Assembly (NCBI RefSeq): GCF_000756375.1
Contig: NZ_JNFD01000002.1
Location: 124,001 to 188,000, forward strand
Length of the DNA: 64,000 nucleotides
Origin: Sphingopyxis sp. LC81
Lineage (GTDB): Bacteria > Pseudomonadota > Alphaproteobacteria > Sphingomonadales > Sphingomonadaceae
Direction: 5' to 3'
A program made the translations under genes and the position numbers. Numbering within the stretch: the first letter of the stretch is position 1; each line of letters begins with the position of its first letter. Shown piece by piece: positions 1 to 64,000 of this stretch. The notes under the pieces were generated by a model. That model made no database searches. It was given only the letters and a program-made list of their open reading frames with translations, and had not been told where the DNA came from.

Positions 1-147
1 CGCGGCGACGAGCCGTCGCTGCAGCCATAGCCGCAGGTCGCGTTCGTGCGGCAGGATCTCGCGTCCCACCCACTCGGCTAGCGCCTCGCGTTCCGTCGTT
101 CCACTCCTCTCAACCTCTAAGAGGCCCGACCGCGATGTTTCCGTCAA
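1..147 (-). CDS. ECF-type RNA polymerase sigma factor, N-terminal part (runs off the left edge)
   Basis: Reading the minus strand from the TTG at 147 gives an open frame to the window edge containing REALAEWVGREILPHE followed by LRLWLQRRL. This resembles the start of FecI-like sigma-70 factors that sphingomonads keep near TonB-dependent receptors, where the next region would be sigma region 2. The start is uncertain: TTG at 147 is the only usual start codon in frame, and a purine-rich AGAGGAG lies further inside the frame, so translation could begin at a rarer codon nearer 110. The gene is transcribed away from kduI. The family call is by resemblance over about 35 residues only. Confidence 0.45.
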   Translation of the reverse strand, partial: MTETSRSGLLEVERSGTTEREALAEWVGREILPHERDLRLWLQRRLVAA

Positions 148-254
148 CCGAGATGCTGAATCAGGTTGTTTAATTCCGCTCGATCCGCCTCCGCTGCGAC
201 GCCCGAAGGCCGTCGCTCGCCGTTTCCGCCGATCGCCGGTTAAATATCAGCAGG

Positions 255-1097
255 TTAGGTGAGCTGACAGATGTCGAGGACATTCATGTCGTCATAGTCC
301 TGATTCTCGCCCGCCATGACCCAGATGAACGCATAGGCGCTGGTGCCTGCGCCCATGTGGATCGACCAGGGCGGGGAGATCACCGCCTCGCCGTCCGCCA
401 TGACGATATGACGTGTGGCGTCGCCCTGACCCATGAAGTGCATCACCCGGCCTTGCGTGGGATCGTCGAGATCGAAGTAGAAATAAATCTCGCTCCGGCG
501 TTCGTGGACGTGCGGCGGCATCGTGTTCCACACGCTTCCGGGCTTGAGGATGGTGAGGCCCATCGCGAGCTGTGCGCTGTCGCATACGCCCGGGATGACG
601 AGCTGGTGGATCGTCCGGTCGTTCGCCTCTGCCAGACTGCCGCGCTCAAGTATCTTGGCGCCGGCGAGCGGCAGTTTTCGTGTGTCGAAGGCGCGGTGGG
701 CGGGGGATGAGGCGAGATAGAAACGCGCGCCGTCGCCGGAAAAGCTGACGTCTTTCGCGCCCATCGTGACGTATAAGCTGTCCTTCGAGCCTAGCGCGAA
801 CGGCTCGCCATCGACGGTGACCGTCCCCGCGGCGCGGCCGACATTGACGATGCCGAGTTCGCGCCGCTCGAGGAACGGGTGGCCGGCAGCGGAGGCGGGC
901 TCCGATTGATCGGGCAGGCGGACGCTCCCGCTCTGGACCAGCACCCCGCCGATCACCAGCCGGTCGGCATGGGTGTAATTGAGCACGCATTGGTTCGGGC
1001 GAAACAGATTCTGAATGAGATAGCGATCGCGCAATTCGTCATTGGACACGCCCGCCATCATGTCGGGATGGGTGGCGTAATAGGTTCGATCGAACAT
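255..1097 (-). CDS. kduI: 5-dehydro-4-deoxy-D-glucuronate isomerase (KduI)
   Basis: The cytoplasmic cupin isomerase KduI converts 5-keto-4-deoxyuronate, the product of pectin or hyaluronate lyases, to 2,5-diketo-3-deoxygluconate on the way to KDG. The 280-residue product has the family length (278 in E. coli). Conserved blocks are visible: [13 protein letters not shown] near residue 75, the metal-binding stretch [18 protein letters not shown] near residues 190-207 (the zinc ligands H, H and E), and [12 protein letters not shown] with the fourth ligand His near residue 245. It ends with the usual ENQDYDDMN region. It is the last gene of a minus-strand group with the PHP-like protein and the TBDR upstream, which points to uronate-containing glycans. 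No lyase or KduD is in view. Confidence 0.95.
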
Positions 1098-1164
1098 GGC
1101 TGCTCCGAAGAAGGACCGGGCCGGGCCAGTATGTTGGCGGCACCGTTTCGCATCAAAAGGCCAC

Positions 1165-1197
1165 GTGCAGTCGCCATCGAAGCGATGACGACTGCAC
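1165..1197 (-). other. Long intercistronic hairpin between the PHP-like gene and kduI
   Basis: Arms GTGCAGTCG and CGACTGCAC are perfect 9-bp complements, and an inner CATCG/CGATG pair extends the stem around an AAG loop. On the minus strand it lies after the stop of the upstream gene and before kduI, and is followed closely by a short CTTTTG run. It could be a weak terminator or an mRNA processing/stability element that uncouples kduI from the genes upstream. Confidence 0.45.
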
Positions 1198-1212
1198 GGG
1201 CAGGGGAGGTTC

Positions 1213-3357
1213 TTATTTCCCTTTCAGGAATACCGGCGGCGTGTAGGCGCCGTTCGTGGCGACGTCCCACACCTCGATCCGCGCCCATTTCCGGCTGCTG
1301 AGGTTGACGCGCTTTTCGATCGTGCGCGTGCCGAACGGCGCGGCGCCGGTCAGGTCGATGCGATCGCGATAGACTTTTTTGCCGTCGCCGCTGACGACCT
1401 CGGCGTAGGCGAGGGGGAAGGTCCATTCGATCTTCGCCCGCACCACGGCATCGCGCCCGAATGCGGCTTCTTCGCCGCTCTTCGCGCCGTCGATCGTGAA
1501 TTCGGGGATCAGAACTTCGCCGGTGGTGGTGAAGAAGCGCCCGCCGCGCAGCGCGTCGAGCACGCCCTGCCAGCCGTCGGAATAGCGCGGCAGCGGCCCG
1601 TCGAGCCGCAGATAGTTGATGTTCATGTGCGCATAGAGTTCGCTCTCGTCCGAGAGCTGGAACACGTCGACCTCGCCGGGGGCGAATTTGCGCTCGGACG
1701 GTTTCGCCGCCCAGTTGTTCATATCGTCGAGCGTGTCGAGCACGCGCGTGCCGAGACGCGGCAGCGAATAGTCCGACGGCATATTCTTCCACGCGCCGCC
1801 GAGAAAGCGGTCGCTCTTGAAGAAGGGCGTGTCCTTGTGTTTGTCGGGGAAGCCGTACGAACCCTTGATCCGCGGGTGCGCGGTCCACATCAGGCCGTTC
1901 TCGTCCTGCATCAGCTTCAAGACATCCTCCGGCGAGCCGACATGATAGATTTTGCCGAGCTTCGGATCATTCTCGACGAAGGGCTGCCCCTCCTTGCGGT
2001 CGAGCGTCCAATAGACCGGCTTGGGGAAGAAGCTGATCCAGTGCCCGCCGAGCTGGACGTTGGGCTCCTCGCCCGGGAGCAGCAGCAGCTTGTCATCCGA
2101 CAGGCGTTCGGTTTCGGCATGCATCGTCTTGAGCAAGGTCAGCCGGTCGCCGGCGCGATCGAGCGCCTCGCGCCCGAGGTGAAGCTCGGCGAGATGGACG
2201 ATCTCGACGTTCATGTCCTTGAAACGCTTGACGAAGGGCGGGGACTCGAGCCCGTCGGGCACACCCGTCGATTGCTGGAAGCGAGCGGTGTTCAGGAAGG
2301 CTTCGGTGTGCTCGACATGATAATGGCTGGTGAAGGTGCGGTGCCCGTCGAGCGCCTTGAAACGATCGCCGCGGGTATAGGCGAGCGCGGCCTTGGTGAC
2401 GCTGGCCGCATCGCCCGCGTCGGGTAGCAGGAAGACGCCCATGTCTTGCGTCGTGCCCGGGGGCGCGTTGACCCATGGCACATAGCGCCGGTCGCCCTCG
2501 AGCGTCTGGCGCACGCCGAAGCTCGTGCGGCCGGCAAGGTTGCGATAGTCGTTGCCGTACCAGGCCGAATTGTCGTTGTTGGCGTAATCGAGCGGGTAAT
2601 AAAATTGGTGCGGCGGCGGAACCACGCCCAGCGATCCGCCCGCGGTGCCCTCGGCGATGATCATGCGGGCGCGCACCTTGGGCGAGACCGCGGGTTTGCG
2701 CGATGCATCGCCTTCCTTGCGTACCATCGCATCTTTGGTGTCGGTGAAGGCGATCGAGCGCCAGGGCAGCGCCGCCGATGTCGCGACGCTGAGCCCGGCG
2801 TCGAAGGTGTAGGCGGCGGCGGGGCGCTCAGTCGACATCACCATCGCCGCACGCACCAGCCGCGAACCCGGATAGATGGTGAATTGATAGGTGCCCGAGA
2901 AAGGCCCGGCCGCCGCGCCGCCGACGATCACCTTGGTATAGCCGCCCTCCGCGCGCACGCTGATGTCGCTGCGCGCGAGTGTCAGCGGGAAGCTTTCGAA
3001 CGGCCGCGTCCGCGGATTGTCGAAGAAGACCGTCCAGCCCTCCTTGAGGTCGCGCGTGCCGACGGTAACGACGCCGGCGGGATCGATCCCGCCGAGCACC
3101 GTCTTGCCCGCGATCGAGACCGCCTCGATCAGCGGCTTGCCGGGATCGAGCGACAGGACGAACTGCGCGCGCTCGCCCTCAGCCGAGGGCCAGTCGATCG
3201 TCACCGAGCCCTGCGTCCGCGCAACGCGCACGTCGCCGGGCAGCGCCTTGTTAGGCGCGCTTAGAGCCGTCGCCGGTGCCTGCGCCGCGCCCGCCAAGCC
3301 GACAGCTGTTAGCGCGGTTGCCAGCGCCAGCGCGGTGAAAATCCGTTTCCTGTTCAA
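1213..3357 (-). CDS. Secreted PHP-domain-like putative metallohydrolase of a polysaccharide locus
   Basis: A 714-residue protein with a clear Sec signal peptide (MNRKRIF, a hydrophobic core, cleavage after AQA near residue 27), so exported to the periplasm. Residues about 30-320 are beta-rich and look like a carbohydrate-binding or sandwich region. From about 338 a His-rich block [16 protein letters not shown] begins, followed by [26 protein letters not shown] and an acidic/His stretch before YAHMNINYL. This layout resembles the PHP/CehA-type metal site, but I cannot assign a substrate. The start is TTG, chosen because a perfect AGGAGG lies 5 bases upstream and the nearby ATG is out of frame. 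It sits between a TBDR and kduI, so a role in trimming an imported uronate oligosaccharide is an inference. Confidence 0.7.
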
Positions 3358-3399
3358 ACCATCCTCCTGTTTTTCGTCGTTCGCGGTGTCGTCATCGGG

Positions 3400-6183
3400 T
3401 CAGAAGTTGAAGCGGACGCCGAGCGAGTATGTCGTGTCGTCGTTGCGCACCTCGCGGACGAAATCCTCGCGCGATTCGAAGTTGCGCGTCTTCTGGCCGG
3501 TGATGTTCGTACCGGCGAGGCTGACCGTGATATTCGGGGTCACATCGTAATTCAGGCCGAAATCGAGCCGCCCGGCGGCGCGAATGCCGTTGAGTCCGAC
3601 GGGGATCGAAACCGGCCGCAGTGAGAGGCCGTTGGTGATGTCGCCGTCGAAATATCTGGAGCGGTAGGTGTAGATCATCCGCGCCGAGATGCCGTATTTC
3701 TCGTAAATCAGGCCGATGTTGTAATTATATTTGGAGACGCCGAGCAGCGGCAGGCCCTGAAGCCGGTCGCCGGGCGTCGTCACCTCGCTGTCGATGACGG
3801 TGAAGTTCCCGATCACGCCCGCGCCGTCGAGACCTTCGGGAAGGAAGTCGAGGAACAGCTGGCCGCCTACTTCGACACCCTTGATCTTGGCCGACCCCAG
3901 GTTGCGCGGGGTCGAGATCACATATTGCAGGCCGTCGATCGTTCGCACCTCGGTCCCGTTGATGATGCGGTCGGTGATGTCGCGATAGAAGCCGACGACC
4001 GAGACATAATTGCTGCGGCCGAAATAATATTCGAGCGACGCATCGAAGCTGTCGGCCTTTTGCGGCCGGAGGTCGGGGTTGCCGCCCGAGCCGGAGTTCT
4101 GGATCGTGCTGACATACGAAACGACATAGCTGAGGCCGGGATTGAGTTGGCCGAAGCTGGGCCGCGATAGCGTCTTCGAATAGTTGAACCGCGCCTGGAG
4201 GCCGTCGCCGAACTGAATGCGCGCGCTGGCATTGGGCAGGAGATCGGTGTCGCTGGTCGAGCGCTGGACCAGCACGACGCGCGATGTGCTCGTTGCCGGA
4301 TCGGTCACGCGGCCCGAACCCGCAATGTTCCGGTCGGTGCGGGTCAGGCGCGCGCCCACCATGCCGTCGACCGAGATCGCATCGGTCAGCGAGAATTCAT
4401 ACCCCGCCTGCAGGAAGCCGGCATAGCTTTTCTCCTGCGCATCATAGTCGCGCGTCGGGTCGAAGGCCGGGGTGTCGGGCGAGATGCGGTACAGCGTCCT
4501 GAGCTGCCGCTTGATCGATTCCTGCGTCAGATATCGGGGGTCGATCTGCAGGAAGGATGCGCCGCCGTTCATCTGCGGGACCCCGGGGGCCTGCGAGAGA
4601 ATATCGGAGGGGAGGCCGGCGCTTGCCAGCGGGGTCACGAACGAACCGCCCGGGGCCGGCGGGCCGCCGAGATATTGCTCGAACCCGGCTTTGCGCCGCG
4701 CGACGCGAACGCCGGCCTGAACATAGTCGAGGAACCCGTCAAAGTCGTATTTGGCGTCGCTCATCACCGACCACAATGTGCCGCGGCTGCGGTTGATATC
4801 TTCGGTCATGCCGTTGGCGAAGGCGAGGCCGGCCGGGTCGTTCATCGGGTTGCCGGGCATCGTTGCGCTGACTTCGTGATTGTCATCCCTGACCTGCACC
4901 AGCTCGGCGATGCGCTTGCCGATATCGACGCGAAAGCTGTTGTTTCTGTTGGTCGAGGATTCATAGGAGATGTCGGTGTTCCAGCTGAGCGCGCCGATTT
5001 CCTTGTTGAAGCCGGTGGCGATCACATAGATGTCGGTGCGCGCCTTGTTGGCGACGGTCGCGGTGTAATATTCGAGGTTGCGTGCGGTATATCCGGTGGC
5101 GTTGCACAGCTGGCGGATCGTGCCGGTGCCTGTCGGATTGGTCGGGCTGCGTACATTGCCCGAATAATAGCCGTCGGGGCCGACCGCGAAATCCTCGCAT
5201 GTATCGCCCGCGGTCGCCTCGAACGACGTGCCGGTGAATGCGCGGAAGGTCGGGCGCGCCTGATAGACGTTGCCGCGATAGCCTGCGAACAGGCCCTCGA
5301 CATAGATTTTGGTGTCGGTATCGGGCGCCCATTCGAGTGAGAAATTGCCCTGCGGGCGCTCATATTTGCCAAATTCGATCGCGGCCGCGAAGCCGGTCGG
5401 CGAATGCAGGTTCTGCGGCGAGCCGGCGGGGCCGGCGCTGGTCGCGCGCGTCCAGTCGTTCCACGCGACCGGCCGGGCATATTTGTTGCGCTGATAGGAG
5501 ACGCTGGCCATCGCCGCAATCTCGCCTTCACCCGCGTCCCAGCGGTTGGCGACGAGCAGGCTCACCGCCGGATTGAGCGTGTTCTTCGAACCCGCTTCCT
5601 GCAGATAGGTCGCGCGCGCGCTGCCCGCGATCGTCAGTTCCTTGAAATCGAGCGCGCGGCGCAGGCGCATATTGACGCCGCCCGCCACGCCGCCTTCGAG
5701 CCGCTCGGCCGAATTGGACTTGTAGACATCGACCCCCGCCAGCGCTTCGGCTGGCAGATCCTGGAATGAGAAGCCGCGGCCGACGCCGGTGAAAATCTCG
5801 CGTCCGTTGAGCGTGGTAATGATGTCATCGAGGCCGCGGATGCGCGCGCCGACGATCTCGTTGTTGCCGCCGACGACGACCTGCACGCCGGGAACGCGCT
5901 GGAGCGCCGACGCCGTGGTCATGTCGGGAAGCTTGCCGATATCCTCGGCGACGATCGAATCGACCACGGCGGTCGACTCGCGCTTGATTTCGGCGGCGCG
6001 GGCAAGGCTCTGGCGGATGCCGGTGACGACGATGGCGTCCCCGTCCTGTGCATCATTTGCCGCCGGATCTACGGCCTCCTGATTTGCGGATGGTGTGGCG
6101 GCCGGCGCGGTCTGCGCCTTTGCCATATGAGCGCCGCTGGCGAGCGCGATCAACGCCACGGAAGCGCGAAGACTGATCTTCAA
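3400..6183 (-). CDS. TonB-dependent outer-membrane receptor (oligosaccharide-type)
   Basis: This 927-residue protein starts with a signal peptide (MKISLRASVALIALASG, cleavage near AKAQ). Then comes a TonB-box-like stretch, DAIVVTGIRQSL near residue 50, and a plug domain with EDIGKLPDMTTASALQRVPGV and IRGLDDIITTLNGR. The beta-barrel runs to a C-terminal SLGVRFNF ending in Phe, as outer-membrane proteins do. TBDRs of this class in sphingomonads and Caulobacter import plant or algal oligosaccharides using TonB-ExbBD energy. The start is TTG with GGGAGAG five bases upstream. It is first in the group TBDR-PHP-kduI, and the FadR-type gene lies just upstream in the same orientation, which suggests induction by a uronate-derived ligand. 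Confidence 0.92.
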   Translation of the reverse strand: MKISLRASVALIALASGAHMAKAQTAPAATPSANQEAVDPAANDAQDGDAIVVTGIRQSLARAAEIKRESTAVVDSIVAEDIGKLPDMTTASALQRVPGVQVVVGGNNEIVGARIRGLDDIITTLNGREIFTGVGRGFSFQDLPAEALAGVDVYKSNSAERLEGGVAGGVNMRLRRALDFKELTIAGSARATYLQEAGSKNTLNPAVSLLVANRWDAGEGEIAAMASVSYQRNKYARPVAWNDWTRATSAGPAGSPQNLHSPTGFAAAIEFGKYERPQGNFSLEWAPDTDTKIYVEGLFAGYRGNVYQARPTFRAFTGTSFEATAGDTCEDFAVGPDGYYSGNVRSPTNPTGTGTIRQLCNATGYTARNLEYYTATVANKARTDIYVIATGFNKEIGALSWNTDISYESSTNRNNSFRVDIGKRIAELVQVRDDNHEVSATMPGNPMNDPAGLAFANGMTEDINRSRGTLWSVMSDAKYDFDGFLDYVQAGVRVARRKAGFEQYLGGPPAPGGSFVTPLASAGLPSDILSQAPGVPQMNGGASFLQIDPRYLTQESIKRQLRTLYRISPDTPAFDPTRDYDAQEKSYAGFLQAGYEFSLTDAISVDGMVGARLTRTDRNIAGSGRVTDPATSTSRVVLVQRSTSDTDLLPNASARIQFGDGLQARFNYSKTLSRPSFGQLNPGLSYVVSYVSTIQNSGSGGNPDLRPQKADSFDASLEYYFGRSNYVSVVGFYRDITDRIINGTEVRTIDGLQYVISTPRNLGSAKIKGVEVGGQLFLDFLPEGLDGAGVIGNFTVIDSEVTTPGDRLQGLPLLGVSKYNYNIGLIYEKYGISARMIYTYRSRYFDGDITNGLSLRPVSIPVGLNGIRAAGRLDFGLNYDVTPNITVSLAGTNITGQKTRNFESREDFVREVRNDDTTYSLGVRFNF

Positions 6184-6200
6184 TGGAACTCTCCCTGTAA

Positions 6201-6218
6201 GACATCATATAAGTTAAG
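6201..6218. promoter_or_regulatory. Candidate FadR-family operator upstream of the TBDR gene
   Basis: On the minus strand this AT-rich site reads CTTAACTTATATGATGTC. It lies 18-35 bases upstream of the TBDR start in an AT-rich patch (about 6200-6260). Its core TTATATGA recurs in front of the FadR-like gene at 7128-7144, the only other AT-rich patch of the locus. Two imperfect copies are thin evidence. Confidence 0.35.
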
Positions 6219-6293
6219 CGGATTGATAATATAATTCTGTCGGACGCAATATGGTGCCTGAGTTGTCCTTCAGGTCATTGATGTTGGTGTGGT

Positions 6294-7043
6294 TCAGCCC
6301 GTCGGGCTGTGGGAAGACATGAAATCTTGCAGATCGCGGTGCCGTTTGAGGCTGCTGCTCATGTGGCTCCGCGCCGCCACCCGTGCGGCGTCGGGATCGC
6401 GGCGGATGATGGCGTCGAGGATCGCCTCATGCTCTTCGCTGATCACCGCCTTGTAACGCGCGCCGACATAGCTTTGCCCCTGGCGCAGATAGAGCGAGCG
6501 CGGCGGGACCAGGCGGACGCCCAGGAAATCGATCAGCTTGGCGTAATAGGTGTTCTTGCTGGCTCGCGCGATGACGTTGTGGAACTCGACATCGGCCTTG
6601 ACCGAATCGTCGAGGCCGATCGCCGCCTCGCCAAGGATCTTGAGCTGCTGGCGCATGCTCATCACATCGACCTCGCTGCGCCGTTCGGCGGCCAGCGCGG
6701 CCATCTCGGTTTCGACGCTGAGCCGCAGCTCGAGCAACTGGATCACGTCGCTGAGATTTTCGACCTCTTCGCGCGTGATCTGAAATGCCTGATAGCGTGC
6801 GGTCTCGCTGACGAAGAGACCCTTTCCTTGGCGCGCCTCGACCAGTCCGGCGGCGGCGAGGCGGGCGACCGCTTCGCGGACCACCGTCCGGCTCACGCCC
6901 AGCACGTCGACGAATTCCGCCTCGGTGGGAAGTTGCGAGCCGGGCCAGTTTGCGCCGGACAGGATGCTTGCGCGGATATGTTCGCAGGCTGCGTCGACCA
7001 GCGACGGCCGCCGCTTGCGAAGCGCCAGCCGCTCGTCGTGCAC
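6294..7043 (-). CDS. FadR-subfamily GntR transcriptional regulator
   Basis: An N-terminal winged helix (SLVDAACEHIRASIL, then LPTEAEFVDVLGVSRTVVREAVARLAAAGLVEARQGKG) is followed by an all-helical FCD ligand domain (VIQLLELRLSVETEMAALAAERR, later DVEFHNVIARASKN and EEHEAILDAIIRRDPDAARVAARSHM). The D, H and H residues typical of the metal site in FCD proteins are present. Such regulators usually answer to sugar acids or other carboxylates, which fits uronate control next to kduI and the TBDR. I chose the GTG at 7043, giving 249 residues; the frame is open to another GTG at 7115, but that one has no ribosome-binding site and would add a basic non-conserved tail. Confidence 0.88.
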   Translation of the reverse strand: MHDERLALRKRRPSLVDAACEHIRASILSGANWPGSQLPTEAEFVDVLGVSRTVVREAVARLAAAGLVEARQGKGLFVSETARYQAFQITREEVENLSDVIQLLELRLSVETEMAALAAERRSEVDVMSMRQQLKILGEAAIGLDDSVKADVEFHNVIARASKNTYYAKLIDFLGVRLVPPRSLYLRQGQSYVGARYKAVISEEHEAILDAIIRRDPDAARVAARSHMSSSLKRHRDLQDFMSSHSPTG

Positions 7044-7127
7044 AGCGTCGGTTCCGCCCTGCCTCACGCGCCCATTCTCCCGCCGCCAGCGCTTGATGCG
7101 CCATACCCGACTCACATTACCAGTTAT

Positions 7128-7144
7128 AAGTTATATGACAACTT
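7128..7144. promoter_or_regulatory. AT-rich inverted repeat upstream of the FadR-type gene
   Basis: AAGTT and AACTT arms flank a 7-base centre, ATATGAC. The site sits 85-101 bases upstream of the chosen start of the regulator and shares TTATATGA with the site before the TBDR at 6201-6218. It is a candidate for autoregulation by the FadR-type protein. Confidence 0.35.
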
Positions 7145-7170
7145 AAATAATTTCATTTCATTTTAGAAAG

Positions 7171-7356
7171 ATGCTCGAGACGCGCAAGGCCAAGCGCGTG
7201 CGACTTTTCACCGAGTTCATATCCCGAAGGCTCGCTGCCTACGCTCCGCTTCTCGCGGGATTGTCCGTATCGTGCGACCGAGGCGGGGAGGTCACCCGCA
7301 TATTAGCAGAGGGCAAGCACCTCCCAGTGGACATCGGATCGGTCGATCCTCGATAG
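7171..7356 (+). pseudogene. Possible C-terminal remnant of a LysR-type regulator
   Basis: The only notable frame in the 7116-7402 gap encodes KAKRVRLFTEFISRRLAAYA near its start. This resembles the last 25 residues of LysR-family regulators (a basic helix just before the C-terminus). No DNA-binding or effector domain precedes it, the frame starts right beside AT-rich promoter sequence, and the remainder is not conserved in appearance. It is best read as debris. The rest of the gap shows nothing I recognise. Confidence 0.25.
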
Positions 7357-7402
7357 ACCGGGCATTATATCATCGGCGATGTCGCCGTGCGGGACGCGTC
7401 GC

Positions 7403-7897
7403 TCAGTTCCAGTCGCGCGCGAGGAAACGCGCCTTTGCGCCGCCGAGGACGCCGATGGCGCGATCGATGTTGCGTTGCCTTGCCGCGTCCGATTTCAGAT
7501 TGGCGAGGTAGCGCAGAATTTCCTTCTTGAGACTCGGCGCGAGGCCGTCCCATCTGGCCTTGGCCCCGGCGTCTTCATCAAGGCGCGCCGCAAATTCGGG
7601 CAGCATGTCGTCTTGCGGGCCGCCGCGGTAGGCGGGATCGAAGGCAAGCGACACGTCGACCGTGTCGCCGACATCGGTGCCCGAGGCCTTGCGGACGACG
7701 CCGTCGAGATAGAGGTAAAAGCTCCCGTCGCCCGTCGGCATCATATTGATCCGCCAGGCGGGATCGGGCTGGCCGTTCACCTGGACGAGGACGGGTAGGG
7801 GCTTTTTCCAGCCGGCCTTGATCCGCCGCGCCCGTGCGGCGCTGACCATGACGTAGGGATTGATGCCATGGAGTTCGATCTTTGCGCTGAATTCCAT
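7403..7897 (-). CDS. YdeI/OmpD-associated family protein (DUF1905 plus YdeI tail)
   Basis: The 164-residue cytoplasmic protein has an N-terminal DUF1905-like beta domain (EFSAKIELHG, GINPYVMVSAARARRI, LYLDGVVRKASGTDVGD). The C-terminal YdeI-type helical part has the family pattern DMLPEFAARLDEDAGAKARW followed by a lysine-containing repeat region ending with a short helical tail. YdeI proteins are linked loosely to stress or bacteriocin resistance, and no enzymatic activity is established. It lies 10 bases downstream of the MFS gene on the same strand, so the two may be cotranscribed. Confidence 0.8.
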   Translation of the reverse strand: MEFSAKIELHGINPYVMVSAARARRIKAGWKKPLPVLVQVNGQPDPAWRINMMPTGDGSFYLYLDGVVRKASGTDVGDTVDVSLAFDPAYRGGPQDDMLPEFAARLDEDAGAKARWDGLAPSLKKEILRYLANLKSDAARQRNIDRAIGVLGGAKARFLARDWN

Positions 7898-7907
7898 GGG
7901 TGCTCGG

Positions 7908-9233
7908 TTAGTCGATCGTGCTCGCGAGTTCGCGGTTGAGCCAGAGTGCGACGAGCGTGCCGATCGCGCCCGAGAGCAGATAGCCGCCCGCGGCGATCAG
8001 CCCGAACTGGCTGGACAGCCAGAGCGCGACCATCGGCGCAAAGCCGGCGCCGAACAGCCACGCAAGGTCGGAGGTGAAGGCCGAACCGGTGTAACGGTGG
8101 CGCGGCTGGAAGTTCGACGAGAGCGCGCCCGACGACTGCCCGAACGACAGGCCAAGCAGCGCGAAGCCGAGGATCATAAAGGTCGCTTCGCCCGCCTGAC
8201 CGGCGTCGAGCAACTGCGGCGCGAAGCCGCTGAACGCCGCGATCGCAGCGGCGGTGACCGCGAGCAGCGTGCGGCGGCCGACGCGGTCGGCGAGCATGCC
8301 CGAGGCGACAATCGAGCCGACGCCGACGACCGCGGCGATCGCCTCGATCATCAGGAAGCGGACCGGGCTTTCGTCGGTGAACAGGAACACCCACGACAGC
8401 GGATAGACGGTGACCATGTGGAACATCGCGAAGCTGGCGAGCGGCGCGAAGGTGCCGATGACGATCGTCTTCCATTCCGACCGCACCGTTTCGAGCAAGG
8501 GCGCGGGCTGGAGTGCGCGATTCTCGAACAATTCGGCATATTCGGGGGTCACGACGATGCGCAGCCGCGCGAACAGTGCGACGACGTTGATCGCGAAGGC
8601 GACGAAGAAGGGATAGCGCCAGCCCCACGCGAGGAAATCCTCGGCCGGGAGCGCCGCGATCAGGAACATGAAGAGCAGGCTGGCGACGATGAGGCCGAGC
8701 GGCGCGCCGAGCTGCGGGATCATCGCGTACCAGCCGCGCTTGTTCTCGGGCGCGTTGAGCGCGAGCAGCGAGGCGAGGCCGTCCCACGAACCGCCGAGCG
8801 CGACGCCCTGACCCATGCGGAACAGCGCGAGGAGCAGCGCGGCGCCGATGCCGGCCGTTTCATAGCCGGGGACAAAGGCGATTGCCGCGGTCGAGCCGCC
8901 GAGCAGGAACAGCGCGATGGTGAGCTTGGCGCCGCGACCATAGGCGCGGTCGATCGCGGTGAAGATGATCGTGCCGACCGGGCGCGCGACAAAGGCGAGC
9001 GCGAAGATCGCGAACGACCAGAGCGTGCCCGTCAGCGGGTCGAGGTGCGGGAAGACGAGTTTCGGGAACACCAGCACCGACGCGATGGCATAAACGAAGA
9101 AGTCGAAGAATTCGGAGGTGCGGCCGATGATGACGCCGATCGCGATCTCGGCCGGGTCGATGCGGTGGCCGTCTTCGTGGAGGGCGCGGGCGTCGCGTTC
9201 GACCTCGGTGGTGGGCACGGTATCGGCAGCCAT
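7908..9233 (-). CDS. MFS transporter, metabolite:H+ symporter (MHS)-like
   Basis: A 441-residue inner-membrane protein with about twelve hydrophobic segments. After a polar N-terminus, IIGRTSEFFDFFVYAIASVLVFPKLVFP matches the first helix of MHS carriers. The loop motif ARPVGTIIFTAIDRAYGRG corresponds to the MFS signature between helices 2 and 3, and GVALGGSWDG lies in helix 5. The second half has MLADRVGRRTLL, the repeated loop motif. Substrates of the family are organic acids and osmolytes; nothing here identifies the substrate. It is divergent from the cyo operon and followed by the YdeI-like gene. Confidence 0.85.
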   Translation of the reverse strand: MAADTVPTTEVERDARALHEDGHRIDPAEIAIGVIIGRTSEFFDFFVYAIASVLVFPKLVFPHLDPLTGTLWSFAIFALAFVARPVGTIIFTAIDRAYGRGAKLTIALFLLGGSTAAIAFVPGYETAGIGAALLLALFRMGQGVALGGSWDGLASLLALNAPENKRGWYAMIPQLGAPLGLIVASLLFMFLIAALPAEDFLAWGWRYPFFVAFAINVVALFARLRIVVTPEYAELFENRALQPAPLLETVRSEWKTIVIGTFAPLASFAMFHMVTVYPLSWVFLFTDESPVRFLMIEAIAAVVGVGSIVASGMLADRVGRRTLLAVTAAAIAAFSGFAPQLLDAGQAGEATFMILGFALLGLSFGQSSGALSSNFQPRHRYTGSAFTSDLAWLFGAGFAPMVALWLSSQFGLIAAGGYLLSGAIGTLVALWLNRELASTID

Positions 9234-9352
9234 GGTAACAATCCTTGAGCTGGCGCCGTTCGCAGGACAGGATGCGACGGCACGAGTCGGTCATAGGGCA
9301 AAATTACCCCGAATGAAAATGCCCCTGCGCGATCATGGACGGTCGCGGGATT

Positions 9353-9365
9353 GGACAAAATGTCC
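9353..9365. promoter_or_regulatory. Palindrome in the cyoA upstream region
   Basis: GGACA-AAA-TGTCC is a perfect 5-bp inverted repeat centred 44 bases before the cyoA start, between the divergent MFS gene and the cyo operon. Its position near the likely promoter makes it a candidate operator. The regulator is unknown. The cyoA ribosome-binding site AAAGGAGG is at 9381-9388, somewhat far (14 bases) from the ATG. Confidence 0.4.
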
Positions 9366-9402
9366 TATGTGCAGTGCAACAAAGGAGGCCTAGGCGCGCA
9401 TC

Positions 9403-10584
9403 ATGCCAAGCAATCTCCCCCGTTTTCCCGCCCGATTGCGGCTTCTGCCGCTGCTCGCCGCGCTGCCCCTCCTGTCGGGCTGCGGGCTGGTCGTGCTCGA
9501 TCCCGCCGGCGACGTCGCGCGCCAGCAGGGCGACCTGATCGTCCTGTCGACCGTGCTGATGCTGCTGATCATCGTGCCGGTGATGGGGCTGACGATCTTC
9601 TTCGCGTGGAAATATCGCGCGTCGAACAAGGAGGCGACGTACAAGCCCGATTGGGATCATTCGACGCAGCTCGAGCTGGTCATCTGGTCGGCGCCGCTCC
9701 TGATCATCATCTGCCTCGGCGCGGTGACGTGGGTCGCGACGCATTTGCTCGATCCCTATCGCCCGCTTGCGCGCACGGCGCCGGGCAAGCCCGTCGCGGC
9801 GGAAGTGAAGCCGCTCGACGTGCAGGTCGTCGCGCTCGACTGGAAATGGCTGTTCATCTATCCCGAACAGGGCGTCGCGACGGTCAACGAGCTGGCGCTG
9901 CCGGTGAACCGGCCGGTCCGTTTTCGCATCTCCTCCTCTTCGGTGATGAACAGCTTTTACGTGCCCGCGCTCGCGGGGCAGATTTACGCGATGCCGGGCA
10001 TGGAAACGAAGCTGCACGGCGTGTTCGACAAGACCGGCGAGTTTGAGGGTTTTTCGGCCAATTATTCGGGCTGGGGCTTTTCGAACATGCGCTTTGCGGT
10101 GAAGAGCCTGCCCGCGGGCGAGTTCGACAAATGGGTCGCGACCGCCAAGGCTTCGGCCGAAGGCGACCTCAGCCGCGATACCTATCTGAAGCTCGAAAAG
10201 CCGACGCACAAGGAGCCGGTCCGCCGCTTCGCGGCGAGCGATCCACAGCTGTTCGACGCGGTCGTCAACATGTGCGTCGAGCCCGGCAAGATGTGCATGC
10301 ACGACATGATGTCGCTCGACGCCGCGGGCGGCGCAGGCATCGCGGGGATCGGCAATGTCCGGCAGGTCACCTATGACAAGTTCGCCGCGCGCGGGACCGT
10401 CGACGCCGCGCGCTGGAGCATACGTTATGTCGCGGCCGCTTGCAGCTCGCCGGTGATGTCGAACGACCGCCCCGACGCGAAGCCGGTCGCACCGGCGATG
10501 CTGAAGGGCGAGGGGCTTCCGCATCCCGCCAAGCCCGAACGCACCGCGCTGAACGCGCCCGCCGCCACCCGCCCGATGTCCTGA
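9403..10584 (+). CDS. cyoA: Cytochrome bo3 ubiquinol oxidase subunit II
   Basis: Subunit II of the proton-pumping quinol oxidase. It begins with a lipoprotein signal ending in the lipobox LLSGC near residue 27, then two membrane helices ([19 protein letters not shown] and [19 protein letters not shown]), then a periplasmic cupredoxin-like domain. The CuA-binding Cys-x3-Cys pair of cytochrome c oxidases is absent; the corresponding region reads [18 protein letters not shown], as expected for a quinol-using enzyme. At 393 residues it is longer than the E. coli protein (315) because of a C-terminal extension with several Cys and Met residues ([15 protein letters not shown]). It is first in the cyoABCD-SURF1-regBA array. 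Confidence 0.95.
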
Positions 10585-10601
10585 ACCGAGCCGAGATCCC
10601 C

Positions 10602-12611
10602 ATGACCCCGCATCCCGCACCCGAAACCGGCCCGATCCTTGGCAAGCTGTCGCTCGAGGCGCTGCCGCTGCACGAGCCGATCCTTGTCGTCACCTTCATC
10701 GGCGTCGTCCTTGGCGGCATCGCCGTGCTCGGCCTGATCACCAAATTCCGCCTGTGGGGCTATTTGTGGACCGAGTGGTTCACCACCGTCGACCACAAGC
10801 GCATCGGGATCATGTACATGATCCTGGGGCTCATCATGTTCCTGCGCGGCTTTGCCGATGCGATCATGATGCGCATTCAGCAGGCGATGGCGTTCGGCGG
10901 GTCCGAAGGTTATCTGACCCCGCACCATTATGACCAGGTGTTCACCGCGCACGGCGTGATCATGATCTTCTTCGTCGCGATGCCGTTCATCACCGGGCTG
11001 ATGAACTATGTCGTGCCGCTGCAGATCGGCGCGCGCGACGTCAGCTTCCCTTTCCTCAATAATTTCAGTTTCTGGATGACGACCGCGGGCGCGGTACTGA
11101 CGATGATCTCGCTCTTCGTCGGCGAATATGCACAGACCGGCTGGCTGGCCTATCCGCCTTTGTCGGGCATCGCCTACAGCCCCAATGTCGGCGTCGACTA
11201 TTATATCTGGGGCTTACAGATAGCCGGCGTCGGCACCACATTGTCGGGCATCAACCTGATCGTCACGATCCTGAAGCTGCGCGCGCCGGGCATGGGGCTG
11301 ATGAAGATGCCCGTCTTCACCTGGACCTCGCTCTGCGCGAACATCCTGATCGTGGCGTCCTTCCCGATCCTGACCGCGACGCTCGTGCTGCTCACGCTCG
11401 ACCGTTATGTCGGAACGAACTTCTTCACCAACGACCTCGGCGGATCGCCGATGATGTATGTGAACCTGATCTGGATCTGGGGGCACCCCGAGGTCTATAT
11501 CCTCGTGTTGCCGCTGTTCGGTGTCTTCTCCGAAGTCACCTCGACCTTCTCGGGCAAGCGGCTCTTCGGTTACACCTCGATGGTCTATGCGACGATCTGC
11601 ATCACGATCCTGTCGTACCTCGTCTGGCTGCACCATTTCTTCACCATGGGGTCGGGCGCGAGCGTCAACAGCTTCTTCGGCATCACGACCATGGTGATTT
11701 CGATCCCGACGGGGGCGAAGCTCTTCAACTGGCTGTTCACCATGTACCGCGGCCGGATCCGCTTCGAGCTGCCGATGATGTGGACGGTCGCCTTCATGCT
11801 GACTTTTGTCATCGGCGGCATGACCGGCGTGCTGCTCGCGGTGCCGCCCGCCGACTTCGTGCTCCACAACTCGCTGTTCCTGATCGCGCATTTCCATAAC
11901 GTGATCATCGGCGGCGTATTGTTCGGCCTGTTCGCGGCGATCAACTATTGGTGGCCCAAGGCCTTCGGTTACAAGCTCGACGTGTTCTGGGGCAAGGTCA
12001 GCTTCTGGTGCTGGGTCGTCGGCTTCTGGGTCGCCTTCACGCCGCTCTATATCCTTGGCCTGATGGGCGTGACGCGGCGGATGCGCGTGTTCGACGACCC
12101 GAGCCTGCAGATCTGGTTCGTGATCGCGGGCATCGGCGCGCTGATCGTCGCCGCGGGCATCGGCGCCATGCTGGTCCAGTTCGCGGTGAGCATCTGGCGC
12201 CGCAAGGAGCTGCGCGACGAAACCGGCGGCGATCCGTGGGACGGCCGCACGCTCGAATGGGCGACCAGCTCGCCGCCGCCCGACTATAATTTCGCCTTCA
12301 CGCCGGTGATCCACGACCTCGACGCATGGTACGACATGAAGAAGCGCGGGCACCAGCGGCCGGTGGACGGCTATCGCGACATCCACATGCCGAGCAACAC
12401 CGGCACGGGGATCATCCTGTCGGGCTTCTGCCTCGTCATGGGTTTCGCGCTGGTCTGGCACATCTGGTGGCTCGTCGCGCTGAGCTTTGCCGCGACGATC
12501 GTCGGCGCGATCTATCACACCTTCAACTACAAGCGCGATTTCGATATCCCGGCGGCGACGGTCACCGCGGTCGAGGAAGCGCGCACCCGCCAGCTGGCGG
12601 CCGGAGCCTGA
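10602..12611 (+). CDS. cyoB: Cytochrome bo3 ubiquinol oxidase subunit I
   Basis: The catalytic subunit (669 residues; E. coli 663) with the haem and CuB sites. All six ligand histidines are visible: [11 protein letters not shown] for low-spin haem, GHPEVYIL with the His-Tyr pair and the proton-channel Glu, VWLHHFF for CuB, and [11 protein letters not shown] for haem o and haem b. The start at ATG 10602 was chosen because the longer open frame upstream overlaps cyoA and lacks conserved sequence, while the encoded [20 protein letters not shown] begins just before the first membrane segment. It is the second gene of the operon, 17 bases after cyoA. Confidence 0.97.
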
Positions 12612-12615
12612 TGCG

Positions 12616-13242
12616 ATGAGTGCCAAGACGATAGCCGCCGACGCGCCCGTCCAGTTCTACGACCTCGACGAACATGCGCATCCCGAGGGGCACAGCACGA
12701 TGCTGGGCTTCTGGATCTATCTGATGAGCGACTGCCTCATCTTTGCGATCCTCTTCGCCTGCTACGCCGTGCTCGGGGGCAGCTATGCCGCTGGCCCGGC
12801 GCCGAAGGATCTGTTCGACCTGAAGCTTATCGCGCTCAACACCGCGATGCTGCTCTTCTCGTCGATCACTTACGGCTTTGCGGTGCTGCAGATGCAGCAG
12901 GGCAAGGTACGGGGCGTGCAGATCTGGCTCGCGGTCACCGCGCTGTTCGGGCTCGCCTTCCTCGGGATCGAGCTTTACGAATTCCACCATCTGATCGAGA
13001 TCGGCGCGACGCCACAGCGCAGCGCCTTCCTGTCGAGCTTCTTCACGCTCGTGGGCACGCACGGGCTGCATGTCACCTTCGGCATTATCTGGCTGGTGAC
13101 CTTGATGTTCCAGCTGTCGAAGCACGGGCTGATCGCCGCGAACAAGCGCCGCGTGATGTGCCTCAGCATGTTCTGGCACTTCCTCGACGTCGTGTGGATC
13201 GGCGTCTTCACCTTTGTCTATCTGATGGGAGTGCTGCGATGA
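12616..13242 (+). CDS. cyoC: Cytochrome bo3 ubiquinol oxidase subunit III
   Basis: A 208-residue membrane subunit (E. coli 204) with five predicted helices: [78 protein letters not shown] and a final [20 protein letters not shown]. The ELYEFHH and THGLHVTFG blocks are characteristic of haem-copper oxidase subunit III. The start at 12616 follows the cyoB stop by four bases; an in-frame extension upstream is out of character. It shares a 4-base overlap with cyoD. Confidence 0.95.
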
Positions 13243-13649
13243 GCCGCGATCCGCACGCCACCGCCCACGCGCACGACGGTCCTCACGAGATCGAGATGCC
13301 GCACGCGTCGATGCGCGACTATGTCATCGGCTTTGTCCTGTCGGTGATCCTGACCGCCATCCCCTTCTGGCTGGTGATGACGATGCCATTGAGCGCCGGC
13401 GCGACGGGCGCGATCATCATGGGTTTTGCGGTCGTCCAGATCGTCGTTCACATGGTCTTTTTCCTTCATATGACGCCGAAGGCCGAGGGCGGCTGGTCGC
13501 TGACCTCGCTGATCTTCACCGTGATCGTCGTCGTGATCATGCTCGCGGGCTCGCTGTGGGTGATGCACCACCTCAACACCAATATGATGCCGATGCCGCA
13601 CGAGCCGACGAGCCAGACGGCGAGTACGACGACGGGTCAGGTGCCGTGA
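13239..13649 (+). CDS. cyoD: Cytochrome bo3 ubiquinol oxidase subunit IV
   Basis: The 136-residue small subunit has three hydrophobic helices ([61 protein letters not shown]) and the family motif VHMVFFLHM. The His-rich N-terminus precedes the first helix. ATGA overlap with cyoC at 13239 and GTGA overlap with the SURF1 gene at 13646 indicate translational coupling. It aids assembly of the CuB centre in E. coli. Confidence 0.93.
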
Positions 13650-14347
13650 CACGCTCCCGCCGCGCGGCCTTTGCCGCGGCGGCGCTGATCGCGGCGATCG
13701 GCCTCGCGGCGCTCGGCGTCTGGCAGCTCGAACGGCGCGTGTGGAAGCATGAGCTGGTCGCGGCGGTCGAGGCGCGCATTCATGCGGCGCCGGTGGCTGC
13801 TCCGGGGCCGGGTGCGTGGGATGCGGTCGACGCAAAGGATGATGCCTATCGCCGCGTGACGGCAACCGGGCAGTTCAGGCATGATCGCGAGACGCTCGTT
13901 CAGGCGGTGACCGACCGCGGACCGGGCTTCTGGGTGTTAACCCCACTTGAAACGCCGGGGTTCACGCTGCTCGTCAATCGCGGTTTCGTTCCGAAGGACC
14001 GGCGCGAGGCGAAGACGCGGGCGGCGGGCAATGTCGCGGGGCCGGTGATGGTGATCGGGCTGCTGCGCGTCACCGAGCCCGGCGGCGCCTTCCTTCGCTC
14101 GAACGACGCGGCGGCGGACCGCTGGTTTTCGCGCGATGTCGCGGCGATCGCGAAGGCGAGGGGGCTCGGCAACACCGCCCCCTATTTCGTCGATGCCGAC
14201 GCGAAGCCTAACCCCGGCGGCTATCCGGTCGGCGGGCTGACCATCGTGCGCTTTCCCGACAATCATCTGGTCTATGCGCTGACCTGGTTTGCGCTTTGTG
14301 CGCTCAGCCTCTTTTTTGCATGGCGGCTGTGGCGTATTCGCGATTGA
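13646..14347 (+). CDS. SURF1-family oxidase assembly protein
   Basis: A 233-residue protein with the SURF1 plan: a membrane helix near the N-terminus (AALIAAIGLAALGVWQLERR), a soluble loop domain with GPGFWVLTPLETPGFTLLVNRGFVP, the conserved PYFVDAD and NHLVYALTWFALC blocks, and a second membrane helix at the end. SURF1 proteins deliver haem to, or stabilise, haem-copper oxidases. The GTG start at 13646 overlaps the cyoD stop. The long upstream in-frame extension is not conserved. Its position between cyoD and the RegB/RegA pair is the usual sphingomonad arrangement. Confidence 0.9.
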   Translation: MTRSRRAAFAAAALIAAIGLAALGVWQLERRVWKHELVAAVEARIHAAPVAAPGPGAWDAVDAKDDAYRRVTATGQFRHDRETLVQAVTDRGPGFWVLTPLETPGFTLLVNRGFVPKDRREAKTRAAGNVAGPVMVIGLLRVTEPGGAFLRSNDAAADRWFSRDVAAIAKARGLGNTAPYFVDADAKPNPGGYPVGGLTIVRFPDNHLVYALTWFALCALSLFFAWRLWRIRD

Positions 14348-15654
14348 TGACCCGCCCGACCCTCCCGCCGACCACGCCTTCGAGGGCGCCCGCCGGTCGC
14401 CGCAACATGACGCTGCTGATCCAGCTGCGCTGGATCGCGGTCGGGGGCCAGCTCGCGACGATCGGGATCGTCAGCGGACCGATGGGCATCGCGCTGCCGC
14501 ACGCGCCCCTGCTCGCCGCGATCATGGTGCTGATCGCGATCAACTTCGCGAGCATCGCCTTGCTCCGCCGCGGGCGTGCGGTGACCAATGCCGAGCTGAC
14601 CGCGGTGCTGCTGTTCGACGTCGCGGCGCTCGGGTGGCAGCTGCATCATAGCGGCGGGCTCGCCAATCCCTTCGCCTCGCTGTTCCTGCTGCAGGTCGTG
14701 ATCGGGGCTATCCTGCTCACCCCGCGCTCGTCATGGGCGATCGTCGTCGCGGCCTTGGCGGCGCTCGCGGCCTTGCGCGTCGATCCGACGCCGCTCGTGC
14801 TGCCGCCCGCCTATGCCGCCGATCCGATGGGGCTGTATCTGAAGGGCAGCTTCGTGTGCTTCCTGCTGATCGCGGTGCTGTTTGTCGCCTTTGTCACGCG
14901 GATCAACCGCAACCTGCGCGACAGCGACGCGGCGCTCGCGACGAGCCGCCAGCGCGCGGCCGAGGAAGACCATATCGTGCGGATGGGGCTGCTCGCGTCG
15001 GGCGCGGCGCACGAACTCGGGACGCCGCTGTCGACGCTGTCGGTGCTGATCGGGGACTGGAAGGCGGCGCCGCGGCTCGCGAAGGATCGCGAGATGCAGG
15101 AGGATCTCGCAGACATGGACGCGGCGGTGCAGCGCTGCAAGGCGATCGTCAGCGGCATTTTGATGTCGGCGGGCGAAGCGCGCGGCGAGGCGCCGCAACT
15201 GACGACGATGCGCGCCTCGTTCAACGAGATCGTCGCGCACACGCGTGCGGTGCGCCGCCCCGGCACGGTCGAATTCAACGACCGCTTCGGTGCCGATGTC
15301 GCGATCGTATCGGACCCCGCGCTGCGACAGGTGATCGGCAACGTGCTCGATAACGCGGCCGAGGTGTCGCCCGACTGGACGCGCTTCACGACGTCGCGTG
15401 ACGGCGACATGCTGGTGATCGAGATCGCCGATCAAGGCCCGGGCTTCAGCCCGGAGATGCTGGAGAATTTCGGCCAGCCCTACCGCTCGACCAAGGGCCG
15501 CCCCGGCGGCGGGCTCGGCCTGTTCCTGCTCGTCAATGTGCTGCGTAAGCTTGGCGGTGGCGCGAGCGTGTCCAATCGCGACGTGGGCGGCGCGCTCGTC
15601 CGGATATTCCTGCCTATTTCGGCCCTGGCACGGCCCGATGGAGAGAAGGCATGA
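14347..15654 (+). CDS. regB: RegB/PrrB/ActS-type redox sensor histidine kinase
   Basis: A 435-residue membrane histidine kinase with about six N-terminal helices (residues 25-185), then a HisKA/HATPase core. Two hallmarks of RegB sensors can be seen: the quinone-site heptapeptide GGLANPF near residue 105, and a cysteine in QRCKAIVSGIL located 42 residues after the phospho-accepting His of GAAHELGTPLSTL, matching the redox-active Cys of RegB. ATP-binding motifs follow: NVLDNAAEVS (N box), DQGPGFSP (G1) and GGGLGLFL (G2). It overlaps the SURF1 stop by one base and regA by four. It likely senses quinone-pool redox state and tunes oxidase and other respiratory genes. Confidence 0.92.
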   Translation: MTRPTLPPTTPSRAPAGRRNMTLLIQLRWIAVGGQLATIGIVSGPMGIALPHAPLLAAIMVLIAINFASIALLRRGRAVTNAELTAVLLFDVAALGWQLHHSGGLANPFASLFLLQVVIGAILLTPRSSWAIVVAALAALAALRVDPTPLVLPPAYAADPMGLYLKGSFVCFLLIAVLFVAFVTRINRNLRDSDAALATSRQRAAEEDHIVRMGLLASGAAHELGTPLSTLSVLIGDWKAAPRLAKDREMQEDLADMDAAVQRCKAIVSGILMSAGEARGEAPQLTTMRASFNEIVAHTRAVRRPGTVEFNDRFGADVAIVSDPALRQVIGNVLDNAAEVSPDWTRFTTSRDGDMLVIEIADQGPGFSPEMLENFGQPYRSTKGRPGGGLGLFLLVNVLRKLGGGASVSNRDVGGALVRIFLPISALARPDGEKA

Positions 15655-16196
15655 CCGAGGTCGAGGATAGCGGGCGACGCTTGCTGATCGTCGAGGATGA
15701 CGAAACCTTCGCGCGGACGCTGAAACGCTCGTTCGAGCGGCGCGGCTATGCGGTCGAGGTCGCGCATAGCCCGGAGGAGATGGATGCGCTGCTCACGGCG
15801 TTCCGGCCCGGCTATGCGGTCGTCGACCTGAAGCTGGGCGGCGCGTCGGGGCTCGCGTGCGTACAGACGCTGCGCGCGAGCGATGCGACGATGCGGATCG
15901 TCGTACTCACCGGCTTTGCGAGCATCGCGACCGCGGTCGAGGCGATCAAGCTCGGCGCCTCCTATTATCTCGCGAAGCCGTCGAACACCGACGACATCGA
16001 GGCGGCGTTCGACCGCGCCGAGGGCAATGCCGAAACGCCGGTGGGCGACCGCCAGTCGTCGATCAAGACCGTCGAGTGGGAGCATATCCACCAGATTTTG
16101 GTCGAGACCGATTTCAACATTTCGGAAACCGCGCGCCGGCTGGGGATGCACCGGCGCACGCTGGCGCGAAAGCTGGAGAAACGGCAGATTCGCTGA
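15651..16196 (+). CDS. regA: RegA/PrrA/ActR-type response regulator
   Basis: The 181-residue response regulator has a receiver domain with LLIVEDDETFARTL (acidic pocket), the phospho-acceptor in VVDLKLGGASGL, the Thr of VVLTGFASIATAVEA and the Lys of YLAKPSNTDDIEAAF. A short linker leads to a Fis-type helix-turn-helix, DFNISETARRLGMHRRTLARKL, at the C-terminus. This two-domain form with a Fis HTH and no AAA+ domain is typical of RegA. The start overlaps the kinase stop (ATGA). In relatives it regulates oxidases, and its own cyo neighbours are plausible targets. Confidence 0.93.
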   Translation: MTEVEDSGRRLLIVEDDETFARTLKRSFERRGYAVEVAHSPEEMDALLTAFRPGYAVVDLKLGGASGLACVQTLRASDATMRIVVLTGFASIATAVEAIKLGASYYLAKPSNTDDIEAAFDRAEGNAETPVGDRQSSIKTVEWEHIHQILVETDFNISETARRLGMHRRTLARKLEKRQIR

Positions 16197-16208
16197 GCTG
16201 CGGCGCCG

Positions 16209-18323
16209 CTATTTCTTCTCGACCAGTTCGCGCAGCAGGAAGCCGTGGAGCATCGCGGCGCGCACCGCATCCTCGGCATGATCGGCGCCGACCGAGTGGC
16301 CGCCCTCGAGATATTCGTGATAATAGACGCGGTTGCCGTTCTCCATCAGCCGCGCGGCATATTTGCGTGCATGGCCGGGGTGGACGCGGTCGTCCTTGGT
16401 CGAGAGGTAGAGGAAGGTCGGCGGGTATTTCACGCCCTTGCGGATGTTCTGATAGGGCGAATATTTCGACAGGAACGCCCAATCCTCGGGCACGTCGGGA
16501 TCGCCATATTCGGCAACCCACGAGGCGCCCGCGAGCATCTTGTCGTAGCGCCACATATCCTTGATCGGCGAGCCCGAGATTACCGCGCCATAGAGGTCGG
16601 GGCGCTGCGTCATCGCCGCGCCAACGAGCACGCCGCCGTTCGAGCGGCCCGAGATCGCGATCTTGCCCTTTGCGCTGACGCCGGTCCTGACCAGATCCTC
16701 GGCGACCGCGTGGAGGTCGTCGAAGCTCGCCTGACGCTTTTCGCGCAGCGCCGCCTGGTGCCAGGCGGGGCCATATTCGCCGCCGCCGCGGATGCCCGCG
16801 AGGACATAGGCGTTGCCATCCTCGACCCAGAACAGGCCGAGCGGGCCCGCGCGGTACGGCTGGCCGGTGAGATAGCCCGGCGTCTGCGCGGCGCGGAAGC
16901 CGCCATAGGCATGGATCAGCGCGGCAACCGGCGCCTCGCTGTCCGATTTCTTGCGAACGAGGAAATATGGAATTTTCGTGCCGTCTTTCGAGGTCGCGAA
17001 GCGCTTTTCGACGAGCATTTCCTTCGCATCGAAGGTCGCGGGCAGGCTCTGCACCGCTTGCGGTGCGCCGGTTTCGCCGACGGCGTAGAGCGTCGGCGGC
17101 ATCAGCATCGTCTCGGCGGTGGCAAGGACGGTATCGCGCTTGCCGATCGTCCCGGCGATGGTCACGGTCGCCTTGTCGGCGAGCGCGACCTCCTTCTGGC
17201 TCCATTGGCCGCTCGCGGGATCGCGGCGGAGCGCGAACAGCTTGCCCTCGACATCGTCGAGCGCCTTGACCCACAGGATATTGTCGGTCGCCGAGACATT
17301 TTCGATCGCTTGTGCCTTTGTCGGGGTCATCGCGGTGACGATCGGCACCTGCCGGTCGGCGGACATGTCGGCGAGCGACAAGGAGACGAGCGAACCCGCG
17401 GGGATATTCGCCCAATCCTTGTTGAGGAAGATGATGAGCTGTCCGTCGACGACGTCGCGTACACTCGCCGTGTCGGGAACGATCGTCGAGATATAGCGCG
17501 AGCCGTCGATGTTCGGCAGCTTGATGTCGGCGGTGTAGAAGGTCTTGCCGCGGCTGATCATCGGCCAGCGCTTGTCGCCGTCGGTGAAGGCGAAGACGTT
17601 CATGCCGACGTCCTCATGCTCGCCCTCGGCGACGGTTTCGGCCGACGCGAGCGGCGTGCCGCGTTTCCAGCGCTTGACGATGCGCGGATAGCCCGACGCG
17701 GTCATGCTGCCCGCGCCATAATCGGTCGCGACGAGCAGGGTGTCGGCATTTTCCCACGTCACGCTGCTCTTCGCCTGCGGCAGCGTGAAGCCGTCGCTCA
17801 CGAAGCTTTTGGTCGTGCGGTCCCATTCGCGGACGACGTCGGCGTCGGTGCCGCCGGGGCTCAGCGACACGAGGCAGCGCTTGTAATCGGGGGCGAGGCA
17901 GTCGGCGCCGTGCCATACCCAGCTCTGCTTTTCGGCCTTGCCGAGCGCGTCGACGTCGATCAGCGTCGTCCAGACGGGCTTGCCGGCAAGGTAGGCGTCG
18001 AGCGGGCTTTGGCGCCAGATGCCGCGGGGATTGTTGGCGTCGCGCCAGAAATTGGTGATGGTTTCGCCCATGACCTCGCCGGGCATCGCGATCTGGCGGT
18101 CGTCGTCGAGGATTTCGCGCGCGCGCTTGCGGTCGGCCTCGAAGCCCGGGCGGCCGGTGATCAGCCTGTCGGTTGCCGCATTTTCCTTTTTGACCCAGTC
18201 GAGTGCCTTTGTGCCCTCAATATCCTCAAGCCAGAGGTACGGGTCCTTGTCTTGCGGCGCGGCGGTGGCGACGGCGGTGATCGAACAGCTGAGGGCAAGC
18301 GCGGCAAGGCTGGCGCGGATCAT
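16209..18323 (-). CDS. Prolyl oligopeptidase (S9A serine peptidase), exported
   Basis: A 704-residue periplasmic peptidase cutting short peptides after proline. The start ATG at 18323 is preceded by GGGGAGA and begins a signal peptide (MIRASLAALALSCSITAVATA). The N-terminal DPYLWLEDIEGTKALDWVK is the family hallmark, followed by a seven-bladed propeller region. The C-terminal alpha/beta-hydrolase domain carries the triad: Ser in GRSNGGVLVGA, Asp in STKDDRVHPGHA and His in LEGGHSVGAD. AYGGFRAAQTPGY and GGGEYGPAWH are further family blocks. It converges with regA. The frame extends to 18380, but that adds a segment before the signal peptide. Confidence 0.93.
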   Translation of the reverse strand: MIRASLAALALSCSITAVATAAPQDKDPYLWLEDIEGTKALDWVKKENAATDRLITGRPGFEADRKRAREILDDDRQIAMPGEVMGETITNFWRDANNPRGIWRQSPLDAYLAGKPVWTTLIDVDALGKAEKQSWVWHGADCLAPDYKRCLVSLSPGGTDADVVREWDRTTKSFVSDGFTLPQAKSSVTWENADTLLVATDYGAGSMTASGYPRIVKRWKRGTPLASAETVAEGEHEDVGMNVFAFTDGDKRWPMISRGKTFYTADIKLPNIDGSRYISTIVPDTASVRDVVDGQLIIFLNKDWANIPAGSLVSLSLADMSADRQVPIVTAMTPTKAQAIENVSATDNILWVKALDDVEGKLFALRRDPASGQWSQKEVALADKATVTIAGTIGKRDTVLATAETMLMPPTLYAVGETGAPQAVQSLPATFDAKEMLVEKRFATSKDGTKIPYFLVRKKSDSEAPVAALIHAYGGFRAAQTPGYLTGQPYRAGPLGLFWVEDGNAYVLAGIRGGGEYGPAWHQAALREKRQASFDDLHAVAEDLVRTGVSAKGKIAISGRSNGGVLVGAAMTQRPDLYGAVISGSPIKDMWRYDKMLAGASWVAEYGDPDVPEDWAFLSKYSPYQNIRKGVKYPPTFLYLSTKDDRVHPGHARKYAARLMENGNRVYYHEYLEGGHSVGADHAEDAVRAAMLHGFLLRELVEKK

Positions 18324-18398
18324 TCGGAAAGTCTCCCCTGGGGTGTGGAGGCGCTGTGCTAGCAGCATTAGACACCCCAAGGGAAGGAGGCGACGCGC

Positions 18399-18821
18399 CT
18401 ATTGGTCGATGATGATCGTGCCCGGGTGATGCTTGTCGAGATGCTTCTTGATGATCTTGAGATTGCGCGTGTTCGAGCGGAAGAAAAAGTCGAACGCGTC
18501 GCCGACGAGCGGGATCGCGCCGAGCGCGGTGTCGACGCCGAGATTGCCGACCATGCGCCAGATCTTCCACTTCGGCATGCCGAGGTTGCGCGCTTCCCAG
18601 ATCAGATAGGCGCCCATCGTCGCGGCGATCACGTCGCCGACGACGGGGACGAGGCCGACGATCGCGTCGAGGCCGACGGGGCGGTTGATGCCGGGGATGA
18701 TAAAGCTGCGTTCGAGCAGGACTTCGAGCGTCTCGACGCGCTTGCGGAGCGCGGCGGGGTCGTTGCGATTGGAAATCAGCGCGTCGAAGATCGCGTCGGG
18801 ATTGGGCGTCGAAGGGGCCAT
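18399..18821 (-). CDS. DUF4112 family small membrane protein
   Basis: A 140-residue protein with the DUF4112 pattern: a helical N-terminus, then PGINRPVGLDAIVGLVPVVG, a glycine-rich DVIAATMGAYLIWEARNLG, and a second copy of the same fold element, VDTALGAIPLVGDAFDFFFRSN. The two VGLVPVVGD/LGAIPLVGD segments likely form re-entrant or membrane-associated hairpins. Function is not known. It is separated from the peptidase gene and from the solute-binding lipoprotein by short gaps on the same strand. Confidence 0.85.
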   Translation of the reverse strand: MAPSTPNPDAIFDALISNRNDPAALRKRVETLEVLLERSFIIPGINRPVGLDAIVGLVPVVGDVIAATMGAYLIWEARNLGMPKWKIWRMVGNLGVDTALGAIPLVGDAFDFFFRSNTRNLKIIKKHLDKHHPGTIIIDQ

Positions 18822-18863
18822 CGGGGTCCTTTCACAAGCGCTCGAAGTTGCAGCGCCACTGTA

Positions 18864-20357
18864 TTAGTTAGGTAAGGCGATCACATGATTCAATGGGTGT
18901 TGCGCGCGGCCGTTCGCGCGGAGGCCCGTCAGGCGCTGCGACGCGACCGACCAGCGGAGCGGCGTCGCGAGCGGAATGAAGGGGGCATAGCGCCGCAGCA
19001 CCGCCTCGGCCTCGCTCACCTGCACCCGGCGCTGGCCGGCGTCGATATTCGCCGTCGCCTGGTCGATCAGTTCCTGCGCCTCGCGGTTGCAGAGCGTGTC
19101 GCGGCGGCACGACAGGCGGCGCAGCGCCCATAGCGCGTCGTCGTTCGGCGCGACTTCGTCGATCAGGCGGAGGTCGGCGGTCGACGCCATCGGGACACGC
19201 TGGCTCGGCACCCCGATCGCTTTGAAATCGGCGGAGACATAGGCGAAGAGGATGCGCCCGCCGGGTGTGTCGGGGACGGCGATGCGCAGCGGCTCGATCG
19301 CGCGCCCGGCGCCGCGCCAGGCATCGACCACGCGCTTCGCCTGTGCGAGGCGCGACGCCTCGTCATATTCGGCCCAAGTGGGGACGAGCGGCGCGGGGCC
19401 GCCATCGCGCGCATAGAGTGAGGGACGAAGCGTGACCTGCGGCTGCCATTCGGAGAGCCCGAACGCCTCGATCAGCCGCTCGCGCCGGATCGCGCGGACG
19501 AGCGCGTCGCGGTTGGCGTCGACCGCGAGGAAACCCTCGGCGCGGACGAACGACAGGCCGAACAGGCCGGGGACCGGATCGACGACGAGGCGCGAACGGC
19601 CGATGTTCGAGGCGGCGAAATAGGGCAGGGTCGAAAAACGGCCGCCGATGACGCCATCGGCATAGCCGTTCTTGAACCGCGCGAGCGCGCCCGCGGGCGA
19701 TGTGCCAACCAGCTCGATCGACGCGGCGGGGTCGTTCGCGGCGGCTTCGGCCGCCTCGGGATCCTCGGCGAGCGGATCGGGGACGGGCGAGAGCAGCACC
19801 GCGCGGCCGATTCTGCGCGCGCGCATCGGTCCCCAGCCCATGCCCTTGTTGACGATCGCCATCGAGGGCTGCGCGAGCAGTTCGAGGATCGCGGGCTGCG
19901 GCACCGAAAGGCGGATTTCGATCACGGTGTCGGTCATCGCCTTGATCGTCTCGACCTCGGGAAAGTCATTTTTCAGGACGTGGCGGCTGGCGGGGGCCAG
20001 ATAGGAGCGCAGGATCGCGGCGACATCCTCGGCCGTGACCTTGCGCCCGTTGGTCCATTTGGCTTCGCGAAGGCGGAAGATATAGCTCCGCCCATCGGTG
20101 GTGACGGTCCAGCGATCGGCGAGGCCGGTGTCGATCTGACCCTCGCCGTCATAGCGGACCAGCCCCTGCGAGGTCGCGTCGAGGAGCGCGGCATTGGCGG
20201 ACGACAGCTCGCCGCCAAGCGGCGTTGCCGCGGGGTTGAGCGCGCCGATGGCAGCGATCTTGACCGGGCCGCGCTCGCCGAACAGGCCACAGCTCGCGAG
20301 GGCAAGAGCGAGCAGCGCTGTCGCGCCCACGCGCGAGCCGATGCCTCTTGCCCTCAT
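18864..20357 (-). CDS. Solute-binding lipoprotein, SBP_bac_5 (peptide/opine) family, orphan
   Basis: A 497-residue lipoprotein: a type II signal with LALASCGLFG (lipidated Cys near residue 23), then a DppA/OppA-like two-lobe domain. Family features are SQGLVRYDGEGQIDTGLADRW, FRLREAKWTNGRKVTAEDVA and a C-terminal part ending with an LRRYAPFIPL-type block. No permease or ATPase gene is adjacent on either side, so it either works with a transporter encoded elsewhere or has a non-transport role. Compared with typical SBP_bac_5 proteins of 520-550 residues it is slightly short. Confidence 0.8.
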   Translation of the reverse strand: MRARGIGSRVGATALLALALASCGLFGERGPVKIAAIGALNPAATPLGGELSSANAALLDATSQGLVRYDGEGQIDTGLADRWTVTTDGRSYIFRLREAKWTNGRKVTAEDVAAILRSYLAPASRHVLKNDFPEVETIKAMTDTVIEIRLSVPQPAILELLAQPSMAIVNKGMGWGPMRARRIGRAVLLSPVPDPLAEDPEAAEAAANDPAASIELVGTSPAGALARFKNGYADGVIGGRFSTLPYFAASNIGRSRLVVDPVPGLFGLSFVRAEGFLAVDANRDALVRAIRRERLIEAFGLSEWQPQVTLRPSLYARDGGPAPLVPTWAEYDEASRLAQAKRVVDAWRGAGRAIEPLRIAVPDTPGGRILFAYVSADFKAIGVPSQRVPMASTADLRLIDEVAPNDDALWALRRLSCRRDTLCNREAQELIDQATANIDAGQRRVQVSEAEAVLRRYAPFIPLATPLRWSVASQRLTGLRANGRAQHPLNHVIALPN

Positions 20358-20442
20358 TTTCCGGTCATCTCCCTTTCCGATCCGCGCCGCCGATCATAGC
20401 CATCCGTGCCGAAAGCGGAATAGGCGGCGCCGATTGAATCGA

Positions 20443-21807
20443 TCAGTCGGCGGGACTGGACGCCGGATAGGTGATCGCGGCGTCGCCATAGGCGCCGGCG
20501 AGCTTGCCGCCCTTGGCATAATCGATCAGCAGACGAAAATAGTCCGGGGTGAAACGGGTCGAAAGGCGCTGACCGTCGGGCGCCGTCTCAAACTCGGTCA
20601 TTCCATGCTCGGCCTTGGGGAAGACGGCGAGGGTGATCGGCTGTCCGGCGGCGATCAGCGTGCCGATGCGCCGCGAGGTTTCACCCACCGGGGCATCGAT
20701 GTCCATCCCGCCCAGCGCCCAAAGCTGTGGCACCTTCACCGCGCGCAGCGTCGGCATCGGGTCGTAGTGGACGGGCGTGCCGAAGTTATAGGCCTGTCCC
20801 TTCGTCCGGATGTCATCCGCAGTCATGCCAAGGGCGAGATGGGTGTAGTTGCCATAAACATCCTTGAACCAGGGTTCGCCGCGATAACGGGCGCGCACGG
20901 CGTCAAATTCGTCGATCCCGTCGACCATGCCGCTGGCGAATATCCGCGTCACGGCGGCGCCGAGTTCCTGCGCTTTGGCGATGACGTCGGGGCCATAGCC
21001 TTTGAGGCCCATCTGGAATGCGATCGCCTCGCGATCCTCGTCGGCGACCGATACCGCGAGGCCGAAGCTGACGATCAGGAAGTCGACATTCGAACGGTTG
21101 GCGGCAAGCGGTGCGATCCAGCCGCCCTGGCTCGGCCCCTGGAACCCGAAGCGGTTACCCCGCGGTCCCGCCAGTCGGCGCGCCTCGGCGAGCGCCGCGA
21201 CGGCGTCGTCGGCGAGGAGCGAAAAGTCCTGCGTATATTTGTCGCCCGATTTGCCGGTGCCGCGCTTGTCGTAAACAAAGGCACCGACGCCGGCGGCGGG
21301 AAGGATGCGCTGGAGCGAGTTGAAGTCGCGTGCCGAATCGAACTCGCCGCCATGCAGCAACACCACGATCGGAACGGGGTCATCGCCCGGCGGCAGGACA
21401 AGGCGTCCGACGAGCGTCGCGCCATGGCTGGTGAAACTCGTTTCGTGCTTTTCGAGGGCGATGCGCCGGGCGGTGCGGTCGCCGAACTGGACGCTGTCCG
21501 CCGCGCAGTCGAAGCGAACCTGCATCCCGTCGGGGCGTCCGGTCCAGCCGAGCGTGCTCGCCCAATGGTCGCCTTCGCGTTTCAGTTCGCCGGTTTTGCC
21601 GTCGAGGTTGCGCCAGCGCAGCGACGCTTCACCCGCCGTCGCGACGTCGATCAGGCCTCCGTCGGCGAGGCGATATGTCCCGAGAGCGCATTCGGAATCG
21701 ACGGCGGCCGCGGCCGGGTTGGTCAAGCCCATGGCAGCCAGCGCAGCGACGGTCGCACCGCGCATCCACTTGATTTTCAATTTTTTCCGTCGCCCCACCG
21801 TGAACAT
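20443..21807 (-). CDS. Exported alpha/beta-hydrolase (S9-like acyl hydrolase/peptidase)
   Basis: About 454 residues. Signal-peptide-like start (MFTVGRRKKLKIKW, then a hydrophobic stretch ending NPAAAA), an N-terminal beta domain, then an alpha/beta-hydrolase fold with VVLLHGGEFDSARDF (oxyanion region), a nucleophile in GFQGPSQGGWIAP, and a late LAVFPKAEHGMTEF His. A lid of helices follows the nucleophile. I placed the start at 21807 because GGAG lies nine bases upstream; the frame extends to 21855, but that reaches into the tRNA-Leu gene. The substrate is unknown; an esterase or dipeptidyl-peptidase-like role is possible. Confidence 0.8.
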   Translation of the reverse strand: MFTVGRRKKLKIKWMRGATVAALAAMGLTNPAAAAVDSECALGTYRLADGGLIDVATAGEASLRWRNLDGKTGELKREGDHWASTLGWTGRPDGMQVRFDCAADSVQFGDRTARRIALEKHETSFTSHGATLVGRLVLPPGDDPVPIVVLLHGGEFDSARDFNSLQRILPAAGVGAFVYDKRGTGKSGDKYTQDFSLLADDAVAALAEARRLAGPRGNRFGFQGPSQGGWIAPLAANRSNVDFLIVSFGLAVSVADEDREAIAFQMGLKGYGPDVIAKAQELGAAVTRIFASGMVDGIDEFDAVRARYRGEPWFKDVYGNYTHLALGMTADDIRTKGQAYNFGTPVHYDPMPTLRAVKVPQLWALGGMDIDAPVGETSRRIGTLIAAGQPITLAVFPKAEHGMTEFETAPDGQRLSTRFTPDYFRLLIDYAKGGKLAGAYGDAAITYPASSPAD

Positions 21808-21825
21808 GCGCATTTTCTCCATTGA

Positions 21826-21911
21826 TGGTGCGGACGGCGGGACTTGAACCCGCATACCCAGAGGATGGCAGATTTTAAGTCTGCTGCGTCTACCGATTTC
21901 GCCACGTCCGC
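21826..21911 (-). tRNA. tRNA-Leu (anticodon UAA)
   Basis: On the minus strand the acceptor arm GCGGACG pairs with CGTCCGC, the D-arm has TGGCGAAATCGGTAGACGC, and the anticodon stem GCAGA/TCTGC encloses loop CTTAAAA with anticodon TAA. There is a long class II variable arm, a T-arm with GGTTCAAGTCC, discriminator A and an encoded CCA (86 bases with CCA). The long variable arm is diagnostic of leucine/serine tRNAs. No integrase or repeated 3' end was seen beside it. Confidence 0.95.
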
Positions 21912-22000
21912 ATGATGTGGAGGGTCAAGCCGATGGGTTCATGGAGGTCAAGCGATGTTTGGCGCTTCCCGTGCCCGGACGGCTCGGCTAGACCCATGTA

Positions 22001-22948
22001 ATGACAGCAGTCCTCGAAATTTCCGGCCTCGGAAAAACATATAAGAGCGGTCACACAGCATTAAGCGATGTCGACCTTTCCATCAACAAGGGCGAGATTT
22101 TCGCGCTGCTCGGGCCGAACGGCGCGGGCAAGACGACGCTGATCAGCATCGTCTGCGGGATCGTGACGGCGAGCGCGGGAACGGTGACGGTCGGCGGGCA
22201 CGACCATGCGCAGGGCTATCGCGCGGCGCGGACGATGATCGGGCTGGTGCCGCAGGAATTGCACACCGACGCGTTCGAAACGGTGATGGCGACGGTGAGT
22301 TTCTCGCGCGGGCTGTTTGGCAAGCCGCGCAACCCCGCGTTTATCGAGCAGCTGCTGCGCGACCTGTCCTTGTGGGACAAGCGCGATTCGAAGATCATGG
22401 AATTGTCGGGAGGCATGAAGCGCCGCGTGATGATCGCCAAGGCGCTCAGCCACGAGCCCGAAATCCTGTTCCTCGACGAACCGACCGCGGGGGTCGACGT
22501 CGAGCTGCGCCGCGACATGTGGAACATGGTACGAGGCCTTCGCGAGCGCGGCGTCACCATCATCCTCACCACCCATTATATCGAGGAGGCCGAGGAAATG
22601 GCCGACCGGGTGGGGGTGATCACCGGCGGGCGGTTGATCCTGGTCGAGCAGAAGGATGCGCTGATCAAGAAGCTGGGACGCAAGACGCTGACGCTCAATC
22701 TGGCCGACCAACTGGAGGCGGTGCCCGCCGAACTTGCCGACTGGAAACTTGCGCTCGCGGGCGATGGGCACGAGCTCGTGTACGAGTTCGACAGCCAGGC
22801 CGAGGCGACCGGCGTGCCCTCGCTGCTGCGGCGGATGACCGACATCGGGGTCCAGTTCAAGGATCTGCACACGCGGCAAAGCTCGCTCGAGGATATTTTC
22901 GTCGGGCTGGTGCACGAATCGAACGGCGCAAAGGGAGAAGCCGCATGA
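22001..22948 (+). CDS. ABC-2 type exporter, ATP-binding protein
   Basis: The 315-residue ATPase carries Walker [13 protein letters not shown]-loop LVPQELH, signature [15 protein letters not shown], Walker [13 protein letters not shown] and switch His in [14 protein letters not shown]-terminal extension of about 90 residues (from [13 protein letters not shown]) is as in DrrA/YadG-type exporters. It is translationally coupled to the next gene through a TGA/ATG overlap (ATGA at 22945). Such pairs export drugs, lipids or polymers; the substrate is not apparent. The start is at ATG 22001, 90 bases downstream of the tRNA-Leu gene on the opposite strand. Confidence 0.95.
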
Positions 22949-23712
22949 CCGCGAACTGGCGCGGCGTGCGCGCGATCTACGCCTTTGAAATGGCGCGCTT
23001 CGGGCGCACCTTCTGGACCAGCCTGATGCTGCCGGTGATCACCACGGCACTCTATTTCGTCGTGTTCGGATCGGCGATCGGCAGCCGGATGACCGAGGTC
23101 AGCAACGTCCCCTATGGCGCGTTCATCGTGCCCGGGCTGATGATGCTGACGATGTTCACCGAAAGCATCAGCAACGCCTCGTTCGGCATCTATATGCCCA
23201 AATGGACGGGGACGATTTACGAAATGCTGTCGGCGCCGCTGTCGCCGCTGGAAACGGTGATCGCCTATGTCGGCGCGGCGGCGACGAAGTCGGTGATCAT
23301 CGGGTCGATCATCTTCGCGACCGCGCACCTGTTCGTCGATGTGCAGGTCGCGCACCCGCTGTTGATGGCGGCGTTCATGATCCTGATGGCGGTGACCTTC
23401 TGCCTGTTCGGCTTCATCATCGGCATCTGGGCGCAGAGCTTCGAGCAGCTTCAGGTGATCCCGATGCTCGTCATCTATCCGCTGACCTTTTTGGGCGGCG
23501 CGTTCTACTCGCTCGACATGCTGCCCGCGGCGTGGCGGACGGTCACGCTGTTCAACCCCGTCGTTTACCTGATCAGCGGGTTCCGCTGGACCTTCTTCGG
23601 CAAGGGCGATGTCGGGATCGAAGTCAGCATGGGCGCGGTGACGCTCTTCCTAGCGCTATGCCTGGGCGTCATCTTCTGGATGTTCCGCACCGGATACCGG
23701 CTCAAGAACTGA
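22945..23712 (+). CDS. ABC-2 type exporter, permease protein
   Basis: A 255-residue inner-membrane protein of the YadH/ABC-2 family with six hydrophobic segments: [33 protein letters not shown], a segment from [56 protein letters not shown] and [18 protein letters not shown]. The [17 protein letters not shown] block is a family hallmark. The start is the ATG overlapping the ATPase stop; upstream frame extension is antisense-like noise. It forms a half-transporter pair with the preceding ATPase. Confidence 0.93.
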
Positions 23713-23733
23713 GCGGATCAAAGGTTTCTGTAT

Positions 23734-23810
23734 CCCCGCGAAGGCGGGGATCCATCTCCTGCCGGTTCAAAATGGCACTGTCTGGAGATGGGCCCCCGCC
23801 TTCGCGGGGG
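23734..23810. repeat. Paired extragenic palindrome (REP-like)
   Basis: Two GC-rich hairpins, CCCCGC-GAAG-GCGGGG at 23734-23749 and CCCCCGC-CTTC-GCGGGGG at 23793-23810, lie head to head. Their flanks (ATCCATCTC and GAGATGG) are also complementary, so the whole unit can fold into one long structure. It lies between the convergent ABC permease and ihfB genes and may serve as a two-way terminator. A similar unit occurs at 31494-31567. Confidence 0.75.
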
Positions 23811-23844
23811 CACACAGCCTTTCCAGCGGCCTTAGGCCGCGAAA

Positions 23845-24123
23845 TTAGCCGTTCAGGCGTTCGCGCATTTCCTTGCCCGGTTTGAAATAGGGCACGTTTT
23901 TCGCCTTCACGTCGACCGCCGCGCCCGTCCGGGGGTTGCGGCCGGTGCGCGATTCGCGCGACCGGGTGGAGAAGGCGCCGAAGCCACGCAGTTCGACACG
24001 CCCGCCCGAGGCGAGCTGATCGACGATGGAATCGAAGAAAGTGTCGACGATGCGCTCGACTTCATCGACCCGCAAATCGCTGTTTTCGCTCGCGATCTTT
24101 TGAACCAGTTCTGACCGGATCAT
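23845..24123 (-). CDS. ihfB: Integration host factor subunit beta
   Basis: The 92-residue DNA-bending protein has the HU/IHF fold: [44 protein letters not shown] and the DNA-contacting arm signature [20 protein letters not shown] with the intercalating proline, followed by [12 protein letters not shown]. The length and the rpsA-ihfB order match IHF-beta rather than HU. It partners IhfA, which is not in this window. Confidence 0.95.
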
Positions 24124-24264
24124 GTGCTTCCCCTAATATATACAGTCACGCATTCCCCGCCGAAGCGGGTCCCGGTCGTTGCCGGTCAATTGTGCGTGAG
24201 ACCCCTCCCAACGCGCGGAGAAGGTATCACGAATCCTTGTTTGATCAAAATATATCGCGACACG

Positions 24265-24296
24265 AAAAAGGCCCGCAGAGGGACACTCTGCGGGCC
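24265..24296 (-). terminator. Rho-independent terminator of rpsA
   Basis: An 11-bp perfect stem (GGCCCGCAGAG with CTCTGCGGGCC) around a 5-base loop is followed on the minus strand by a run of five T residues. It is located 31 bases after the rpsA stop codon, so it separates rpsA from ihfB. Confidence 0.92.
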
Positions 24297-24326
24297 TTTG
24301 TTTCGCCTGACGGCGGAAGGAGGAAA

Positions 24327-26039
24327 TTAATCCTTCTTGCCGGCCTTCAGCGCCTCGCCGAGGATGTCGCCGAGCGATGCACCCGAGTCCGACGAACCGT
24401 ACTGAGCGACGGCTTCCTTCTCTTCGGCGATCTGCATCGCCTTGACCGAGAAGTTCGGCTTTTTCGAACGGTCGAAGCCGATGACCATCGCATCGAACTT
24501 CTGGCCGACCTGGTAACGTTCGGCGCGCTGTTCGTCGCGGTCGCGGCCAAGGTCGGCGCGCTTGATGAAGCCGGTGGCGCCATCTTCGCCAGCCTGAACT
24601 TCGAGGCCGTTGTCGCGGACTTCGAGGACGGTGACGGTGATAACGTCGTTCTTCTTCACCGAACCGGCAGCGGCGGTGCCGCCGCCAACGGCCGGAGCAC
24701 CCTTTTCAAGCTGCTTGATGCCGAGGCTGATGCGTTCCTTCTCGACGTCGACGTCGAGAACGACGACCTGCACGGCCTCGCCCTTGCGGTGGAGGTGCAG
24801 CGCTTCTTCGCCCGAGATGCCCCAAGCGATGTCCGACATGTGAACCATGCCGTCGACGTCGCCCGGCAGGCCGACGAACAGACCGAATTCGGTCGCGTTC
24901 TTGACTTCGCCTTCGACGACCGAGCCCACGGGGTGGGTTTCGGCGAACGCGCCCCAGGGGTTCGACTGAGCCTGCTTGAGGCCAAGCGAGATGCGGCGCT
25001 TGTCGCTGTCGACTTCGAGGACGATGACGTCGACTTCCTGGCTCGTCGAAACGATCTTGCCGGGGTGGACGTTCTTCTTGACCCACGACATTTCGCTGAC
25101 GTGGACCAGGCCTTCGATGCCGGCTTCGAGTTCGACGAACGCGCCGTAATCGGTGATGTTCGTGACGGTGCCCGACAGCTTCGCACCGACGGGGTACTTG
25201 GCGGCGACGCCTTCCCACGGATCGCTTTCGAGCTGCTTCATGCCGAGGCTGATGCGCTGCGTGTCGCGGTTGATGCGGATGATCTGGACGCGGACATTGT
25301 CACCGATGTTGATGACTTCGCTCGGGTGGTTGACGCGCTTGTAGCTCATGTCGGTGACATGGAGCAGGCCGTCGATGCCGCCGAGGTCGACGAACGCACC
25401 ATAATCGGTGATGTTCTTGACGGCGCCTTCGATGATCTGACCTTCTTCCAGGTTCTGGATCAGGCCCGAGCGCTGTTCGGCGCGCGTTTCTTCGAGGATG
25501 GCGCGGCGCGACACGACGATGTTGCCGCGGCGGCGATCCATCTTGAGGATCTGGAAGGGCTGCGGCAGGTCCATGAGCGGGCCGACGTCGCGCACGGGGC
25601 GGATGTCGACCTGCGAACCCGGAAGGAACGCCACGGCGCCGCCGAGGTCGACGGTGAAGCCGCCCTTGACGCGGCCGAAGATGACGCCTTCGACGCGGGC
25701 TTCCTTGTTGAATTCTTCTTCCAGGCGGTCCCACGCGGCTTCGCGGCGAGCACGGTCGCGCGACAGCATGGTTTCGCCATTGGCGTTTTCGACGCGGTCG
25801 ACATAGACTTCGACTTCGTCACCGACATTGATGTCGGCCTTCTGGCCCGGCATCGCGAATTCGCGAAGCGGCACGCGGCCTTCGCTCTTCAGGCCAATGT
25901 CGATCACTGCCAGGTCGTTTTCGATCGCGGTCACGGTGCCCTTGACGACGCGGCCTTCAAAGCCGCCGTCGGCACCACCAAGCGATTCATCGAGCATCGC
26001 GGCGAAATCGTCGCGCGTCGGGAAAGCCGTAGTGGCCAT
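24327..26039 (-). CDS. rpsA: 30S ribosomal protein S1
   Basis: A 570-residue protein with six S1 (OB-fold) repeats, seen as recurring blocks such as TDYGAFVDLGGIDGLLHVTDMSYKR shortened here to GAFVDLGGIDGLLHV, then GAFVELEAGIEGLVHVSEMS, FGLFVGLPGDVDGMVHMSD and a weaker final repeat with DGATGFIKRADLG. S1 recruits mRNAs with weak ribosome-binding sites to the 30S subunit. The N-terminus carries the Ala/Thr-rich start seen in alphaproteobacterial S1. It lies between cmk and ihfB as in most proteobacteria. Confidence 0.98.
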   Translation of the reverse strand: MATTAFPTRDDFAAMLDESLGGADGGFEGRVVKGTVTAIENDLAVIDIGLKSEGRVPLREFAMPGQKADINVGDEVEVYVDRVENANGETMLSRDRARREAAWDRLEEEFNKEARVEGVIFGRVKGGFTVDLGGAVAFLPGSQVDIRPVRDVGPLMDLPQPFQILKMDRRRGNIVVSRRAILEETRAEQRSGLIQNLEEGQIIEGAVKNITDYGAFVDLGGIDGLLHVTDMSYKRVNHPSEVINIGDNVRVQIIRINRDTQRISLGMKQLESDPWEGVAAKYPVGAKLSGTVTNITDYGAFVELEAGIEGLVHVSEMSWVKKNVHPGKIVSTSQEVDVIVLEVDSDKRRISLGLKQAQSNPWGAFAETHPVGSVVEGEVKNATEFGLFVGLPGDVDGMVHMSDIAWGISGEEALHLHRKGEAVQVVVLDVDVEKERISLGIKQLEKGAPAVGGGTAAAGSVKKNDVITVTVLEVRDNGLEVQAGEDGATGFIKRADLGRDRDEQRAERYQVGQKFDAMVIGFDRSKKPNFSVKAMQIAEEKEAVAQYGSSDSGASLGDILGEALKAGKKD

Positions 26040-26314
26040 AGTGGATATTCCTTACTTCATCTGTTCCGGCCAAGCGGTTGGTTCCGCTGGTCTTGTGGCC
26101 GATCCGCCACGCCTGCCGGATGCAGGGCGCAGCATCCTTCGAGCCGGTTGCCGGCGAGTCATGGACAAAGCAAAATGGGCGCGGCGGGTGTGTCCCATCG
26201 CGCCCGACGCTCGGTTCGAGCGGCGGTCGGTCCATGCCTCGACCTGCAATAAAGCCCGTCGGACGGCGCGCATATAGTCCGCAAACCCTGCCGAAGCAAG
26301 GCGGAAAGCCTGTT

Positions 26315-26944
26315 CTAGCCGCGCGCCTTCCGGCGCTCTTCGACGAACGCGATGGCGGCGGCGAGGGCGGCGTCCTTATCCATGCCCGTGTTGTCGAGCA
26401 GCATGGCGTCTTCGGCCCGAAGGAGCGGCGCGTTGGCGCGGCCGGTGTCGCGCGCGTCGCGGGCGTGAACGTCGGCGAGCACGGCATCGAAGCCGACGTC
26501 GACGCCGCGCGCGAGCATCTCGGCATGGCGGCGGCGCGCGCGTTCCTCGGCGCTGGCGGTGACGAACAGCTTGGCATCGGCGTGCGGCGCGATGACGGTG
26601 CCGATGTCGCGCCCGTCGAGCACTGCGCCGCCGGGCTGGCCCGCAAAATCGACCTGCCGCTGGAACAGCGCGTCGCGCACGGCGGGATGGATCGACACGC
26701 GGCTGGCGAGCCCGCCAGTGGTTTCATAGCGCAGCGCAGGATCGTCTAGCAGGCTGTCCGGAAAGTCGCACGCGGCGAGCGCGTCCGCGGCGTTGTCGGC
26801 ATCGCCATGGTTGAGCTGCGTCTGGTAACCCACCGCGCGATAGAGCAACCCGGTGTCGAGCACGGGCAGGCCGTAATGTTTGGCGAGCCCCTTGGCGATC
26901 GTGCCCTTGCCCGATGCGGTGGGGCCGTCGACCGCGATGATCAT
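26315..26944 (-). CDS. cmk: Cytidylate kinase
   Basis: The 209-residue enzyme phosphorylates CMP/dCMP using ATP. It has the P-loop [20 protein letters not shown] at residues 6-25, the NMP-binding stretch [27 protein letters not shown] and the conserved [14 protein letters not shown] lid region. Its ATG overlaps the aroA stop by four bases, so the two are translationally coupled. Order aroA-cmk-rpsA is conserved in proteobacteria. Confidence 0.97.
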
Positions 26945-28269
26945 TGCTGAAGCCCGGCGAGCAGTTGCTCGAAATTGGGGAAGCTGGTCGCGACGGGGGC
27001 GATGTCGTCGATCGTCACCGGCGCCTTGCTGGCTAGACCGGCGACGGCGAAGCTCATGCAGATGCGGTGATCGAGATGCCCCGCGATGGTGGCGCCGCCC
27101 GGAAGCGGGGCGCCGCCGGTGCCGTCGATGATCAGGCCGTCTTCGGTTTCTTCGACGCGCGCGCCGATCGCCTTGAGCCCGGCCGCCATCACCGCGATGC
27201 GGTCGCTTTCCTTAACGCGCAGCTCGTCGAGCCCGGTCGTGACGGTGCGGCCCTCGGCGAGCGCGGCGGCGATGAACAGGATCGGGAACTCGTCGACCAT
27301 GCTCGGCACGATGGCGGGGTCGACGGCGATGCCTTTGAGCGCGCTGTGGCGGACGCGGAGGTCGGCGACGGGTTCGCCGCCGACTTCGCGGGCGTCCAGC
27401 AGTTCGATGTCGCCGCCCATCTGTTGCAGCACCTCGACCAGCCCAGCGCGGGTCGGGTTGAGGCCGACATTGGCGATGGTGACGTCCGACCCCGGAACGA
27501 GAAGCGCGGCGACGATGAAGAAGGCGGCCGACGAAGGGTCGCCCGGGACGGTGATCGTCTGCGGCTTCAGCTCGGCCTCGCCGCGGATGCGAATATAGCG
27601 CGTGCCGTCGGCGCCCAATTCGACGGTCAGGTCGGCACCGAAACCCTTGAGCATGCGCTCGCTATGGTCGCGGGTCGGGACGGGCTCGATCACTTCGGTA
27701 ATGCCTGGCGTGTTGAGACCTGCAAGCAGTACCGCGCTCTTTACCTGCGCCGAGGCCATCGGCAAGCGATAGGAAAGGGGGATGGCGGGCGCGAGGCCGC
27801 GCACCATCAGCGGCAGGCGGTCACCGGGCGAGGCGCTGATGTCGGCGCCCATCTGGCTGAGGGGATCGATGACGCGGCCCATCGGGCGGCCCGACAGGCT
27901 GGCATCGCCGACGAAGGTCGTGGTGATCGGGTGGCTCGCGACAAGGCCCATGAGCAGGCGTGTCGAGGTACCGCTGTTGCCCATGTCGAGCGCTTCGCGC
28001 GGCTGAAGCAGTCCGCCGACCCCGACGCCGTGGATGCGCCATTCGCCGTCGTCCTGGCGCTCGATGGTGGCGCCCATCGCGCGCATCGCGGCGGCGGTGG
28101 CGAGCACGTCATGCCCCTCGAGCAGACCGGTGACGCGGCTTTCCCCGACGGCGAGCGCGGAGAGCATCAGCGAGCGGTGCGAGATGCTCTTGTCGCCCGG
28201 AATCGCGATCCTACCTTTGAGCGGAACGGAAGCGGAAAAGCTGCGCGGCGTGGCGGTTTGATCGGTCAT
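26941..28269 (-). CDS. aroA: 3-phosphoshikimate 1-carboxyvinyltransferase (EPSP synthase)
   Basis: A 442-residue shikimate-pathway enzyme transferring the enolpyruvyl group of PEP to shikimate-3-phosphate. Landmarks are [20 protein letters not shown] near the start, [16 protein letters not shown], the core [35 protein letters not shown] and [16 protein letters not shown]. The [11 protein letters not shown] form with Ala-containing loops is class II-like, as is common in alphaproteobacteria. I used the ATG at 28269 ([10 protein letters not shown]); a further upstream ATG in frame adds an unconserved leader. Confidence 0.97.
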
Positions 28270-28394
28270 GGCGTGCGGCTTTTGACAGCGGCCTTGCAAT
28301 CTGGCAAGGCGCACGCCGATTTGACGGATAGCTATTCAAGCCCCGTCGCTCTTCCGATATTTCTATCCTGTTTCCAAAGGGTTACGAGGCATAT

Positions 28395-28718
28395 ATGATC
28401 AAGGCTGAATGGGGCACGAAGCGTAGCTGCCCGAAATGCGCAACCCGATTCTATGATTTGACCAAGGACGATCCGGTGAACTGCATCAATTGCGGTTACA
28501 ATTGGATTCCGGAATCGGTGCTGAAATCGAAGCAGCCGATGCCGTTCGAGCAGATCGAAAAGCCCGGCAAGGTCGCCAAGGAAGAAGGCGTCGACGAGGA
28601 TCTGGATCTGGACGTCGATGTCGACGAGGATAGCGATTCGCCCGACAATGACGTCGACCTCGGCGGCGATGACGATCTGGGCGTTGCGACAGGCGACGAC
28701 GAAGACGTCGAAACCTGA
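28395..28718 (+). CDS. FYDLN-acid domain protein (TIGR02300 family)
   Basis: The 107-residue protein has an N-terminal zinc-ribbon-like half, CPKCATRFYDLTKDDPVNC followed by INC, giving two Cys-x2-Cys pairs, and a very acidic Asp/Glu-rich tail (DEDLDLDVDVDEDSD). The motif FYDLTK gives the family its name. Function is unknown, but its position divergent from aroA is conserved in alphaproteobacteria. The highly acidic tail suggests interaction with basic partners or nucleic-acid mimicry; this is inference. Confidence 0.9.
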   Translation: MIKAEWGTKRSCPKCATRFYDLTKDDPVNCINCGYNWIPESVLKSKQPMPFEQIEKPGKVAKEEGVDEDLDLDVDVDEDSDSPDNDVDLGGDDDLGVATGDDEDVET

Positions 28719-28852
28719 TTTTTTCCGCGAGGGACCAAAAAGGCATCGCAAGATGCATTTGGCCCCTTGCATCACTCGGCGGCGCTGCTAAAGGCGGCGT
28801 CCCGGTCGCAGCAGCCAAGCATATTGGCGAGGGCGACACGATGAAATGGTAC

Positions 28853-28928
28853 GGGGCCTTAGCTCAGCTGGGAGAGCGCCTGCATGGCATGCAGGAGGTC
28901 AGCGGTTCGATCCCGCTAGGCTCCACCA
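28853..28928 (+). tRNA. tRNA-Ala (anticodon GGC)
   Basis: A 76-base cloverleaf with encoded CCA: D-arm AGCTCAGCTGGGAGAGC, anticodon stem CCTGC/GCAGG enclosing ATGGCAT (anticodon GGC) and T-arm GCGGTTCGATCCCGC. The acceptor arm includes a G-T-type pair near position 6. An intrinsic terminator follows at 28939. Confidence 0.96.
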
Positions 28929-28938
28929 TTACAAAAAA

Positions 28939-28962
28939 GGCCCGCGAAAGCGGGCCTTTTTT
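28939..28962 (+). terminator. Rho-independent terminator after tRNA-Ala
   Basis: GGCCCGC-GAAA-GCGGGCC forms a 7-bp stem with a stable GNRA tetraloop, followed by six T residues. It begins 11 bases after the tRNA 3' end. It also has an A-run on the left and so could act on the convergent Rrf2 transcript. Confidence 0.92.
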
Positions 28963-28982
28963 GTTGCGCGGTGGGCTGGCGG

Positions 28983-29429
28983 CTATTCGGCCGCTTCTTC
29001 CTTGTCGAACACGGGTTCGAGCGCGATCGGGTCAGCGAGCGTGATGCGGTCGAGGATCGACGCGGTGTCGTCGCGGACTTTCAACATCAGGCTGCGCAGC
29101 CGGCATTCGGATTCGGGCAGGCAATTCTTGCAATGTTCGTGCGCGTTGCGCGCCGCGCACGGGACGAGCGCGAGCGAGCCGCGCGTCAGCCGGACAAGGT
29201 CGCCATAGCTGATGTCGATCGGGGGCAGGGCAAGCTGATAGCCGCCGTCGCGCCCGCGCTGCGAGATGAGTAGGCCCTCGCGCGCCATTTCGGAGAGGAT
29301 CACGGTCAGGAATTTGGGCGGGATATTCTGCGCCTCCGCAATATCCGCGAGCTGCACCTGCCCCTTGCCCCAATGGTCGGCAAGATGCTGGAACGCGCGG
29401 ATCGTATAGCGGGTTTTTTGCGAAAGCAT
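28983..29429 (-). CDS. Rrf2-family transcriptional regulator with a Cys-rich segment
   Basis: A 148-residue regulator: N-terminal winged helix (RYTIRAFQHLADH, QVQLADIAEAQNIPPKFLTVIL, MAREGLLISQRGRDGGYQLA) followed by a cysteine segment with Cys at 91, 100, 103 and 109. IscR and RirA use three cysteines in this place to bind an Fe-S cluster, so iron-sulfur sensing is likely. Here a fourth Cys and two His (residues 97, 99) are added. The target is unknown; it stands alone, convergent with tRNA-Ala. An inverted repeat (GGGTGG/CCACCC at 29509-29526) lies in the divergent promoter region, closer to the next gene. Confidence 0.88.
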   Translation of the reverse strand: MLSQKTRYTIRAFQHLADHWGKGQVQLADIAEAQNIPPKFLTVILSEMAREGLLISQRGRDGGYQLALPPIDISYGDLVRLTRGSLALVPCAARNAHEHCKNCLPESECRLRSLMLKVRDDTASILDRITLADPIALEPVFDKEEAAE

Positions 29430-29577
29430 GGGGCGTTACTGTGACATATTCAGCCTTAATTCAACCTGTCTGGATGACATAAGTTGCAGAGTTGATGAAA
29501 ATCACAGCGGGTGGCATGAACCACCCCTATAAAGGTCGCATGGTGGCCCGGCATCGGGCGCGGCAAGGGTGATTGCG

Positions 29578-30138
29578 ATGATGCGTAAAATATTGGCGAC
29601 CCCCGCGATGCTCGCGGCGTGCCTGCTGGCCGTCGCGCCAGCCCAGGCGCAGTTCGGAAGCCTGCTCCGCAAGGTGACGACCCCCGCGCCGAAACCAAGC
29701 GACGAGGGCAAGGGCGGCTGTCCCAAGGGCAAGAAGGGCAGCAGTGCGGGCCGGAGCATTTTGGGCGGTGTGCTCAACGAGGCGATCGGCAGCGCGGCGA
29801 GCAAGGCCGGCGTCTACAGCTATGTGCCGATTTCGGAGGTCAGCGGGACGCTCACCGACGCGATCGCCTGCCGTCTCGACCCGGCCGAGCAGGTGCAGGC
29901 GGCGGCGGCGACCGAGGAGGTGACGCGCGGCGAAGAGGTCGGCGCGACCGCGAACTGGACGAGCGAAACGCGTCAGAATGTCAGCGGATCCTCGACCATC
30001 GCCGCGAAGAACGAACTCGCCGATGGCTCGCAATGCATGAGCGTCACCGACATCGTGATCGTCGAGGGCGAAGAGACGCGCGTGTCGAAACGGATGTGCA
30101 AGGGCCCCGGCCAGGCGCGCTATGTCCTCGCGGCGTAA
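29578..30138 (+). CDS. Exported hypothetical protein with surface-antigen-like tail
   Basis: About 186 residues with a signal peptide (MMRKILATPAMLAACLLAV, cleavage after AQAQ). A Gly/Lys-rich linker with GRSILGGVLNEAIGSAAS looks like a short glycine-zipper segment. The C-terminal domain (WTSETRQNVSGSSTIAAK to the end, with paired Cys in GSQCMSV and KRMCKGPG) resembles the surface-antigen domain in which two strands are joined by a disulfide. No function is known. The stop overlaps the start of the next gene by 17 bases, so the two exported proteins are probably made together. Confidence 0.65.
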   Translation: MMRKILATPAMLAACLLAVAPAQAQFGSLLRKVTTPAPKPSDEGKGGCPKGKKGSSAGRSILGGVLNEAIGSAASKAGVYSYVPISEVSGTLTDAIACRLDPAEQVQAAAATEEVTRGEEVGATANWTSETRQNVSGSSTIAAKNELADGSQCMSVTDIVIVEGEETRVSKRMCKGPGQARYVLAA

Positions 30139-30850
30139 AGCGTCGCGTAAGGCGTTTCGCGTTGCCGCGGCGGTGGGGCTGATCGCCTGCCTGACCGGCG
30201 CCGCCAAGCCGGCGATCGACCCCGCGAACCCGACGTGTCCGCTGACCCCCGACTGGTCGGCGAATACGACGATGAAGCTGACGCCTGTTGCCAAGAAGAA
30301 TGGCAAGGTGCTGCTCGCCGAGGGGCGGATCGATGCGGGGCTGCCCGACCGGCTGAAGGCCGCGCTCGCCGCCAATCCCGACGTCAGCGAAGTGTGGCTG
30401 CGCTCACCCGGCGGCGACGCGCGCGCGGGCAACGCCGCGGGGCGGATCATCCGTTCGAACTTTGGCCTCACGACACGCATCCCGGCAGGCTGGGCCTGTT
30501 TCAGCGCGTGCAACTTCATCTTCATGGGCGGCCAGCCGCGCGTGATCGATCCGGGCGGGCTGTTCATCGTCCATATGTTCACGCGCACCGGCGACCGCAG
30601 CGCGATCGACATGAGCGTCGCGATGGGCACCGACGCGACCAAGGAACTGATCGGCGACATCGAACAGGATGCTGCGCTGCTCGCGAGCGAGGATAATGAT
30701 TTCCTGATCCGCATGGGGGTGTCGCGCAAGCTCTTGACCGAGGTGATGTATCAGCAAAAGGCGCTGGCGAACGCCGAGGACAAATCGACGCGCCGCTGCC
30801 TGACGCAGGCCGAGGTCAGAACCTATAACGTTGCAAATAACAACGAATAG
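30122..30850 (+). CDS. Exported ClpP/crotonase-fold protein of unknown function
   Basis: A 242-residue protein with a basic N-terminus and hydrophobic stretch (AVGLIACLTGAAKPA), probably periplasmic. The core VSEVWLRSPGGDARAGNAAGRIIR, then ACFSACNFIFMGGQPRVIDPGGLFIVH, has the pattern of ClpP-like periplasmic proteins: a GGD turn, a small-residue stretch at the place of the nucleophile (FSACNF) and a His in VHMF. The catalytic Ser may be S in FSAC. These are often annotated as COG3904-type. It overlaps the preceding exported gene. Confidence 0.65.
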   Translation: MSSRRKASRKAFRVAAAVGLIACLTGAAKPAIDPANPTCPLTPDWSANTTMKLTPVAKKNGKVLLAEGRIDAGLPDRLKAALAANPDVSEVWLRSPGGDARAGNAAGRIIRSNFGLTTRIPAGWACFSACNFIFMGGQPRVIDPGGLFIVHMFTRTGDRSAIDMSVAMGTDATKELIGDIEQDAALLASEDNDFLIRMGVSRKLLTEVMYQQKALANAEDKSTRRCLTQAEVRTYNVANNNE

Positions 30851-30883
30851 GATAGGCTCTCTGCCAAAATAGGAGAGGCTGCC

Positions 30884-31486
30884 ATGAACGAGATGACGCA
30901 CGATCACGCCACATTCCGGTCGATGATCGACGGAACGCAGGAAGATTGGGACATTATCGCGCGCGAACAGAAGCAGTTCGCGCCGAACAATGGCAAGCGC
31001 ATCCTCGATCATCTGAAGCTGCTCGGCGGCGATTATGGCGGTTTTCCGGTCGACCGGCTCGAGCATTGCCTGCAAACCGCGACGCGCGCCCACCGCGATG
31101 GGCGCGACGAGGAATATGTGGTGATGGCGCTGCTCCACGACATCGGCGACACGCTCGGCGCGTTCAACCACCCCGACGTCGCGGCGGCGATCCTGAAGCC
31201 CTTCCTGTCAGAGGAGAATCTGTGGATCGTCCAGCACCACGGGATTTTCCAGGGCCATTATTTCTTCCACTATCTCGGGCTCGACCGCGACATGCGCGAC
31301 CAGTTCCGCGACAGCCCGCATTATGCGGCATGCGCCGAATTCTGCGAAAAATATGACGCGCCGGCGTTCGACCCCGATTATGCCAGCGAGCCGCTCGAAT
31401 TCTTCGAGCCGATGGTGATGCGGATCTGCTCATACCCGCGCACGAGCATCTACAAGAAGGTGATGGTTGAGGAAGCGGCGGAGTAG
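30884..31486 (+). CDS. HD-domain protein, PhnZ-like
   Basis: A 200-residue cytoplasmic protein with an HD metal site: LEHCLQTATRAHRDG supplies the first His, ALLHDIGDTLG the HD pair, NHPDVAAAIL a third position and IVQHHGIFQGH further His residues; a late Asp in FDPDYAS could complete it. The spacing and the LEHCLQ...DEEYVVMALLHDIG pattern resemble PhnZ, a mixed-valent di-iron oxygenase that cleaves 2-amino-1-hydroxyethylphosphonate, and the related TmpB group. A phosphohydrolase role is the alternative. No phosphonate gene is nearby. GGAGAGG precedes the start. Confidence 0.75.
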   Translation: MNEMTHDHATFRSMIDGTQEDWDIIAREQKQFAPNNGKRILDHLKLLGGDYGGFPVDRLEHCLQTATRAHRDGRDEEYVVMALLHDIGDTLGAFNHPDVAAAILKPFLSEENLWIVQHHGIFQGHYFFHYLGLDRDMRDQFRDSPHYAACAEFCEKYDAPAFDPDYASEPLEFFEPMVMRICSYPRTSIYKKVMVEEAAE

Positions 31487-31493
31487 TTTGGGT

Positions 31494-31567
31494 CGTCATC
31501 CCAGCGAAAGCTGGGATCGCTCGCGTCCAGGATGAACGATAGCGGCCCCAGCTTCCGCTGGGGCGAC
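31494..31567. repeat. Second paired extragenic palindrome (REP-like)
   Basis: The left arm contains ATCCCAGC-GAAA-GCTGGGAT and the right arm CCCCAGC-TTCC-GCTGGGG, with outer ends GTC and GAC complementary. The layout (two short hairpins facing one another, about 20 bases apart) matches the unit at 23734-23810 although the bases differ. It lies between two convergent genes and probably ends transcription from both sides. Confidence 0.7.
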
Positions 31568-31573
31568 GGTTGG

Positions 31574-32377
31574 TTACTTCCCCTTGAACTCGGTCTTGCG
31601 CTTTTGCTGGAAGGCCATGATGCCTTCCATCGCGTCGGCGGTGCCGCCCGCGACGAACTGGCCCTTGGCCTCGGCGTCGAGCGTGGTCGAATAATCTTGT
31701 GACAGGCCATCGCGCAGCACTTTGCGCATCGTCCCGAGCGCGATCGTCGGGCCATTGGCGAGGCGGGTGGCGAGCGCCTTGGCCTCGGTCAGAAGGTCGG
31801 CGTCGTCGACGCATTTATAGATCATGCCCCAGTCAGCGGCCTGTTCGCCGCCGATCTTCTCGCCCAGCATCATCATCTGCAGCGCGCGCGGTACGCCGAC
31901 GAGGCGCGGCAGCAGCCACGACGAACCGCCGTCGGGGACGAGGCCGATGTTGACGAAGGCCTGGAGGAAATAGGCGCTCTTGCCCGCGATCGTGAAATCG
32001 CCCGACAGCGCGAAGCTGCATCCGACGCCCGCCGCGGGGCCGTTGACGGCGGTGACGACGGGGATGTCGAGGTTCGCGAGCGCGAGCAGCATCGGGTTAT
32101 AATGACCGCGCAGCGCATTGCGGCTCCGCGCCCCGCCGCCGACCGCTCCGCCACCTGACCGGTCGCCCGCCAGATCGGCGCCCGAACAGAAGCCGCGGCC
32201 CTCGCCGGTGATCAGCAGTGCGCGTGCGCCGAGGCCCGGCAGATGATCGAGCGCTTCGCGAATATCGTCGGCCATCGCGGGCGGCATCGAATTGAGCCGG
32301 TCGGGGCGGTTGAGCGTGATCGTCGCGACATGGTCGGCGAGTTCGAGCTTGATCGTGTCGAAGGTCGGAAGGGTCAT
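31574..32377 (-). CDS. Enoyl-CoA hydratase/isomerase family protein
   Basis: The 267-residue crotonase-fold enzyme has TITLNRPDRLNSMPPAM near residue 20, the oxyanion-hole block GRGFCSGADL near residue 63 and the second one GPAAGVGCSFALSGDF near residue 113. The IGLVPDGGSSWLLPRLVG block holds the position of a catalytic acidic residue; here it is D rather than the E of classical hydratases, as in the PaaG/isomerase branch. It stands alone on the minus strand behind a strong LiuR-like palindrome, so it may belong to branched-chain amino acid or phenylacetate-type acyl-CoA breakdown. Confidence 0.9.
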   Translation of the reverse strand: MTLPTFDTIKLELADHVATITLNRPDRLNSMPPAMADDIREALDHLPGLGARALLITGEGRGFCSGADLAGDRSGGGAVGGGARSRNALRGHYNPMLLALANLDIPVVTAVNGPAAGVGCSFALSGDFTIAGKSAYFLQAFVNIGLVPDGGSSWLLPRLVGVPRALQMMMLGEKIGGEQAADWGMIYKCVDDADLLTEAKALATRLANGPTIALGTMRKVLRDGLSQDYSTTLDAEAKGQFVAGGTADAMEGIMAFQQKRKTEFKGK

Positions 32378-32406
32378 GGGGAAGAATCCTCTCGCAGGTG
32401 CTTTAC

Positions 32407-32424
32407 CTTTACGTTCACGTAAAG
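32407..32424. promoter_or_regulatory. LiuR-like palindromic operator before the enoyl-CoA hydratase gene
   Basis: CTTTACGT and ACGTAAAG are perfect 8-bp arms around TC. The sequence matches the LiuR (MerR family) consensus TTTACGTTAACGTAAA as I remember it at nearly every base. It lies 30 bases upstream of the hydratase start, where it would overlap the promoter. Confidence 0.6.
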
Positions 32425-32747
32425 ATGTGACTCATTTGCGGGAGGAGTGCAAGGGGGAAGGGAACGGGAGTGGACGACCGGAACCAGATCGAATTGACCT
32501 TCGCGACATTGACCGGCTTAAGCCCCATCTCGGCGATGAGCCGCACGACCTCGTCGGTCATTAGATGACCATGAGCGATCTGGCGAACACCGTTGTTCAC
32601 CAGCCGGCGAATGGACTTGTCATTATAGGCGTGCGCGATGACGTAGGTGTCCCAATTCTCCGCCGCCTCGATATCTTCAAACATATACAGGAAGCTGCGG
32701 TCGAGCCCGACGCTTGGATTCAGAATCCGCGTGTCGGAAATACGCCC
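32415..32747 (-). pseudogene. Amidohydrolase remnant
   Basis: A minus-strand frame without a proper start encodes EAAENWDTYVIAHAYNDKSI and then GVRQIAHGHLMTDEVVRLI. These two blocks are characteristic of the middle of metal-dependent amidohydrolases (His in AHAY and in HGHL). The preceding metal-binding N-terminal half and the following part are missing; the frame ends at 32415 after a non-family tail. It is a decayed fragment of a protein of about 420 residues. Confidence 0.55.
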
Positions 32748-33013
32748 TTAAGGCAGGAATTCGGCTAAAATCCTCGGTTTTTCGAAATCCCATATCGGTC
32801 GTGGATAGCGAAATTTGCTCGAAACTTGAGCCTTTATCTCGCGGTCGTTGGTCAAACCTAGACAGGATTGGACTCGTTTGGTCGCAGGAAACGCGAGCAT
32901 TTGCGCGAGTATATTGAGTGGCGAGGGGGGTTTTCCCGCGGCGCAAGTCGCCACGCTTCTCGCCCGGATGCAGAACGATCTTGTCAGCGAGTAAACGGAC
33001 GTCGATTGCCGCA
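32748..33013. other. Lower-GC decayed or uncharacterised stretch without a recognisable gene
   Basis: This part of the gap between the enoyl-CoA hydratase and creatininase genes is visibly less GC-rich than its surroundings. One plus-strand frame ending with TAA at 32992-32994 (…QVATLLARMQNDLVSE) and one longer minus-strand frame are open, but neither has a start with a ribosome-binding site or any family I recognise. It is probably old gene debris at a locus boundary. Confidence 0.4.
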
Positions 33014-33796
33014 TTATCCGGGATCTGCGGGCTCTGCGTTCGATCGCGCGATGTCTCGCAACATATCGACCGCTGCCCGGGTTACGACGTCCGATATGGC
33101 CTGACCTTTCAAGGCCGACGCCTTGCTGGAGCAGCCGGACACACCGGTTCCGTTGGTCAGCTGATGCATGGTCTGATGGTGGGAGGCCCGGGGCGCGCGC
33201 AGCAGGTCTGCGGCCGCCCATTCGAACGCATGGATCGCGAGTTGATCGATCTGCGCTGCGGGATCGATCAGGTCGGGAGCGATCAGCTGGACGAGCGAGG
33301 TCTCGAACTCGCAGGCATGGCCGATGCCACCGAATTCGCTTTCCTGAAGCTCGGCAAGCGCTTCCGCCGCGATGCGCCACCAGGTGAGCATGAAGATCTC
33401 GACCTCGGGATGCGCGTTCCCGAACTTTTCCAGCGCGACCTGGCCGATCGCGAGATTGCCGCCATGGCTGTTGAACAGCACGATGTTGCGAAAGCCGTGC
33501 GCCACGATCGATTCGAGCACGTCGGTGAGATAGGCGAGCAGCGTCTCATGACGCACCGTCAGCGTGCCCGGAAAATCCATATGGTGATGCGAGCAGCAGA
33601 TCGGAATTTGCGGCACCACGAGCACCTCTTCCCCCAATGCGGCATCGATCCGGTCGGTGAAATGGCGACCGATCAGCGCGTCGGTGACCAGCGGCAAATG
33701 CCCGCCATGCTGCTCGATCGCGCCGATGTTGAGGACGACCGGGGTGTTGCGGTCGATCGCGCCCAGCTTCGGGCTGGTCAGCTCTTCCCACTTCAT
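33014..33796 (-). CDS. Creatininase-family metal-dependent amidohydrolase
   Basis: A 260-residue cytoplasmic enzyme with the binuclear metal site of creatininase: Glu, His and Asp in IGAIEQHGGHLPLVTD, a His-rich HHHMDFPGTLTV, NSHGGN with the next His, and the Glu of GHACEFETS. The family opens cyclic or linear amides (creatinine, formamides such as MftE or FAPy-type substrates), so the substrate cannot be told from sequence alone. The start at 33796 overlaps the RidA stop (ATGA), and it is last in a three-gene unit with RidA and an enolase-superfamily protein. Confidence 0.85.
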   Translation of the reverse strand: MKWEELTSPKLGAIDRNTPVVLNIGAIEQHGGHLPLVTDALIGRHFTDRIDAALGEEVLVVPQIPICCSHHHMDFPGTLTVRHETLLAYLTDVLESIVAHGFRNIVLFNSHGGNLAIGQVALEKFGNAHPEVEIFMLTWWRIAAEALAELQESEFGGIGHACEFETSLVQLIAPDLIDPAAQIDQLAIHAFEWAAADLLRAPRASHHQTMHQLTNGTGVSGCSSKASALKGQAISDVVTRAAVDMLRDIARSNAEPADPG

Positions 33797-34188
33797 GCGC
33801 GCACCGCCGCCCACATTTCGATCTCCACCAGAAAGCCGTCGAGCAGCGCGCAGCCGATCGCGGTGCGCGCGGGAAAGGGCTGCGGCATGATCTCGCGATA
33901 GACATTATTGAAGCGCGGCCAGTTCGACAGGTCGGTCAGGTAGACATTGACCTTGAAGACGTGGTGCAGATCCAGTCCTGCGGCGGCCAGCTGCTTCCGG
34001 CAATTCTCGAGCGTCACGCGCGCCTGTTCCTCGATCGTGGCGCCGATGACCGCACCCGAAAGGTCGAGCGGCGCCTGGCCGGAGATGACAATGATATCGG
34101 CGTCGTGACGGATGCGAAGCACGGGCGAATAAGGCCCGGCGGTGACGTGCTGCTCCGATGCTACGGGCAGGATGGCGTCCGCGTTCAT
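33793..34188 (-). CDS. RidA/YjgF-family enamine/imine deaminase
   Basis: A 131-residue RidA-type protein that hydrolyses enamine/imine intermediates formed by amine-eliminating enzymes. Markers are PYSPVLRI, IIVISGQAPLD, TLENCRKQLAAAGLDLHHVFKVNVYLTD and PARTAIGCALL, with the conserved Arg (here in PARTAIG) and the C-terminal EIEMWA. It lies in the middle of the group: coupled by ATGA overlaps to both the enolase-superfamily gene and the creatininase-family gene. This coupling suggests a specific step on an amino-sugar intermediate rather than general housekeeping. Confidence 0.9.
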   Translation of the reverse strand: MNADAILPVASEQHVTAGPYSPVLRIRHDADIIVISGQAPLDLSGAVIGATIEEQARVTLENCRKQLAAAGLDLHHVFKVNVYLTDLSNWPRFNNVYREIMPQPFPARTAIGCALLDGFLVEIEMWAAVRA

Positions 34189-35360
34189 TCGAAAATCTCC
34201 CGGCGGATGGAATATCGCTCGATCGCGTCCTGATCGAGCTCGACGCCAAGGCCGGGCCCCTCGGGCACGAAGGCGTAGGGCGGTTCGAACCGGATCGGCG
34301 TCTTCAACAAATCATGCTCGCGGATCATCCGCCCGAAGATGTCGCTCGGCCAGATGCAACTCTTCGCCGCGATCGCCTGGTGAAGATACATTGCCTCGAG
34401 GATTCCGAGATCGACTTCGGAGCCGTGGAAACTGGAAAGGCCGGCAGCATCCGCGACGGCGTTGAGCTGGCTGAACTTGGCGAGGCCGGCATTGAAATTG
34501 AAGCCGTCCACTGCCCGCTGCTGAATCAACGCGATGATGTCGTGAACCCGCTGGCCTTGATAAATATAGGGCAAGGATATGTGCTGGACGATCGGGATCG
34601 ACGAGAAGCGGCAAAGGTCGGCATAGTCGGGGATCATCCATTTGGGGATGGGGTCCTCGAGCAAGAGCACGTTCCCAACTTTCTCCAGTCCCCGGATGAT
34701 CGGTTTTACCGAGGCCATATTCTCCCACCGTTGATTGGGATCGAAGATCACCTTCATGCCCGGCGCGTGGGCCGCGACGCGTTCGCATAGCCCGACCACG
34801 TCATCTTCCAGATCAGCCTTGAGCTTGATGCTGCGATAGCCCTGGTCCTGATAGCCCTGCACCCACGGCCCGACTTCGTCGAGCGTGCGGTGGCTGGACC
34901 ATGCATCGCACAGCACGCGGTCACGCACCCGGCCGCCGAGCAGGGCGTGGAGCGGCAGGCCGAGCGACTTTGCCCAGCCGTCCCAGATCGCCAGTTCGAA
35001 GCCGTCCGCTTCGCGAACGAGCGGCAGCGGCAGATTCTGGAGCGAGAGCGTTGAGAGATCGGCACCGATCAGCCTCTCGCAGATCGCCTCGATCCGCGTC
35101 CATTCATGATCGCGATAGAATTCGCCGAGCGCGACGACGCCGTTGGCCAGGCGCATCCGTACGATAAGCTTGGGCAATGCATCGAACTGCTTGCTCCAGC
35201 CAGCCTCTCCGCCAACGGGAAGCATGTGCAACGGCTTGGCCAGTGATTCGGAGTTGATCATTCCCGGCTTGGCCGGAACGATCACCTCGTAAAATTCGAA
35301 CCCGGTGATCACCGGCGCCGCGTCGATGGCCGCCGCCGGCGGATTGAAATTCATCGTCAT
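34185..35360 (-). CDS. Mandelate racemase/muconate lactonizing enzyme-like protein (enolase superfamily)
   Basis: The 391-residue protein has an N-terminal capping domain and a C-terminal barrel. The catalytic KxK is in GYRSIKLKADL, the first two metal ligands in VIFDPNQRW (Asp) and LLLEDPIPKW (Glu). The third acidic ligand is not where expected: the strand reads SIPIVQHISLPY, where MR relatives have Gly-Glu or Asp-Glu. A His follows in SSFHGSEVDLGI. Sugar-acid dehydratases are the typical members, so a dehydration of an aldonate or amino-aldonate is plausible, though the altered site leaves this open. ATG at 35354 is an alternative start. It heads the minus-strand unit. Confidence 0.85.
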   Translation of the reverse strand: MTMNFNPPAAAIDAAPVITGFEFYEVIVPAKPGMINSESLAKPLHMLPVGGEAGWSKQFDALPKLIVRMRLANGVVALGEFYRDHEWTRIEAICERLIGADLSTLSLQNLPLPLVREADGFELAIWDGWAKSLGLPLHALLGGRVRDRVLCDAWSSHRTLDEVGPWVQGYQDQGYRSIKLKADLEDDVVGLCERVAAHAPGMKVIFDPNQRWENMASVKPIIRGLEKVGNVLLLEDPIPKWMIPDYADLCRFSSIPIVQHISLPYIYQGQRVHDIIALIQQRAVDGFNFNAGLAKFSQLNAVADAAGLSSFHGSEVDLGILEAMYLHQAIAAKSCIWPSDIFGRMIREHDLLKTPIRFEPPYAFVPEGPGLGVELDQDAIERYSIRREIFE

Positions 35361-35739
35361 CCTGACCCCTTACGTGAAGGGCAAGCCGCGCGCTGACCGG
35401 TCATGGTCGAGCCACGTCCTCCCAATTGAGTCCACCATAATGAGAGCAATACCAAATTGCTACCTATTTTCGGTACAAAATACCAAACGTGAAAAATTTC
35501 CGTTGACGCGGCCAATTTATTGTGAAAACTTTAAGCATATCGGGACGATTGGTACTGCATTGATCCTATGAAAGCGGAAGCGGCTAGCCGTTTCCGAACG
35601 TTGGATCGCGGCAGCGGCATATCGACCCCAACAAGATCCCCATGCTCGCGCAGATGCCGGCATGGGACCAATGTCGCGGCGACCGCTCGGCCCTGAAGAA
35701 GGCTGGACGCCGGGAAAAAACAAAGAGGGGATAGTCTTG
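35361..35739. promoter_or_regulatory. Divergent promoter region of the amino-sugar locus with repeated TACCAA half-sites
   Basis: The 379-base gap has an AT-rich middle (35430-35560). ATACCAAA occurs at 35449-35456 and 35480-35487, and the opposite orientation, ATTGGTAC, at 35548-35555; GGTAC at 35472 pairs with the second copy to give an imperfect inverted repeat. Half-sites of this kind (TTGGTAT/ATACCAA) are known for FadR-type sugar-acid regulators, though the local regulator is RpiR-like. A TTGACG at 35503-35508 could be a -35 element for the receptor gene. A GAGGGG ribosome-binding site stands before 35740. Confidence 0.45.
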
Positions 35740-38715
35740 ATGGTACGGTCTTTTTGCAGATTACTTCTGTCCACGACGGCGGTCATGGCGATGTCCCTGA
35801 CGGCGCATGCGCAAGACGCGCCATCTGCGCCCGCAAGCGGCTCGGCCGAGCCGGAGGCCGTCGCGCGCGACCAGGGCAACGGCACCGCCGACGCCGAACT
35901 GGTGGTGACGGGATCGCGCCTCACGGCCCGCGGCTTCAACCAGCCGACGCCGACGACGACGGTGACGCTCGACGACATCGAGAAGGCCGCACAGCCCAAT
36001 TTGTTCGCAACCATCCGGCAGCTGCCGTCACTGCTCGGCAGCAGCGGCAGGACGACTCGCGTCAACAGCACCAGCAGCGGTCAGCAGGGGCTGAGCTCGT
36101 TCAGCCTGCGCGGATTGGGCGAGGTCCGGACGCTGACGTTGCTCGACGGCCAGCGCGTGACCCCGGCCAATTTCATTGGCGTGCCCGATGTCAGCCAGTT
36201 CCCGCAACTGCTGGTGGAGCGGGTCGATGTCGTGACTGGCGGCGCATCGGCCTCCTATGGCTCGGACGCGGTCGGCGGCGTCGTCAACTTCATCACCAAC
36301 AAGCGCTTCAAGGGCTTCAAGGCCAACATCCAGAGCGGGATCACCACCTATGGCGACGACGCGAACATCACCGCGCAAGTCGCTTGGGGCAGCAGCCTTG
36401 CCGACGACAGGCTCCACGTTCAGGCCAGCGCCGAATACAGCTATGAGGACGGCACCCCGGCCGGCGGCTTCGGCGTCAACGGCGGCGTCAACGGCCGCGA
36501 TTGGTACAACGCCGCCGCCTTCCTGACGCGGCCCAATTCGGCCACCACCGATGGGCGGCCGAAATATTTCTACATCGAACGTGCGCAGCAGTTTCAGTAC
36601 GCCAAATTCGGCCTGATCAACAACGGCCCGCTCCAGGGGACCGCATTCGGCGCAAACGGCGTTCCGTTCCAGTTTCAATATGGCTCGAACGGCGTGCCGC
36701 TCCGCAATGGTCAAGTCACCGGATGCTTCAGCCCGTTCTGCGTCGGCGGCGACCTCAGCGGCCAGATCGGCGAATCGCCGAGCCTCGCCAGCCGGATCAA
36801 GCGCGCCGTCGGTTACGCGCGTGTCGGTTATGAGATCGACGATCGCGCCGAATTGTTCGGCACCGTTACGCTTGCCCGTGTCCTGTCGCGCAACTTTCCC
36901 AACATCGGCGCAGAGCGGCCCAACCTGACGATCCAGTGCGACAATGCCTTCCTGCCTGCCTCCATTCGTACCGCCTGCACGACGGCGGGCATCACCAGCT
37001 TCGGTTTCGGTACGAGCACCGGTCAGTTCCCCGATCCGATCAAGGTGAACACGCGGCGCGACCAGCAACGCTATGTGCTGGGTGTGGACGGCCGGATCGA
37101 CGCGGCCGGCACCGAATGGCGCTACAATGCCTATGGCGCTTACGGCGTCAGCGATATTGCGGTCGACGTGTCGGACATCTCGTTGCAGCCGCATTTCAAC
37201 GCCGCCATCGACGCGGTGCGGGCGCCCGACGGCTCGATCGTCTGCCGTAACGCCGTCGCACGGGCCGCGGGGTGCGTGCCCTTCAACATTTTCGGCGATG
37301 TGCAGAATTCACCGGCGGCCTTCGCATATGTCATTCCCGAAAACGGACCGCGGCAGCGTTCGAAGCAGGAACAGACCGTTTTCGCCTTCAACGTGACGGG
37401 CGAGCCCTTGTCGTCTTGGGCGGGGCCTATCTCCATCGCCATCGGGATCGAGGGACGCGAAGAGAAATACCGCACGACCGCGGATCCCTATGGCAACGGC
37501 GTTGGCCCTGCTTCGCCCAATTCCGCGCTCTACCCGGTCGATCCTCTGGTCAACACCGCGATCGGCAACAATTGGTATGCGGGCAACTACAAATCCGGTC
37601 AGGGACGGTACGGCGTCAAGGAAGCCTATGCGGAGGTCAACTTTCCGTTCCTGAAATCCGAGGCGCTCGGCGAGGCGAACATCAACGCTGCGATCCGCGC
37701 GACCGACTATACGACCTCCGGCACGGTGGAGGCATGGAAGGTCGGCGGCGTCTGGAAGACCCCGCTGGATGGCCTTCGCTTCCGGGCGGTCACGTCGCGC
37801 GACGTCCGCGCGCCAAATCTTTCCGAACTGTTCGCGGCGCAGATCGTCACCAACGCGACGGTTCTTTATCGCGGCAATTCGATCAACATCCAGAACCGCG
37901 CAACCGGCAACACCGATCTCGACCCCGAGATTGCGCGCAACACTGAAGTCGGCGTGGTCCTGGCCAATCCCAGCTGGCTTCCCGGGTTCAGCTTTTCGTT
38001 CGACTATTATAATATCGAGATCGACAACGCGATCATCGCGCTGTCGAACCAGCAGATCGTGGATCTGTGCGACGCGGGTTCGCAGGACCAGTGCGCCAAG
38101 GTGCAACTCACGGGTCCAGTGGGCACCAATTATGTCGAGGTTTCGGCGTTCAACGCCGCAAACATCAAGACACGCGGGTTCGACATCGAAGCATCCTATC
38201 GCCTGCCGCTGTCGGGGATCGGCCTGCCCGGTACGTTCACGCTGCGCGCGCTGGCAACCCATGTAATCGAATATGTCACCGACCCCGACGTCATCGGCGC
38301 GCTGCCGACCGACACGGCGGGCGTCAACGGCCTTGTCGGCGGCGGCACCATCCCCAATTGGAAGGGGCTGTTCACCCAGAGCTGGGATACCGACAAGTTC
38401 AGCCTGACCCTGTCCCAGCGCTGGATCAGCGACGGCGTCTATTCGAACGACTGGATCGAATGCCAGACCAACTGCCCGGTCGCGACGAATCAGCGGCCAA
38501 CCGTCGACGACAATTCGATGGCCGGCGCGCTCTATGTGGACATCGGCGGCAGCTACAAGTTCAACGACAAGGTCAGCACCTATTTCCGCGTCGACAACCT
38601 CTTCGACAAGGATCCCGAACCTAATCCGTTGACGGGCGTCGGTCCGGGCATCAACCCGTTCCTGTACGATATTCTCGGCCGGGTCTTCCGCGTGGGCCTT
38701 CGCGCGGAATTCTAG
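35740..38715 (+). CDS. TonB-dependent outer-membrane receptor (amino-sugar oligomer type)
   Basis: The 991-residue receptor begins with a signal peptide (MVRSFCRLLLSTTAVMAMSL, cleavage after AHAQ), then DAELVVTGSRLTARGFNQ with the TonB-box region and a plug domain (IRQLPSLLGSSGR, FSLRGLGEVRTLTLLDGQRV, VTGGASASYGSDAVGGVVNF). The barrel ends with a terminal Phe, GLRAEF. Paired Cys residues occur in extracellular-loop-like stretches (CFSPFC, CDNAFL). I chose the ATG at 35740, which follows GAGGGG and starts the signal peptide. It is followed directly by a GH20 enzyme, suggesting uptake of GlcNAc-containing oligomers. Confidence 0.92.
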   Translation: MVRSFCRLLLSTTAVMAMSLTAHAQDAPSAPASGSAEPEAVARDQGNGTADAELVVTGSRLTARGFNQPTPTTTVTLDDIEKAAQPNLFATIRQLPSLLGSSGRTTRVNSTSSGQQGLSSFSLRGLGEVRTLTLLDGQRVTPANFIGVPDVSQFPQLLVERVDVVTGGASASYGSDAVGGVVNFITNKRFKGFKANIQSGITTYGDDANITAQVAWGSSLADDRLHVQASAEYSYEDGTPAGGFGVNGGVNGRDWYNAAAFLTRPNSATTDGRPKYFYIERAQQFQYAKFGLINNGPLQGTAFGANGVPFQFQYGSNGVPLRNGQVTGCFSPFCVGGDLSGQIGESPSLASRIKRAVGYARVGYEIDDRAELFGTVTLARVLSRNFPNIGAERPNLTIQCDNAFLPASIRTACTTAGITSFGFGTSTGQFPDPIKVNTRRDQQRYVLGVDGRIDAAGTEWRYNAYGAYGVSDIAVDVSDISLQPHFNAAIDAVRAPDGSIVCRNAVARAAGCVPFNIFGDVQNSPAAFAYVIPENGPRQRSKQEQTVFAFNVTGEPLSSWAGPISIAIGIEGREEKYRTTADPYGNGVGPASPNSALYPVDPLVNTAIGNNWYAGNYKSGQGRYGVKEAYAEVNFPFLKSEALGEANINAAIRATDYTTSGTVEAWKVGGVWKTPLDGLRFRAVTSRDVRAPNLSELFAAQIVTNATVLYRGNSINIQNRATGNTDLDPEIARNTEVGVVLANPSWLPGFSFSFDYYNIEIDNAIIALSNQQIVDLCDAGSQDQCAKVQLTGPVGTNYVEVSAFNAANIKTRGFDIEASYRLPLSGIGLPGTFTLRALATHVIEYVTDPDVIGALPTDTAGVNGLVGGGTIPNWKGLFTQSWDTDKFSLTLSQRWISDGVYSNDWIECQTNCPVATNQRPTVDDNSMAGALYVDIGGSYKFNDKVSTYFRVDNLFDKDPEPNPLTGVGPGINPFLYDILGRVFRVGLRAEF

Positions 38716-38772
38716 GGGCTTGCGGGCAAAAGCGTGAGGCTAATCGTGGAAACTATAAATGAGGGGCGGTTG

Positions 38773-41163
38773 ATGCATTTCGTTCAATCCTGGCTGCGTA
38801 ATACCATTTCCCGCCCCGCCATTCAGCGCGTGGAGCGCAGCCTCACGTCGCCACATATATCGAATTTCAGTACCTCCCTCTGGGGCCGGATTCACTTTCC
38901 GGCCCCCTTCTTTTCCCGGAAGATTCAAGGCACAGTCTGGGGGCCGTCGGCGTTCCTGCTCGCTTGTTGCGCATCCCCGGCGGTTGCGCAGGCCCAGCCT
39001 CAGGTCCTGCCTATCCTGCCGCAGCCCAGCGAGATTGTGCAAGCCGGCCAGGGATTTCAACTGACCGACAATGCGCGGATCGTGGTGCCGCACGGCGATG
39101 CGGGTGCGGGCAAGGCTTCCGCATGGCTCACCAGCCACCTCGGCCTCGGCAAATCGTCGCGGGCAGGCTCGCCGACGATCCGGTTCCAGCGCACATCCGG
39201 CCTTCCCAAGGAAGGCTACAGGCTCAGCACGTCGCCTGCGGGCGCCACCATCAGCGCCAGCGACGATGCCGGTTTTCTTTATGGGGCTGTGACGCTGTGG
39301 CAGCTGGCGACCGGTGCGTCGAAGGACATCCCCGCGGTCGAAATTCGCGATGCCCCGCGCTTCGCATGGCGCGGCTTCATGCTCGACAGTGCGCGCCATT
39401 TCCAGTCGGTCGACTATGTGAAGAAGCTGATCGATGCGATGGCCGCGCACAAGCTGAACATTCTGCATTGGCATCTGGTCGACGATCAGGGCTGGCGGAT
39501 CGAGATCGCCAAATATCCGAAGCTCACGCAAATCGGCGCATGGCGCAGCCCGGCGACCGCGCCGGGCGCGCCGCCGCTGCCCCGGGTTGGCGGCTTCTAC
39601 ACGCAAGCCCAAATCCGCGATGTCGTCGCCTATGCCGCCGCACGCAACATCACGATCGTGCCCGAAATCGAAATGCCGGGACACGCCCTGTCGGCGATCC
39701 GCGCCTATCCCGAGCTCGGCTCCGGCGCGCCGGTCCCGCCCGATATCCATGCCGATTGGGGCGTGTACACGAGGATCTACAATGTCGAGGAGCCGACCTT
39801 CCGCTTTCTGGAGAATGTGCTCAGCGAAGTGATGGCGCTGTTTCCCTCGCCCTATATCCATATCGGCGGCGACGAAGCGCTGATGACCGAATGGAAGGCG
39901 TCGCCCTCCGCACAGGCGCGGATGCGCAGCCTTGGCATCCGCGAGGAACGCGAGCTGCAATCCTGGTTCATCAAGCGCATGGAGAAGTTCCTCAATGCAC
40001 GCGGTCGCAAGCTGATCGGCTGGGACGAGATTCTCGAAGGCGGCGTCGCGCCCAATGCCACCGTGATGTCGTGGCGCGGGATCGAAGGCGCGATCACCGC
40101 GGCGAAGGCGGGGCACGACACCGTGCTCACGCCATCGCCCGCGCTCTATCTGGATCACCTGCAAGGGACCACCGCGGCGGAAGGGCCGGGACGCGGCAAG
40201 CCGATCACGCTCGAGGACTATTATCGCTTCGATCCATTGCCCGATACGCTCACGCAAGATCAGCAGGCCCATGTACTCGGCCTGCAGGCGACGTTGTTCA
40301 CGGAGCATGTCCGCGGCGATGACCGGGCCGCCTATATGACCTTTCCGCGACTCTCGGCATTGGCTGAGGTCGCCTGGCGCGGCGAAGGCGGCGATTTCGA
40401 CGGCTTCGTCGACCGCCTTGTCCCCCAGATCGACCGTCTCAAGGCGATGGGGATCAACCCAGCCGAAAGCGCCTTCGCGCCCGCCACGTCGGTCACCGCG
40501 CTTGGCGGGGGGCGGGCGACGGTCACGCTGGCGACGCAGGTGAAGGCGGACATCCGCTATACGCTCGACGGAAGCGCGCCGGGCCTGCAGTCCGCGCGCT
40601 ATGCCGGGCCGATCGATCTCGCCCTGCCGACCCGTCTGCGCGCCGCCGCTTTCCGCGGCAGCACGCCCCTGCCGGGCGCGATCGAGAAAGTTTTCGATGC
40701 GGCGAGCGTTCGCCGGCGCGATGACCGTGAACTCACGCCATGTTCTTCCAAGCTGGTGCTTGCCCTGGAAGATGATGCGCCGGCGTCAGGACCCCGCGCG
40801 AGTTTCCGGACCAGCGTTCTCGAGCCCTGCTGGCTCTACGAGGCCGCGCCGCTCGACGACGTGTCGCGGATCGATGTGGATGTGGGGCAGGTGCCGTTCA
40901 ACTTTCAGCTGAACAATGGCCATGTCATCGCGCCGCTGGGCACGCCGCGAACCGCCGCGGGCGAGTTGGAGATCAGGGTCGGCGGCTGCCAGGGCGAGGT
41001 GATCGCAAGCGTATCACTCGATCAGGTCAAAAGCCCTGCCGTCACGCAGCTGTCGGCGCCGATATCCGCTCGAAAAGGCGCGCATGACCTTTGCCTGACC
41101 TTCACCGGGCGCAGCAACAATCCGCTCTGGACGATCGCTGCGGTGCAGCTGGTAACGCCATAG
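38773..41163 (+). CDS. Glycoside hydrolase family 20 beta-N-acetylhexosaminidase
   Basis: A GH20 enzyme that removes terminal GlcNAc/GalNAc. Residues from LPILPQPSEIVQAGQGF are the GH20b domain; the catalytic barrel begins at FAWRGFMLDSARHF with HWHLVDDQGWRIEI, and holds the catalytic Asp-Glu pair in HIGGDEALMTEW and LIGWDEILEGG. The C-terminal part has a chitobiase-type domain (DIRYTLDGSAPG) and a beta domain. The signal-like AFLLACCASPAVAQAQ is preceded by about 57 residues with no signal character, and a terminator-like hairpin lies inside this leader (38882-38906). I used the ATG at 38773, which has GAGGGG six bases upstream, but the true start is uncertain. Confidence 0.88.
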   Translation: MHFVQSWLRNTISRPAIQRVERSLTSPHISNFSTSLWGRIHFPAPFFSRKIQGTVWGPSAFLLACCASPAVAQAQPQVLPILPQPSEIVQAGQGFQLTDNARIVVPHGDAGAGKASAWLTSHLGLGKSSRAGSPTIRFQRTSGLPKEGYRLSTSPAGATISASDDAGFLYGAVTLWQLATGASKDIPAVEIRDAPRFAWRGFMLDSARHFQSVDYVKKLIDAMAAHKLNILHWHLVDDQGWRIEIAKYPKLTQIGAWRSPATAPGAPPLPRVGGFYTQAQIRDVVAYAAARNITIVPEIEMPGHALSAIRAYPELGSGAPVPPDIHADWGVYTRIYNVEEPTFRFLENVLSEVMALFPSPYIHIGGDEALMTEWKASPSAQARMRSLGIREERELQSWFIKRMEKFLNARGRKLIGWDEILEGGVAPNATVMSWRGIEGAITAAKAGHDTVLTPSPALYLDHLQGTTAAEGPGRGKPITLEDYYRFDPLPDTLTQDQQAHVLGLQATLFTEHVRGDDRAAYMTFPRLSALAEVAWRGEGGDFDGFVDRLVPQIDRLKAMGINPAESAFAPATSVTALGGGRATVTLATQVKADIRYTLDGSAPGLQSARYAGPIDLALPTRLRAAAFRGSTPLPGAIEKVFDAASVRRRDDRELTPCSSKLVLALEDDAPASGPRASFRTSVLEPCWLYEAAPLDDVSRIDVDVGQVPFNFQLNNGHVIAPLGTPRTAAGELEIRVGGCQGEVIASVSLDQVKSPAVTQLSAPISARKGAHDLCLTFTGRSNNPLWTIAAVQLVTP
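38882..38914 (+). terminator. Terminator-like hairpin inside the annotated GH20 leader
   Basis: GGGGCCGG and CCGGCCCC are perfect 8-bp arms around a 9-base loop, followed by CTTCTTTT. It lies 167 bases after the receptor stop codon. If it works, it limits readthrough from the receptor gene into GH20 and argues that GH20 translation begins downstream. Confidence 0.55.
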
Positions 41164-41209
41164 GATCGATGATGAATATGAACGCTCGCGAAATGCTTCA
41201 TAATTGTCG

Positions 41210-42106
41210 ATGATGGCCGACATGCAACCTCTCGATATCGTTGATCGGATCGCCCGCCACCGCGACACGCTGCGGCCGGCGGAACGGCGAGCGGCGCAGG
41301 CGATCCTCGACGATCTGGTCGCGGGCGCCTCGGCCAGCATCGGCGAGCTCGCGGCAAAGGCCGGTGTGTCCCAGGCGACCATTACCCGTCTGGCGAAGGC
41401 GATCGGCCTCAAGGACGTACGCGAGATGAAGGTCGCGCTGGCGCGCGCCAGCGCGGTCGGCAACCGCTTCATCGCCGCCTCGGACGACGCGGACGATCGG
41501 GACCCGGCGGCGTCGGTCAGCAAGCGCGTGCTCGGCGACATCATCCAGGCGGTGCAGGTGAACGAGGCGCTGCTCGACCCCACCGAAGTGCGCACCGCCG
41601 CGCAGATGCTCAACGACGCGCGTATGATCCATATTTTCGGTATCGGCGGCAGTTCCACCGTATTGTCGCTCGAAGCCGGCAACCGTCTGTTCCGTCTCGG
41701 CCTGGGGGCATCCGCGGTGACCGACGGCATGACTCAGCGCATGGTCGCAGCCAGCGTGCACGCCAACGACGTGGTGCTCGCGCTCTCGATGACCGGCGCG
41801 ATCAGCGAACTGAACACCAGCTGCGCGACGGCAAAGGGATATGGCGCAAAGCTCATCACCCTCACCGCGATCGGCTCGCCACTGTCCGGCCTCGCCGATC
41901 TGAGCTTGCCGGTGCAGACGATGGAGACGGATTTCATCTTCAAGCCATCGGCCTCCCGCTACGCCATGATGCTGGTCCTCGATGTGCTGATGACCGAACT
42001 CGCGCTGCTCCGCCGGCCGGTTTCGCAGGAAACGCTGCGGCGCGTGAAATATGCGCTGGATGGCTACCGCAACGGCGGCGACGACCGCCAGCCGCTCGGC
42101 GACTGA
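41210..42106 (+). CDS. MurR/RpiR-family transcriptional regulator (HTH plus SIS)
   Basis: The 298-residue regulator has an N-terminal RpiR helix-turn-helix (LRPAERRAAQAILDDL, SIGELAAKAGVSQATITRLAKA) and a C-terminal SIS domain (ARMIHIFGIGGSSTVLSLEAG, VVLALSMTGAISELNTSC, AKLITLTAIGSPLSGLADLS) that binds phosphosugars. MurR-like proteins control MurNAc or amino-sugar genes, which fits the adjoining hexosaminidase and GntP permease. The start is between 41204 (TTG) and 41222 (ATG); I used the ATG at 41210. It lies 46 bases after the GH20 gene. Confidence 0.9.
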   Translation: MMADMQPLDIVDRIARHRDTLRPAERRAAQAILDDLVAGASASIGELAAKAGVSQATITRLAKAIGLKDVREMKVALARASAVGNRFIAASDDADDRDPAASVSKRVLGDIIQAVQVNEALLDPTEVRTAAQMLNDARMIHIFGIGGSSTVLSLEAGNRLFRLGLGASAVTDGMTQRMVAASVHANDVVLALSMTGAISELNTSCATAKGYGAKLITLTAIGSPLSGLADLSLPVQTMETDFIFKPSASRYAMMLVLDVLMTELALLRRPVSQETLRRVKYALDGYRNGGDDRQPLGD

Positions 42107-42143
42107 TCGGCATGCGGCCTCAGGCACATTGCACGCTCAAGTC

Positions 42144-43490
42144 ATGACCGGCAATCTTGCTCTGGTGCTGACCGGCCTTGGTGCCGTGGCGAGCCTGATC
42201 GTGCTGATCGCGCGGTTCAACCTGAACCCGTTCATCGCACTGATCCTCGTCTCGCTGGTGCTCGGCGCCGTGCTCGGCATGCCGCTCGATCGGTTGCTCG
42301 CCGCCTATGAGGCGGGGGTCGGCGGCACGCTGGGGCACATCGCCCTGGTCGTCGCGATCGGCACCATGCTGGGCAAGATGATGGCCGAATCCGGCGGTGC
42401 CGAGCGGATCGCGCGCACGATGATCGGCTGGTTCGGCCCCGCCCGCGTCCATTGGGCGATGATGGCTGCGGCGCTGGCCATCGGCCTTCCGGTGTTCTTC
42501 GAAGTCGGATTCGTTCTGCTGATGCCGATCGTGTTCACCGTCGCGAAGCGGACCGGCACCTCGATATTGAAGGTCGGGCTGCCGATGGTGGCCGGGCTGT
42601 CGGTGGTCCACGGCCTGGTGCCGCCGCATCCGGCCGCGCTGCTCGCGGTCACCGCCTATCAGGCCGATATCGGCCTCACCATCCTGCTCGCGCTGCTCGT
42701 CGGGCTGCCGACCGCGGCGATCGCGGGCCCCGTCTTCGCTTCGCTGATCGACCGCCATGTTCCCGTGACCGAACCCAATCCGATGGCCGATGCGCTGAGC
42801 GAAGCGGACATGTCCGACGTCACCGATCTGCCGGGTTTCGGCATTACGCTGCTCACCATCCTGTCGCCCGTCGCGCTGATGCTGCTCGGTAGCGCGGCGG
42901 ACGCGCTGGCGCCTGTCGGCAGCACCGCCAATCAGACGCTGCGGCTCATCGGCCATCCCGTCACTGCGCTGCTGATCGCGCTGCTCCTCAGCTTTGTCAC
43001 ATTCGGCAGCGCGCGCGGGTACGACCGCGCGACGATCGCGCGCTTCATGGAGGAGTGCCTCGCGCCAACCGCGATGGTGACGCTCGTCGTCGGCGCCGGG
43101 GCCGGCTTTGGGCGAATTCTCATGGACGGGGGCGTTTCGACCGCCGTCGTCGATATGGCGCAGCAAATCCATGTTCCCCTGCTGCTGCTCGCCTGGCTGG
43201 TGGCGGCGATGATGCGGATCGCCACCGGATCGGCAACGGTTGCGATGACGACCGCGGCCGGGATCGTCGCGCCGGTCGCTATCGGCGGCGGAACGTCGCC
43301 GGAGCTTCTCGTCCTCGCGACCGGTGCAGGCTCGCTGATTCTGTCACACGTCAACGACGGTGGTTTCTGGCTGGTGAAAACCTATTTCGGCCTTACCGTC
43401 CCCCAGACCTTCAAGACATGGACTGTCTGTGAGACGTTGATCTCTGTGATCGCGCTTCTGCTGACCCTCGCGCTGAACGCCGTTCAATAG
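42144..43490 (+). CDS. GntP-family gluconate/sugar-acid:H+ symporter
   Basis: A 448-residue inner-membrane carrier of the Gnt family with about twelve to fourteen hydrophobic segments. Family blocks seen are NPFIALILVSLVLGAVLGMP, GTLGHIALVVAIGTMLGKMM, GLPVFFEVGFVLLMPI, GLVPPHPAALLAVT and ATGSATVAMTTAAGIV, with the end SHVNDGGFWLVKTYFGL. Members import gluconate, fructuronate or similar aldonates. It is last in the plus-strand set after RpiR. An acid-type permease in an amino-sugar locus hints that the imported compound is an aldonic acid, for example an N-acetylglucosaminate. Confidence 0.93.
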   Translation: MTGNLALVLTGLGAVASLIVLIARFNLNPFIALILVSLVLGAVLGMPLDRLLAAYEAGVGGTLGHIALVVAIGTMLGKMMAESGGAERIARTMIGWFGPARVHWAMMAAALAIGLPVFFEVGFVLLMPIVFTVAKRTGTSILKVGLPMVAGLSVVHGLVPPHPAALLAVTAYQADIGLTILLALLVGLPTAAIAGPVFASLIDRHVPVTEPNPMADALSEADMSDVTDLPGFGITLLTILSPVALMLLGSAADALAPVGSTANQTLRLIGHPVTALLIALLLSFVTFGSARGYDRATIARFMEECLAPTAMVTLVVGAGAGFGRILMDGGVSTAVVDMAQQIHVPLLLLAWLVAAMMRIATGSATVAMTTAAGIVAPVAIGGGTSPELLVLATGAGSLILSHVNDGGFWLVKTYFGLTVPQTFKTWTVCETLISVIALLLTLALNAVQ

Positions 43491-43753
43491 ACTGAGGCCC
43501 TCTTCGTACAGCATAACCCAAACGCCGCAATTGTTCGTGCCATCGAGTTCGTCGGTGGTCCCAACATGCGATGTCTGCTTCCGGGCGTCAGCCGCCGGTG
43601 CCGGTCGATTTGCCCCGGATCCTCGTATTACCGAAGAGCCGCTATCGCACGGTCCTGATGGGCAATTCCCGATCTCGTCCATTTGAGTGATGTGGGCGCC
43701 CGGCAGCGACCGTAGGCAATGGAGCAAGAGCAATCGGAAAATTGGAGTGAATA
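43491..43753. other. Intergenic stretch before the flavin monooxygenase gene, no gene seen
   Basis: The 263 bases between the permease and the monooxygenase genes hold no coding frame with recognisable similarity. A minus-strand frame is open through the region but has no start signal or family resemblance. The last 60 bases are the likely promoter of the monooxygenase gene; no motif shared with the other steroid-region promoters was seen. Confidence 0.4.
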
Positions 43754-45232
43754 GTGGAGCGCAATCTGGACCTGCGATATGTCGTCATCGGCGGGGGCAT
43801 GTCGGGGATATTGGCGGCGATCCGCCTGCGCGAGGCGGGCTGTCGCAACGTCACGCTGCTGGAAAAGGCGCACACGATCGGCGGCACCTGGCGCGAGAAC
43901 CGCTATCCGGGGCTCAACTGCGACGTTCCCGCGCACGCCTATACCTACAGCTTCGCGCCCAATGCCGAATGGAGCAGCTATCTGGCGCCGGGCCCCGAAA
44001 TCCAGGACTATTTCGAGGATGTGACCGACCGTTTCGGTCTGCGCGAGATCGCGCATTTCGGTCAGGAGGTCGATAGCTGCACCTATGACGACGGCGTGTG
44101 GACCGTCACCACCAAGGCCGGGATGACCGTCGAGGCCGACATCGTCATCACCGCGACCGGGGTGCTCCATCACCCGCGCATGCCCGAGATCGAGGGGCTT
44201 GAAAGCTTCGCCGGCACCGTCGCGCATAGCGCGCGCTGGGACGATGCGATCGCGCTCGACGGCAAGCGCATCGGCGTCGTCGGCAGCGGCTCGACCGGCG
44301 TCCAGCTCGTATCGGCGCTCGCCGGCCGCGCGAGCAAGCTCGGCCATTTCCAGCGCTCGCCGCAATGGATCATGCCGATGCCGAACACGCCTTATAGCGA
44401 GGAGCAGCGCGAGGCGTTCCGCCGCGACCCGGCGCTGATCGATGCGGTCCGCTACGATCCCGACTATCAGGCGAATGTGTTGCGCTTCACCGCGGGGATC
44501 ATCAAGCCCGACAGCGAAGAGATGCACATCATCGAGACGATCGTGCGCGACAATCTGGAGCAGGGGGTCGCCGATCCGGTGCTTCGCGAACGGCTGCGCC
44601 CGAATTACCGCGCGGCGTGCAAGCGGCTGATCTTCTCGCCCGACTATTATCAGGTCGTCCAGCAGCATGACGTCGATGTCGTGATCGAGGGGATCGAGCG
44701 GATCGAGCCCGAGGGCATCCGCACCAGCGACGGCGTGCTCCATGAACTCGACCTCATCATCCTCGCGACGGGTTTCCACGCCGATCGCTTCATCCGCCCT
44801 GCGGTGGTGACCGGACGCGGCGGTGCGTCGCTCGACGACATGTGGGCGAAGCACGCGACTGCGTATAACGCGATCTCGCTCCCCGATTTCCCGAACTTCT
44901 TCTTCCTCAACGGGCCGACGGGGCCGGTCGGCAATTTCTCGTTGATCGACGTCGCCGAGCGTCAATGGGGCTATATCGAGCAATTGCTCGACAAGGTGAC
45001 GAGCGGTGAATGCGCCGAAATCTGCGTCACGCCCGATGCGATGGCGCGTTATGACGACGCGCGGACCGAGGCTGCCAAAGGCACGATCTTCGCCTCGGGC
45101 TGTTCGAGCTGGTATCTTGGCAAGGACGGCGTGCCGATGACCTGGCCGTGGAGCTATGGCCATTTCGCCGACGTGATGGCGAAGCCCGACTTCGACGATT
45201 TCGAAATGGTGAAGGCCGAGGTCGCCGCCTGA
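43754..45232 (+). CDS. Flavin-containing Baeyer-Villiger-type monooxygenase
   Basis: The 492-residue protein is a class B flavin monooxygenase. The N-terminal FAD-binding motif is VVIGGGMSGILAAIRLREAG; IGGTWRENRYPGLNCD is the BVMO-type GGTW block; the NADPH motif is IGVVGSGSTGVQL. The fingerprint HSARWD (residues about 158-163) is close to the FxGxxxHxxxWP/D fingerprint. The end part LPDFPNFFFLNGPTGPVG is characteristic. BVMOs turn ketones into esters, and in steroid degraders they attack side-chain or D-ring ketones; the exact substrate is unknown. It starts at GTG 43754 and is followed by an SDR on the same strand. Confidence 0.88.
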   Translation: MERNLDLRYVVIGGGMSGILAAIRLREAGCRNVTLLEKAHTIGGTWRENRYPGLNCDVPAHAYTYSFAPNAEWSSYLAPGPEIQDYFEDVTDRFGLREIAHFGQEVDSCTYDDGVWTVTTKAGMTVEADIVITATGVLHHPRMPEIEGLESFAGTVAHSARWDDAIALDGKRIGVVGSGSTGVQLVSALAGRASKLGHFQRSPQWIMPMPNTPYSEEQREAFRRDPALIDAVRYDPDYQANVLRFTAGIIKPDSEEMHIIETIVRDNLEQGVADPVLRERLRPNYRAACKRLIFSPDYYQVVQQHDVDVVIEGIERIEPEGIRTSDGVLHELDLIILATGFHADRFIRPAVVTGRGGASLDDMWAKHATAYNAISLPDFPNFFFLNGPTGPVGNFSLIDVAERQWGYIEQLLDKVTSGECAEICVTPDAMARYDDARTEAAKGTIFASGCSSWYLGKDGVPMTWPWSYGHFADVMAKPDFDDFEMVKAEVAA

Positions 45233-45273
45233 GGGCGGAGCCGGTCGTGAGCATTGGCAATCGGGAGAGTGAA

Positions 45274-46146
45274 ATGATAAATCCGGCAATCGCCGTCGTG
45301 ACGGGCGCCAGCCGCGGCGCGGGCAAGGGCATTGCGATCGGTCTCGGCGAAAAGGGGATGACCGTCTACGTCACCGGCCGCAGCAGCGATCGCAGCGACG
45401 CGACGGGGTGGGACGGCTCGCCGCTCGCCGGGACCATCCACGAAACCGCCGCGGCGGTAACGGCCGCAGGCGGCAAGGGCATCGCGGTCGCCTGCGATCA
45501 CGCAGATGATGCGCAGGTCGCGGCGCTTTTCGAACGGGTGCGTAAGGATTCGGGTCGGCTCGACATCCTCGTGAACAACGCCACCTATATCCATCATCAG
45601 CTCATCACGCAGGCGCCTTTCTGGGAAAAGGAGCTTGCGGCGGTGGAGATTCTCAACGTCGGCCTGCGCTCCGCCTATGTCGCGAGCTGGCACGCCGCGG
45701 GGATGATGGTGGGGCAAAAATCGGGGCTGATTGCCTTCACCTCTTCCTTTGGCGCGAGCTGCTATATGCACGGCGCAGCCTATGGCGCGCAAAAGGCGGG
45801 CGTGGACAAGTTCGCGCACGACATGGCGGTCGATTTCCGCCCGCATGGCGTCCGCACCGTCTCGATCTGGCTGGGGCCGCAGATCACCGAGCGCGCGCTG
45901 GGCGCGGCCGAGGTTCACAAGGAACAATATGAAGGCTTCATGGCGATGGCCGAGATGCCGCAGTTCACCGGGCATATCATCCATGCGATCGCCACCGATC
46001 CGAAGGGCGACGAGCTGTCGGGGCACACGGTCATCGGCGCCGAGATCGCGGGACGCTATGGCATCACCGACCGCGGCAAGACGCCGCCTTCGCACCGCGA
46101 GATGCTCGGCAGCCCGCGCGATCCGAACCCCGCGATCGTCTATTAG
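45274..46146 (+). CDS. Short-chain dehydrogenase/reductase
   Basis: A 290-residue SDR with the NAD(P) motif VVTGASRGAGKGIAIGLGEKG, the NNAT core (LDILVNNATYIHH), the catalytic Ser in AFTSSFGASCYMHG and the YxxxK motif in YGAQKAGVDKFAHD. It is at the long end of classical SDRs because of inserts before residue 60 and at the C-terminus. GGGAGAG precedes the ATG. Its stop codon overlaps the stop codon of the convergent FAD gene (bases 46143-46146), so no terminator separates them. Confidence 0.85.
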   Translation: MINPAIAVVTGASRGAGKGIAIGLGEKGMTVYVTGRSSDRSDATGWDGSPLAGTIHETAAAVTAAGGKGIAVACDHADDAQVAALFERVRKDSGRLDILVNNATYIHHQLITQAPFWEKELAAVEILNVGLRSAYVASWHAAGMMVGQKSGLIAFTSSFGASCYMHGAAYGAQKAGVDKFAHDMAVDFRPHGVRTVSIWLGPQITERALGAAEVHKEQYEGFMAMAEMPQFTGHIIHAIATDPKGDELSGHTVIGAEIAGRYGITDRGKTPPSHREMLGSPRDPNPAIVY

Positions 46147-47615
46147 TCGGGCGTAGCAATTGCCGCCTGCCGCCCCGCCATGCGCCCGAAAAAGGTGCAG
46201 TCGGCGAGGCTGAGGCCCGAGCTATAGCCATGCCCCCAGCGCGGCAGGCCCGACGTGGCGCGGCCCGCGGCATAGAGGCCGGGAACGATCTGGCCGGCGC
46301 GGTCGAGCACTTCGCCCGACGGTCGCGTGTTGAGGCCGCCAAGCGTGAAGAAGGAAAAGAAGCTGGTGCGGATGTTGAGCTCGAGCGCCGCGAAAGGCCC
46401 TTCGTCCAGCACTTTCAGCCATTCGGACGCCTTGTTGAAGATCGGGTCATGGCCTTCGGCGGCGTAGCGGTTGAAGGTGTGGACCGTCGGCGCCAGCGTA
46501 TTTTCGGGCAGGCCGAGCTCGCGTTCGACCTCCTCCCAGCTGTCGCCCACCGCGGCGATCTCGATCCGCGCAAGGTCGAGCGGCCGCGCGAAAATCGCGT
46601 TGTCGACGAGGAGGAAGACACGGTCGCCGGGCTGGTCGAGCATCGTCCGGCTGACGCGCCCGTGGTAGCAATCCTCGTTGATGAAGCGCTGCCCGCGCTC
46701 ATTGACGAAAATGCCCTTCACCAGGCTTTCGGGCATGATCCACGGGCAGGTGGTGAAAAATTCGTCCATGTGAATCGCGTCGCCGCCGACACCCATGCCC
46801 ATCAAGATGCCCGAGCCATTGTCATTCTCGCCGATCGGGTTGGAAAGGCGCAGCGTCTGCGGGGCGTAGCGGCGGAGCATATCCTGATTCATGCAGAAAC
46901 CGCCGGTCGCCAGCACCACGCCCTTGCGTGCGCGTATATATTGCGGTTTGCCGTCGATGCGGACGACGAGCCCGGTGACGCGTTCGCTTGCGTCGGCGAT
47001 CAGCGAGAGAACCCGCGCATCGGTACGAACATCGACGCCTAGCGCGCGGACGCGGGCTTCAAGAATGTCGACGAGCTTGCGCCCGCCGCCCCAGCCCATG
47101 AACTCGATCGTGTGTCCGCGGGGGGCAGGCGTCGCGGCCACCGAAAAGGGCCATGCGGCCTCGCTCCCCGACCAGATCAGTGTGTCGTCCTCGGCGGGTT
47201 CGATGATCTTGCCGGGGAGGAAGCTGCCCTTGTACGGCACGCCCTGATCCTTGAGCCACTGATAATGGGCGAGGCTTTCGCGCGCATAGAGCGCGATCTT
47301 CGCCGTATCGGCGTCGGGGCCGCCCGCCATCGTCAGATAGGTTTCGAGCGCTTCGGTCGAGTCCTCGAACCCCGCCGCGCGCTGCGCATCGGTCCCGCCA
47401 CCGCCGCCGAGATAGATTTCACCGCCCGACAGCGCCGAGGCGCCGCCGCTGCCCGACGCCGCCTCGAACAAGGTCACCGCGGTGCCGGCTTCCGCCGCCT
47501 CGATCGCGGCGCAGGCGCCCGCGGCGCCGAAGCCGACGATCGCGACATCGGTTTCGGCGTCCCAGCGCTCGACCTGCTCGTGGGGAAAGGGTCGGGCGGC
47601 GGAGAAATCGCTCAT
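46143..47615 (-). CDS. FAD-dependent 3-ketosteroid-dehydrogenase-like oxidoreductase
   Basis: A 490-residue flavoprotein of the fumarate reductase/KstD superfamily. The FAD motif is [21 protein letters not shown], with [10 protein letters not shown] and a late [20 protein letters not shown] block that contacts flavin. Compared with KstD (56874-58559) it lacks the PGDLGT-type loop, reading [14 protein letters not shown] instead, so it may dehydrogenate a different bond, such as C4-C5, or act on an acyl-CoA side chain. It ends the minus-strand meta-cleavage operon, overlapping the aldolase stop by four bases. Confidence 0.8.
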
Positions 47616-48658
47616 GCGGCGGTCTCGCGCGCCTTCAGCATGTCGAGCGCGACGTCGACGATCATATCCTCCTGCCCGCCGACCATCTTGCGGCGGCCGA
47701 GTTCGACGAGGATCGTGCGCGTGTCGAGGCCGTAGGTTTCGGCCGCCTTTTCGGCATGGCGCAGGAAGCTCGAATAGACACCCGCATAACCGAGCGCGAG
47801 CGTTTCGCGGTCGACGCGGACCGGGCGATCCTGAAGCGGGCGCACCAGATCCTCCGCTGCGTCCATCAGCGCATTGACGTCGCAGCCATGGTTCCAGCCC
47901 TTGCGGTCGGCGGCGGCGATGAAGACCTCGAGCGGCGCATTGCCCGCGCCCGCTCCCATGCCGGTGAGCGACGCGTCGATGCGCACCGCACCGCACTGCG
48001 CCGCGACGATGCTGTTCGCGACGCCGAGCGAGAGATTGTGGTGCGCGTGCATGCCGCGCTGCGTTTCGGGTTTCAGCACGCGGTCATAGGCTTCGAGCCG
48101 CGCCTTGACGCCGTCCATGTCGAGCGCGCCGCCGCTGTCGGTGACATAAACACACTGGGCGCCATAGCTTTCCATCAGCAGGGCTTGGCTCGCGAGCGCC
48201 TCGGGCTCGATCATATGGCTCATCATCAGGAAGCCCGCGACGTCCATGCCGAGATCGCGCGCGATGCCGATATGCTGCTTCGACACATCGGCCTCGGTGC
48301 AGTGCGTCGCGACGCGCACCGAGCGCACGCCGAGATCATAGGCGCGGCGAAGTTCCTCGACCGTGCCGACGCCGGGCAGGATCAGCGTGGTGAGCACCGA
48401 TTTCGTCAGCACCGAGGCGACCGCCTCCAGCCATTCCCAGTCGGTGTGCGCGCCGAAGCCATAGTTGAAGCTGGCGCCGCTCAGGCCGTCGCCATGCGCG
48501 ACTTCGATCGCGTCGACCCCTGCGTCGTCGAGCGCCTTTGCGATCGCCTTCACCTCGTCGATGCCGTACATATGGCGGATCGCGTGCATCCCGTCGCGCA
48601 GGGTGACGTCCTGAATATAGAGCTTGTCGCCCGCCTCGACGTTGAATGTCTTCGTCAT
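47612..48658 (-). CDS. 4-hydroxy-2-oxovalerate-type aldolase (HsaF/BphI/DmpG family)
   Basis: The 348-residue class II aldolase splits 4-hydroxy-2-oxoacids into pyruvate and an aldehyde that is passed to the partner dehydrogenase. Seen are the [15 protein letters not shown] block with metal and catalytic residues, [18 protein letters not shown], and [19 protein letters not shown] with the two His metal ligands. The C-terminal region ends with KARETAA. The order with the next gene (acylating acetaldehyde dehydrogenase) is conserved, since both form a channelled complex. It overlaps both neighbours by four bases. Confidence 0.95.
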
Positions 48659-49599
48659 GCGGTCACCTTCTTTCCTTCGCGGATGCGCTGCGCGAGCAGT
48701 TCGCCGGTCGCCTTGGCGGCGGCGGTCATGATGTCGAGATTGCCCGAATAGCTGGGCAGGTAATCGCCCGCGCCCTCGACCTCGAGCAGGATCATCGTCT
48801 TGATGCCCGTAAACTCGCCGCGCCCGGGAATCTTCAGCTTGTTGTTGTCGCCGAAGCGCTCGAACTGCACCTCCTGCTTCAGGCGATAGCCGGGCACATA
48901 GGCCTGCACCTTTTTCACCATCGCCTCGACCGAGGCACGGATGGTGTCTTCGTCGGCGCCTTCGGACAGGGTGAAGACCGTGTCGCGCATAATCATCGGC
49001 GGTTCGGCGGGGTTCAGGATGATGATCGCCTTGCCCTGCGCCGCGCCGCCGACCTTTTCGATCGCGCCCGCGGTGGTGCGGGTGAACTCGTCGATATTGG
49101 CGCGCGTGCCGGGGCCCGCCGAGCGCGACGAGACCGACGCGACGATTTCGGCGTAATGGACGGTCGCGACCTGGCTGACCGCGGCGACCATCGGGATCGT
49201 CGCCTGTCCGCCGCACGTCACCATATTGACGTTGCCGGCATCGAGATTGGCATCGCCGTTGACGGTCGGGATCGTATAGGGACCGATCGCCGCGGGGGTC
49301 AGGTCGACGACCTGCTTGCCGTCGGCGCGCAGCGCCGCGTCGTGCACCTTGTGCGCATAGGCGCTGGTCGCGTCGAAGACGATCCCGATCTCGGGATAGA
49401 CGTCCATCGCCTTGAGCCCGTCGAGGCCCTCGTGCGTCGTCGCGACGCCGCGCTCGCGCGCCATGGCGAGCCCTTCGGATTTCTCGTCGATGCCAACGAC
49501 CGCGACCAGCTCCATATTCTGCGGATATTTGATCATCTTGATCATCAGGTCGGTGCCGATATTGCCCGAACCGATGATCGCTGCCTTCACGCGGGTCAT
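48655..49599 (-). CDS. Acetaldehyde/propanal dehydrogenase, acylating (HsaG/BphJ/DmpF family)
   Basis: A 314-residue enzyme that converts the aldehyde from the aldolase to acyl-CoA with NAD+ and CoA. The NAD fold begins with [20 protein letters not shown], the catalytic Cys is in [12 protein letters not shown], and the C-terminal [20 protein letters not shown] is family-like. In steroid degraders the equivalent HsaG acts on propanal. It is coupled by overlap to the aldolase gene downstream. Confidence 0.95.
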
Positions 49600-49608
49600 G
49601 GGTTTTCC

Positions 49609-50397
49609 TTATACAAAGCGCGCGACGCAATGGCCGAGCGTGCGGCGGCCGTCGCCGAGGATCATTTCGAAGATGTCGCCCTTGGCCGCGGGCGCGAGCG
49701 GGACGAGGCTGCCCGACAGGATGATGTCGCCGGCATCGAGCGTCACGCCATGCGCGCCAAGCGTATTGGCGAGCCACGCGACCGCCTGCGCGGGGTCGCC
49801 CTGCACCGCATGGCCATAGCCTTCGGAAAGCGGCGATCCGTTTTTCGCGACCGCAACATGCAGGTTCGGCAGATCGAGTCCGCGCGGATCGATCCGTTCC
49901 TTGCCGAGCACAAAGACCCCGCACGAGGCGTTGTCGGCAACCGTGTCGACAATGCCGATCTTCCAGTCGGTGATGCGGCTGTCGACGATCTCGAAACAGG
50001 GGGCGATGCTCGCGGTCGCCGCGATCACGTCGGCGGCGGTCACGCCGGGACCGTTCAGGCTGTCCTTCAGGATGAAAGCGATCTCGGCTTCGGCGCGCGG
50101 CGCGATCAGCGCTTTCGCGTCGATGTCGATATCGCCCTCGACATACATCCAGTCGGTGAGGAAGCCGAAATCGGGCTGGTGGACGCCCAACATGTCCTGC
50201 ACCGCCTTCGACGTGACGCCGATCTTCTTGCCGACGACGCGCTCGCCGTCCTTCAGTCGCCGCGACAGGAAGTCGAGGCTGATCGCATAGGCGTCGTCGA
50301 TCGTCAGCGACGCATCGCGCGCGATCAGCGGTGCGACCGTGCGCCGGTCGCGCAGCGCCTCATAGAGCTCGCGCCCGTATGTTTCAGCGATGCTCAT
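49609..50397 (-). CDS. 2-keto-4-pentenoate hydratase-type enzyme (HsaE/BphH/MhpD family)
   Basis: About 262 residues. It hydrates a 2-hydroxypenta/hexa-dienoate to the 4-hydroxy-2-oxoacid used by the aldolase. Family blocks are [48 protein letters not shown] with the metal-binding Glu pair, and [14 protein letters not shown]. The frame also allows a start at 50415, six codons earlier; I used 50397, which reduces overlap with the hydrolase gene. It is third in the minus-strand pathway order. Confidence 0.93.
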
Positions 50398-51202
50398 CAA
50401 GGAACTCGATTGCATAACGGTTGAATTCGCTCGCGCGCTCGACCTGCACCCAGTGGCCGACCTTGTTGAAGGTCACGCAGCGCACATCGTCGCAGGCTTC
50501 GAAGAAATACTGGATGCCCGAGAGCGGCATGAAGCGTTCGTTCTGGCCCCAGAAGAGCAGGATCGGGATCTTGATCTCGCCGAGCCGCGGGCGGACATTA
50601 TGCGTCCGCATCCGCGTGATCACTTCCTTGGGCTGCTGGCTCGCGACCGCGAAGCGTTCCTCGACCAGCGCGTCGGTAATGTGCTTCGGGTCGTAAACCA
50701 GATTTTCGCCGAGGCGCCGCTGGTCGGCGAGGCTGAAGTCGGGGCTGCCGAAGGAGGAGCGCATGTCGGCGATGCCGGGCATCGCGAAATAGACGTCGAG
50801 TTCCTCGATGCAGCCGGGCGCCATCAGGATCAGCCGCTCGACGAATTCGGGATGGTCCTGCGTCATCTGGATCGCGACGCCGCCGCCGAGCGAATTGCCG
50901 ATCAGCGTCGCGCTCTCGACCCCGTGCGCCTTCAGCGCTTCGTACAGCGTGTCGGTGAACAAGGTCAGCGTATAGTCGATGTCTTCGGGCTGCGAAGAGG
51001 CGCCATAGCCGATCAGGTCGGGCAGGATCACGCGGTAACCCGCCGCGACGAACGCATCGACATTCTGCCGGAAATTGGACAGCCCCGACGCGCCGGGACC
51101 GCTGCCGTGGACGAACACCAGCGCCGGGCCTTCGCCCGTTTCCTTGATGTGGATGTCATAGCCGCCCGCGACGCGGTGGGTCGTTTCCTTCATCTCTCCC
51201 AT
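50384..51202 (-). CDS. Meta-cleavage product C-C hydrolase (HsaD/BphD-like)
   Basis: A 272-residue alpha/beta-hydrolase cutting the ring-opened product into a dienoate and an acid. FVHGSGPGASGLSNFRQN is the oxyanion region typical of meta-cleavage hydrolases, the nucleophile lies in LIGNSLGGGVAIQM and the His in KVGHWVQVERASEFN. The acidic member, normally Asp in GRDDR-type loops, is Glu here (FWGQNERFMPL). GAGGAAACC precedes the start. It lies 12 bases after the oxygenase gene and overlaps the hydratase start. Confidence 0.9.
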   Translation of the reverse strand: MGEMKETTHRVAGGYDIHIKETGEGPALVFVHGSGPGASGLSNFRQNVDAFVAAGYRVILPDLIGYGASSQPEDIDYTLTLFTDTLYEALKAHGVESATLIGNSLGGGVAIQMTQDHPEFVERLILMAPGCIEELDVYFAMPGIADMRSSFGSPDFSLADQRRLGENLVYDPKHITDALVEERFAVASQQPKEVITRMRTHNVRPRLGEIKIPILLFWGQNERFMPLSGIQYFFEACDDVRCVTFNKVGHWVQVERASEFNRYAIEFLDEHR

Positions 51203-51214
51203 GGCGGTTTCCTC

Positions 51215-52426
51215 TTACATGAATGTGAAGGCGGGCGGTTCGCCGAGCATCGTCATGACGACGTCGGTGGTGCGATTGCCGGGATCGTTCGCGACGTGCG
51301 CGCGCGCCGCATTGAGGTCGAGCCATGGCTGGATGATCGCGCTCGACATATAGACGGCGCGGCCGCCGAGGAGCTGGACCATGCCGTCGACCAGCTCGGC
51401 GAGCCGCCGCACGACGGTCGAGGACTGGTAGGCATAGAGCGCGCGCTCCTCGAGCGTGATCGGCTCGCCGCTTTCGGACTTCGCCATCAGCCGGTCGAAG
51501 GTCGTCTGGTGCGTCAGCTCCATTTCGAGGATCTGCGCATGCGCCTTGGCGATCGCGCCGTGGAGCAACGGATCGGCCTTCGACGCCTTGCCGGTGTTGG
51601 TCGAGATGCGGCCCTGCATGATCTCCATCGCAGCATTCACCGCGGCGCGCGCGCCGCCGAACGCTGCGGTCGACACCGACCGGACGAAGACCTGCGCCCA
51701 GGGCAGGCGATAGAGGGGGCCGTCATTCTCGGCCTGGCCGGGATTGGTGCAGGCAAAGCCGTCGCTGGCGCGGTGGGTGCGGTGTTCGGGGACGAAGACG
51801 CGCTCGACGAGGATGTCGAAGCTGCCGGTGCCCTGCAGCCCGAAGACGTCCCACGTCCCCTCGATGACCTGATAGTCGCCACGCGGGAGCAGGAAGGTGC
51901 GCATGTCGGGCGGGCCGCCGTCGGTGTCGAAGTTGAGCGCGCCGAGCAGCACCCAGCCGCAATGCGTCGAGCCTGACGAAAAGCCCCAACGGCCCGAGAG
52001 GTAAAAGCCGCCCTCGACCTTCTCGACCTTGCCCACCGGCTGATAGGTCGACGAGACGAGCATCGCGCCGCCATTGTCGCCCCACACCTCGCGCTGGGCT
52101 TCGTCATGAAAAAGCGCGAGTTCATAGGGGTGGCAGCCGAGCACACCATAGATCCAGCCGGTCGACATGCAGCCTTCGGCGAGCGCCTTCTGCACCTCGA
52201 AGAAGACATTGGGGTGCATTTCATAGCCGCCCCAGCGCTTCGGCTGCAGGATGCGGAAGAAGCCCGCGTCCTGCATCTCGGCGACGGTTTCGGCCGGGAC
52301 ATTGCCGTCGAGCGTCGTCTGACGCGCGCGCGCCTTCAGCGTCGGGATCATCGCGCGCGCGCGCTCGATCAATTGTTCGGGGGTGGGCAGGGCGGTGTCG
52401 CCGGCTGGTTTGGGGGCGGTGGCCAT
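51215..52426 (-). CDS. Acyl-CoA-dehydrogenase-fold flavin monooxygenase, oxygenase component (HsaA-like)
   Basis: The 403-residue protein matches the two-component flavin hydroxylase family of HsaA: PTLKARARQTTLDGNVPAET at the start, ILQPKRWGGYEMHPNVFFEV, WGFSSGSTHCGWVLLGAL and a C-terminal PGNRTTDVVMTMLGEP. HsaA hydroxylates the phenolic steroid intermediate 3-HSA to the catechol. The reduced flavin normally comes from HsaB, for which no gene is visible here. GAGGAG precedes the ATG at 52426; the longer frame upstream is promoter sequence. It is first in the minus-strand operon and divergent from the extradiol dioxygenase. Confidence 0.88.
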   Translation of the reverse strand: MATAPKPAGDTALPTPEQLIERARAMIPTLKARARQTTLDGNVPAETVAEMQDAGFFRILQPKRWGGYEMHPNVFFEVQKALAEGCMSTGWIYGVLGCHPYELALFHDEAQREVWGDNGGAMLVSSTYQPVGKVEKVEGGFYLSGRWGFSSGSTHCGWVLLGALNFDTDGGPPDMRTFLLPRGDYQVIEGTWDVFGLQGTGSFDILVERVFVPEHRTHRASDGFACTNPGQAENDGPLYRLPWAQVFVRSVSTAAFGGARAAVNAAMEIMQGRISTNTGKASKADPLLHGAIAKAHAQILEMELTHQTTFDRLMAKSESGEPITLEERALYAYQSSTVVRRLAELVDGMVQLLGGRAVYMSSAIIQPWLDLNAARAHVANDPGNRTTDVVMTMLGEPPAFTFM

Positions 52427-52486
52427 ATGCTCTCCTCGGGTGTTTTGTGCGCTTGCGGACGGCCGCTTCGCGATATTGTTCCTATA

Positions 52487-52517
52487 TTCGTAGAGAATGA
52501 TGCATATTTCTACGCAA
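52487..52517. promoter_or_regulatory. Imperfect inverted repeat in the hsaA-like promoter
   Basis: TTCGTAGAGAAT and ATTTCTACGCAA are near-perfect inverted arms about 7 bases apart, located 61-91 bases upstream of the oxygenase start in an AT-rich patch. The right arm shares TACGCAA with the 14-bp motif at 58653-58666. The arrangement looks like a regulator dimer site overlapping the promoter. Confidence 0.55.
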
Positions 52518-52686
52518 GCTGTCAATCCGAATTCTGTGCAAAATGACGTCATCGCCAGTTTCGAGCGACGAACTGCGCACCGAGGCGCGACTCCCGCTGC
52601 GCAAAGCGTTGCTTGCCGTAGCGACGTTCCGACTTCGGAGTCGTCCAAACGGTAGCGACAAGCGGAGGTGGGGTGTATGCAAATTG

Positions 52687-52700
52687 ACGGTTTGCGTAAA
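52687..52700. promoter_or_regulatory. Shared 14-bp motif upstream of the extradiol dioxygenase gene
   Basis: ACGGTTTGCGTAAA on the plus strand. The same 14 bases occur as the reverse complement at 58653-58666 between the KstD-like gene and the Lrp genes. Here the site lies 110-123 bases before the dioxygenase start. A related TTCTACGTATTGCA follows at about 52714. Identity over 14 AT-mixed bases at two divergent promoters of the same pathway is unlikely by chance. Confidence 0.65.
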
Positions 52701-52809
52701 ATTTGATGAATTATTCTACGTATTGCACTTGATGTCGTGCTTTTCCGCTTGTAGCTTGCGGCCAATTTGAAGCGCAGCGTGCGCATGACCGGTTGAAAGG
52801 GATGGATGA

Positions 52810-53700
52810 ATGGCGATCAGGTCACTGGCCTATGTCGTGGTCGATACGGCCGATGTCGAAGCCTGGCGGGCCTATGCCGAGCAAGTGCTGGGCATGCAGG
52901 CGATCGACCATGCGGGCGGGCTGCGCCTCAGGATGGACGAGCGCCCCTTCCGTATGCTGATTCGGGCGGGCGACGCCGAGCAGTTTCACGCCGCGGGGCT
53001 CGTCTATCCCGACAAGGCCGCCTTCGATCGCGGTATTGCGGGGCTTCGCGATGCCGGCGTTGCGATCGAGCCCGCGACGGCCGACGAAGCGAAGGACCGC
53101 CATGTCGTCGAGTTCGTGCGCTGCACCGATCCCTCGGGCAACCGGCTCGAGCTCGGCTGGGGGCGCGTAGTCGACGGCAACCCGTTCGTCTCGCCCGCGG
53201 GCGTATCCGAATTCATCACGGGCGAGATGGGGATGGGGCATGTCGTCTTTCCCGCGGCCAAGCTCGCCGAGACGCGCGCTTTCTATATCGACCTGCTCGG
53301 CTTCGGCGACACCGACGAGATGCGCGTCTATATGCAGGGCGGCGGACCCGACGATCCGGGGCTCGGCCTCCATTTCCTCCACTGCGACAATCCGCGCCAC
53401 CACAGCGTCGCGCTCGCCGAATTCCCCGTGCCGAGCGGGCTTGTCCACATGATGGTCGAGGTGCCGGGCCTCGACGATGTCGGCCGCGCGCTCGACCGCG
53501 CGAAAGCGGCGAACGTCCATATCTCGTCGAGCCTCGGCAAGCATATGAACGACAAGATGGTCAGCTTCTACATGCGCAGCCCCGGCGGCTTCGACATCGA
53601 ATATGGCTTCGGCGGCATCCAGCCCGACTGGAAGAGCTTTACCCCGACGATCAGCCTCAAGGAAGACGAATGGGGTCATCACTGGGACTTCGGCGGCTGA
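52810..53700 (+). CDS. Type I extradiol ring-cleavage dioxygenase (HsaC/BphC-like)
   Basis: A 296-residue two-domain vicinal-oxygen-chelate protein. The N-terminal module (AYVVVDTADVEAWRAYAEQV) is structural; the C-terminal module has the Fe(II) ligands: His in GMGHVVFPA, His in LVHMMVEVPG and Glu in FDIEYGFGG. TFTPTIS/HHWDFGG at the end is typical. It would cleave the catechol made by the HsaA-like enzyme, next to the hydroxylated carbon. AAAGGG lies upstream of the ATG at 52810. Divergent from hsaA, first of the plus-strand set with KSI, thiolase and SDR. Confidence 0.92.
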   Translation: MAIRSLAYVVVDTADVEAWRAYAEQVLGMQAIDHAGGLRLRMDERPFRMLIRAGDAEQFHAAGLVYPDKAAFDRGIAGLRDAGVAIEPATADEAKDRHVVEFVRCTDPSGNRLELGWGRVVDGNPFVSPAGVSEFITGEMGMGHVVFPAAKLAETRAFYIDLLGFGDTDEMRVYMQGGGPDDPGLGLHFLHCDNPRHHSVALAEFPVPSGLVHMMVEVPGLDDVGRALDRAKAANVHISSSLGKHMNDKMVSFYMRSPGGFDIEYGFGGIQPDWKSFTPTISLKEDEWGHHWDFGG

Positions 53701-53729
53701 CGCGCCGCCGTCAGCCCGCCCCCTTTTTT
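53695..53729 (+). terminator. Hairpin with T-run between the dioxygenase and KSI genes
   Basis: GGCTGACG and CGTCAGCC pair perfectly around a 6-base loop; the stem covers the dioxygenase stop codon. Six T residues follow after a 7-base gap. It may be an attenuator or partial terminator that lowers expression of the downstream isomerase/thiolase/SDR genes. Confidence 0.45.
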
Positions 53730-53749
53730 GCATTATTGGAGAGATATTC

Positions 53750-54127
53750 ATGCCCAGCCATGACGATATGGTCCGCGCCGTCGAGCGCTATGTCGAAGCC
53801 TTCGACAAAGGCGACGCCGCAATGGCATCCGGCCTTTATTCTGACGACGCGACGGTCGAGGATCCGATCGGCACCCCGATCCACCAGGGACGCGACGCGA
53901 TCCACGCTTTCTATTCGATGTCGATGCAGGCGGGCGCCAAGCTCCGCCTCGACGGCCCGGTGCGCACCGGCGGCGACTATGCCGCCTTCGCCTTCACCGT
54001 GCTCGTCGACTTCGGCGGGGCAAAGGAAATCGAGGTGATCGACACCTTTAAATTCGACGCCGAGGGCAAAGTGACCGAGATGCGCGCCTATTGGAACCCC
54101 GCTAACATGCGCGCAGTCGAGGCCTGA
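53750..54127 (+). CDS. Delta5-3-ketosteroid isomerase (KSI)
   Basis: The 125-residue protein has exactly the length of the Comamonas testosteroni enzyme and keeps its catalytic residues: Tyr14 in VERYVEAF, Asp38 in TVEDPIGT and Asp98 in EVIDTFKF (one residue earlier than Asp99 in Comamonas). It moves a C5-C6 double bond into conjugation with the 3-keto group. GGAGAG precedes the ATG at 53750. This gene is the strongest single clue that the surrounding cluster handles steroids. The stop is one base before the thiolase start region, so the two are coupled. Confidence 0.92.
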   Translation: MPSHDDMVRAVERYVEAFDKGDAAMASGLYSDDATVEDPIGTPIHQGRDAIHAFYSMSMQAGAKLRLDGPVRTGGDYAAFAFTVLVDFGGAKEIEVIDTFKFDAEGKVTEMRAYWNPANMRAVEA

Positions 54128-54128
54128 G

Positions 54129-55334
54129 ATGGCACGCGAAGCCGCCATCGTTTCGACCGCGCGCACCGGCGTCGGCAAGGCCTATCGCGGTGCGCTCAAC
54201 GACACCGAGGCGCCCGTGCTGGCGGCGCATGTCGTCAACGCCGCGATCGAACGCGCCGGGATCGATCCGGCGCGGATCGACGACGTCTATCTGGGCGTCG
54301 GCAACCACTGGAACACGCAGAGCTATAATCTCGGTCGGCTGACGGTTCATGGTTCGGTGCTTCCCGATTCGACCGGCGGCTTCACGCTCGACCGCAAATG
54401 TTCGTCGGGGCTCAACGCGCTCGCGCTCGCCGCGCGCGGGATCATCGCCGACGAGATCGACGTCGCGGTCGCGGGCGGGATGGAGAGCATCTCGCTCACC
54501 CTCAACAAGCACACCCCGGCCTTTCGCAACCGCTCGGAGTTCATCAAGGCCGCCGATCCCCACGCCTATATGGCGATGATCGAGACCGCCGAGATCGTCG
54601 CCGATCGCTATGGCGTCAGCCGCGAGGCGCAGGACGCGTTCGCCGCGACCAGCCAGCAGCGCGCGGGCGCGGCGCAGGCCGCGGGGCGCTTTGCCGACGA
54701 AATCGTGCCGATCACCGTCACCAGGGCGCTGTTCGACAAGGAAGGCAATGAAACCGGCAAGGAAGCAGTGACGCTGGCGCATGACGAGGGCGTGCGCGGC
54801 GACACCACCGCCGAAAAGCTCGCGGGCCTGAAGCCCGTGTTCAAGGACGGGCTGGTCGTCAAGGAAGGCCGCCATATCACCGCGGGCAACGCCAGCCAGC
54901 TTTCCGACGGCGCCTCGGCGCAGGTCGTCATGGACCGCGCGACGGCCGAGAAGGAAGGGCTGCCGATCCTCGGCATCTATCGCGGTTTTCAGGTCGCGGG
55001 CTGCAAGGCCGAGGAAATGGGCATCGGTCCGGTCTTCGCGATCCCCAAACTGCTCGAACGCAACGGTCTCAAGATCGACGACATCGGCCTCTGGGAAATC
55101 AACGAGGCGTTCGCGAGCCAGGCGCTTTATTGCCGCGACAAGCTCGGCATCGATCCCGACAAGCTCAACGTCAACGGCGGCGGCATCGCGATCGGCCATC
55201 CGTTCGGGATGACGGGCTCGCGCCTCGTCGGCCATGCGCTGATAGAGGGCAAGCGCCGCGGCGTCCGCTATGCGGTCGTCTCGATGTGCGTCGCGGGCGG
55301 CATGGGCGCCGCCGGCCTGTTCGAAATCGTCTGA
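54129..55334 (+). CDS. Thiolase family acyltransferase
   Basis: A 401-residue degradative-type thiolase. The nucleophilic Cys is in DRKCSSGLNALALAAR near residue 92, the catalytic His in NGGGIAIGHPFGMTGSR and the second Cys in SMCVAGGMGAAGLFE. NEAFASQAL is another family block. It would cleave a 3-oxoacyl-CoA, plausibly from the steroid side chain (a FadA5-like role) or from C/D-ring breakdown. It starts one base after the KSI stop and is followed by an SDR with AGGAGG before its start. Confidence 0.92.
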   Translation: MAREAAIVSTARTGVGKAYRGALNDTEAPVLAAHVVNAAIERAGIDPARIDDVYLGVGNHWNTQSYNLGRLTVHGSVLPDSTGGFTLDRKCSSGLNALALAARGIIADEIDVAVAGGMESISLTLNKHTPAFRNRSEFIKAADPHAYMAMIETAEIVADRYGVSREAQDAFAATSQQRAGAAQAAGRFADEIVPITVTRALFDKEGNETGKEAVTLAHDEGVRGDTTAEKLAGLKPVFKDGLVVKEGRHITAGNASQLSDGASAQVVMDRATAEKEGLPILGIYRGFQVAGCKAEEMGIGPVFAIPKLLERNGLKIDDIGLWEINEAFASQALYCRDKLGIDPDKLNVNGGGIAIGHPFGMTGSRLVGHALIEGKRRGVRYAVVSMCVAGGMGAAGLFEIV

Positions 55335-55351
55335 ATCAAAAGGAGGCAGCG

Positions 55352-56107
55352 ATGGCGTTGTTGTTCGAAGGAAAAACCGCTTTCGTCACCGGCGGGGGCA
55401 GCGGCATCGGCCGCGCCGCCGCGCTGGCCTTTGCCGCCGAGGGCGCGAAGGTCGCGATCGGCGATCTCAATGGCGACAGCGCGGCCGAAACCGCCGCGCT
55501 GATCCGCGGCGAGGGCGGCGAGGCGCATCATGGCGCGCTCGACGTCACCGACGGGGGCGCGGTCGACGCCTTTGTCGACGATGTCGTAGTGCGCTGGGGG
55601 CGGCTCGATTGCGCGTTCAACAATGCCGGGGTCTCGCTCGAGGGGATGGAAACCCCGTGGGGCGACCTCACCGCCTATGATCGCACGATCGCGGTCAACC
55701 AGCGCGGGTTGCTGCTCTGCATGGCCGCGGAACTGCGCCATATGGAAAAGGCGGGTCGCGGCGCGATCGTCAACACCGCGTCGATCGCGGGCATGGCGGG
55801 CGCCGGGGGCGCCGGCTATTGCGGGTCGAAGCATGCGGTCGTCGGGCTCACGCGCTCGGCGGCGATGCGCTACGCCGCGCAGGGCATCCGCATCAACGCG
55901 GTCTGCCCCGGCGCGATCCGCACGCCGATGGTCGATGCGGTGGTGAAGGAGGAAGCGGCGGCGCGCTTCGTGGCCGAAATGCACCCGATGAACCGCATCG
56001 GCGAAGCGCATGAAATTGCCGACGCGGTGATCTTCCTCTGCTCAGACAAGGCGAGTTTCATCACCGGGCATCCGCTCGCGGTCGACGGCGGTTATCTGGC
56101 GCGCTGA
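55352..56107 (+). CDS. Short-chain dehydrogenase/reductase (hydroxysteroid dehydrogenase-like)
   Basis: A 251-residue classical SDR: cofactor motif VTGGGSGIGRAAALAFAAEG with Asp after the second strand (IGDLNGD), favouring NAD, then CAFNNAGVSLEG, the catalytic Ser in NTASIAGMAG, YxxxK in YCGSKHAVVGLTRS and PLAVDGGYLAR at the end. AGGAGG lies 5 bases before the ATG. Its position after KSI and thiolase makes a hydroxysteroid or hydroxyacyl-CoA oxidation likely. The C-terminal VDGGYLAR ending is typical of 3alpha/7alpha/20beta-HSD-like SDRs. Confidence 0.9.
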   Translation: MALLFEGKTAFVTGGGSGIGRAAALAFAAEGAKVAIGDLNGDSAAETAALIRGEGGEAHHGALDVTDGGAVDAFVDDVVVRWGRLDCAFNNAGVSLEGMETPWGDLTAYDRTIAVNQRGLLLCMAAELRHMEKAGRGAIVNTASIAGMAGAGGAGYCGSKHAVVGLTRSAAMRYAAQGIRINAVCPGAIRTPMVDAVVKEEAAARFVAEMHPMNRIGEAHEIADAVIFLCSDKASFITGHPLAVDGGYLAR

Positions 56108-56308
56108 GCAAGCACCCGTCACCGGGTTTTCATCGGAATGACGGATTTGGGGTGGGGTGCCGACAGTTCGCATTTACACCATGAAGCAGAAAAGCTGCCG
56201 TGCCCTGCTAGAGCGCGTTGCGCTTGGAGATCATTGATCAGTCCAAGAGGCGACCCATGCTTTCTTTTCTTTGCAGGCATCCAGCCTCGGCGTGAAGGTC
56301 GACCGGTC

Positions 56309-56389
56309 TTAGCCGACAAGCCAACCGCATTCCTCCAGCTCCCAGACGACGCGGAACCCGCGCCCTTCACCCAAGACCGTGAGCGACAT
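56309..56389 (-). pseudogene. Truncated glutathione S-transferase N-terminus
   Basis: A 26-codon frame starting with ATG at 56389 encodes MSLTVLGEGRGFRVVW and LEECG, the beginning of GST proteins (first beta strand, glutathione-binding Arg and helix 1), then stops at TAA. No further GST sequence follows in any frame. It lies directly after the GFA-type gene on the same strand. The rest of the 56108-56402 gap shows no gene. Confidence 0.45.
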
Positions 56390-56402
56390 GGCTCAAATCC
56401 TT

Positions 56403-56741
56403 TCAGTAAGACGCGCCATCAACAAGACGACGCGGCAAATCGCGCCACAAATCGGGTTCGAACATCCTGAGATTGACTCCCATGCGCTGGTAATTGGGAT
56501 CAGTTGGCGTCCAGTGTGTCGTACAGCCACAGGCTTGGCAGTGCCACGTGTCGAGTGCGCGATCACCCTGCTGGTAGGCTACTCCCTCTCCCTCGACCGT
56601 GACCGATTTCGGCGGGCAATAGTGCCACAGTCCGGCGGTACGCCGACAAATCGAGCAGTTGCATTCGCTGACTTCGGTTGGCTCGTCGCGTAGTACCAAG
56701 TGAACCCGCCCGCAATGGCAGCTGCCGTGGTGCTCGATCAT
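56403..56741 (-). CDS. GFA/CENP-V-domain protein (glutathione-dependent formaldehyde-activating-like)
   Basis: A 112-residue zinc protein with the GFA fold: CHCGRVHLVL near residue 8, then CNCSICRRTAGLWHYCPP, and WHCQACGCTTHWTP in the second half. The four Cys-x-Cys/Cys-x2-Cys groups bind two zincs. Family members add glutathione to formaldehyde, but most are functionally undefined. GGAAGGAG lies before the ATG at 56741. A GST fragment just downstream may be left from a former glutathione-linked pair. Confidence 0.85.
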   Translation of the reverse strand: MIEHHGSCHCGRVHLVLRDEPTEVSECNCSICRRTAGLWHYCPPKSVTVEGEGVAYQQGDRALDTWHCQACGCTTHWTPTDPNYQRMGVNLRMFEPDLWRDLPRRLVDGASY

Positions 56742-56873
56742 CGTCGCTCCTTCCAACTCAAGTCATCTTGAGCGCCTACTTCTAACAATCCCGCCAGTTC
56801 AAAGCGATGACCGAAAACGGTCGAAAGTCGCCTCCCTGCTTTCGTTGGTAACGATCGTTTCCCGACGTTGGAT

Positions 56874-58559
56874 TTATTGATTCACCCGCGTCGCATGCCG
56901 CGCCGCTAGCCAGCCGAAGGTCATCGCCGGGCCCAGCGTCGCCCCCGCGCCCGGATAGGTCCGTCCCATCGCGGCGGCCGAGGCATTGCCGATCGCATAG
57001 AGCCCGCCCAGCACCTTGCCATCCTTGTCCAGCACCCGGCCATTGTCGTCGGTGAGCAGCCCGCCGTTGGTGCCAAGGTCGCACGGATAGATGGGGATGG
57101 CGTAGAAGGGGGCTTCGGCGATCGGCGCGAGCGTCGGATTCGGCGCCACTGATGCGTCGCCATAATGCCGGTCATAGGCGGAAGCGCCGCGGCCGAAATC
57201 GGGATCCTCGCCCTTGAGCGCATTGGCGTTGAAGCGCGCAATTTCCTTGGAAAGCACGGCGGCGTCGACGCCGATCTCCTTCGCCAGCCCGGCAAGGGTT
57301 CCGGCCTTTTTCAAGATCTTGCGCATCGCCTCGGGCATGCGGCCGTCGGCCGACGGTTTGCCCGCCATCATCGGCCCGAGCATATATTTGCCGCGATAGC
57401 GCGCGTCGAACACGAACCAGGAGGGGGCGGTGGGCGCCTCGGGGGTGTTGCAGCGGTGCATCTCGCCCCCCGCGACATGATAGGACGCCGCCTCGTTCAT
57501 GTAGCGGCGACCCGCCTGGTTGACGATGATCGACGAGGGCAGCGCGCGTTCGACGAACATGATCCGCGCCCGGTCCTCGCCCTCAAGCAGGAAGCCGGGA
57601 CCCCACCAGGCCGAATCCATCAGCGCGGTAGCGGCACCCGCCGCGAGTCCGGCCTTCAGGCCGTCGCCGGTATTGCTCGGCACCCCCGCGCTCCAGTCGG
57701 CCGAGGTCGGATGTGGCAGATATTTCTCGCGCAGCGCGGCGTCATGGTCGAAGCCGCCGCTGGCAATGATCACGCCGCGACGCGCGCGAACCTCGATCCG
57801 CTGGCCGTCGCGTTCGACGATCGCGCCGGTGATCCCGCTCTTGTCCCGGACCAGCTCGACCATCGGCGCATTCAGCCAGATCGGCACGCCCTTTTCGTCG
57901 ATCGACAGCTTGAGCCGTCCGATCAGCGCGTTGCCGCCGGTCAGCCGCCGCGACCGCTTGGTCTTGAAGCGCCAGGGCAGGTCGAACATATATTTGAGCA
58001 TCAGCTTGAACAGCAAAGGCTTGGCGCCGGGGCTCATGGTCAGGAGCAGCTTGGCTTCCTCCATCGTCCAGGTGAAGCGGCCAAAGGTCAGCGTCAGCGT
58101 GTGCGGCGGCTCCATTCGGTCGAAATCCGCACCGAGCCTGTCGGCCATCAACGGGATCGGGTCGTGCGTCCGCCACCCGTCGCGTGCGCCCGCGACGTCC
58201 ATATGATAATCGGAATAGGCATAGGCGGTGTAGCGAACCTCGGACCGTTCCTCGAGATAGCTCAGCATCCGGTGCGCATTGTCGACATAGGCCCTGAGCT
58301 TGGTTTCGGGCACATCGTCGCCGATCAGCGTCTTGATATAGCCCAGCGCTTCGTTCGGGTCGTCGGCATGGCCCTTGGCGCGTGCGTCATCGCTATTGGG
58401 AATCCAGATGCCGCCGCCCGACGTCGCGGATGTCCCGCCATAACGCGCGCTTTTCTCGACAACCAGAACGTCGGCGCCGGCATCGGCGGCGGTGAAGGCC
58501 GCGGTCAGCGCCCCCGCACCCGATCCGATCACCAATATGTCGACTTCGTGAAACGCCAC
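56874..58559 (-). CDS. kstD: 3-oxosteroid 1-dehydrogenase (KstD)
   Basis: A 561-residue FAD enzyme that desaturates C1-C2 of 3-ketosteroids. The FAD motif is ILVIGSGAGALTAAFTAADAG, with the KSARYGGTSATSGGGIWIP block that follows it in KstDs. The C-terminal block YPCDLGTNGGLLTDDNGRVL with the active-site Tyr/Gly region, and GNASAAAMGRTYPGAGAT, fit KstD more closely than other fumarate-reductase-like flavoproteins. I used GTG 58559, with AGGAG eight bases upstream; the frame runs on to 59006 without conserved sequence. It is divergent from two Lrp-type regulators. Confidence 0.88.
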   Translation of the reverse strand: MAFHEVDILVIGSGAGALTAAFTAADAGADVLVVEKSARYGGTSATSGGGIWIPNSDDARAKGHADDPNEALGYIKTLIGDDVPETKLRAYVDNAHRMLSYLEERSEVRYTAYAYSDYHMDVAGARDGWRTHDPIPLMADRLGADFDRMEPPHTLTLTFGRFTWTMEEAKLLLTMSPGAKPLLFKLMLKYMFDLPWRFKTKRSRRLTGGNALIGRLKLSIDEKGVPIWLNAPMVELVRDKSGITGAIVERDGQRIEVRARRGVIIASGGFDHDAALREKYLPHPTSADWSAGVPSNTGDGLKAGLAAGAATALMDSAWWGPGFLLEGEDRARIMFVERALPSSIIVNQAGRRYMNEAASYHVAGGEMHRCNTPEAPTAPSWFVFDARYRGKYMLGPMMAGKPSADGRMPEAMRKILKKAGTLAGLAKEIGVDAAVLSKEIARFNANALKGEDPDFGRGASAYDRHYGDASVAPNPTLAPIAEAPFYAIPIYPCDLGTNGGLLTDDNGRVLDKDGKVLGGLYAIGNASAAAMGRTYPGAGATLGPAMTFGWLAARHATRVNQ

Positions 58560-58652
58560 TCCCGTTGCTCCTGCCGTGTCTGCGTCGGAAACTCGCGCTT
58601 CCCGGTCTATGATCGGTTCTACATAATGATTGCGTTTTTGAAAGACAAAATC

Positions 58653-58666
58653 TTTACGCAAACCGT
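58653..58666. promoter_or_regulatory. Shared 14-bp motif between kstD and the Lrp genes
   Basis: TTTACGCAAACCGT on the plus strand, the exact reverse complement of the motif at 52687-52700. It lies 94-107 bases upstream of the kstD start, in an AT-rich patch (58615-58680). A second run, TGATTGCGTTTTTGAAAGAC, lies beside it and may hold a degenerate half-site. Confidence 0.65.
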
Positions 58667-58791
58667 TATATATTCGCCACCGCAATCGATGAATGTTGAC
58701 AGGGGCGCGGCGATACGGTCTGTGGGGCGCCATCTCGACGACGTCGAGGCGCCATCGCACGGGGTGCTGGTTTAGCTGGGGAGAAGAGGCG

Positions 58792-59313
58792 TTGCGCACG
58801 GCAACCAAGGCCGGGAAAAGGACGCGGGGCAAGGCCGCGAACGCGAACCAGGGTGACGGGCTGCCGGCGCTCGACGACGTCGACGAGCAGATCATCGCCG
58901 CGCTTCGCAAAAATGGCCGGATTGCAAACCGCGACATCGCGCGCGAGATGGGGCTGAACGAAGCGACGGTGCGCACGCGGCTGCGCCGGCTCGAGGATGC
59001 CAGCATGGTGCGCGTCGTCGCGATGCGCGACCTTTCGGCGATGGGTTTTGGCTATCTGGCTCCCGTCGGCGTGCAGGTGAAGGGGCGGTCGGCGGGCGAT
59101 GTCGGCGCAGAGATCGCCGAACTGGAGCGCGTCATCACGGTCAATGTCGCGATCGGAACGCATGACCTCGAAATCCAGGTGGTGGCCGAAACGCTGGAGG
59201 AGATGCAGCATCTCCTGACCGGTGTGATCGCCAAGATCGACGGGGTCGAGCGGCTGTTCCCCAGCCTCGCGCTCAAGGTTTTCAAATATAATCCGGAATG
59301 GGCACCGCTATGA
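58792..59313 (+). CDS. Lrp/AsnC-family transcriptional regulator 1
   Basis: The 173-residue protein has a basic leader (residues 1-20), the Lrp helix-turn-helix (DVDEQIIAALRKNGRIANRD, REMGLNEATVRTRLRRLED) and a C-terminal RAM domain (YLAPVGVQVKGRSAGD, GTHDLEIQVVAETLEEM). I chose TTG at 58792, which follows GGGGAGAAGAGG; the frame is open further upstream across the kstD promoter. Its stop overlaps the second Lrp gene by four bases. It is a candidate to bind the shared motif at 58653-58666. Confidence 0.85.
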   Translation: MRTATKAGKRTRGKAANANQGDGLPALDDVDEQIIAALRKNGRIANRDIAREMGLNEATVRTRLRRLEDASMVRVVAMRDLSAMGFGYLAPVGVQVKGRSAGDVGAEIAELERVITVNVAIGTHDLEIQVVAETLEEMQHLLTGVIAKIDGVERLFPSLALKVFKYNPEWAPL

Positions 59314-59780
59314 GCGCCAGAATCAGCCTCGACGAGCTCGATCACAAGATCATCGAACGGCTCGGCCATGATGCGCGCGTTTCGAACCGCGAGATCGGGC
59401 GCGAATTCGACCTGACCGAAGGGACGATCCGCTCGCGCCTCAAGCGGTTGCTCGACAACAGGGTGATCCGCGTCGCCGCGGTCACCAACGCCAACCGGCT
59501 CCGCAACCCGATCCTCGCCTATCTCTGGGTCGAGGCGGACAGCGCCGCGGACATCGAGAAGGTTGCGGAGAGCCTCGCGAGCCTGCCCGAGATCGGCTTT
59601 GTCGCGACGACGCTGGGCCGCGCCGACGTGCTCGCGATGACGCTGGTCGAAAACGGCAATGAGCTGACCGATTTCCTGCACCAGACGATCGACAAGATCC
59701 CCGGCGTGCGGCGTGTCCGCTACAGTCTGGGGCAGAATTTCATCAAGCACGACTATCGCTGGTGCGCGCTGGTCGATTGA
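59310..59780 (+). CDS. Lrp/AsnC-family transcriptional regulator 2
   Basis: A 156-residue Lrp-type protein: HTH in LDELDHKIIERLGHDARVSN and EFDLTEGTIRSRLKRLLDN, and a RAM domain with AYLWVEADSAADIEKVAES and FVATTLGRADVLAMTLVENG. It starts with ATGA overlapping the stop of the preceding regulator, so both are probably made in equal amounts and may form a hetero-oligomer. Sequence identity between the two is moderate in the HTH. Confidence 0.88.
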   Translation: MSARISLDELDHKIIERLGHDARVSNREIGREFDLTEGTIRSRLKRLLDNRVIRVAAVTNANRLRNPILAYLWVEADSAADIEKVAESLASLPEIGFVATTLGRADVLAMTLVENGNELTDFLHQTIDKIPGVRRVRYSLGQNFIKHDYRWCALVD

Positions 59781-59795
59781 TGAATTGTCGGCGGG

Positions 59796-60263
59796 CTACC
59801 CCGCCACCCAGTTTGCCTTGATCCCGTCGTCGGCCAGCGTGCCGTCGACGATCACGCGGGGGTCAGAGCGGCTATAGCTGATCCGCCAACCCTCGGGCGT
59901 GCGGCGATAGCGGTCGTGATAGAAATTGGCGAGCAGTCGGAAACTCCCGGCGCGCGGGTCATAGGTCGCATAGCCCAGATTCCAGCGTGCGCTCGCCTCA
60001 TCGCCCTTCACCTCGATCTCGGCATTATGCCCCTGATGCACGTCGATGATCGGCGTCGTCGCCGCCATTTGCGTGAACACCCCAATCAGCCCGTCGAGGT
60101 CGAATTCGCCGACGGGCGGAAAATCGATCACCGCATCCTCGGTGAAGCAGGCGCGGATCGCGTCGACATCCTTCGCGTCGCAGGCATTGAGGTAACGCGC
60201 CTTCAGGCGGCGGATGTCGCTTTCGGCTTCCAGCCGCGCGATACGGGATTCAAGGTCGGTCAT
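59796..60263 (-). CDS. SnoaL-like/NTF2-fold protein, BaiE-like dehydratase candidate
   Basis: A 155-residue protein of the SnoaL_4 type. Aligned by eye to bile-acid 7alpha-dehydratase BaiE as I remember it, Tyr24 (KARYLNACD) matches Tyr30, Asp29 matches Asp35 and His76 (DVHQGHN) matches His83, each with the same spacing; the second catalytic Asp (106) corresponds to Tyr98. A coiled N-terminal helix with SRIARLEAESDIRRL is also shared. Hydroxysteroid dehydratases of this fold are known in bile-salt-degrading sphingomonads. It is last in a tightly overlapping operon and overlaps the DUF1214 stop by 14 bases. Confidence 0.75.
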   Translation of the reverse strand: MTDLESRIARLEAESDIRRLKARYLNACDAKDVDAIRACFTEDAVIDFPPVGEFDLDGLIGVFTQMAATTPIIDVHQGHNAEIEVKGDEASARWNLGYATYDPRAGSFRLLANFYHDRYRRTPEGWRISYSRSDPRVIVDGTLADDGIKANWVAG

Positions 60264-61344
60264 TGATGGGGATTATCCTGGTTTCGGGGATGGGATGGTC
60301 GTCGGCGCCGATCCAGCGCAGCAACATGGTGCCCTGATGGTGCCCCGCAGTATCGATCCAGTTGCCGAAGCCCGGATCGCGGTCGGCGACGATCAGCGTC
60401 AGCGTGCCGTCGTCGTTCAGCCGCGCGCTATGCCCGTTCACATGGATGCGGTGATGGCGATAATCGAGCGATTCCATCCAGTAATTGTCGAGCTGGAAAT
60501 TCCAGAAGCTGCATGCGGGCACGCGCGTGTCGATGCGTAGCGCTTCGCCGGGTTCAAGCTGCCACCAGCCATGGAGATAGAAGATCGTCGGATCACCGCC
60601 CGCGCGGAAGAAGGGCGTCTGGTCGGTCGTCGCCAGCCGGTTCCTCTGGTTCGCCCGGAAATCCTCGGTCCACTGGACGAAAGTCCGCGCCGTGCCAGCA
60701 ACAAAGGCGGTGGTGCGCTCCAGCGCCGCCGCGAGCGTGTCGGCGGACAGTGGCGCGGGATGCGCGGGACCGTCGATCGCCTCGATCGTGACCGTCGCGG
60801 GCACTTCATTCGCACGGTCGAGAAAGGTCTGCCGCACGATCACCATCGAGCTGTCGTCGGCGAGCGGCAGCCAGTTGCCGTCGACCTTGTCGCGGCTGAC
60901 GATGATCTCGAACGATCCGTCGGGCGCAATCGCCAAATCGGCGGAATCGATCTCGCCGGTCGACGCCATCGTTCCGTCGACGGCATAGCGATTGGCCTTG
61001 GTGCCGAAGCTCAGGATCGGCACGCTGCCGCGCTGGCCGCGGATGCGATAGCGCCGCGCGCCCGAAACGGTCGCGTTCATATAGATATTGTCGGGATTGT
61101 CGGCGCCGATCTTCGCCGTCTCGTGCGATGCGGCGTAGAAGCTCGGAAAATCGGGGTCGGCATGTTCGAGCTGCATGTCGAACGCGATGCGCAGCAGCCG
61201 CGTGAGGTAGCGATAGCCCTCGGCGCGGTCGAGCGGGTTAGCGGCGGCTTCGGCGCCGGTGACGATCTCCCCCGCGGCTTCCAGCCGCCGGCAGAAATCG
61301 CGCCAGACATCGGGCGACAGGATAGGGCCCTCCGTCATCGTCAT
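60250..61344 (-). CDS. DUF1214-domain protein
   Basis: About 364 residues with no signal peptide. The C-terminal DUF1214 domain is recognised by CSFWNFQLDNYWMESLDY, HHRIHVNGHSARLNDDGTLTL and DPGFGNWIDTAGHHQGTMLL. The first half, with ANPLDRAEGYRYLTRLLRIA and DNIYMNATVSGARRYRIRG, matches the companion N-terminal region. The biochemical role is unknown; such proteins often occur next to steroid or terpenoid catabolic genes in actinobacteria and sphingomonads. The start at 61344 overlaps the SDR stop by four bases. Confidence 0.82.
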   Translation of the reverse strand: MTMTEGPILSPDVWRDFCRRLEAAGEIVTGAEAAANPLDRAEGYRYLTRLLRIAFDMQLEHADPDFPSFYAASHETAKIGADNPDNIYMNATVSGARRYRIRGQRGSVPILSFGTKANRYAVDGTMASTGEIDSADLAIAPDGSFEIIVSRDKVDGNWLPLADDSSMVIVRQTFLDRANEVPATVTIEAIDGPAHPAPLSADTLAAALERTTAFVAGTARTFVQWTEDFRANQRNRLATTDQTPFFRAGGDPTIFYLHGWWQLEPGEALRIDTRVPACSFWNFQLDNYWMESLDYRHHRIHVNGHSARLNDDGTLTLIVADRDPGFGNWIDTAGHHQGTMLLRWIGADDHPIPETRIIPINDRP

Positions 61345-62126
61345 GGCGCCATATACTGGCCGCCGTTGACGTCGAGCGTCGCGCCGGTGACCATTTTTGC
61401 ATAATCGGAGAGGAAGAAGAGCACGCTCTTCGCGCAATCCTCCTCGGGCGGAATGACGCCCAGCGGGATGCGCCCGGTGATCTCGCCGATCACCGCATCG
61501 CGGTCCTGCCCGCCCGCGGTCGCGCGGTCGATATAGTCATAGACGGGCTTGCCGCCGATCCAGCCCATCCGCGTCGCATTGACCCGGATGTTAAAGCGGC
61601 CAAGATCCTTGGCCATGTGCCTGGTCATCGTGGTCAGGCCGCCTTTTCCGGTGGCATAGCCGCCCTCGCCGGGGAAGGGGTTGACCTGCGACATGGTGGC
61701 GACGTTGACCACCGCGCCGCCGCCCTGCGCTTTCATCGCGGGAAGGACGGCCTGTGTCATCCGTAGCGCGCCGAGGCAGTTGACGTCGAACACCCGCGCC
61801 CAATCCTCGGGATCGGCCTCGTCCACCGTCACCCATTCCCCGTGGATATAGGCGGTGTTGACCAGTCCATCGATCCGCCCGAACGCGTCGGCGGTTGCCT
61901 TCGCCCGCGCCGCGCATTGGCCCGCATCGCCGACGTCGGTCGGCACCGCGACCGCCTCGCCGCCGTTCGCGCGAATCTCGCCGGCGACCGCTTCGATGAA
62001 ATCCCTGTTGCGCGCGCCGAGGCCGACTCTCGCGCCCTCGGCGGCGGCGATCCGCGCCATTGCCTGCCCCATGCCGGGGCCGACCCCGCTGATGATGATG
62101 ACCTTGTTCTTAAGCAGGCTCGGCAT
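61341..62126 (-). CDS. Short-chain dehydrogenase/reductase (BaiA/hydroxysteroid dehydrogenase-like)
   Basis: A 261-residue SDR: cofactor motif IISGVGPGMGQAMARIAAAEG (variant of GxxxGxG), Arg after the second strand (LGARNRDF) favouring NADP, LVNTAYIHGEW in place of NNAG, catalytic Ser in NVATMSQVNPFPG, YxxxK in YATGKGGLTTMT and VNGGQYMAP at the end. Two departures (NTAY for NNAG, TMSQ for the Ser block) mark a divergent subgroup. GGGAGAG precedes the ATG at 62126. It overlaps the OYE gene by 17 bases and the DUF1214 gene by four. Confidence 0.87.
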   Translation of the reverse strand: MPSLLKNKVIIISGVGPGMGQAMARIAAAEGARVGLGARNRDFIEAVAGEIRANGGEAVAVPTDVGDAGQCAARAKATADAFGRIDGLVNTAYIHGEWVTVDEADPEDWARVFDVNCLGALRMTQAVLPAMKAQGGGAVVNVATMSQVNPFPGEGGYATGKGGLTTMTRHMAKDLGRFNIRVNATRMGWIGGKPVYDYIDRATAGGQDRDAVIGEITGRIPLGVIPPEEDCAKSVLFFLSDYAKMVTGATLDVNGGQYMAP

Positions 62127-63363
62127 ATTTCTCTCCCGCAAAAATGTCCTTGAGCCCCGGGTCGAGCCCGTTGCCGACCTCCGGGCAATGCGTTCCCGAT
62201 GGGCCGTACATCGCGGCGACGCAGCGGTTGCACGCGGTGCAGCCCGAAACATCACTGGCGCCACTTTGCCATTTCGCGATCAGCGCCGGATCGTGGATCA
62301 GCGCGCGCGCCAGCGCGATCGCATCGAAGCCTTCGGCGACCGCCTGCCGTGCCCCGGCGAGCGACTGGATGCCCCCCAGATAGGCAAGCTTCATTGGCGT
62401 CCGGCCCAGCGCCGCCTTCAGCTGCAGCGCGGGCTCCATCAGGTAATTTTCGTGAAACGGGGGCAGCTTTGGCACGCTGCGCTTCAGGATCGCGAATTGC
62501 AGTTTCGCCAGCAGCCCGCCCTGCATCGCCGCAAGATCGTCATAGGGCAGCGCGCTGCCGAACATCGCCCATGTGCTTTCGATGTTGCGCCCCGCCGACA
62601 GCACCAGCATGTCGGCGCCCGCCGCTTCGAGCGCGCGCGCGGTCACAATCGCGTCGTCGACCGTCGCGCCGCCGGGCACCGCATCGGTCAGGTTGATCTT
62701 GGCGAGAATCGCGAGCCGCCCGCCGGTCGCACGCTTGACCGCCGCCAGTACCTCGGCAGGAAAGCGCGCGCGGTTCGCGGCCGATCCGCCATAGCCATCC
62801 TTGCGGAAGTTGGAGAGTGGCGAGATGAACTGGTTGAGCAGATAGCCATGCCCCATATGGATTTCGAGCGCATCGAAACCCGCTTCTTCGGCCAACTCTG
62901 CGGCGCGCGCGAACTCGCCCGTCACCATCTCCATGTCGGCGCGGGTCATTGCGCGCTGAAAAAAGCGGCCCTTCAATACCCCCATCTTGTCGATCCCGCC
63001 CGATGCCGACATTGCGCGCGGCGTCGACAGGTCGTCGATCTGGCAAAAGCTGCCGCCGTGGGTGATCTGCGCCGACGCCTTGGCGCCCTCGGCGTGGATC
63101 GCATCGGTGACCGCGCGGTAATGCGGCACGCTTTCGCGGCTCAGCATTCCCTGTCCGGGCAGCGTGCGGCCATCGGGCGAGACGGCGAGATAGGCGAGCG
63201 TCGTCATCCCCACGCCGCCGCGCGCATAGGCGCGGTGAAAATCCATGAGCGCGCGGGTGGGGAAGGTCGCCTTGCTCATCATCTCGTTCGCGCCCGAACG
63301 GATGAAGCGGTTTTTGAGCGTGAGCGGGCCGATCGTCACGGGGGTGAACGGATCGCCGGTCAT
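62110..63363 (-). CDS. Old Yellow Enzyme-family NADH:flavin oxidoreductase with Cys-rich tail
   Basis: A 417-residue FMN-dependent TIM barrel. VTIGPLTLKNRFIRSGANEM starts the fold, ASAQITHGGSF and EIHMGHGYLLNQFISPLSN (active-site H/H pair region) are family blocks, and YLGGIQSLAGARQAV with IALARALIHDP closes the barrel. The tail SGCTACNRCVAAM…HC holds four Cys like the Fe-S site of dienoyl-CoA reductase or BaiCD, but the FAD/NAD domains that follow in those enzymes are missing. An enoate or dienoate steroid reductase is likely. It overlaps the SDR by 17 bases and the second SnoaL gene by four. Confidence 0.88.
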   Translation of the reverse strand: MTGDPFTPVTIGPLTLKNRFIRSGANEMMSKATFPTRALMDFHRAYARGGVGMTTLAYLAVSPDGRTLPGQGMLSRESVPHYRAVTDAIHAEGAKASAQITHGGSFCQIDDLSTPRAMSASGGIDKMGVLKGRFFQRAMTRADMEMVTGEFARAAELAEEAGFDALEIHMGHGYLLNQFISPLSNFRKDGYGGSAANRARFPAEVLAAVKRATGGRLAILAKINLTDAVPGGATVDDAIVTARALEAAGADMLVLSAGRNIESTWAMFGSALPYDDLAAMQGGLLAKLQFAILKRSVPKLPPFHENYLMEPALQLKAALGRTPMKLAYLGGIQSLAGARQAVAEGFDAIALARALIHDPALIAKWQSGASDVSGCTACNRCVAAMYGPSGTHCPEVGNGLDPGLKDIFAGEKYAEPA

Positions 63364-63800
63364 GACGCGGGTTCCGCGATCAGGTCGGCGGGCGCGTCCT
63401 TGGCCCAGAAATCGGTTTCGACGCGCTTCGCGATCCGCCAGCCTTCGGCGGTGCGGACGAGATCGTCGACATAGGTACAGCCGACGAAAAACAGCTCATC
63501 GCCCGATGATCGCGCCAGCCGCATCGGGTTGAACAGCATCGTGCGCGCGCTCGCGCGGTCGCCTTCGAGCCGGATCAGCGGCAGTCCGATCAGGTGCTGG
63601 GTCAGCGGAAAGGATGCGAGCGCGCCCTTCAGCCACGCCTTCATCGTCGGCCATTCGCCCGCGGCGCCGCCCGCCGCGCGATAGTCGACCGTCGCGCCGG
63701 GGACGAACACCGCGTCCAGCGCGTCATAATCCTTCGCGTCGATCGCAAAGACATAGGCGGCGAGCAATTGCTGGATCGCGATGATGTCGTCGGCGCTCAT
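63360..63800 (-). CDS. SnoaL-like/NTF2-fold protein, second dehydratase candidate
   Basis: A 146-residue SnoaL_4-type protein. AIQQLLAAYVFAIDAKDYDAL carries the Tyr and Asp five residues apart, as in the first SnoaL protein of this operon (Tyr24/Asp29), and LTQHLIGLP supplies the His. The end WRIAKRVETDFWAKDAPADL is typical. The start at 63800 follows GGGACGAG. With the OYE, two SDRs and the other SnoaL it forms a coupled operon (4-17-base overlaps). The likely role is dehydration of a hydroxysteroid, but a plain binding protein cannot be excluded. Confidence 0.72.
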   Translation of the reverse strand: MSADDIIAIQQLLAAYVFAIDAKDYDALDAVFVPGATVDYRAAGGAAGEWPTMKAWLKGALASFPLTQHLIGLPLIRLEGDRASARTMLFNPMRLARSSGDELFFVGCTYVDDLVRTAEGWRIAKRVETDFWAKDAPADLIAEPAS

Positions 63801-63813
63801 CTTACTCGTCCCT

Positions 63814-64000
63814 TCAGCCGAAATTGGCCTGCCCACCGTCGAGCGGGATCGTCGCCCCGGTCAGATAGCTGAGGTCGGGGCCGCACAGCGCTGCCACCGC
63901 ATTGCCAATATCGTCCTCGCAGTCGCCGACGCGGCGCAGCGGGATCGTGCGGAAGAACGCCTCGGCCTCCTCCGGGTTGTCGTCGACCCAGCCTTGCAGT
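63814..64000 (-). CDS. Short-chain dehydrogenase/reductase, C-terminal part (runs off the right edge)
   Basis: The minus-strand frame from the window edge to the TGA at 63814-63816 encodes a typical SDR C-terminus: FFRTIPLRRVGDCEDDIGNA, ALCGPDLSYLTGATIPLDGG, then QANFG. It contains the substrate-loop end and the conserved GxxIPLDGG. It lies 13 bases upstream of the second SnoaL gene and belongs to the same operon. Confidence 0.85.
   Translation of the reverse strand, partial: LQGWVDDNPEEAEAFFRTIPLRRVGDCEDDIGNAVAALCGPDLSYLTGATIPLDGGQANFG

Follow-up and report, generated by a model that had tools for sequence, protein, structure and literature searches.

The question raised by this locus is what a row of overlapping SnoaL, short-chain dehydrogenase (SDR), and OYE genes does beside genes for aerobic steroid ring cleavage. 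The window analyzed here is a 64,000-nucleotide stretch of the Sphingopyxis sp. LC81 genome, and the row occupies its end. The earlier note on this DNA had described six overlapping genes on one strand, and all six frames are indeed present on the minus strand, with coordinates that give overlaps of 14, 4, 17, and 4 bases and one 13-base gap, in agreement with that note. They encode SnoaL53 (59796..60263; 155 aa), a DUF1214 protein (60250..61344; 364 aa), the putative hydroxysteroid dehydrogenase SDR55 (61341..62126), the FMN-type OYE56 (62110..63363; 417 aa), SnoaL57 (63360..63800; 146 aa), and SDR58 (63814..64560), of which only the 3' part (63814..64000) lies in the window, the 5' part having been read from the same contig. 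Pfam assigned both SnoaL proteins to SnoaL_4 (6.5e-28 and 5.2e-30) and further identified DUF1214, adh_short_C2, and, for OYE56, Oxidored_FMN. Beyond the window edge, SDR59 (64563 to about 65357) follows 2 bases from SDR58, and a KshA-type Rieske oxygenase with a KshA_C domain (65393-66472) lies 35 bases from SDR59. Because these two genes adjoin so closely, the transcript likely comprises eight genes, two more than previously noted, with the oxygenase gene at its head.

The surroundings agree with the sphingomonad host, steroid context, and adjoining ring-cleavage genes that the earlier note had proposed. Homologues of HsaF, HsaG, HsaE, HsaD, and HsaA (47612..52426, minus strand) are 59-96% identical to those of S. 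herbicidovorans, and an HsaC-type extradiol dioxygenase (52810..53700, plus strand) is 48% identical to S. herbicidovorans RS16560. A SnoaL_2 protein, a thiolase, and an SDR follow (53750..56107, plus strand), the thiolase being 82% identical to pMSHV RS16480. The KstD-like FAD protein of the 3-ketosteroid dehydrogenase family (56874..58559, minus strand) is 48% identical to pMSHV RS16315 and matches 3-oxosteroid dehydrogenase models at scores under their curated cut-offs. A second FAD protein (46143..47615, minus strand) is 67% identical to pMSHV RS16675, a putative 5alpha-Delta4-KSTD by analogy with the gene order in Chol11. With HsaA, HsaC, and HsaD homologues, KstD, KshA-type genes, and IpdA all in the genome, the features of an aerobic 9,10-seco cluster are present; ipdA itself lies apart from the operon, on contig C21. 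Between the KstD-like gene and the operon are two Lrp/AsnC-type regulator genes on the plus strand (58792..59313, its product 40% identical to S. herbicidovorans RS16605, and 59298..59780, assigned by Pfam). S. herbicidovorans and a Hyphomonadaceae MAG also have such an Lrp pair near SnoaL53.

The operon is no chance pattern, because the row OYE-SDR55-DUF1214 recurs. We surveyed 298 genomes of the family for OYE56 relatives (E <= 1e-60) and read all 16 other OYE loci, about 10 kb to either side where the contig allowed. The three genes are consecutive on one strand in 11 of these 16 genomes, and those 11 loci also include SnoaL53 (10 loci), SDR58 (10), SDR59 (11), and SnoaL57 (5). The operon, LC81 included, occurs in 12 of the 298 genomes, and every one of the 12 encodes the steroid C/D-ring marker IpdA. 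IpdA was found in 17/17 OYE-positive genomes versus 24/281 OYE-negative genomes (Fisher 7e-17, raw and ignoring kinship), and in all 33 genomes carrying the SnoaL53 family. For a subset of 80 of the 298 genomes (41 IpdA-positive and 39 IpdA-negative, in handle order), DUF1214 at E <= 1e-60 was present in 29 of the 41 and none of the 39, and SnoaL57 in 22 and none, respectively. Since the operon adjoins hsaACDEFG and kstD homologues and all 12 carriers are IpdA-positive, a steroid role is well supported by these comparisons. We consider it rather probable that, within aerobic steroid degradation by the 9,10-seco route, the operon would serve to oxidize rings A and B and eliminate hydroxyls, and that it would be tuned to hydroxylated steroids, probably of the 5beta, bile acid type.

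The earlier note had instead seen a bai-like 7alpha-dehydroxylation set in an aerobe, with equivalents of BaiE, BaiCD/BaiH, and BaiA. Its claim of SnoaL kinship to BaiE and Hsh2 holds for SnoaL53, which groups with Hsh2-like proteins, BaiE, and g65 in one clade (support 100/97 in the careful tree) and shares Tyr, Asp, and His positions invariant in all 11 aligned SnoaL proteins, residues that we take to be catalytic. The claim fails for SnoaL57, which by its sequence belongs to a different family. Within the shared clade, SnoaL53 falls outside the Hsh2/BaiE(+g65) subclade, with 94/82 support in the careful tree and without resolution in the quick tree; a misread SteC row (L185) was removed between the two, and six far SnoaL rows were excluded from both. 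The tree thereby makes SnoaL53 a separate subfamily, sister to BaiE/Hsh2, and a candidate hydroxysteroid dehydratase. Neither SnoaL protein could be retained as an Hsh2 orthologue, both lying outside the Hsh2/BaiE group, whose Hsh2 reference was itself assigned from its similarity to BaiE. BaiE-clade proteins proper are encoded at 18 kb of C30 in Azoarcus Aa7 (37% to BaiE) and, each at 32-34%, at 860 kb in S. herbicidovorans and 385 kb in N. aromaticivorans; in LC81 the representative is g65 (29-30%), encoded outside the window and, at 38%, the best Hsh2-like protein of the genome. An NCBIfam scan gave none of the SnoaL proteins a match at a curated cut-off. A fold search was discarded as a discriminator for SnoaL53, with BaiE (Z 16.0-17.4), LinA (17.4-17.5), and an uncharacterized protein (18.6) close or tied; fold similarity by itself cannot tell BaiE from LinA or KSI-like proteins. 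Best matches to non-steroid families, the result by which the earlier note would have had its reading refuted, were not what we found: the closest relatives of both SnoaL proteins are on the steroid plasmids of bile salt degraders.

OYE56 bears on the same reading. It shares with the 5beta-Delta4-ketosteroid dehydrogenase (Nov2c019), BaiCD, and BaiH an FMN barrel and an identically spaced four-cysteine motif (C-x2-C-x2-C-x11-C at residues 375-393, all four Cys invariant in 26/26 rows), and three-domain Fe-S flavoenzymes account for all eight of its best structural matches. OYE56 thus has two BaiCD domains out of three, but the FAD/NAD(P)H domain that completes the FMN, Fe-S, and FAD architecture of those enzymes is absent, the protein ending about 24 residues past the last Cys. 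OYE56 scored 153.7 bits against the BaiCD model, whose cut-off is 825; with the 5beta-Delta4-ketosteroid dehydrogenase homologue on pMSHV it shares 31% identity over 381 aa. The genes of 56874-66472 include none for a CoA ligase, a CoA transferase, or a bile acid transporter, and neither SnoaL protein is a BaiE orthologue. Bai membership was rejected on domain content and tree, and a bai-like set now seems very improbable.

A dehydroxylation module within an aerobic steroid cluster is of an already known kind. PMC13101464 (sections 3 and 7) and PMC8399759 (Table 1) describe steABCD/hsh1-sor1 of Comamonas testosteroni TA441, Pseudomonas stutzeri Chol1, and Sphingobium sp. Chol11, the closest published parallel, in which two SDRs, a SnoaL/NTF2 protein, and an alkene reductase are likewise grouped. 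The presence of these same classes in the operon, together with the published chemistry, would fit a second, non-orthologous reductive dehydroxylation module in which an SDR oxidizes, a SnoaL protein dehydrates, and the OYE reduces the new double bond. We regard this as unlikely, for OYE56 is not SteD/Sor1: it is 34% identical to these over only 224 aa (Aa7 SteD and S. herbicidovorans Sor1 share 61% over 357), carries the Cys motif, and differs in class from Sor1, whose best model is N-ethylmaleimide reductase. Moreover, 10 of the 12 operon genomes already encode SteC at 66% identity or more (37 genomes gave SteC matches, of which four at only 37-47% were excluded, leaving 33). Judged by the large Fe-S enzymes, OYE56 would need a reducing partner in place of its nicotinamide-binding domain, but this argument is not decisive, since single-domain OYEs accept NAD(P)H directly. 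Orthology of the SnoaL proteins and the OYE to steABCD was also rejected, SnoaL53 and SnoaL57 being placed apart from the SteC clade. For SteA and SteB, the best SDR matches are 34-42%. Compared with steABCD, the operon has one more SDR (three in all) and one more SnoaL protein (two), as well as DUF1214 and KshA. The diene reduction suggested by the earlier note is not supported either: for the Delta4,6 variant, the review PMC8399759 has 9alpha-hydroxylation occurring without prior reduction of the Delta6 bond.

Other operon proteins have relatives beside steroid genes as well. A SnoaL57 relative is encoded at most 200 bp from an Hsh2-like gene in 7 of the 18 genomes having both. The DUF1214 protein, a strong relative of the unannotated PDB entry 6ans (3.4e-112), is 50% identical to S. 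herbicidovorans RS16460, whose gene overlaps a SnoaL gene beside C/D-ring genes; its role would be accessory. SDR55 is 58% identical to S. herbicidovorans RS16635, the neighbor of an EthD-SnoaL fusion gene, and SDR58 is 63% identical to RS16240, immediately adjacent to the gene for the Hsh3 homologue WP_234810817.1. Hsh3, a 7beta-hydroxysteroid dehydratase, is EthD-type and absent from the operon; g77 of LC81 is 54% identical to the S. herbicidovorans homologue. A caution for the favored reading is that proteins of the SDR and NTF2 families vary widely in what they act on.

Operon structure, protein families, steroid linkage, clade placement, and OYE domain content were seen directly, and from them we infer both substrates and reactions. 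In the favored reading, the operon probably oxidizes steroid rings and removes hydroxyls as water ahead of ring cleavage. SDR58, SDR59, and SDR55 would oxidize or epimerize ring hydroxyls, after which the short OYE would take the 3-keto A/B-ring system as its substrate, most likely desaturating it at Delta4 and, given the absent FAD/NAD(P)H domain, handing the electrons via its Fe-S cluster to a separate acceptor. SnoaL53 and SnoaL57 could then eliminate hydroxyls as water in a vinylogous manner, yielding Delta4,6-type dienones. Delta1 would be introduced by KstD, 9alpha-hydroxylation would fall to the KshA-type oxygenase, and rings A and B would be cleaved by HsaA, C, D, E, F, and G.

The substrates could also be other hydroxylated steroids or terpenoids, such as polyhydroxylated sterols, that enter the same ring cleavage. 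The LC81 genome itself speaks for this, since it lacks SteC/Hsh1 (no match at E <= 1e-30) and, at the thresholds applied, neither the long 5beta-Delta4-KSTD nor a close Hsh2 was found. These absences, with g65 at 38%, count against the favored reading and weaken the case for bile acids as a growth substrate of LC81. The other carriers point the opposite way, with SteC in the 10 genomes noted above and Hsh2-like proteins of at least 50% identity in 9 of 12 (52 genomes matched, 27 with a best match below 50% were excluded, and 25 were used), and we hold non-bile-acid substrates to be quite improbable. SnoaL53 is present in 31 of the 33 SteC-positive genomes. Distances from SnoaL53 to SteC were taken from the single best match per genome in 21 genomes with SnoaL53 of non-operon type, the 12 operon-type matches being left out.

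The existence of an alternative 5beta-Delta4-ketosteroid dehydrogenase has been deduced from mutants (PMC8044976). We tentatively suggest that OYE56 may represent a short class (FMN plus 4Fe-4S, lacking the FAD/NAD(P)H domain) that serves bile-acid-degrading Proteobacteria as this enzyme, feeding two putative dehydratases, one BaiE-like and one Hsh2-linked. This possibility comes from the complementary distribution among SteC-positive genomes and from an OYE56 relative within the HsaA..SteC cluster of a Pseudomonas. All 33 SteC-positive genomes encode OYE56 or the long 5beta-Delta4-KSTD, and OYE56 is present in 8/8 genomes without the long enzyme versus 7/25 with it (p 4.6e-4, raw), or 6/6 versus 6/15 by genus (p 0.019). 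In favor of the A/B-ring reading of the operon as a whole, OYE relatives occur within steroid clusters, near SteC genes, in Azoarcus Aa7 and in Pseudomonas pudica. Against that reading, two Sphingobium plasmids encode relatives at 61-63% amid seemingly non-steroid surroundings, and at many of the 80 named OYE loci steroid neighbors were not recognizable in the neighborhood comparison, from which loci with few or no genes called (e.g., L101, L110, L113, L115, and L116) were left out. For P. stutzeri Chol1, PMC8044976 reports finding no other homologue of the long enzyme and surmises that another protein family is involved; as a relative at 31% could have been spotted there, we slightly lowered our confidence in OYE56 as the alternative enzyme.

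Among the papers listed for SnoaL, DUF1214, or OYE proteins in steroid degradation, no title or abstract opening described this operon; Feller et al. 2021 (PMC8432579), the key paper on bile salts in sphingomonads and beyond the scope of that search, may already list some of its genes. OYE56 is a candidate for an enzyme that bile salt researchers call missing. The operon offers concrete candidate genes for two gaps stated in the literature, the enzymes of 5beta-steroid A-ring desaturation (PMC8044976) and parts of the Delta4,6 pathway in sphingomonads (PMC8399759). These candidates are a short OYE of alpha-, beta-, and gammaproteobacterial genomes, often encoded beside steroid genes, the SnoaL subfamily shared by nearly all SteC-positive sphingomonad genomes sampled, and a SnoaL family tied to Hsh2-like genes.

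Reading of the contig bore out the six frames, single strand, overlaps and gap that had been claimed for this operon in the earlier note, and Pfam bore out the gene families. On the minus strand, the genes run SDR58, SnoaL57 (63360-63800), OYE56, an FMN Old Yellow Enzyme (62110-63363), SDR55 (61341-62126), DUF1214, and SnoaL53 (59796-60263). When the contig was read onward, SDR58 extended past the window to 64560 and was followed after 2 bases by a second SDR gene, SDR59 (64563 to about 65357; its GTG start was picked by comparing relatives), and after a further 35 bases by a Rieske oxygenase gene (65393-66472) whose product carries the KshA_C domain (Pfam 1.6e-62). Since these genes lie so close and the next gene upstream is divergent, an eight-gene transcript is likely.

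The operon neighbors two overlapping Lrp/AsnC regulators and a KstD-like FAD protein, and HsaF, HsaG, HsaE, HsaD, HsaA, and HsaC homologues are found at 47-54 kb of the window. HsaF and HsaG are 96% identical to their counterparts on plasmid pMSHV of the bile-salt degrader Sphingobium herbicidovorans MH, HsaA 77%, and HsaC 48%. OYE56 is 94-96% identical to OYEs of Sphingopyxis sp. L1A2A, H053, and Root154. IpdA, a marker of steroid C/D-ring degradation, was not found in the 317,684 bases searched on contig C2; the LC81 relative (53% identity) is on contig C21. The window also holds an apparently unrelated aminosugar set at 39037-43490 (GH20 hexosaminidase, RpiR-type regulator, and GntP permease).

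OYE56 was present in 17 of 298 family genomes (E <= 1e-60), all 17 with IpdA, versus 24 of the 281 lacking OYE56. All 16 OYE places outside LC81 were read, and in 11 the OYE, SDR55, and DUF1214 genes were consecutive (12/298 genomes counting LC81); in the remaining five the OYE was 48-59% identical and the operon was missing. Of the 11 loci, 10 (L022, L023, and L025-L032) also have a sulfotransferase-family gene close to the operon, sulfation being unexpected in a catabolic cluster. Two loci carry a third SnoaL gene between SDR58 and SnoaL57 (L022:8309-8842, a Pfam SnoaL_2 member, and L023:8359-8886), and in two others SnoaL53 is followed, with an overlap of 4 bases, by a 384-aa gene of acyl-CoA dehydrogenase type (L030:5883-7037, the copy run against Pfam, and L031:12908-14062); in L028 a 384-aa gene likewise follows SnoaL53.

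Of 507 OYE56 relatives in named genomes, the best 80 loci were taken, and among these the first 13 (L038-L050) carried OYE, SDR55, and DUF1214 together. More distant relatives (51-64%) occur amid steroid-type genes in other proteobacteria. In Pseudomonas pudica, HsaA and HsaD flank the OYE gene, and next come two SDRs, a SteC relative (67%), HsaC, IpdA, and IpdB. In Azoarcus Aa7 it adjoins an FAD protein (60% to the one at 46143-47615), with SteD, SteC, and two SDRs near. In Thauera genomes its companions are a KstD relative, an SDR, and a gene of 529 aa, an AMP-binding ligase by domain scan of one MAG copy. Its neighbors in Burkholderia guangdongensis are related to SnoaL57, SDR55, the sulfotransferase, and DUF1214, and a Hyphomonadaceae MAG encodes KstD, Lrp, Lrp, OYE, and SnoaL53 consecutively. 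Many of the best 80 loci, compared with the window's genes, lacked recognizable steroid neighbors. Among four plasmid-collection loci, that of Novosphingobium KACC 22771 had a KshA relative (62%), that of Burkholderia arboris nothing but relatives of an esterase and a regulator, and in Sphingobium TomTYG64 and TomTYG65 no steroid genes were seen around the OYE relatives (61-63%). Given these two copies outside an evident steroid cluster, the OYE56 family may have additional roles.

The two SnoaL proteins were compared with the SnoaL_4 proteins of Azoarcus Aa7, pMSHV, and Novosphingobium aromaticivorans pNL2. SnoaL53 best matched pMSHV RS16615 (37%) and SARO_RS19100 (32%), and SnoaL57 matched a protein at 352 kb of pNL2 (54%) and also pMSHV RS16270 (48%). 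BaiE matched best those at Aa7 C30 18 kb (37%), pNL2 385 kb, and pMSHV 860 kb. Tyr, Asp, and His, which we take to be the BaiE catalytic residues, were invariant in 11 of 11 aligned SnoaL proteins including BaiE. According to PMC12175502, use of the Delta4,6-variant is confirmed for S. herbicidovorans MH and N. aromaticivorans F199, and BaiE is homologous to Hsh2; PMC8399759 has Hsh2 as a requirement in Aa7. Because of these statements, the three BaiE-matching proteins are taken as putative Hsh2.

In a 66-row tree using these similarity-based Hsh2 references, SnoaL53 (12 rows) was monophyletic (100/97) and nested within a larger clade that also held Hsh2-like proteins, BaiE, and g65, an extra LC81 SnoaL (100/97; 97/85 when enlarged by SteC). 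The group of Hsh2, BaiE, and g65 excluded SnoaL53 with support of 94/82, and SnoaL57 (8 rows) formed a separate clade (100/99). On matches and tree placement, we rejected both proteins as Hsh2 or SteC. SnoaL53-type genes occurred in 33 of 298 genomes (E <= 1e-20), all with IpdA, and in 31 of the 33 genomes with SteC; in the 21 SteC genomes whose SnoaL53 is not operon-type, the two shared a contig in 16 and lay <10 kb apart in 12. In 7 of the 18 genomes carrying both, the SnoaL57-type gene sits no more than 200 bp from an Hsh2-like one. These distributions place both families in steroid catabolism.

The LC81 protein nearest BaiE and Hsh2 is g65 (C2:194809-195258, window coordinates 70809-71258, beyond the window; L002:12809-13258), 30% identical to BaiE, grouping with Hsh2-like proteins (97/85), and adjoining a sulfotransferase gene. 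With 54% identity over 177 aa to WP_234810817.1, the Hsh3 homologue of S. herbicidovorans, an EthD protein (C2:207682-208395, window coordinates 83682-84395; L003:5682-6395) is a candidate 7beta-hydroxysteroid dehydratase. In pMSHV RS16630 (L125:17118-17930), which adjoins an SDR55 relative, Hsh3-type EthD and Hsh2-type SnoaL_4 domains are fused, so that a single chain carries the two domain types known for hydroxysteroid dehydratases.

OYE56 (417 aa) has C-x2-C-x2-C-x11-C after its FMN barrel, with the chain ending about 24 residues on. The motif was unchanged in 26 of 26 aligned OYE rows and would bind a 4Fe-4S cluster. The same spacing is found in the pMSHV homologue of the long, three-domain 5beta-Delta4-ketosteroid dehydrogenase, to which OYE56 aligns at 31% over 381 aa; with Sor1/SteD, which has no such motif, the alignment covers 224 aa. 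The predicted structure (pLDDT 87.8) matched 2-naphthoyl-CoA reductase, trimethylamine dehydrogenase, histamine dehydrogenase, 6-HPON amine oxidase, and 2,4-dienoyl-CoA reductase best (Z 45.8-48.4, residues 1 to about 404-417); single-domain OYEs ranked lower (Z up to 43.2, the best reaching about residue 371). Model and alignment indicate that OYE56 is the N-terminal portion of the long Fe-S flavoenzyme class. With the FAD/NAD(P)H module missing, its electron partner is likely a separate protein.

The operon is real, conserved, and steroid-linked. The earlier note was right in its steroid reading, but its reading as a bai-like bile-acid dehydroxylation set is resemblance only, failing on the flavoenzyme without an FAD/NAD(P)H module and on SnoaL proteins that are not BaiE orthologues. 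The operon is a variant of an already known kind of gene set. In steABCD, as described in the accessible parts of PMC13101464 and PMC8399759 (Table 1), SteA and SteB are SDRs, SteC a SnoaL dehydratase, and SteD an alkene reductase. The operon follows the same enzyme-class logic of SDRs, SnoaL, and OYE; however, its SnoaL and OYE are not orthologous to SteC and SteD, and steC is retained besides it in 10 of 12 operon genomes.

From the gene content, order, conservation, clades, and domain content observed, we infer that the SDRs would be hydroxysteroid dehydrogenases, OYE56 a 3-ketosteroid desaturase (an ene-reductase role being less likely), and SnoaL53 and SnoaL57 dehydratases yielding Delta4,6-type dienones, which would pass to KstD and KshA and then the Hsa steps. 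OYE56 or the long enzyme (scored absent without a match at E <= 1e-120) was found in 33 of 33 SteC genomes, and OYE56 in 8/8 SteC genomes (6 genera) lacking the long enzyme versus 7/25 having it (p 4.6e-4). At genus level the counts were 6/6 versus 6/15 (p 0.019). Both comparisons are correlations in which kinship is handled only crudely. Among the eight IpdA genomes without SteC, either enzyme occurred only in LC81 and G168.

According to the accessible text of PMC8044976, P. stutzeri Chol1 oxidizes 5beta-3-ketosteroids, yet its sole long homologue displayed no activity and deletion gave no phenotype, so that alternative enzymes, of identity then not known, must exist. The same text reports no further homologue in Chol1 and guesses a different protein family, which counts against OYE56. 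By its distribution and sequence, OYE56 is nonetheless a testable candidate for the alternative 5beta-3-ketosteroid oxidizer.
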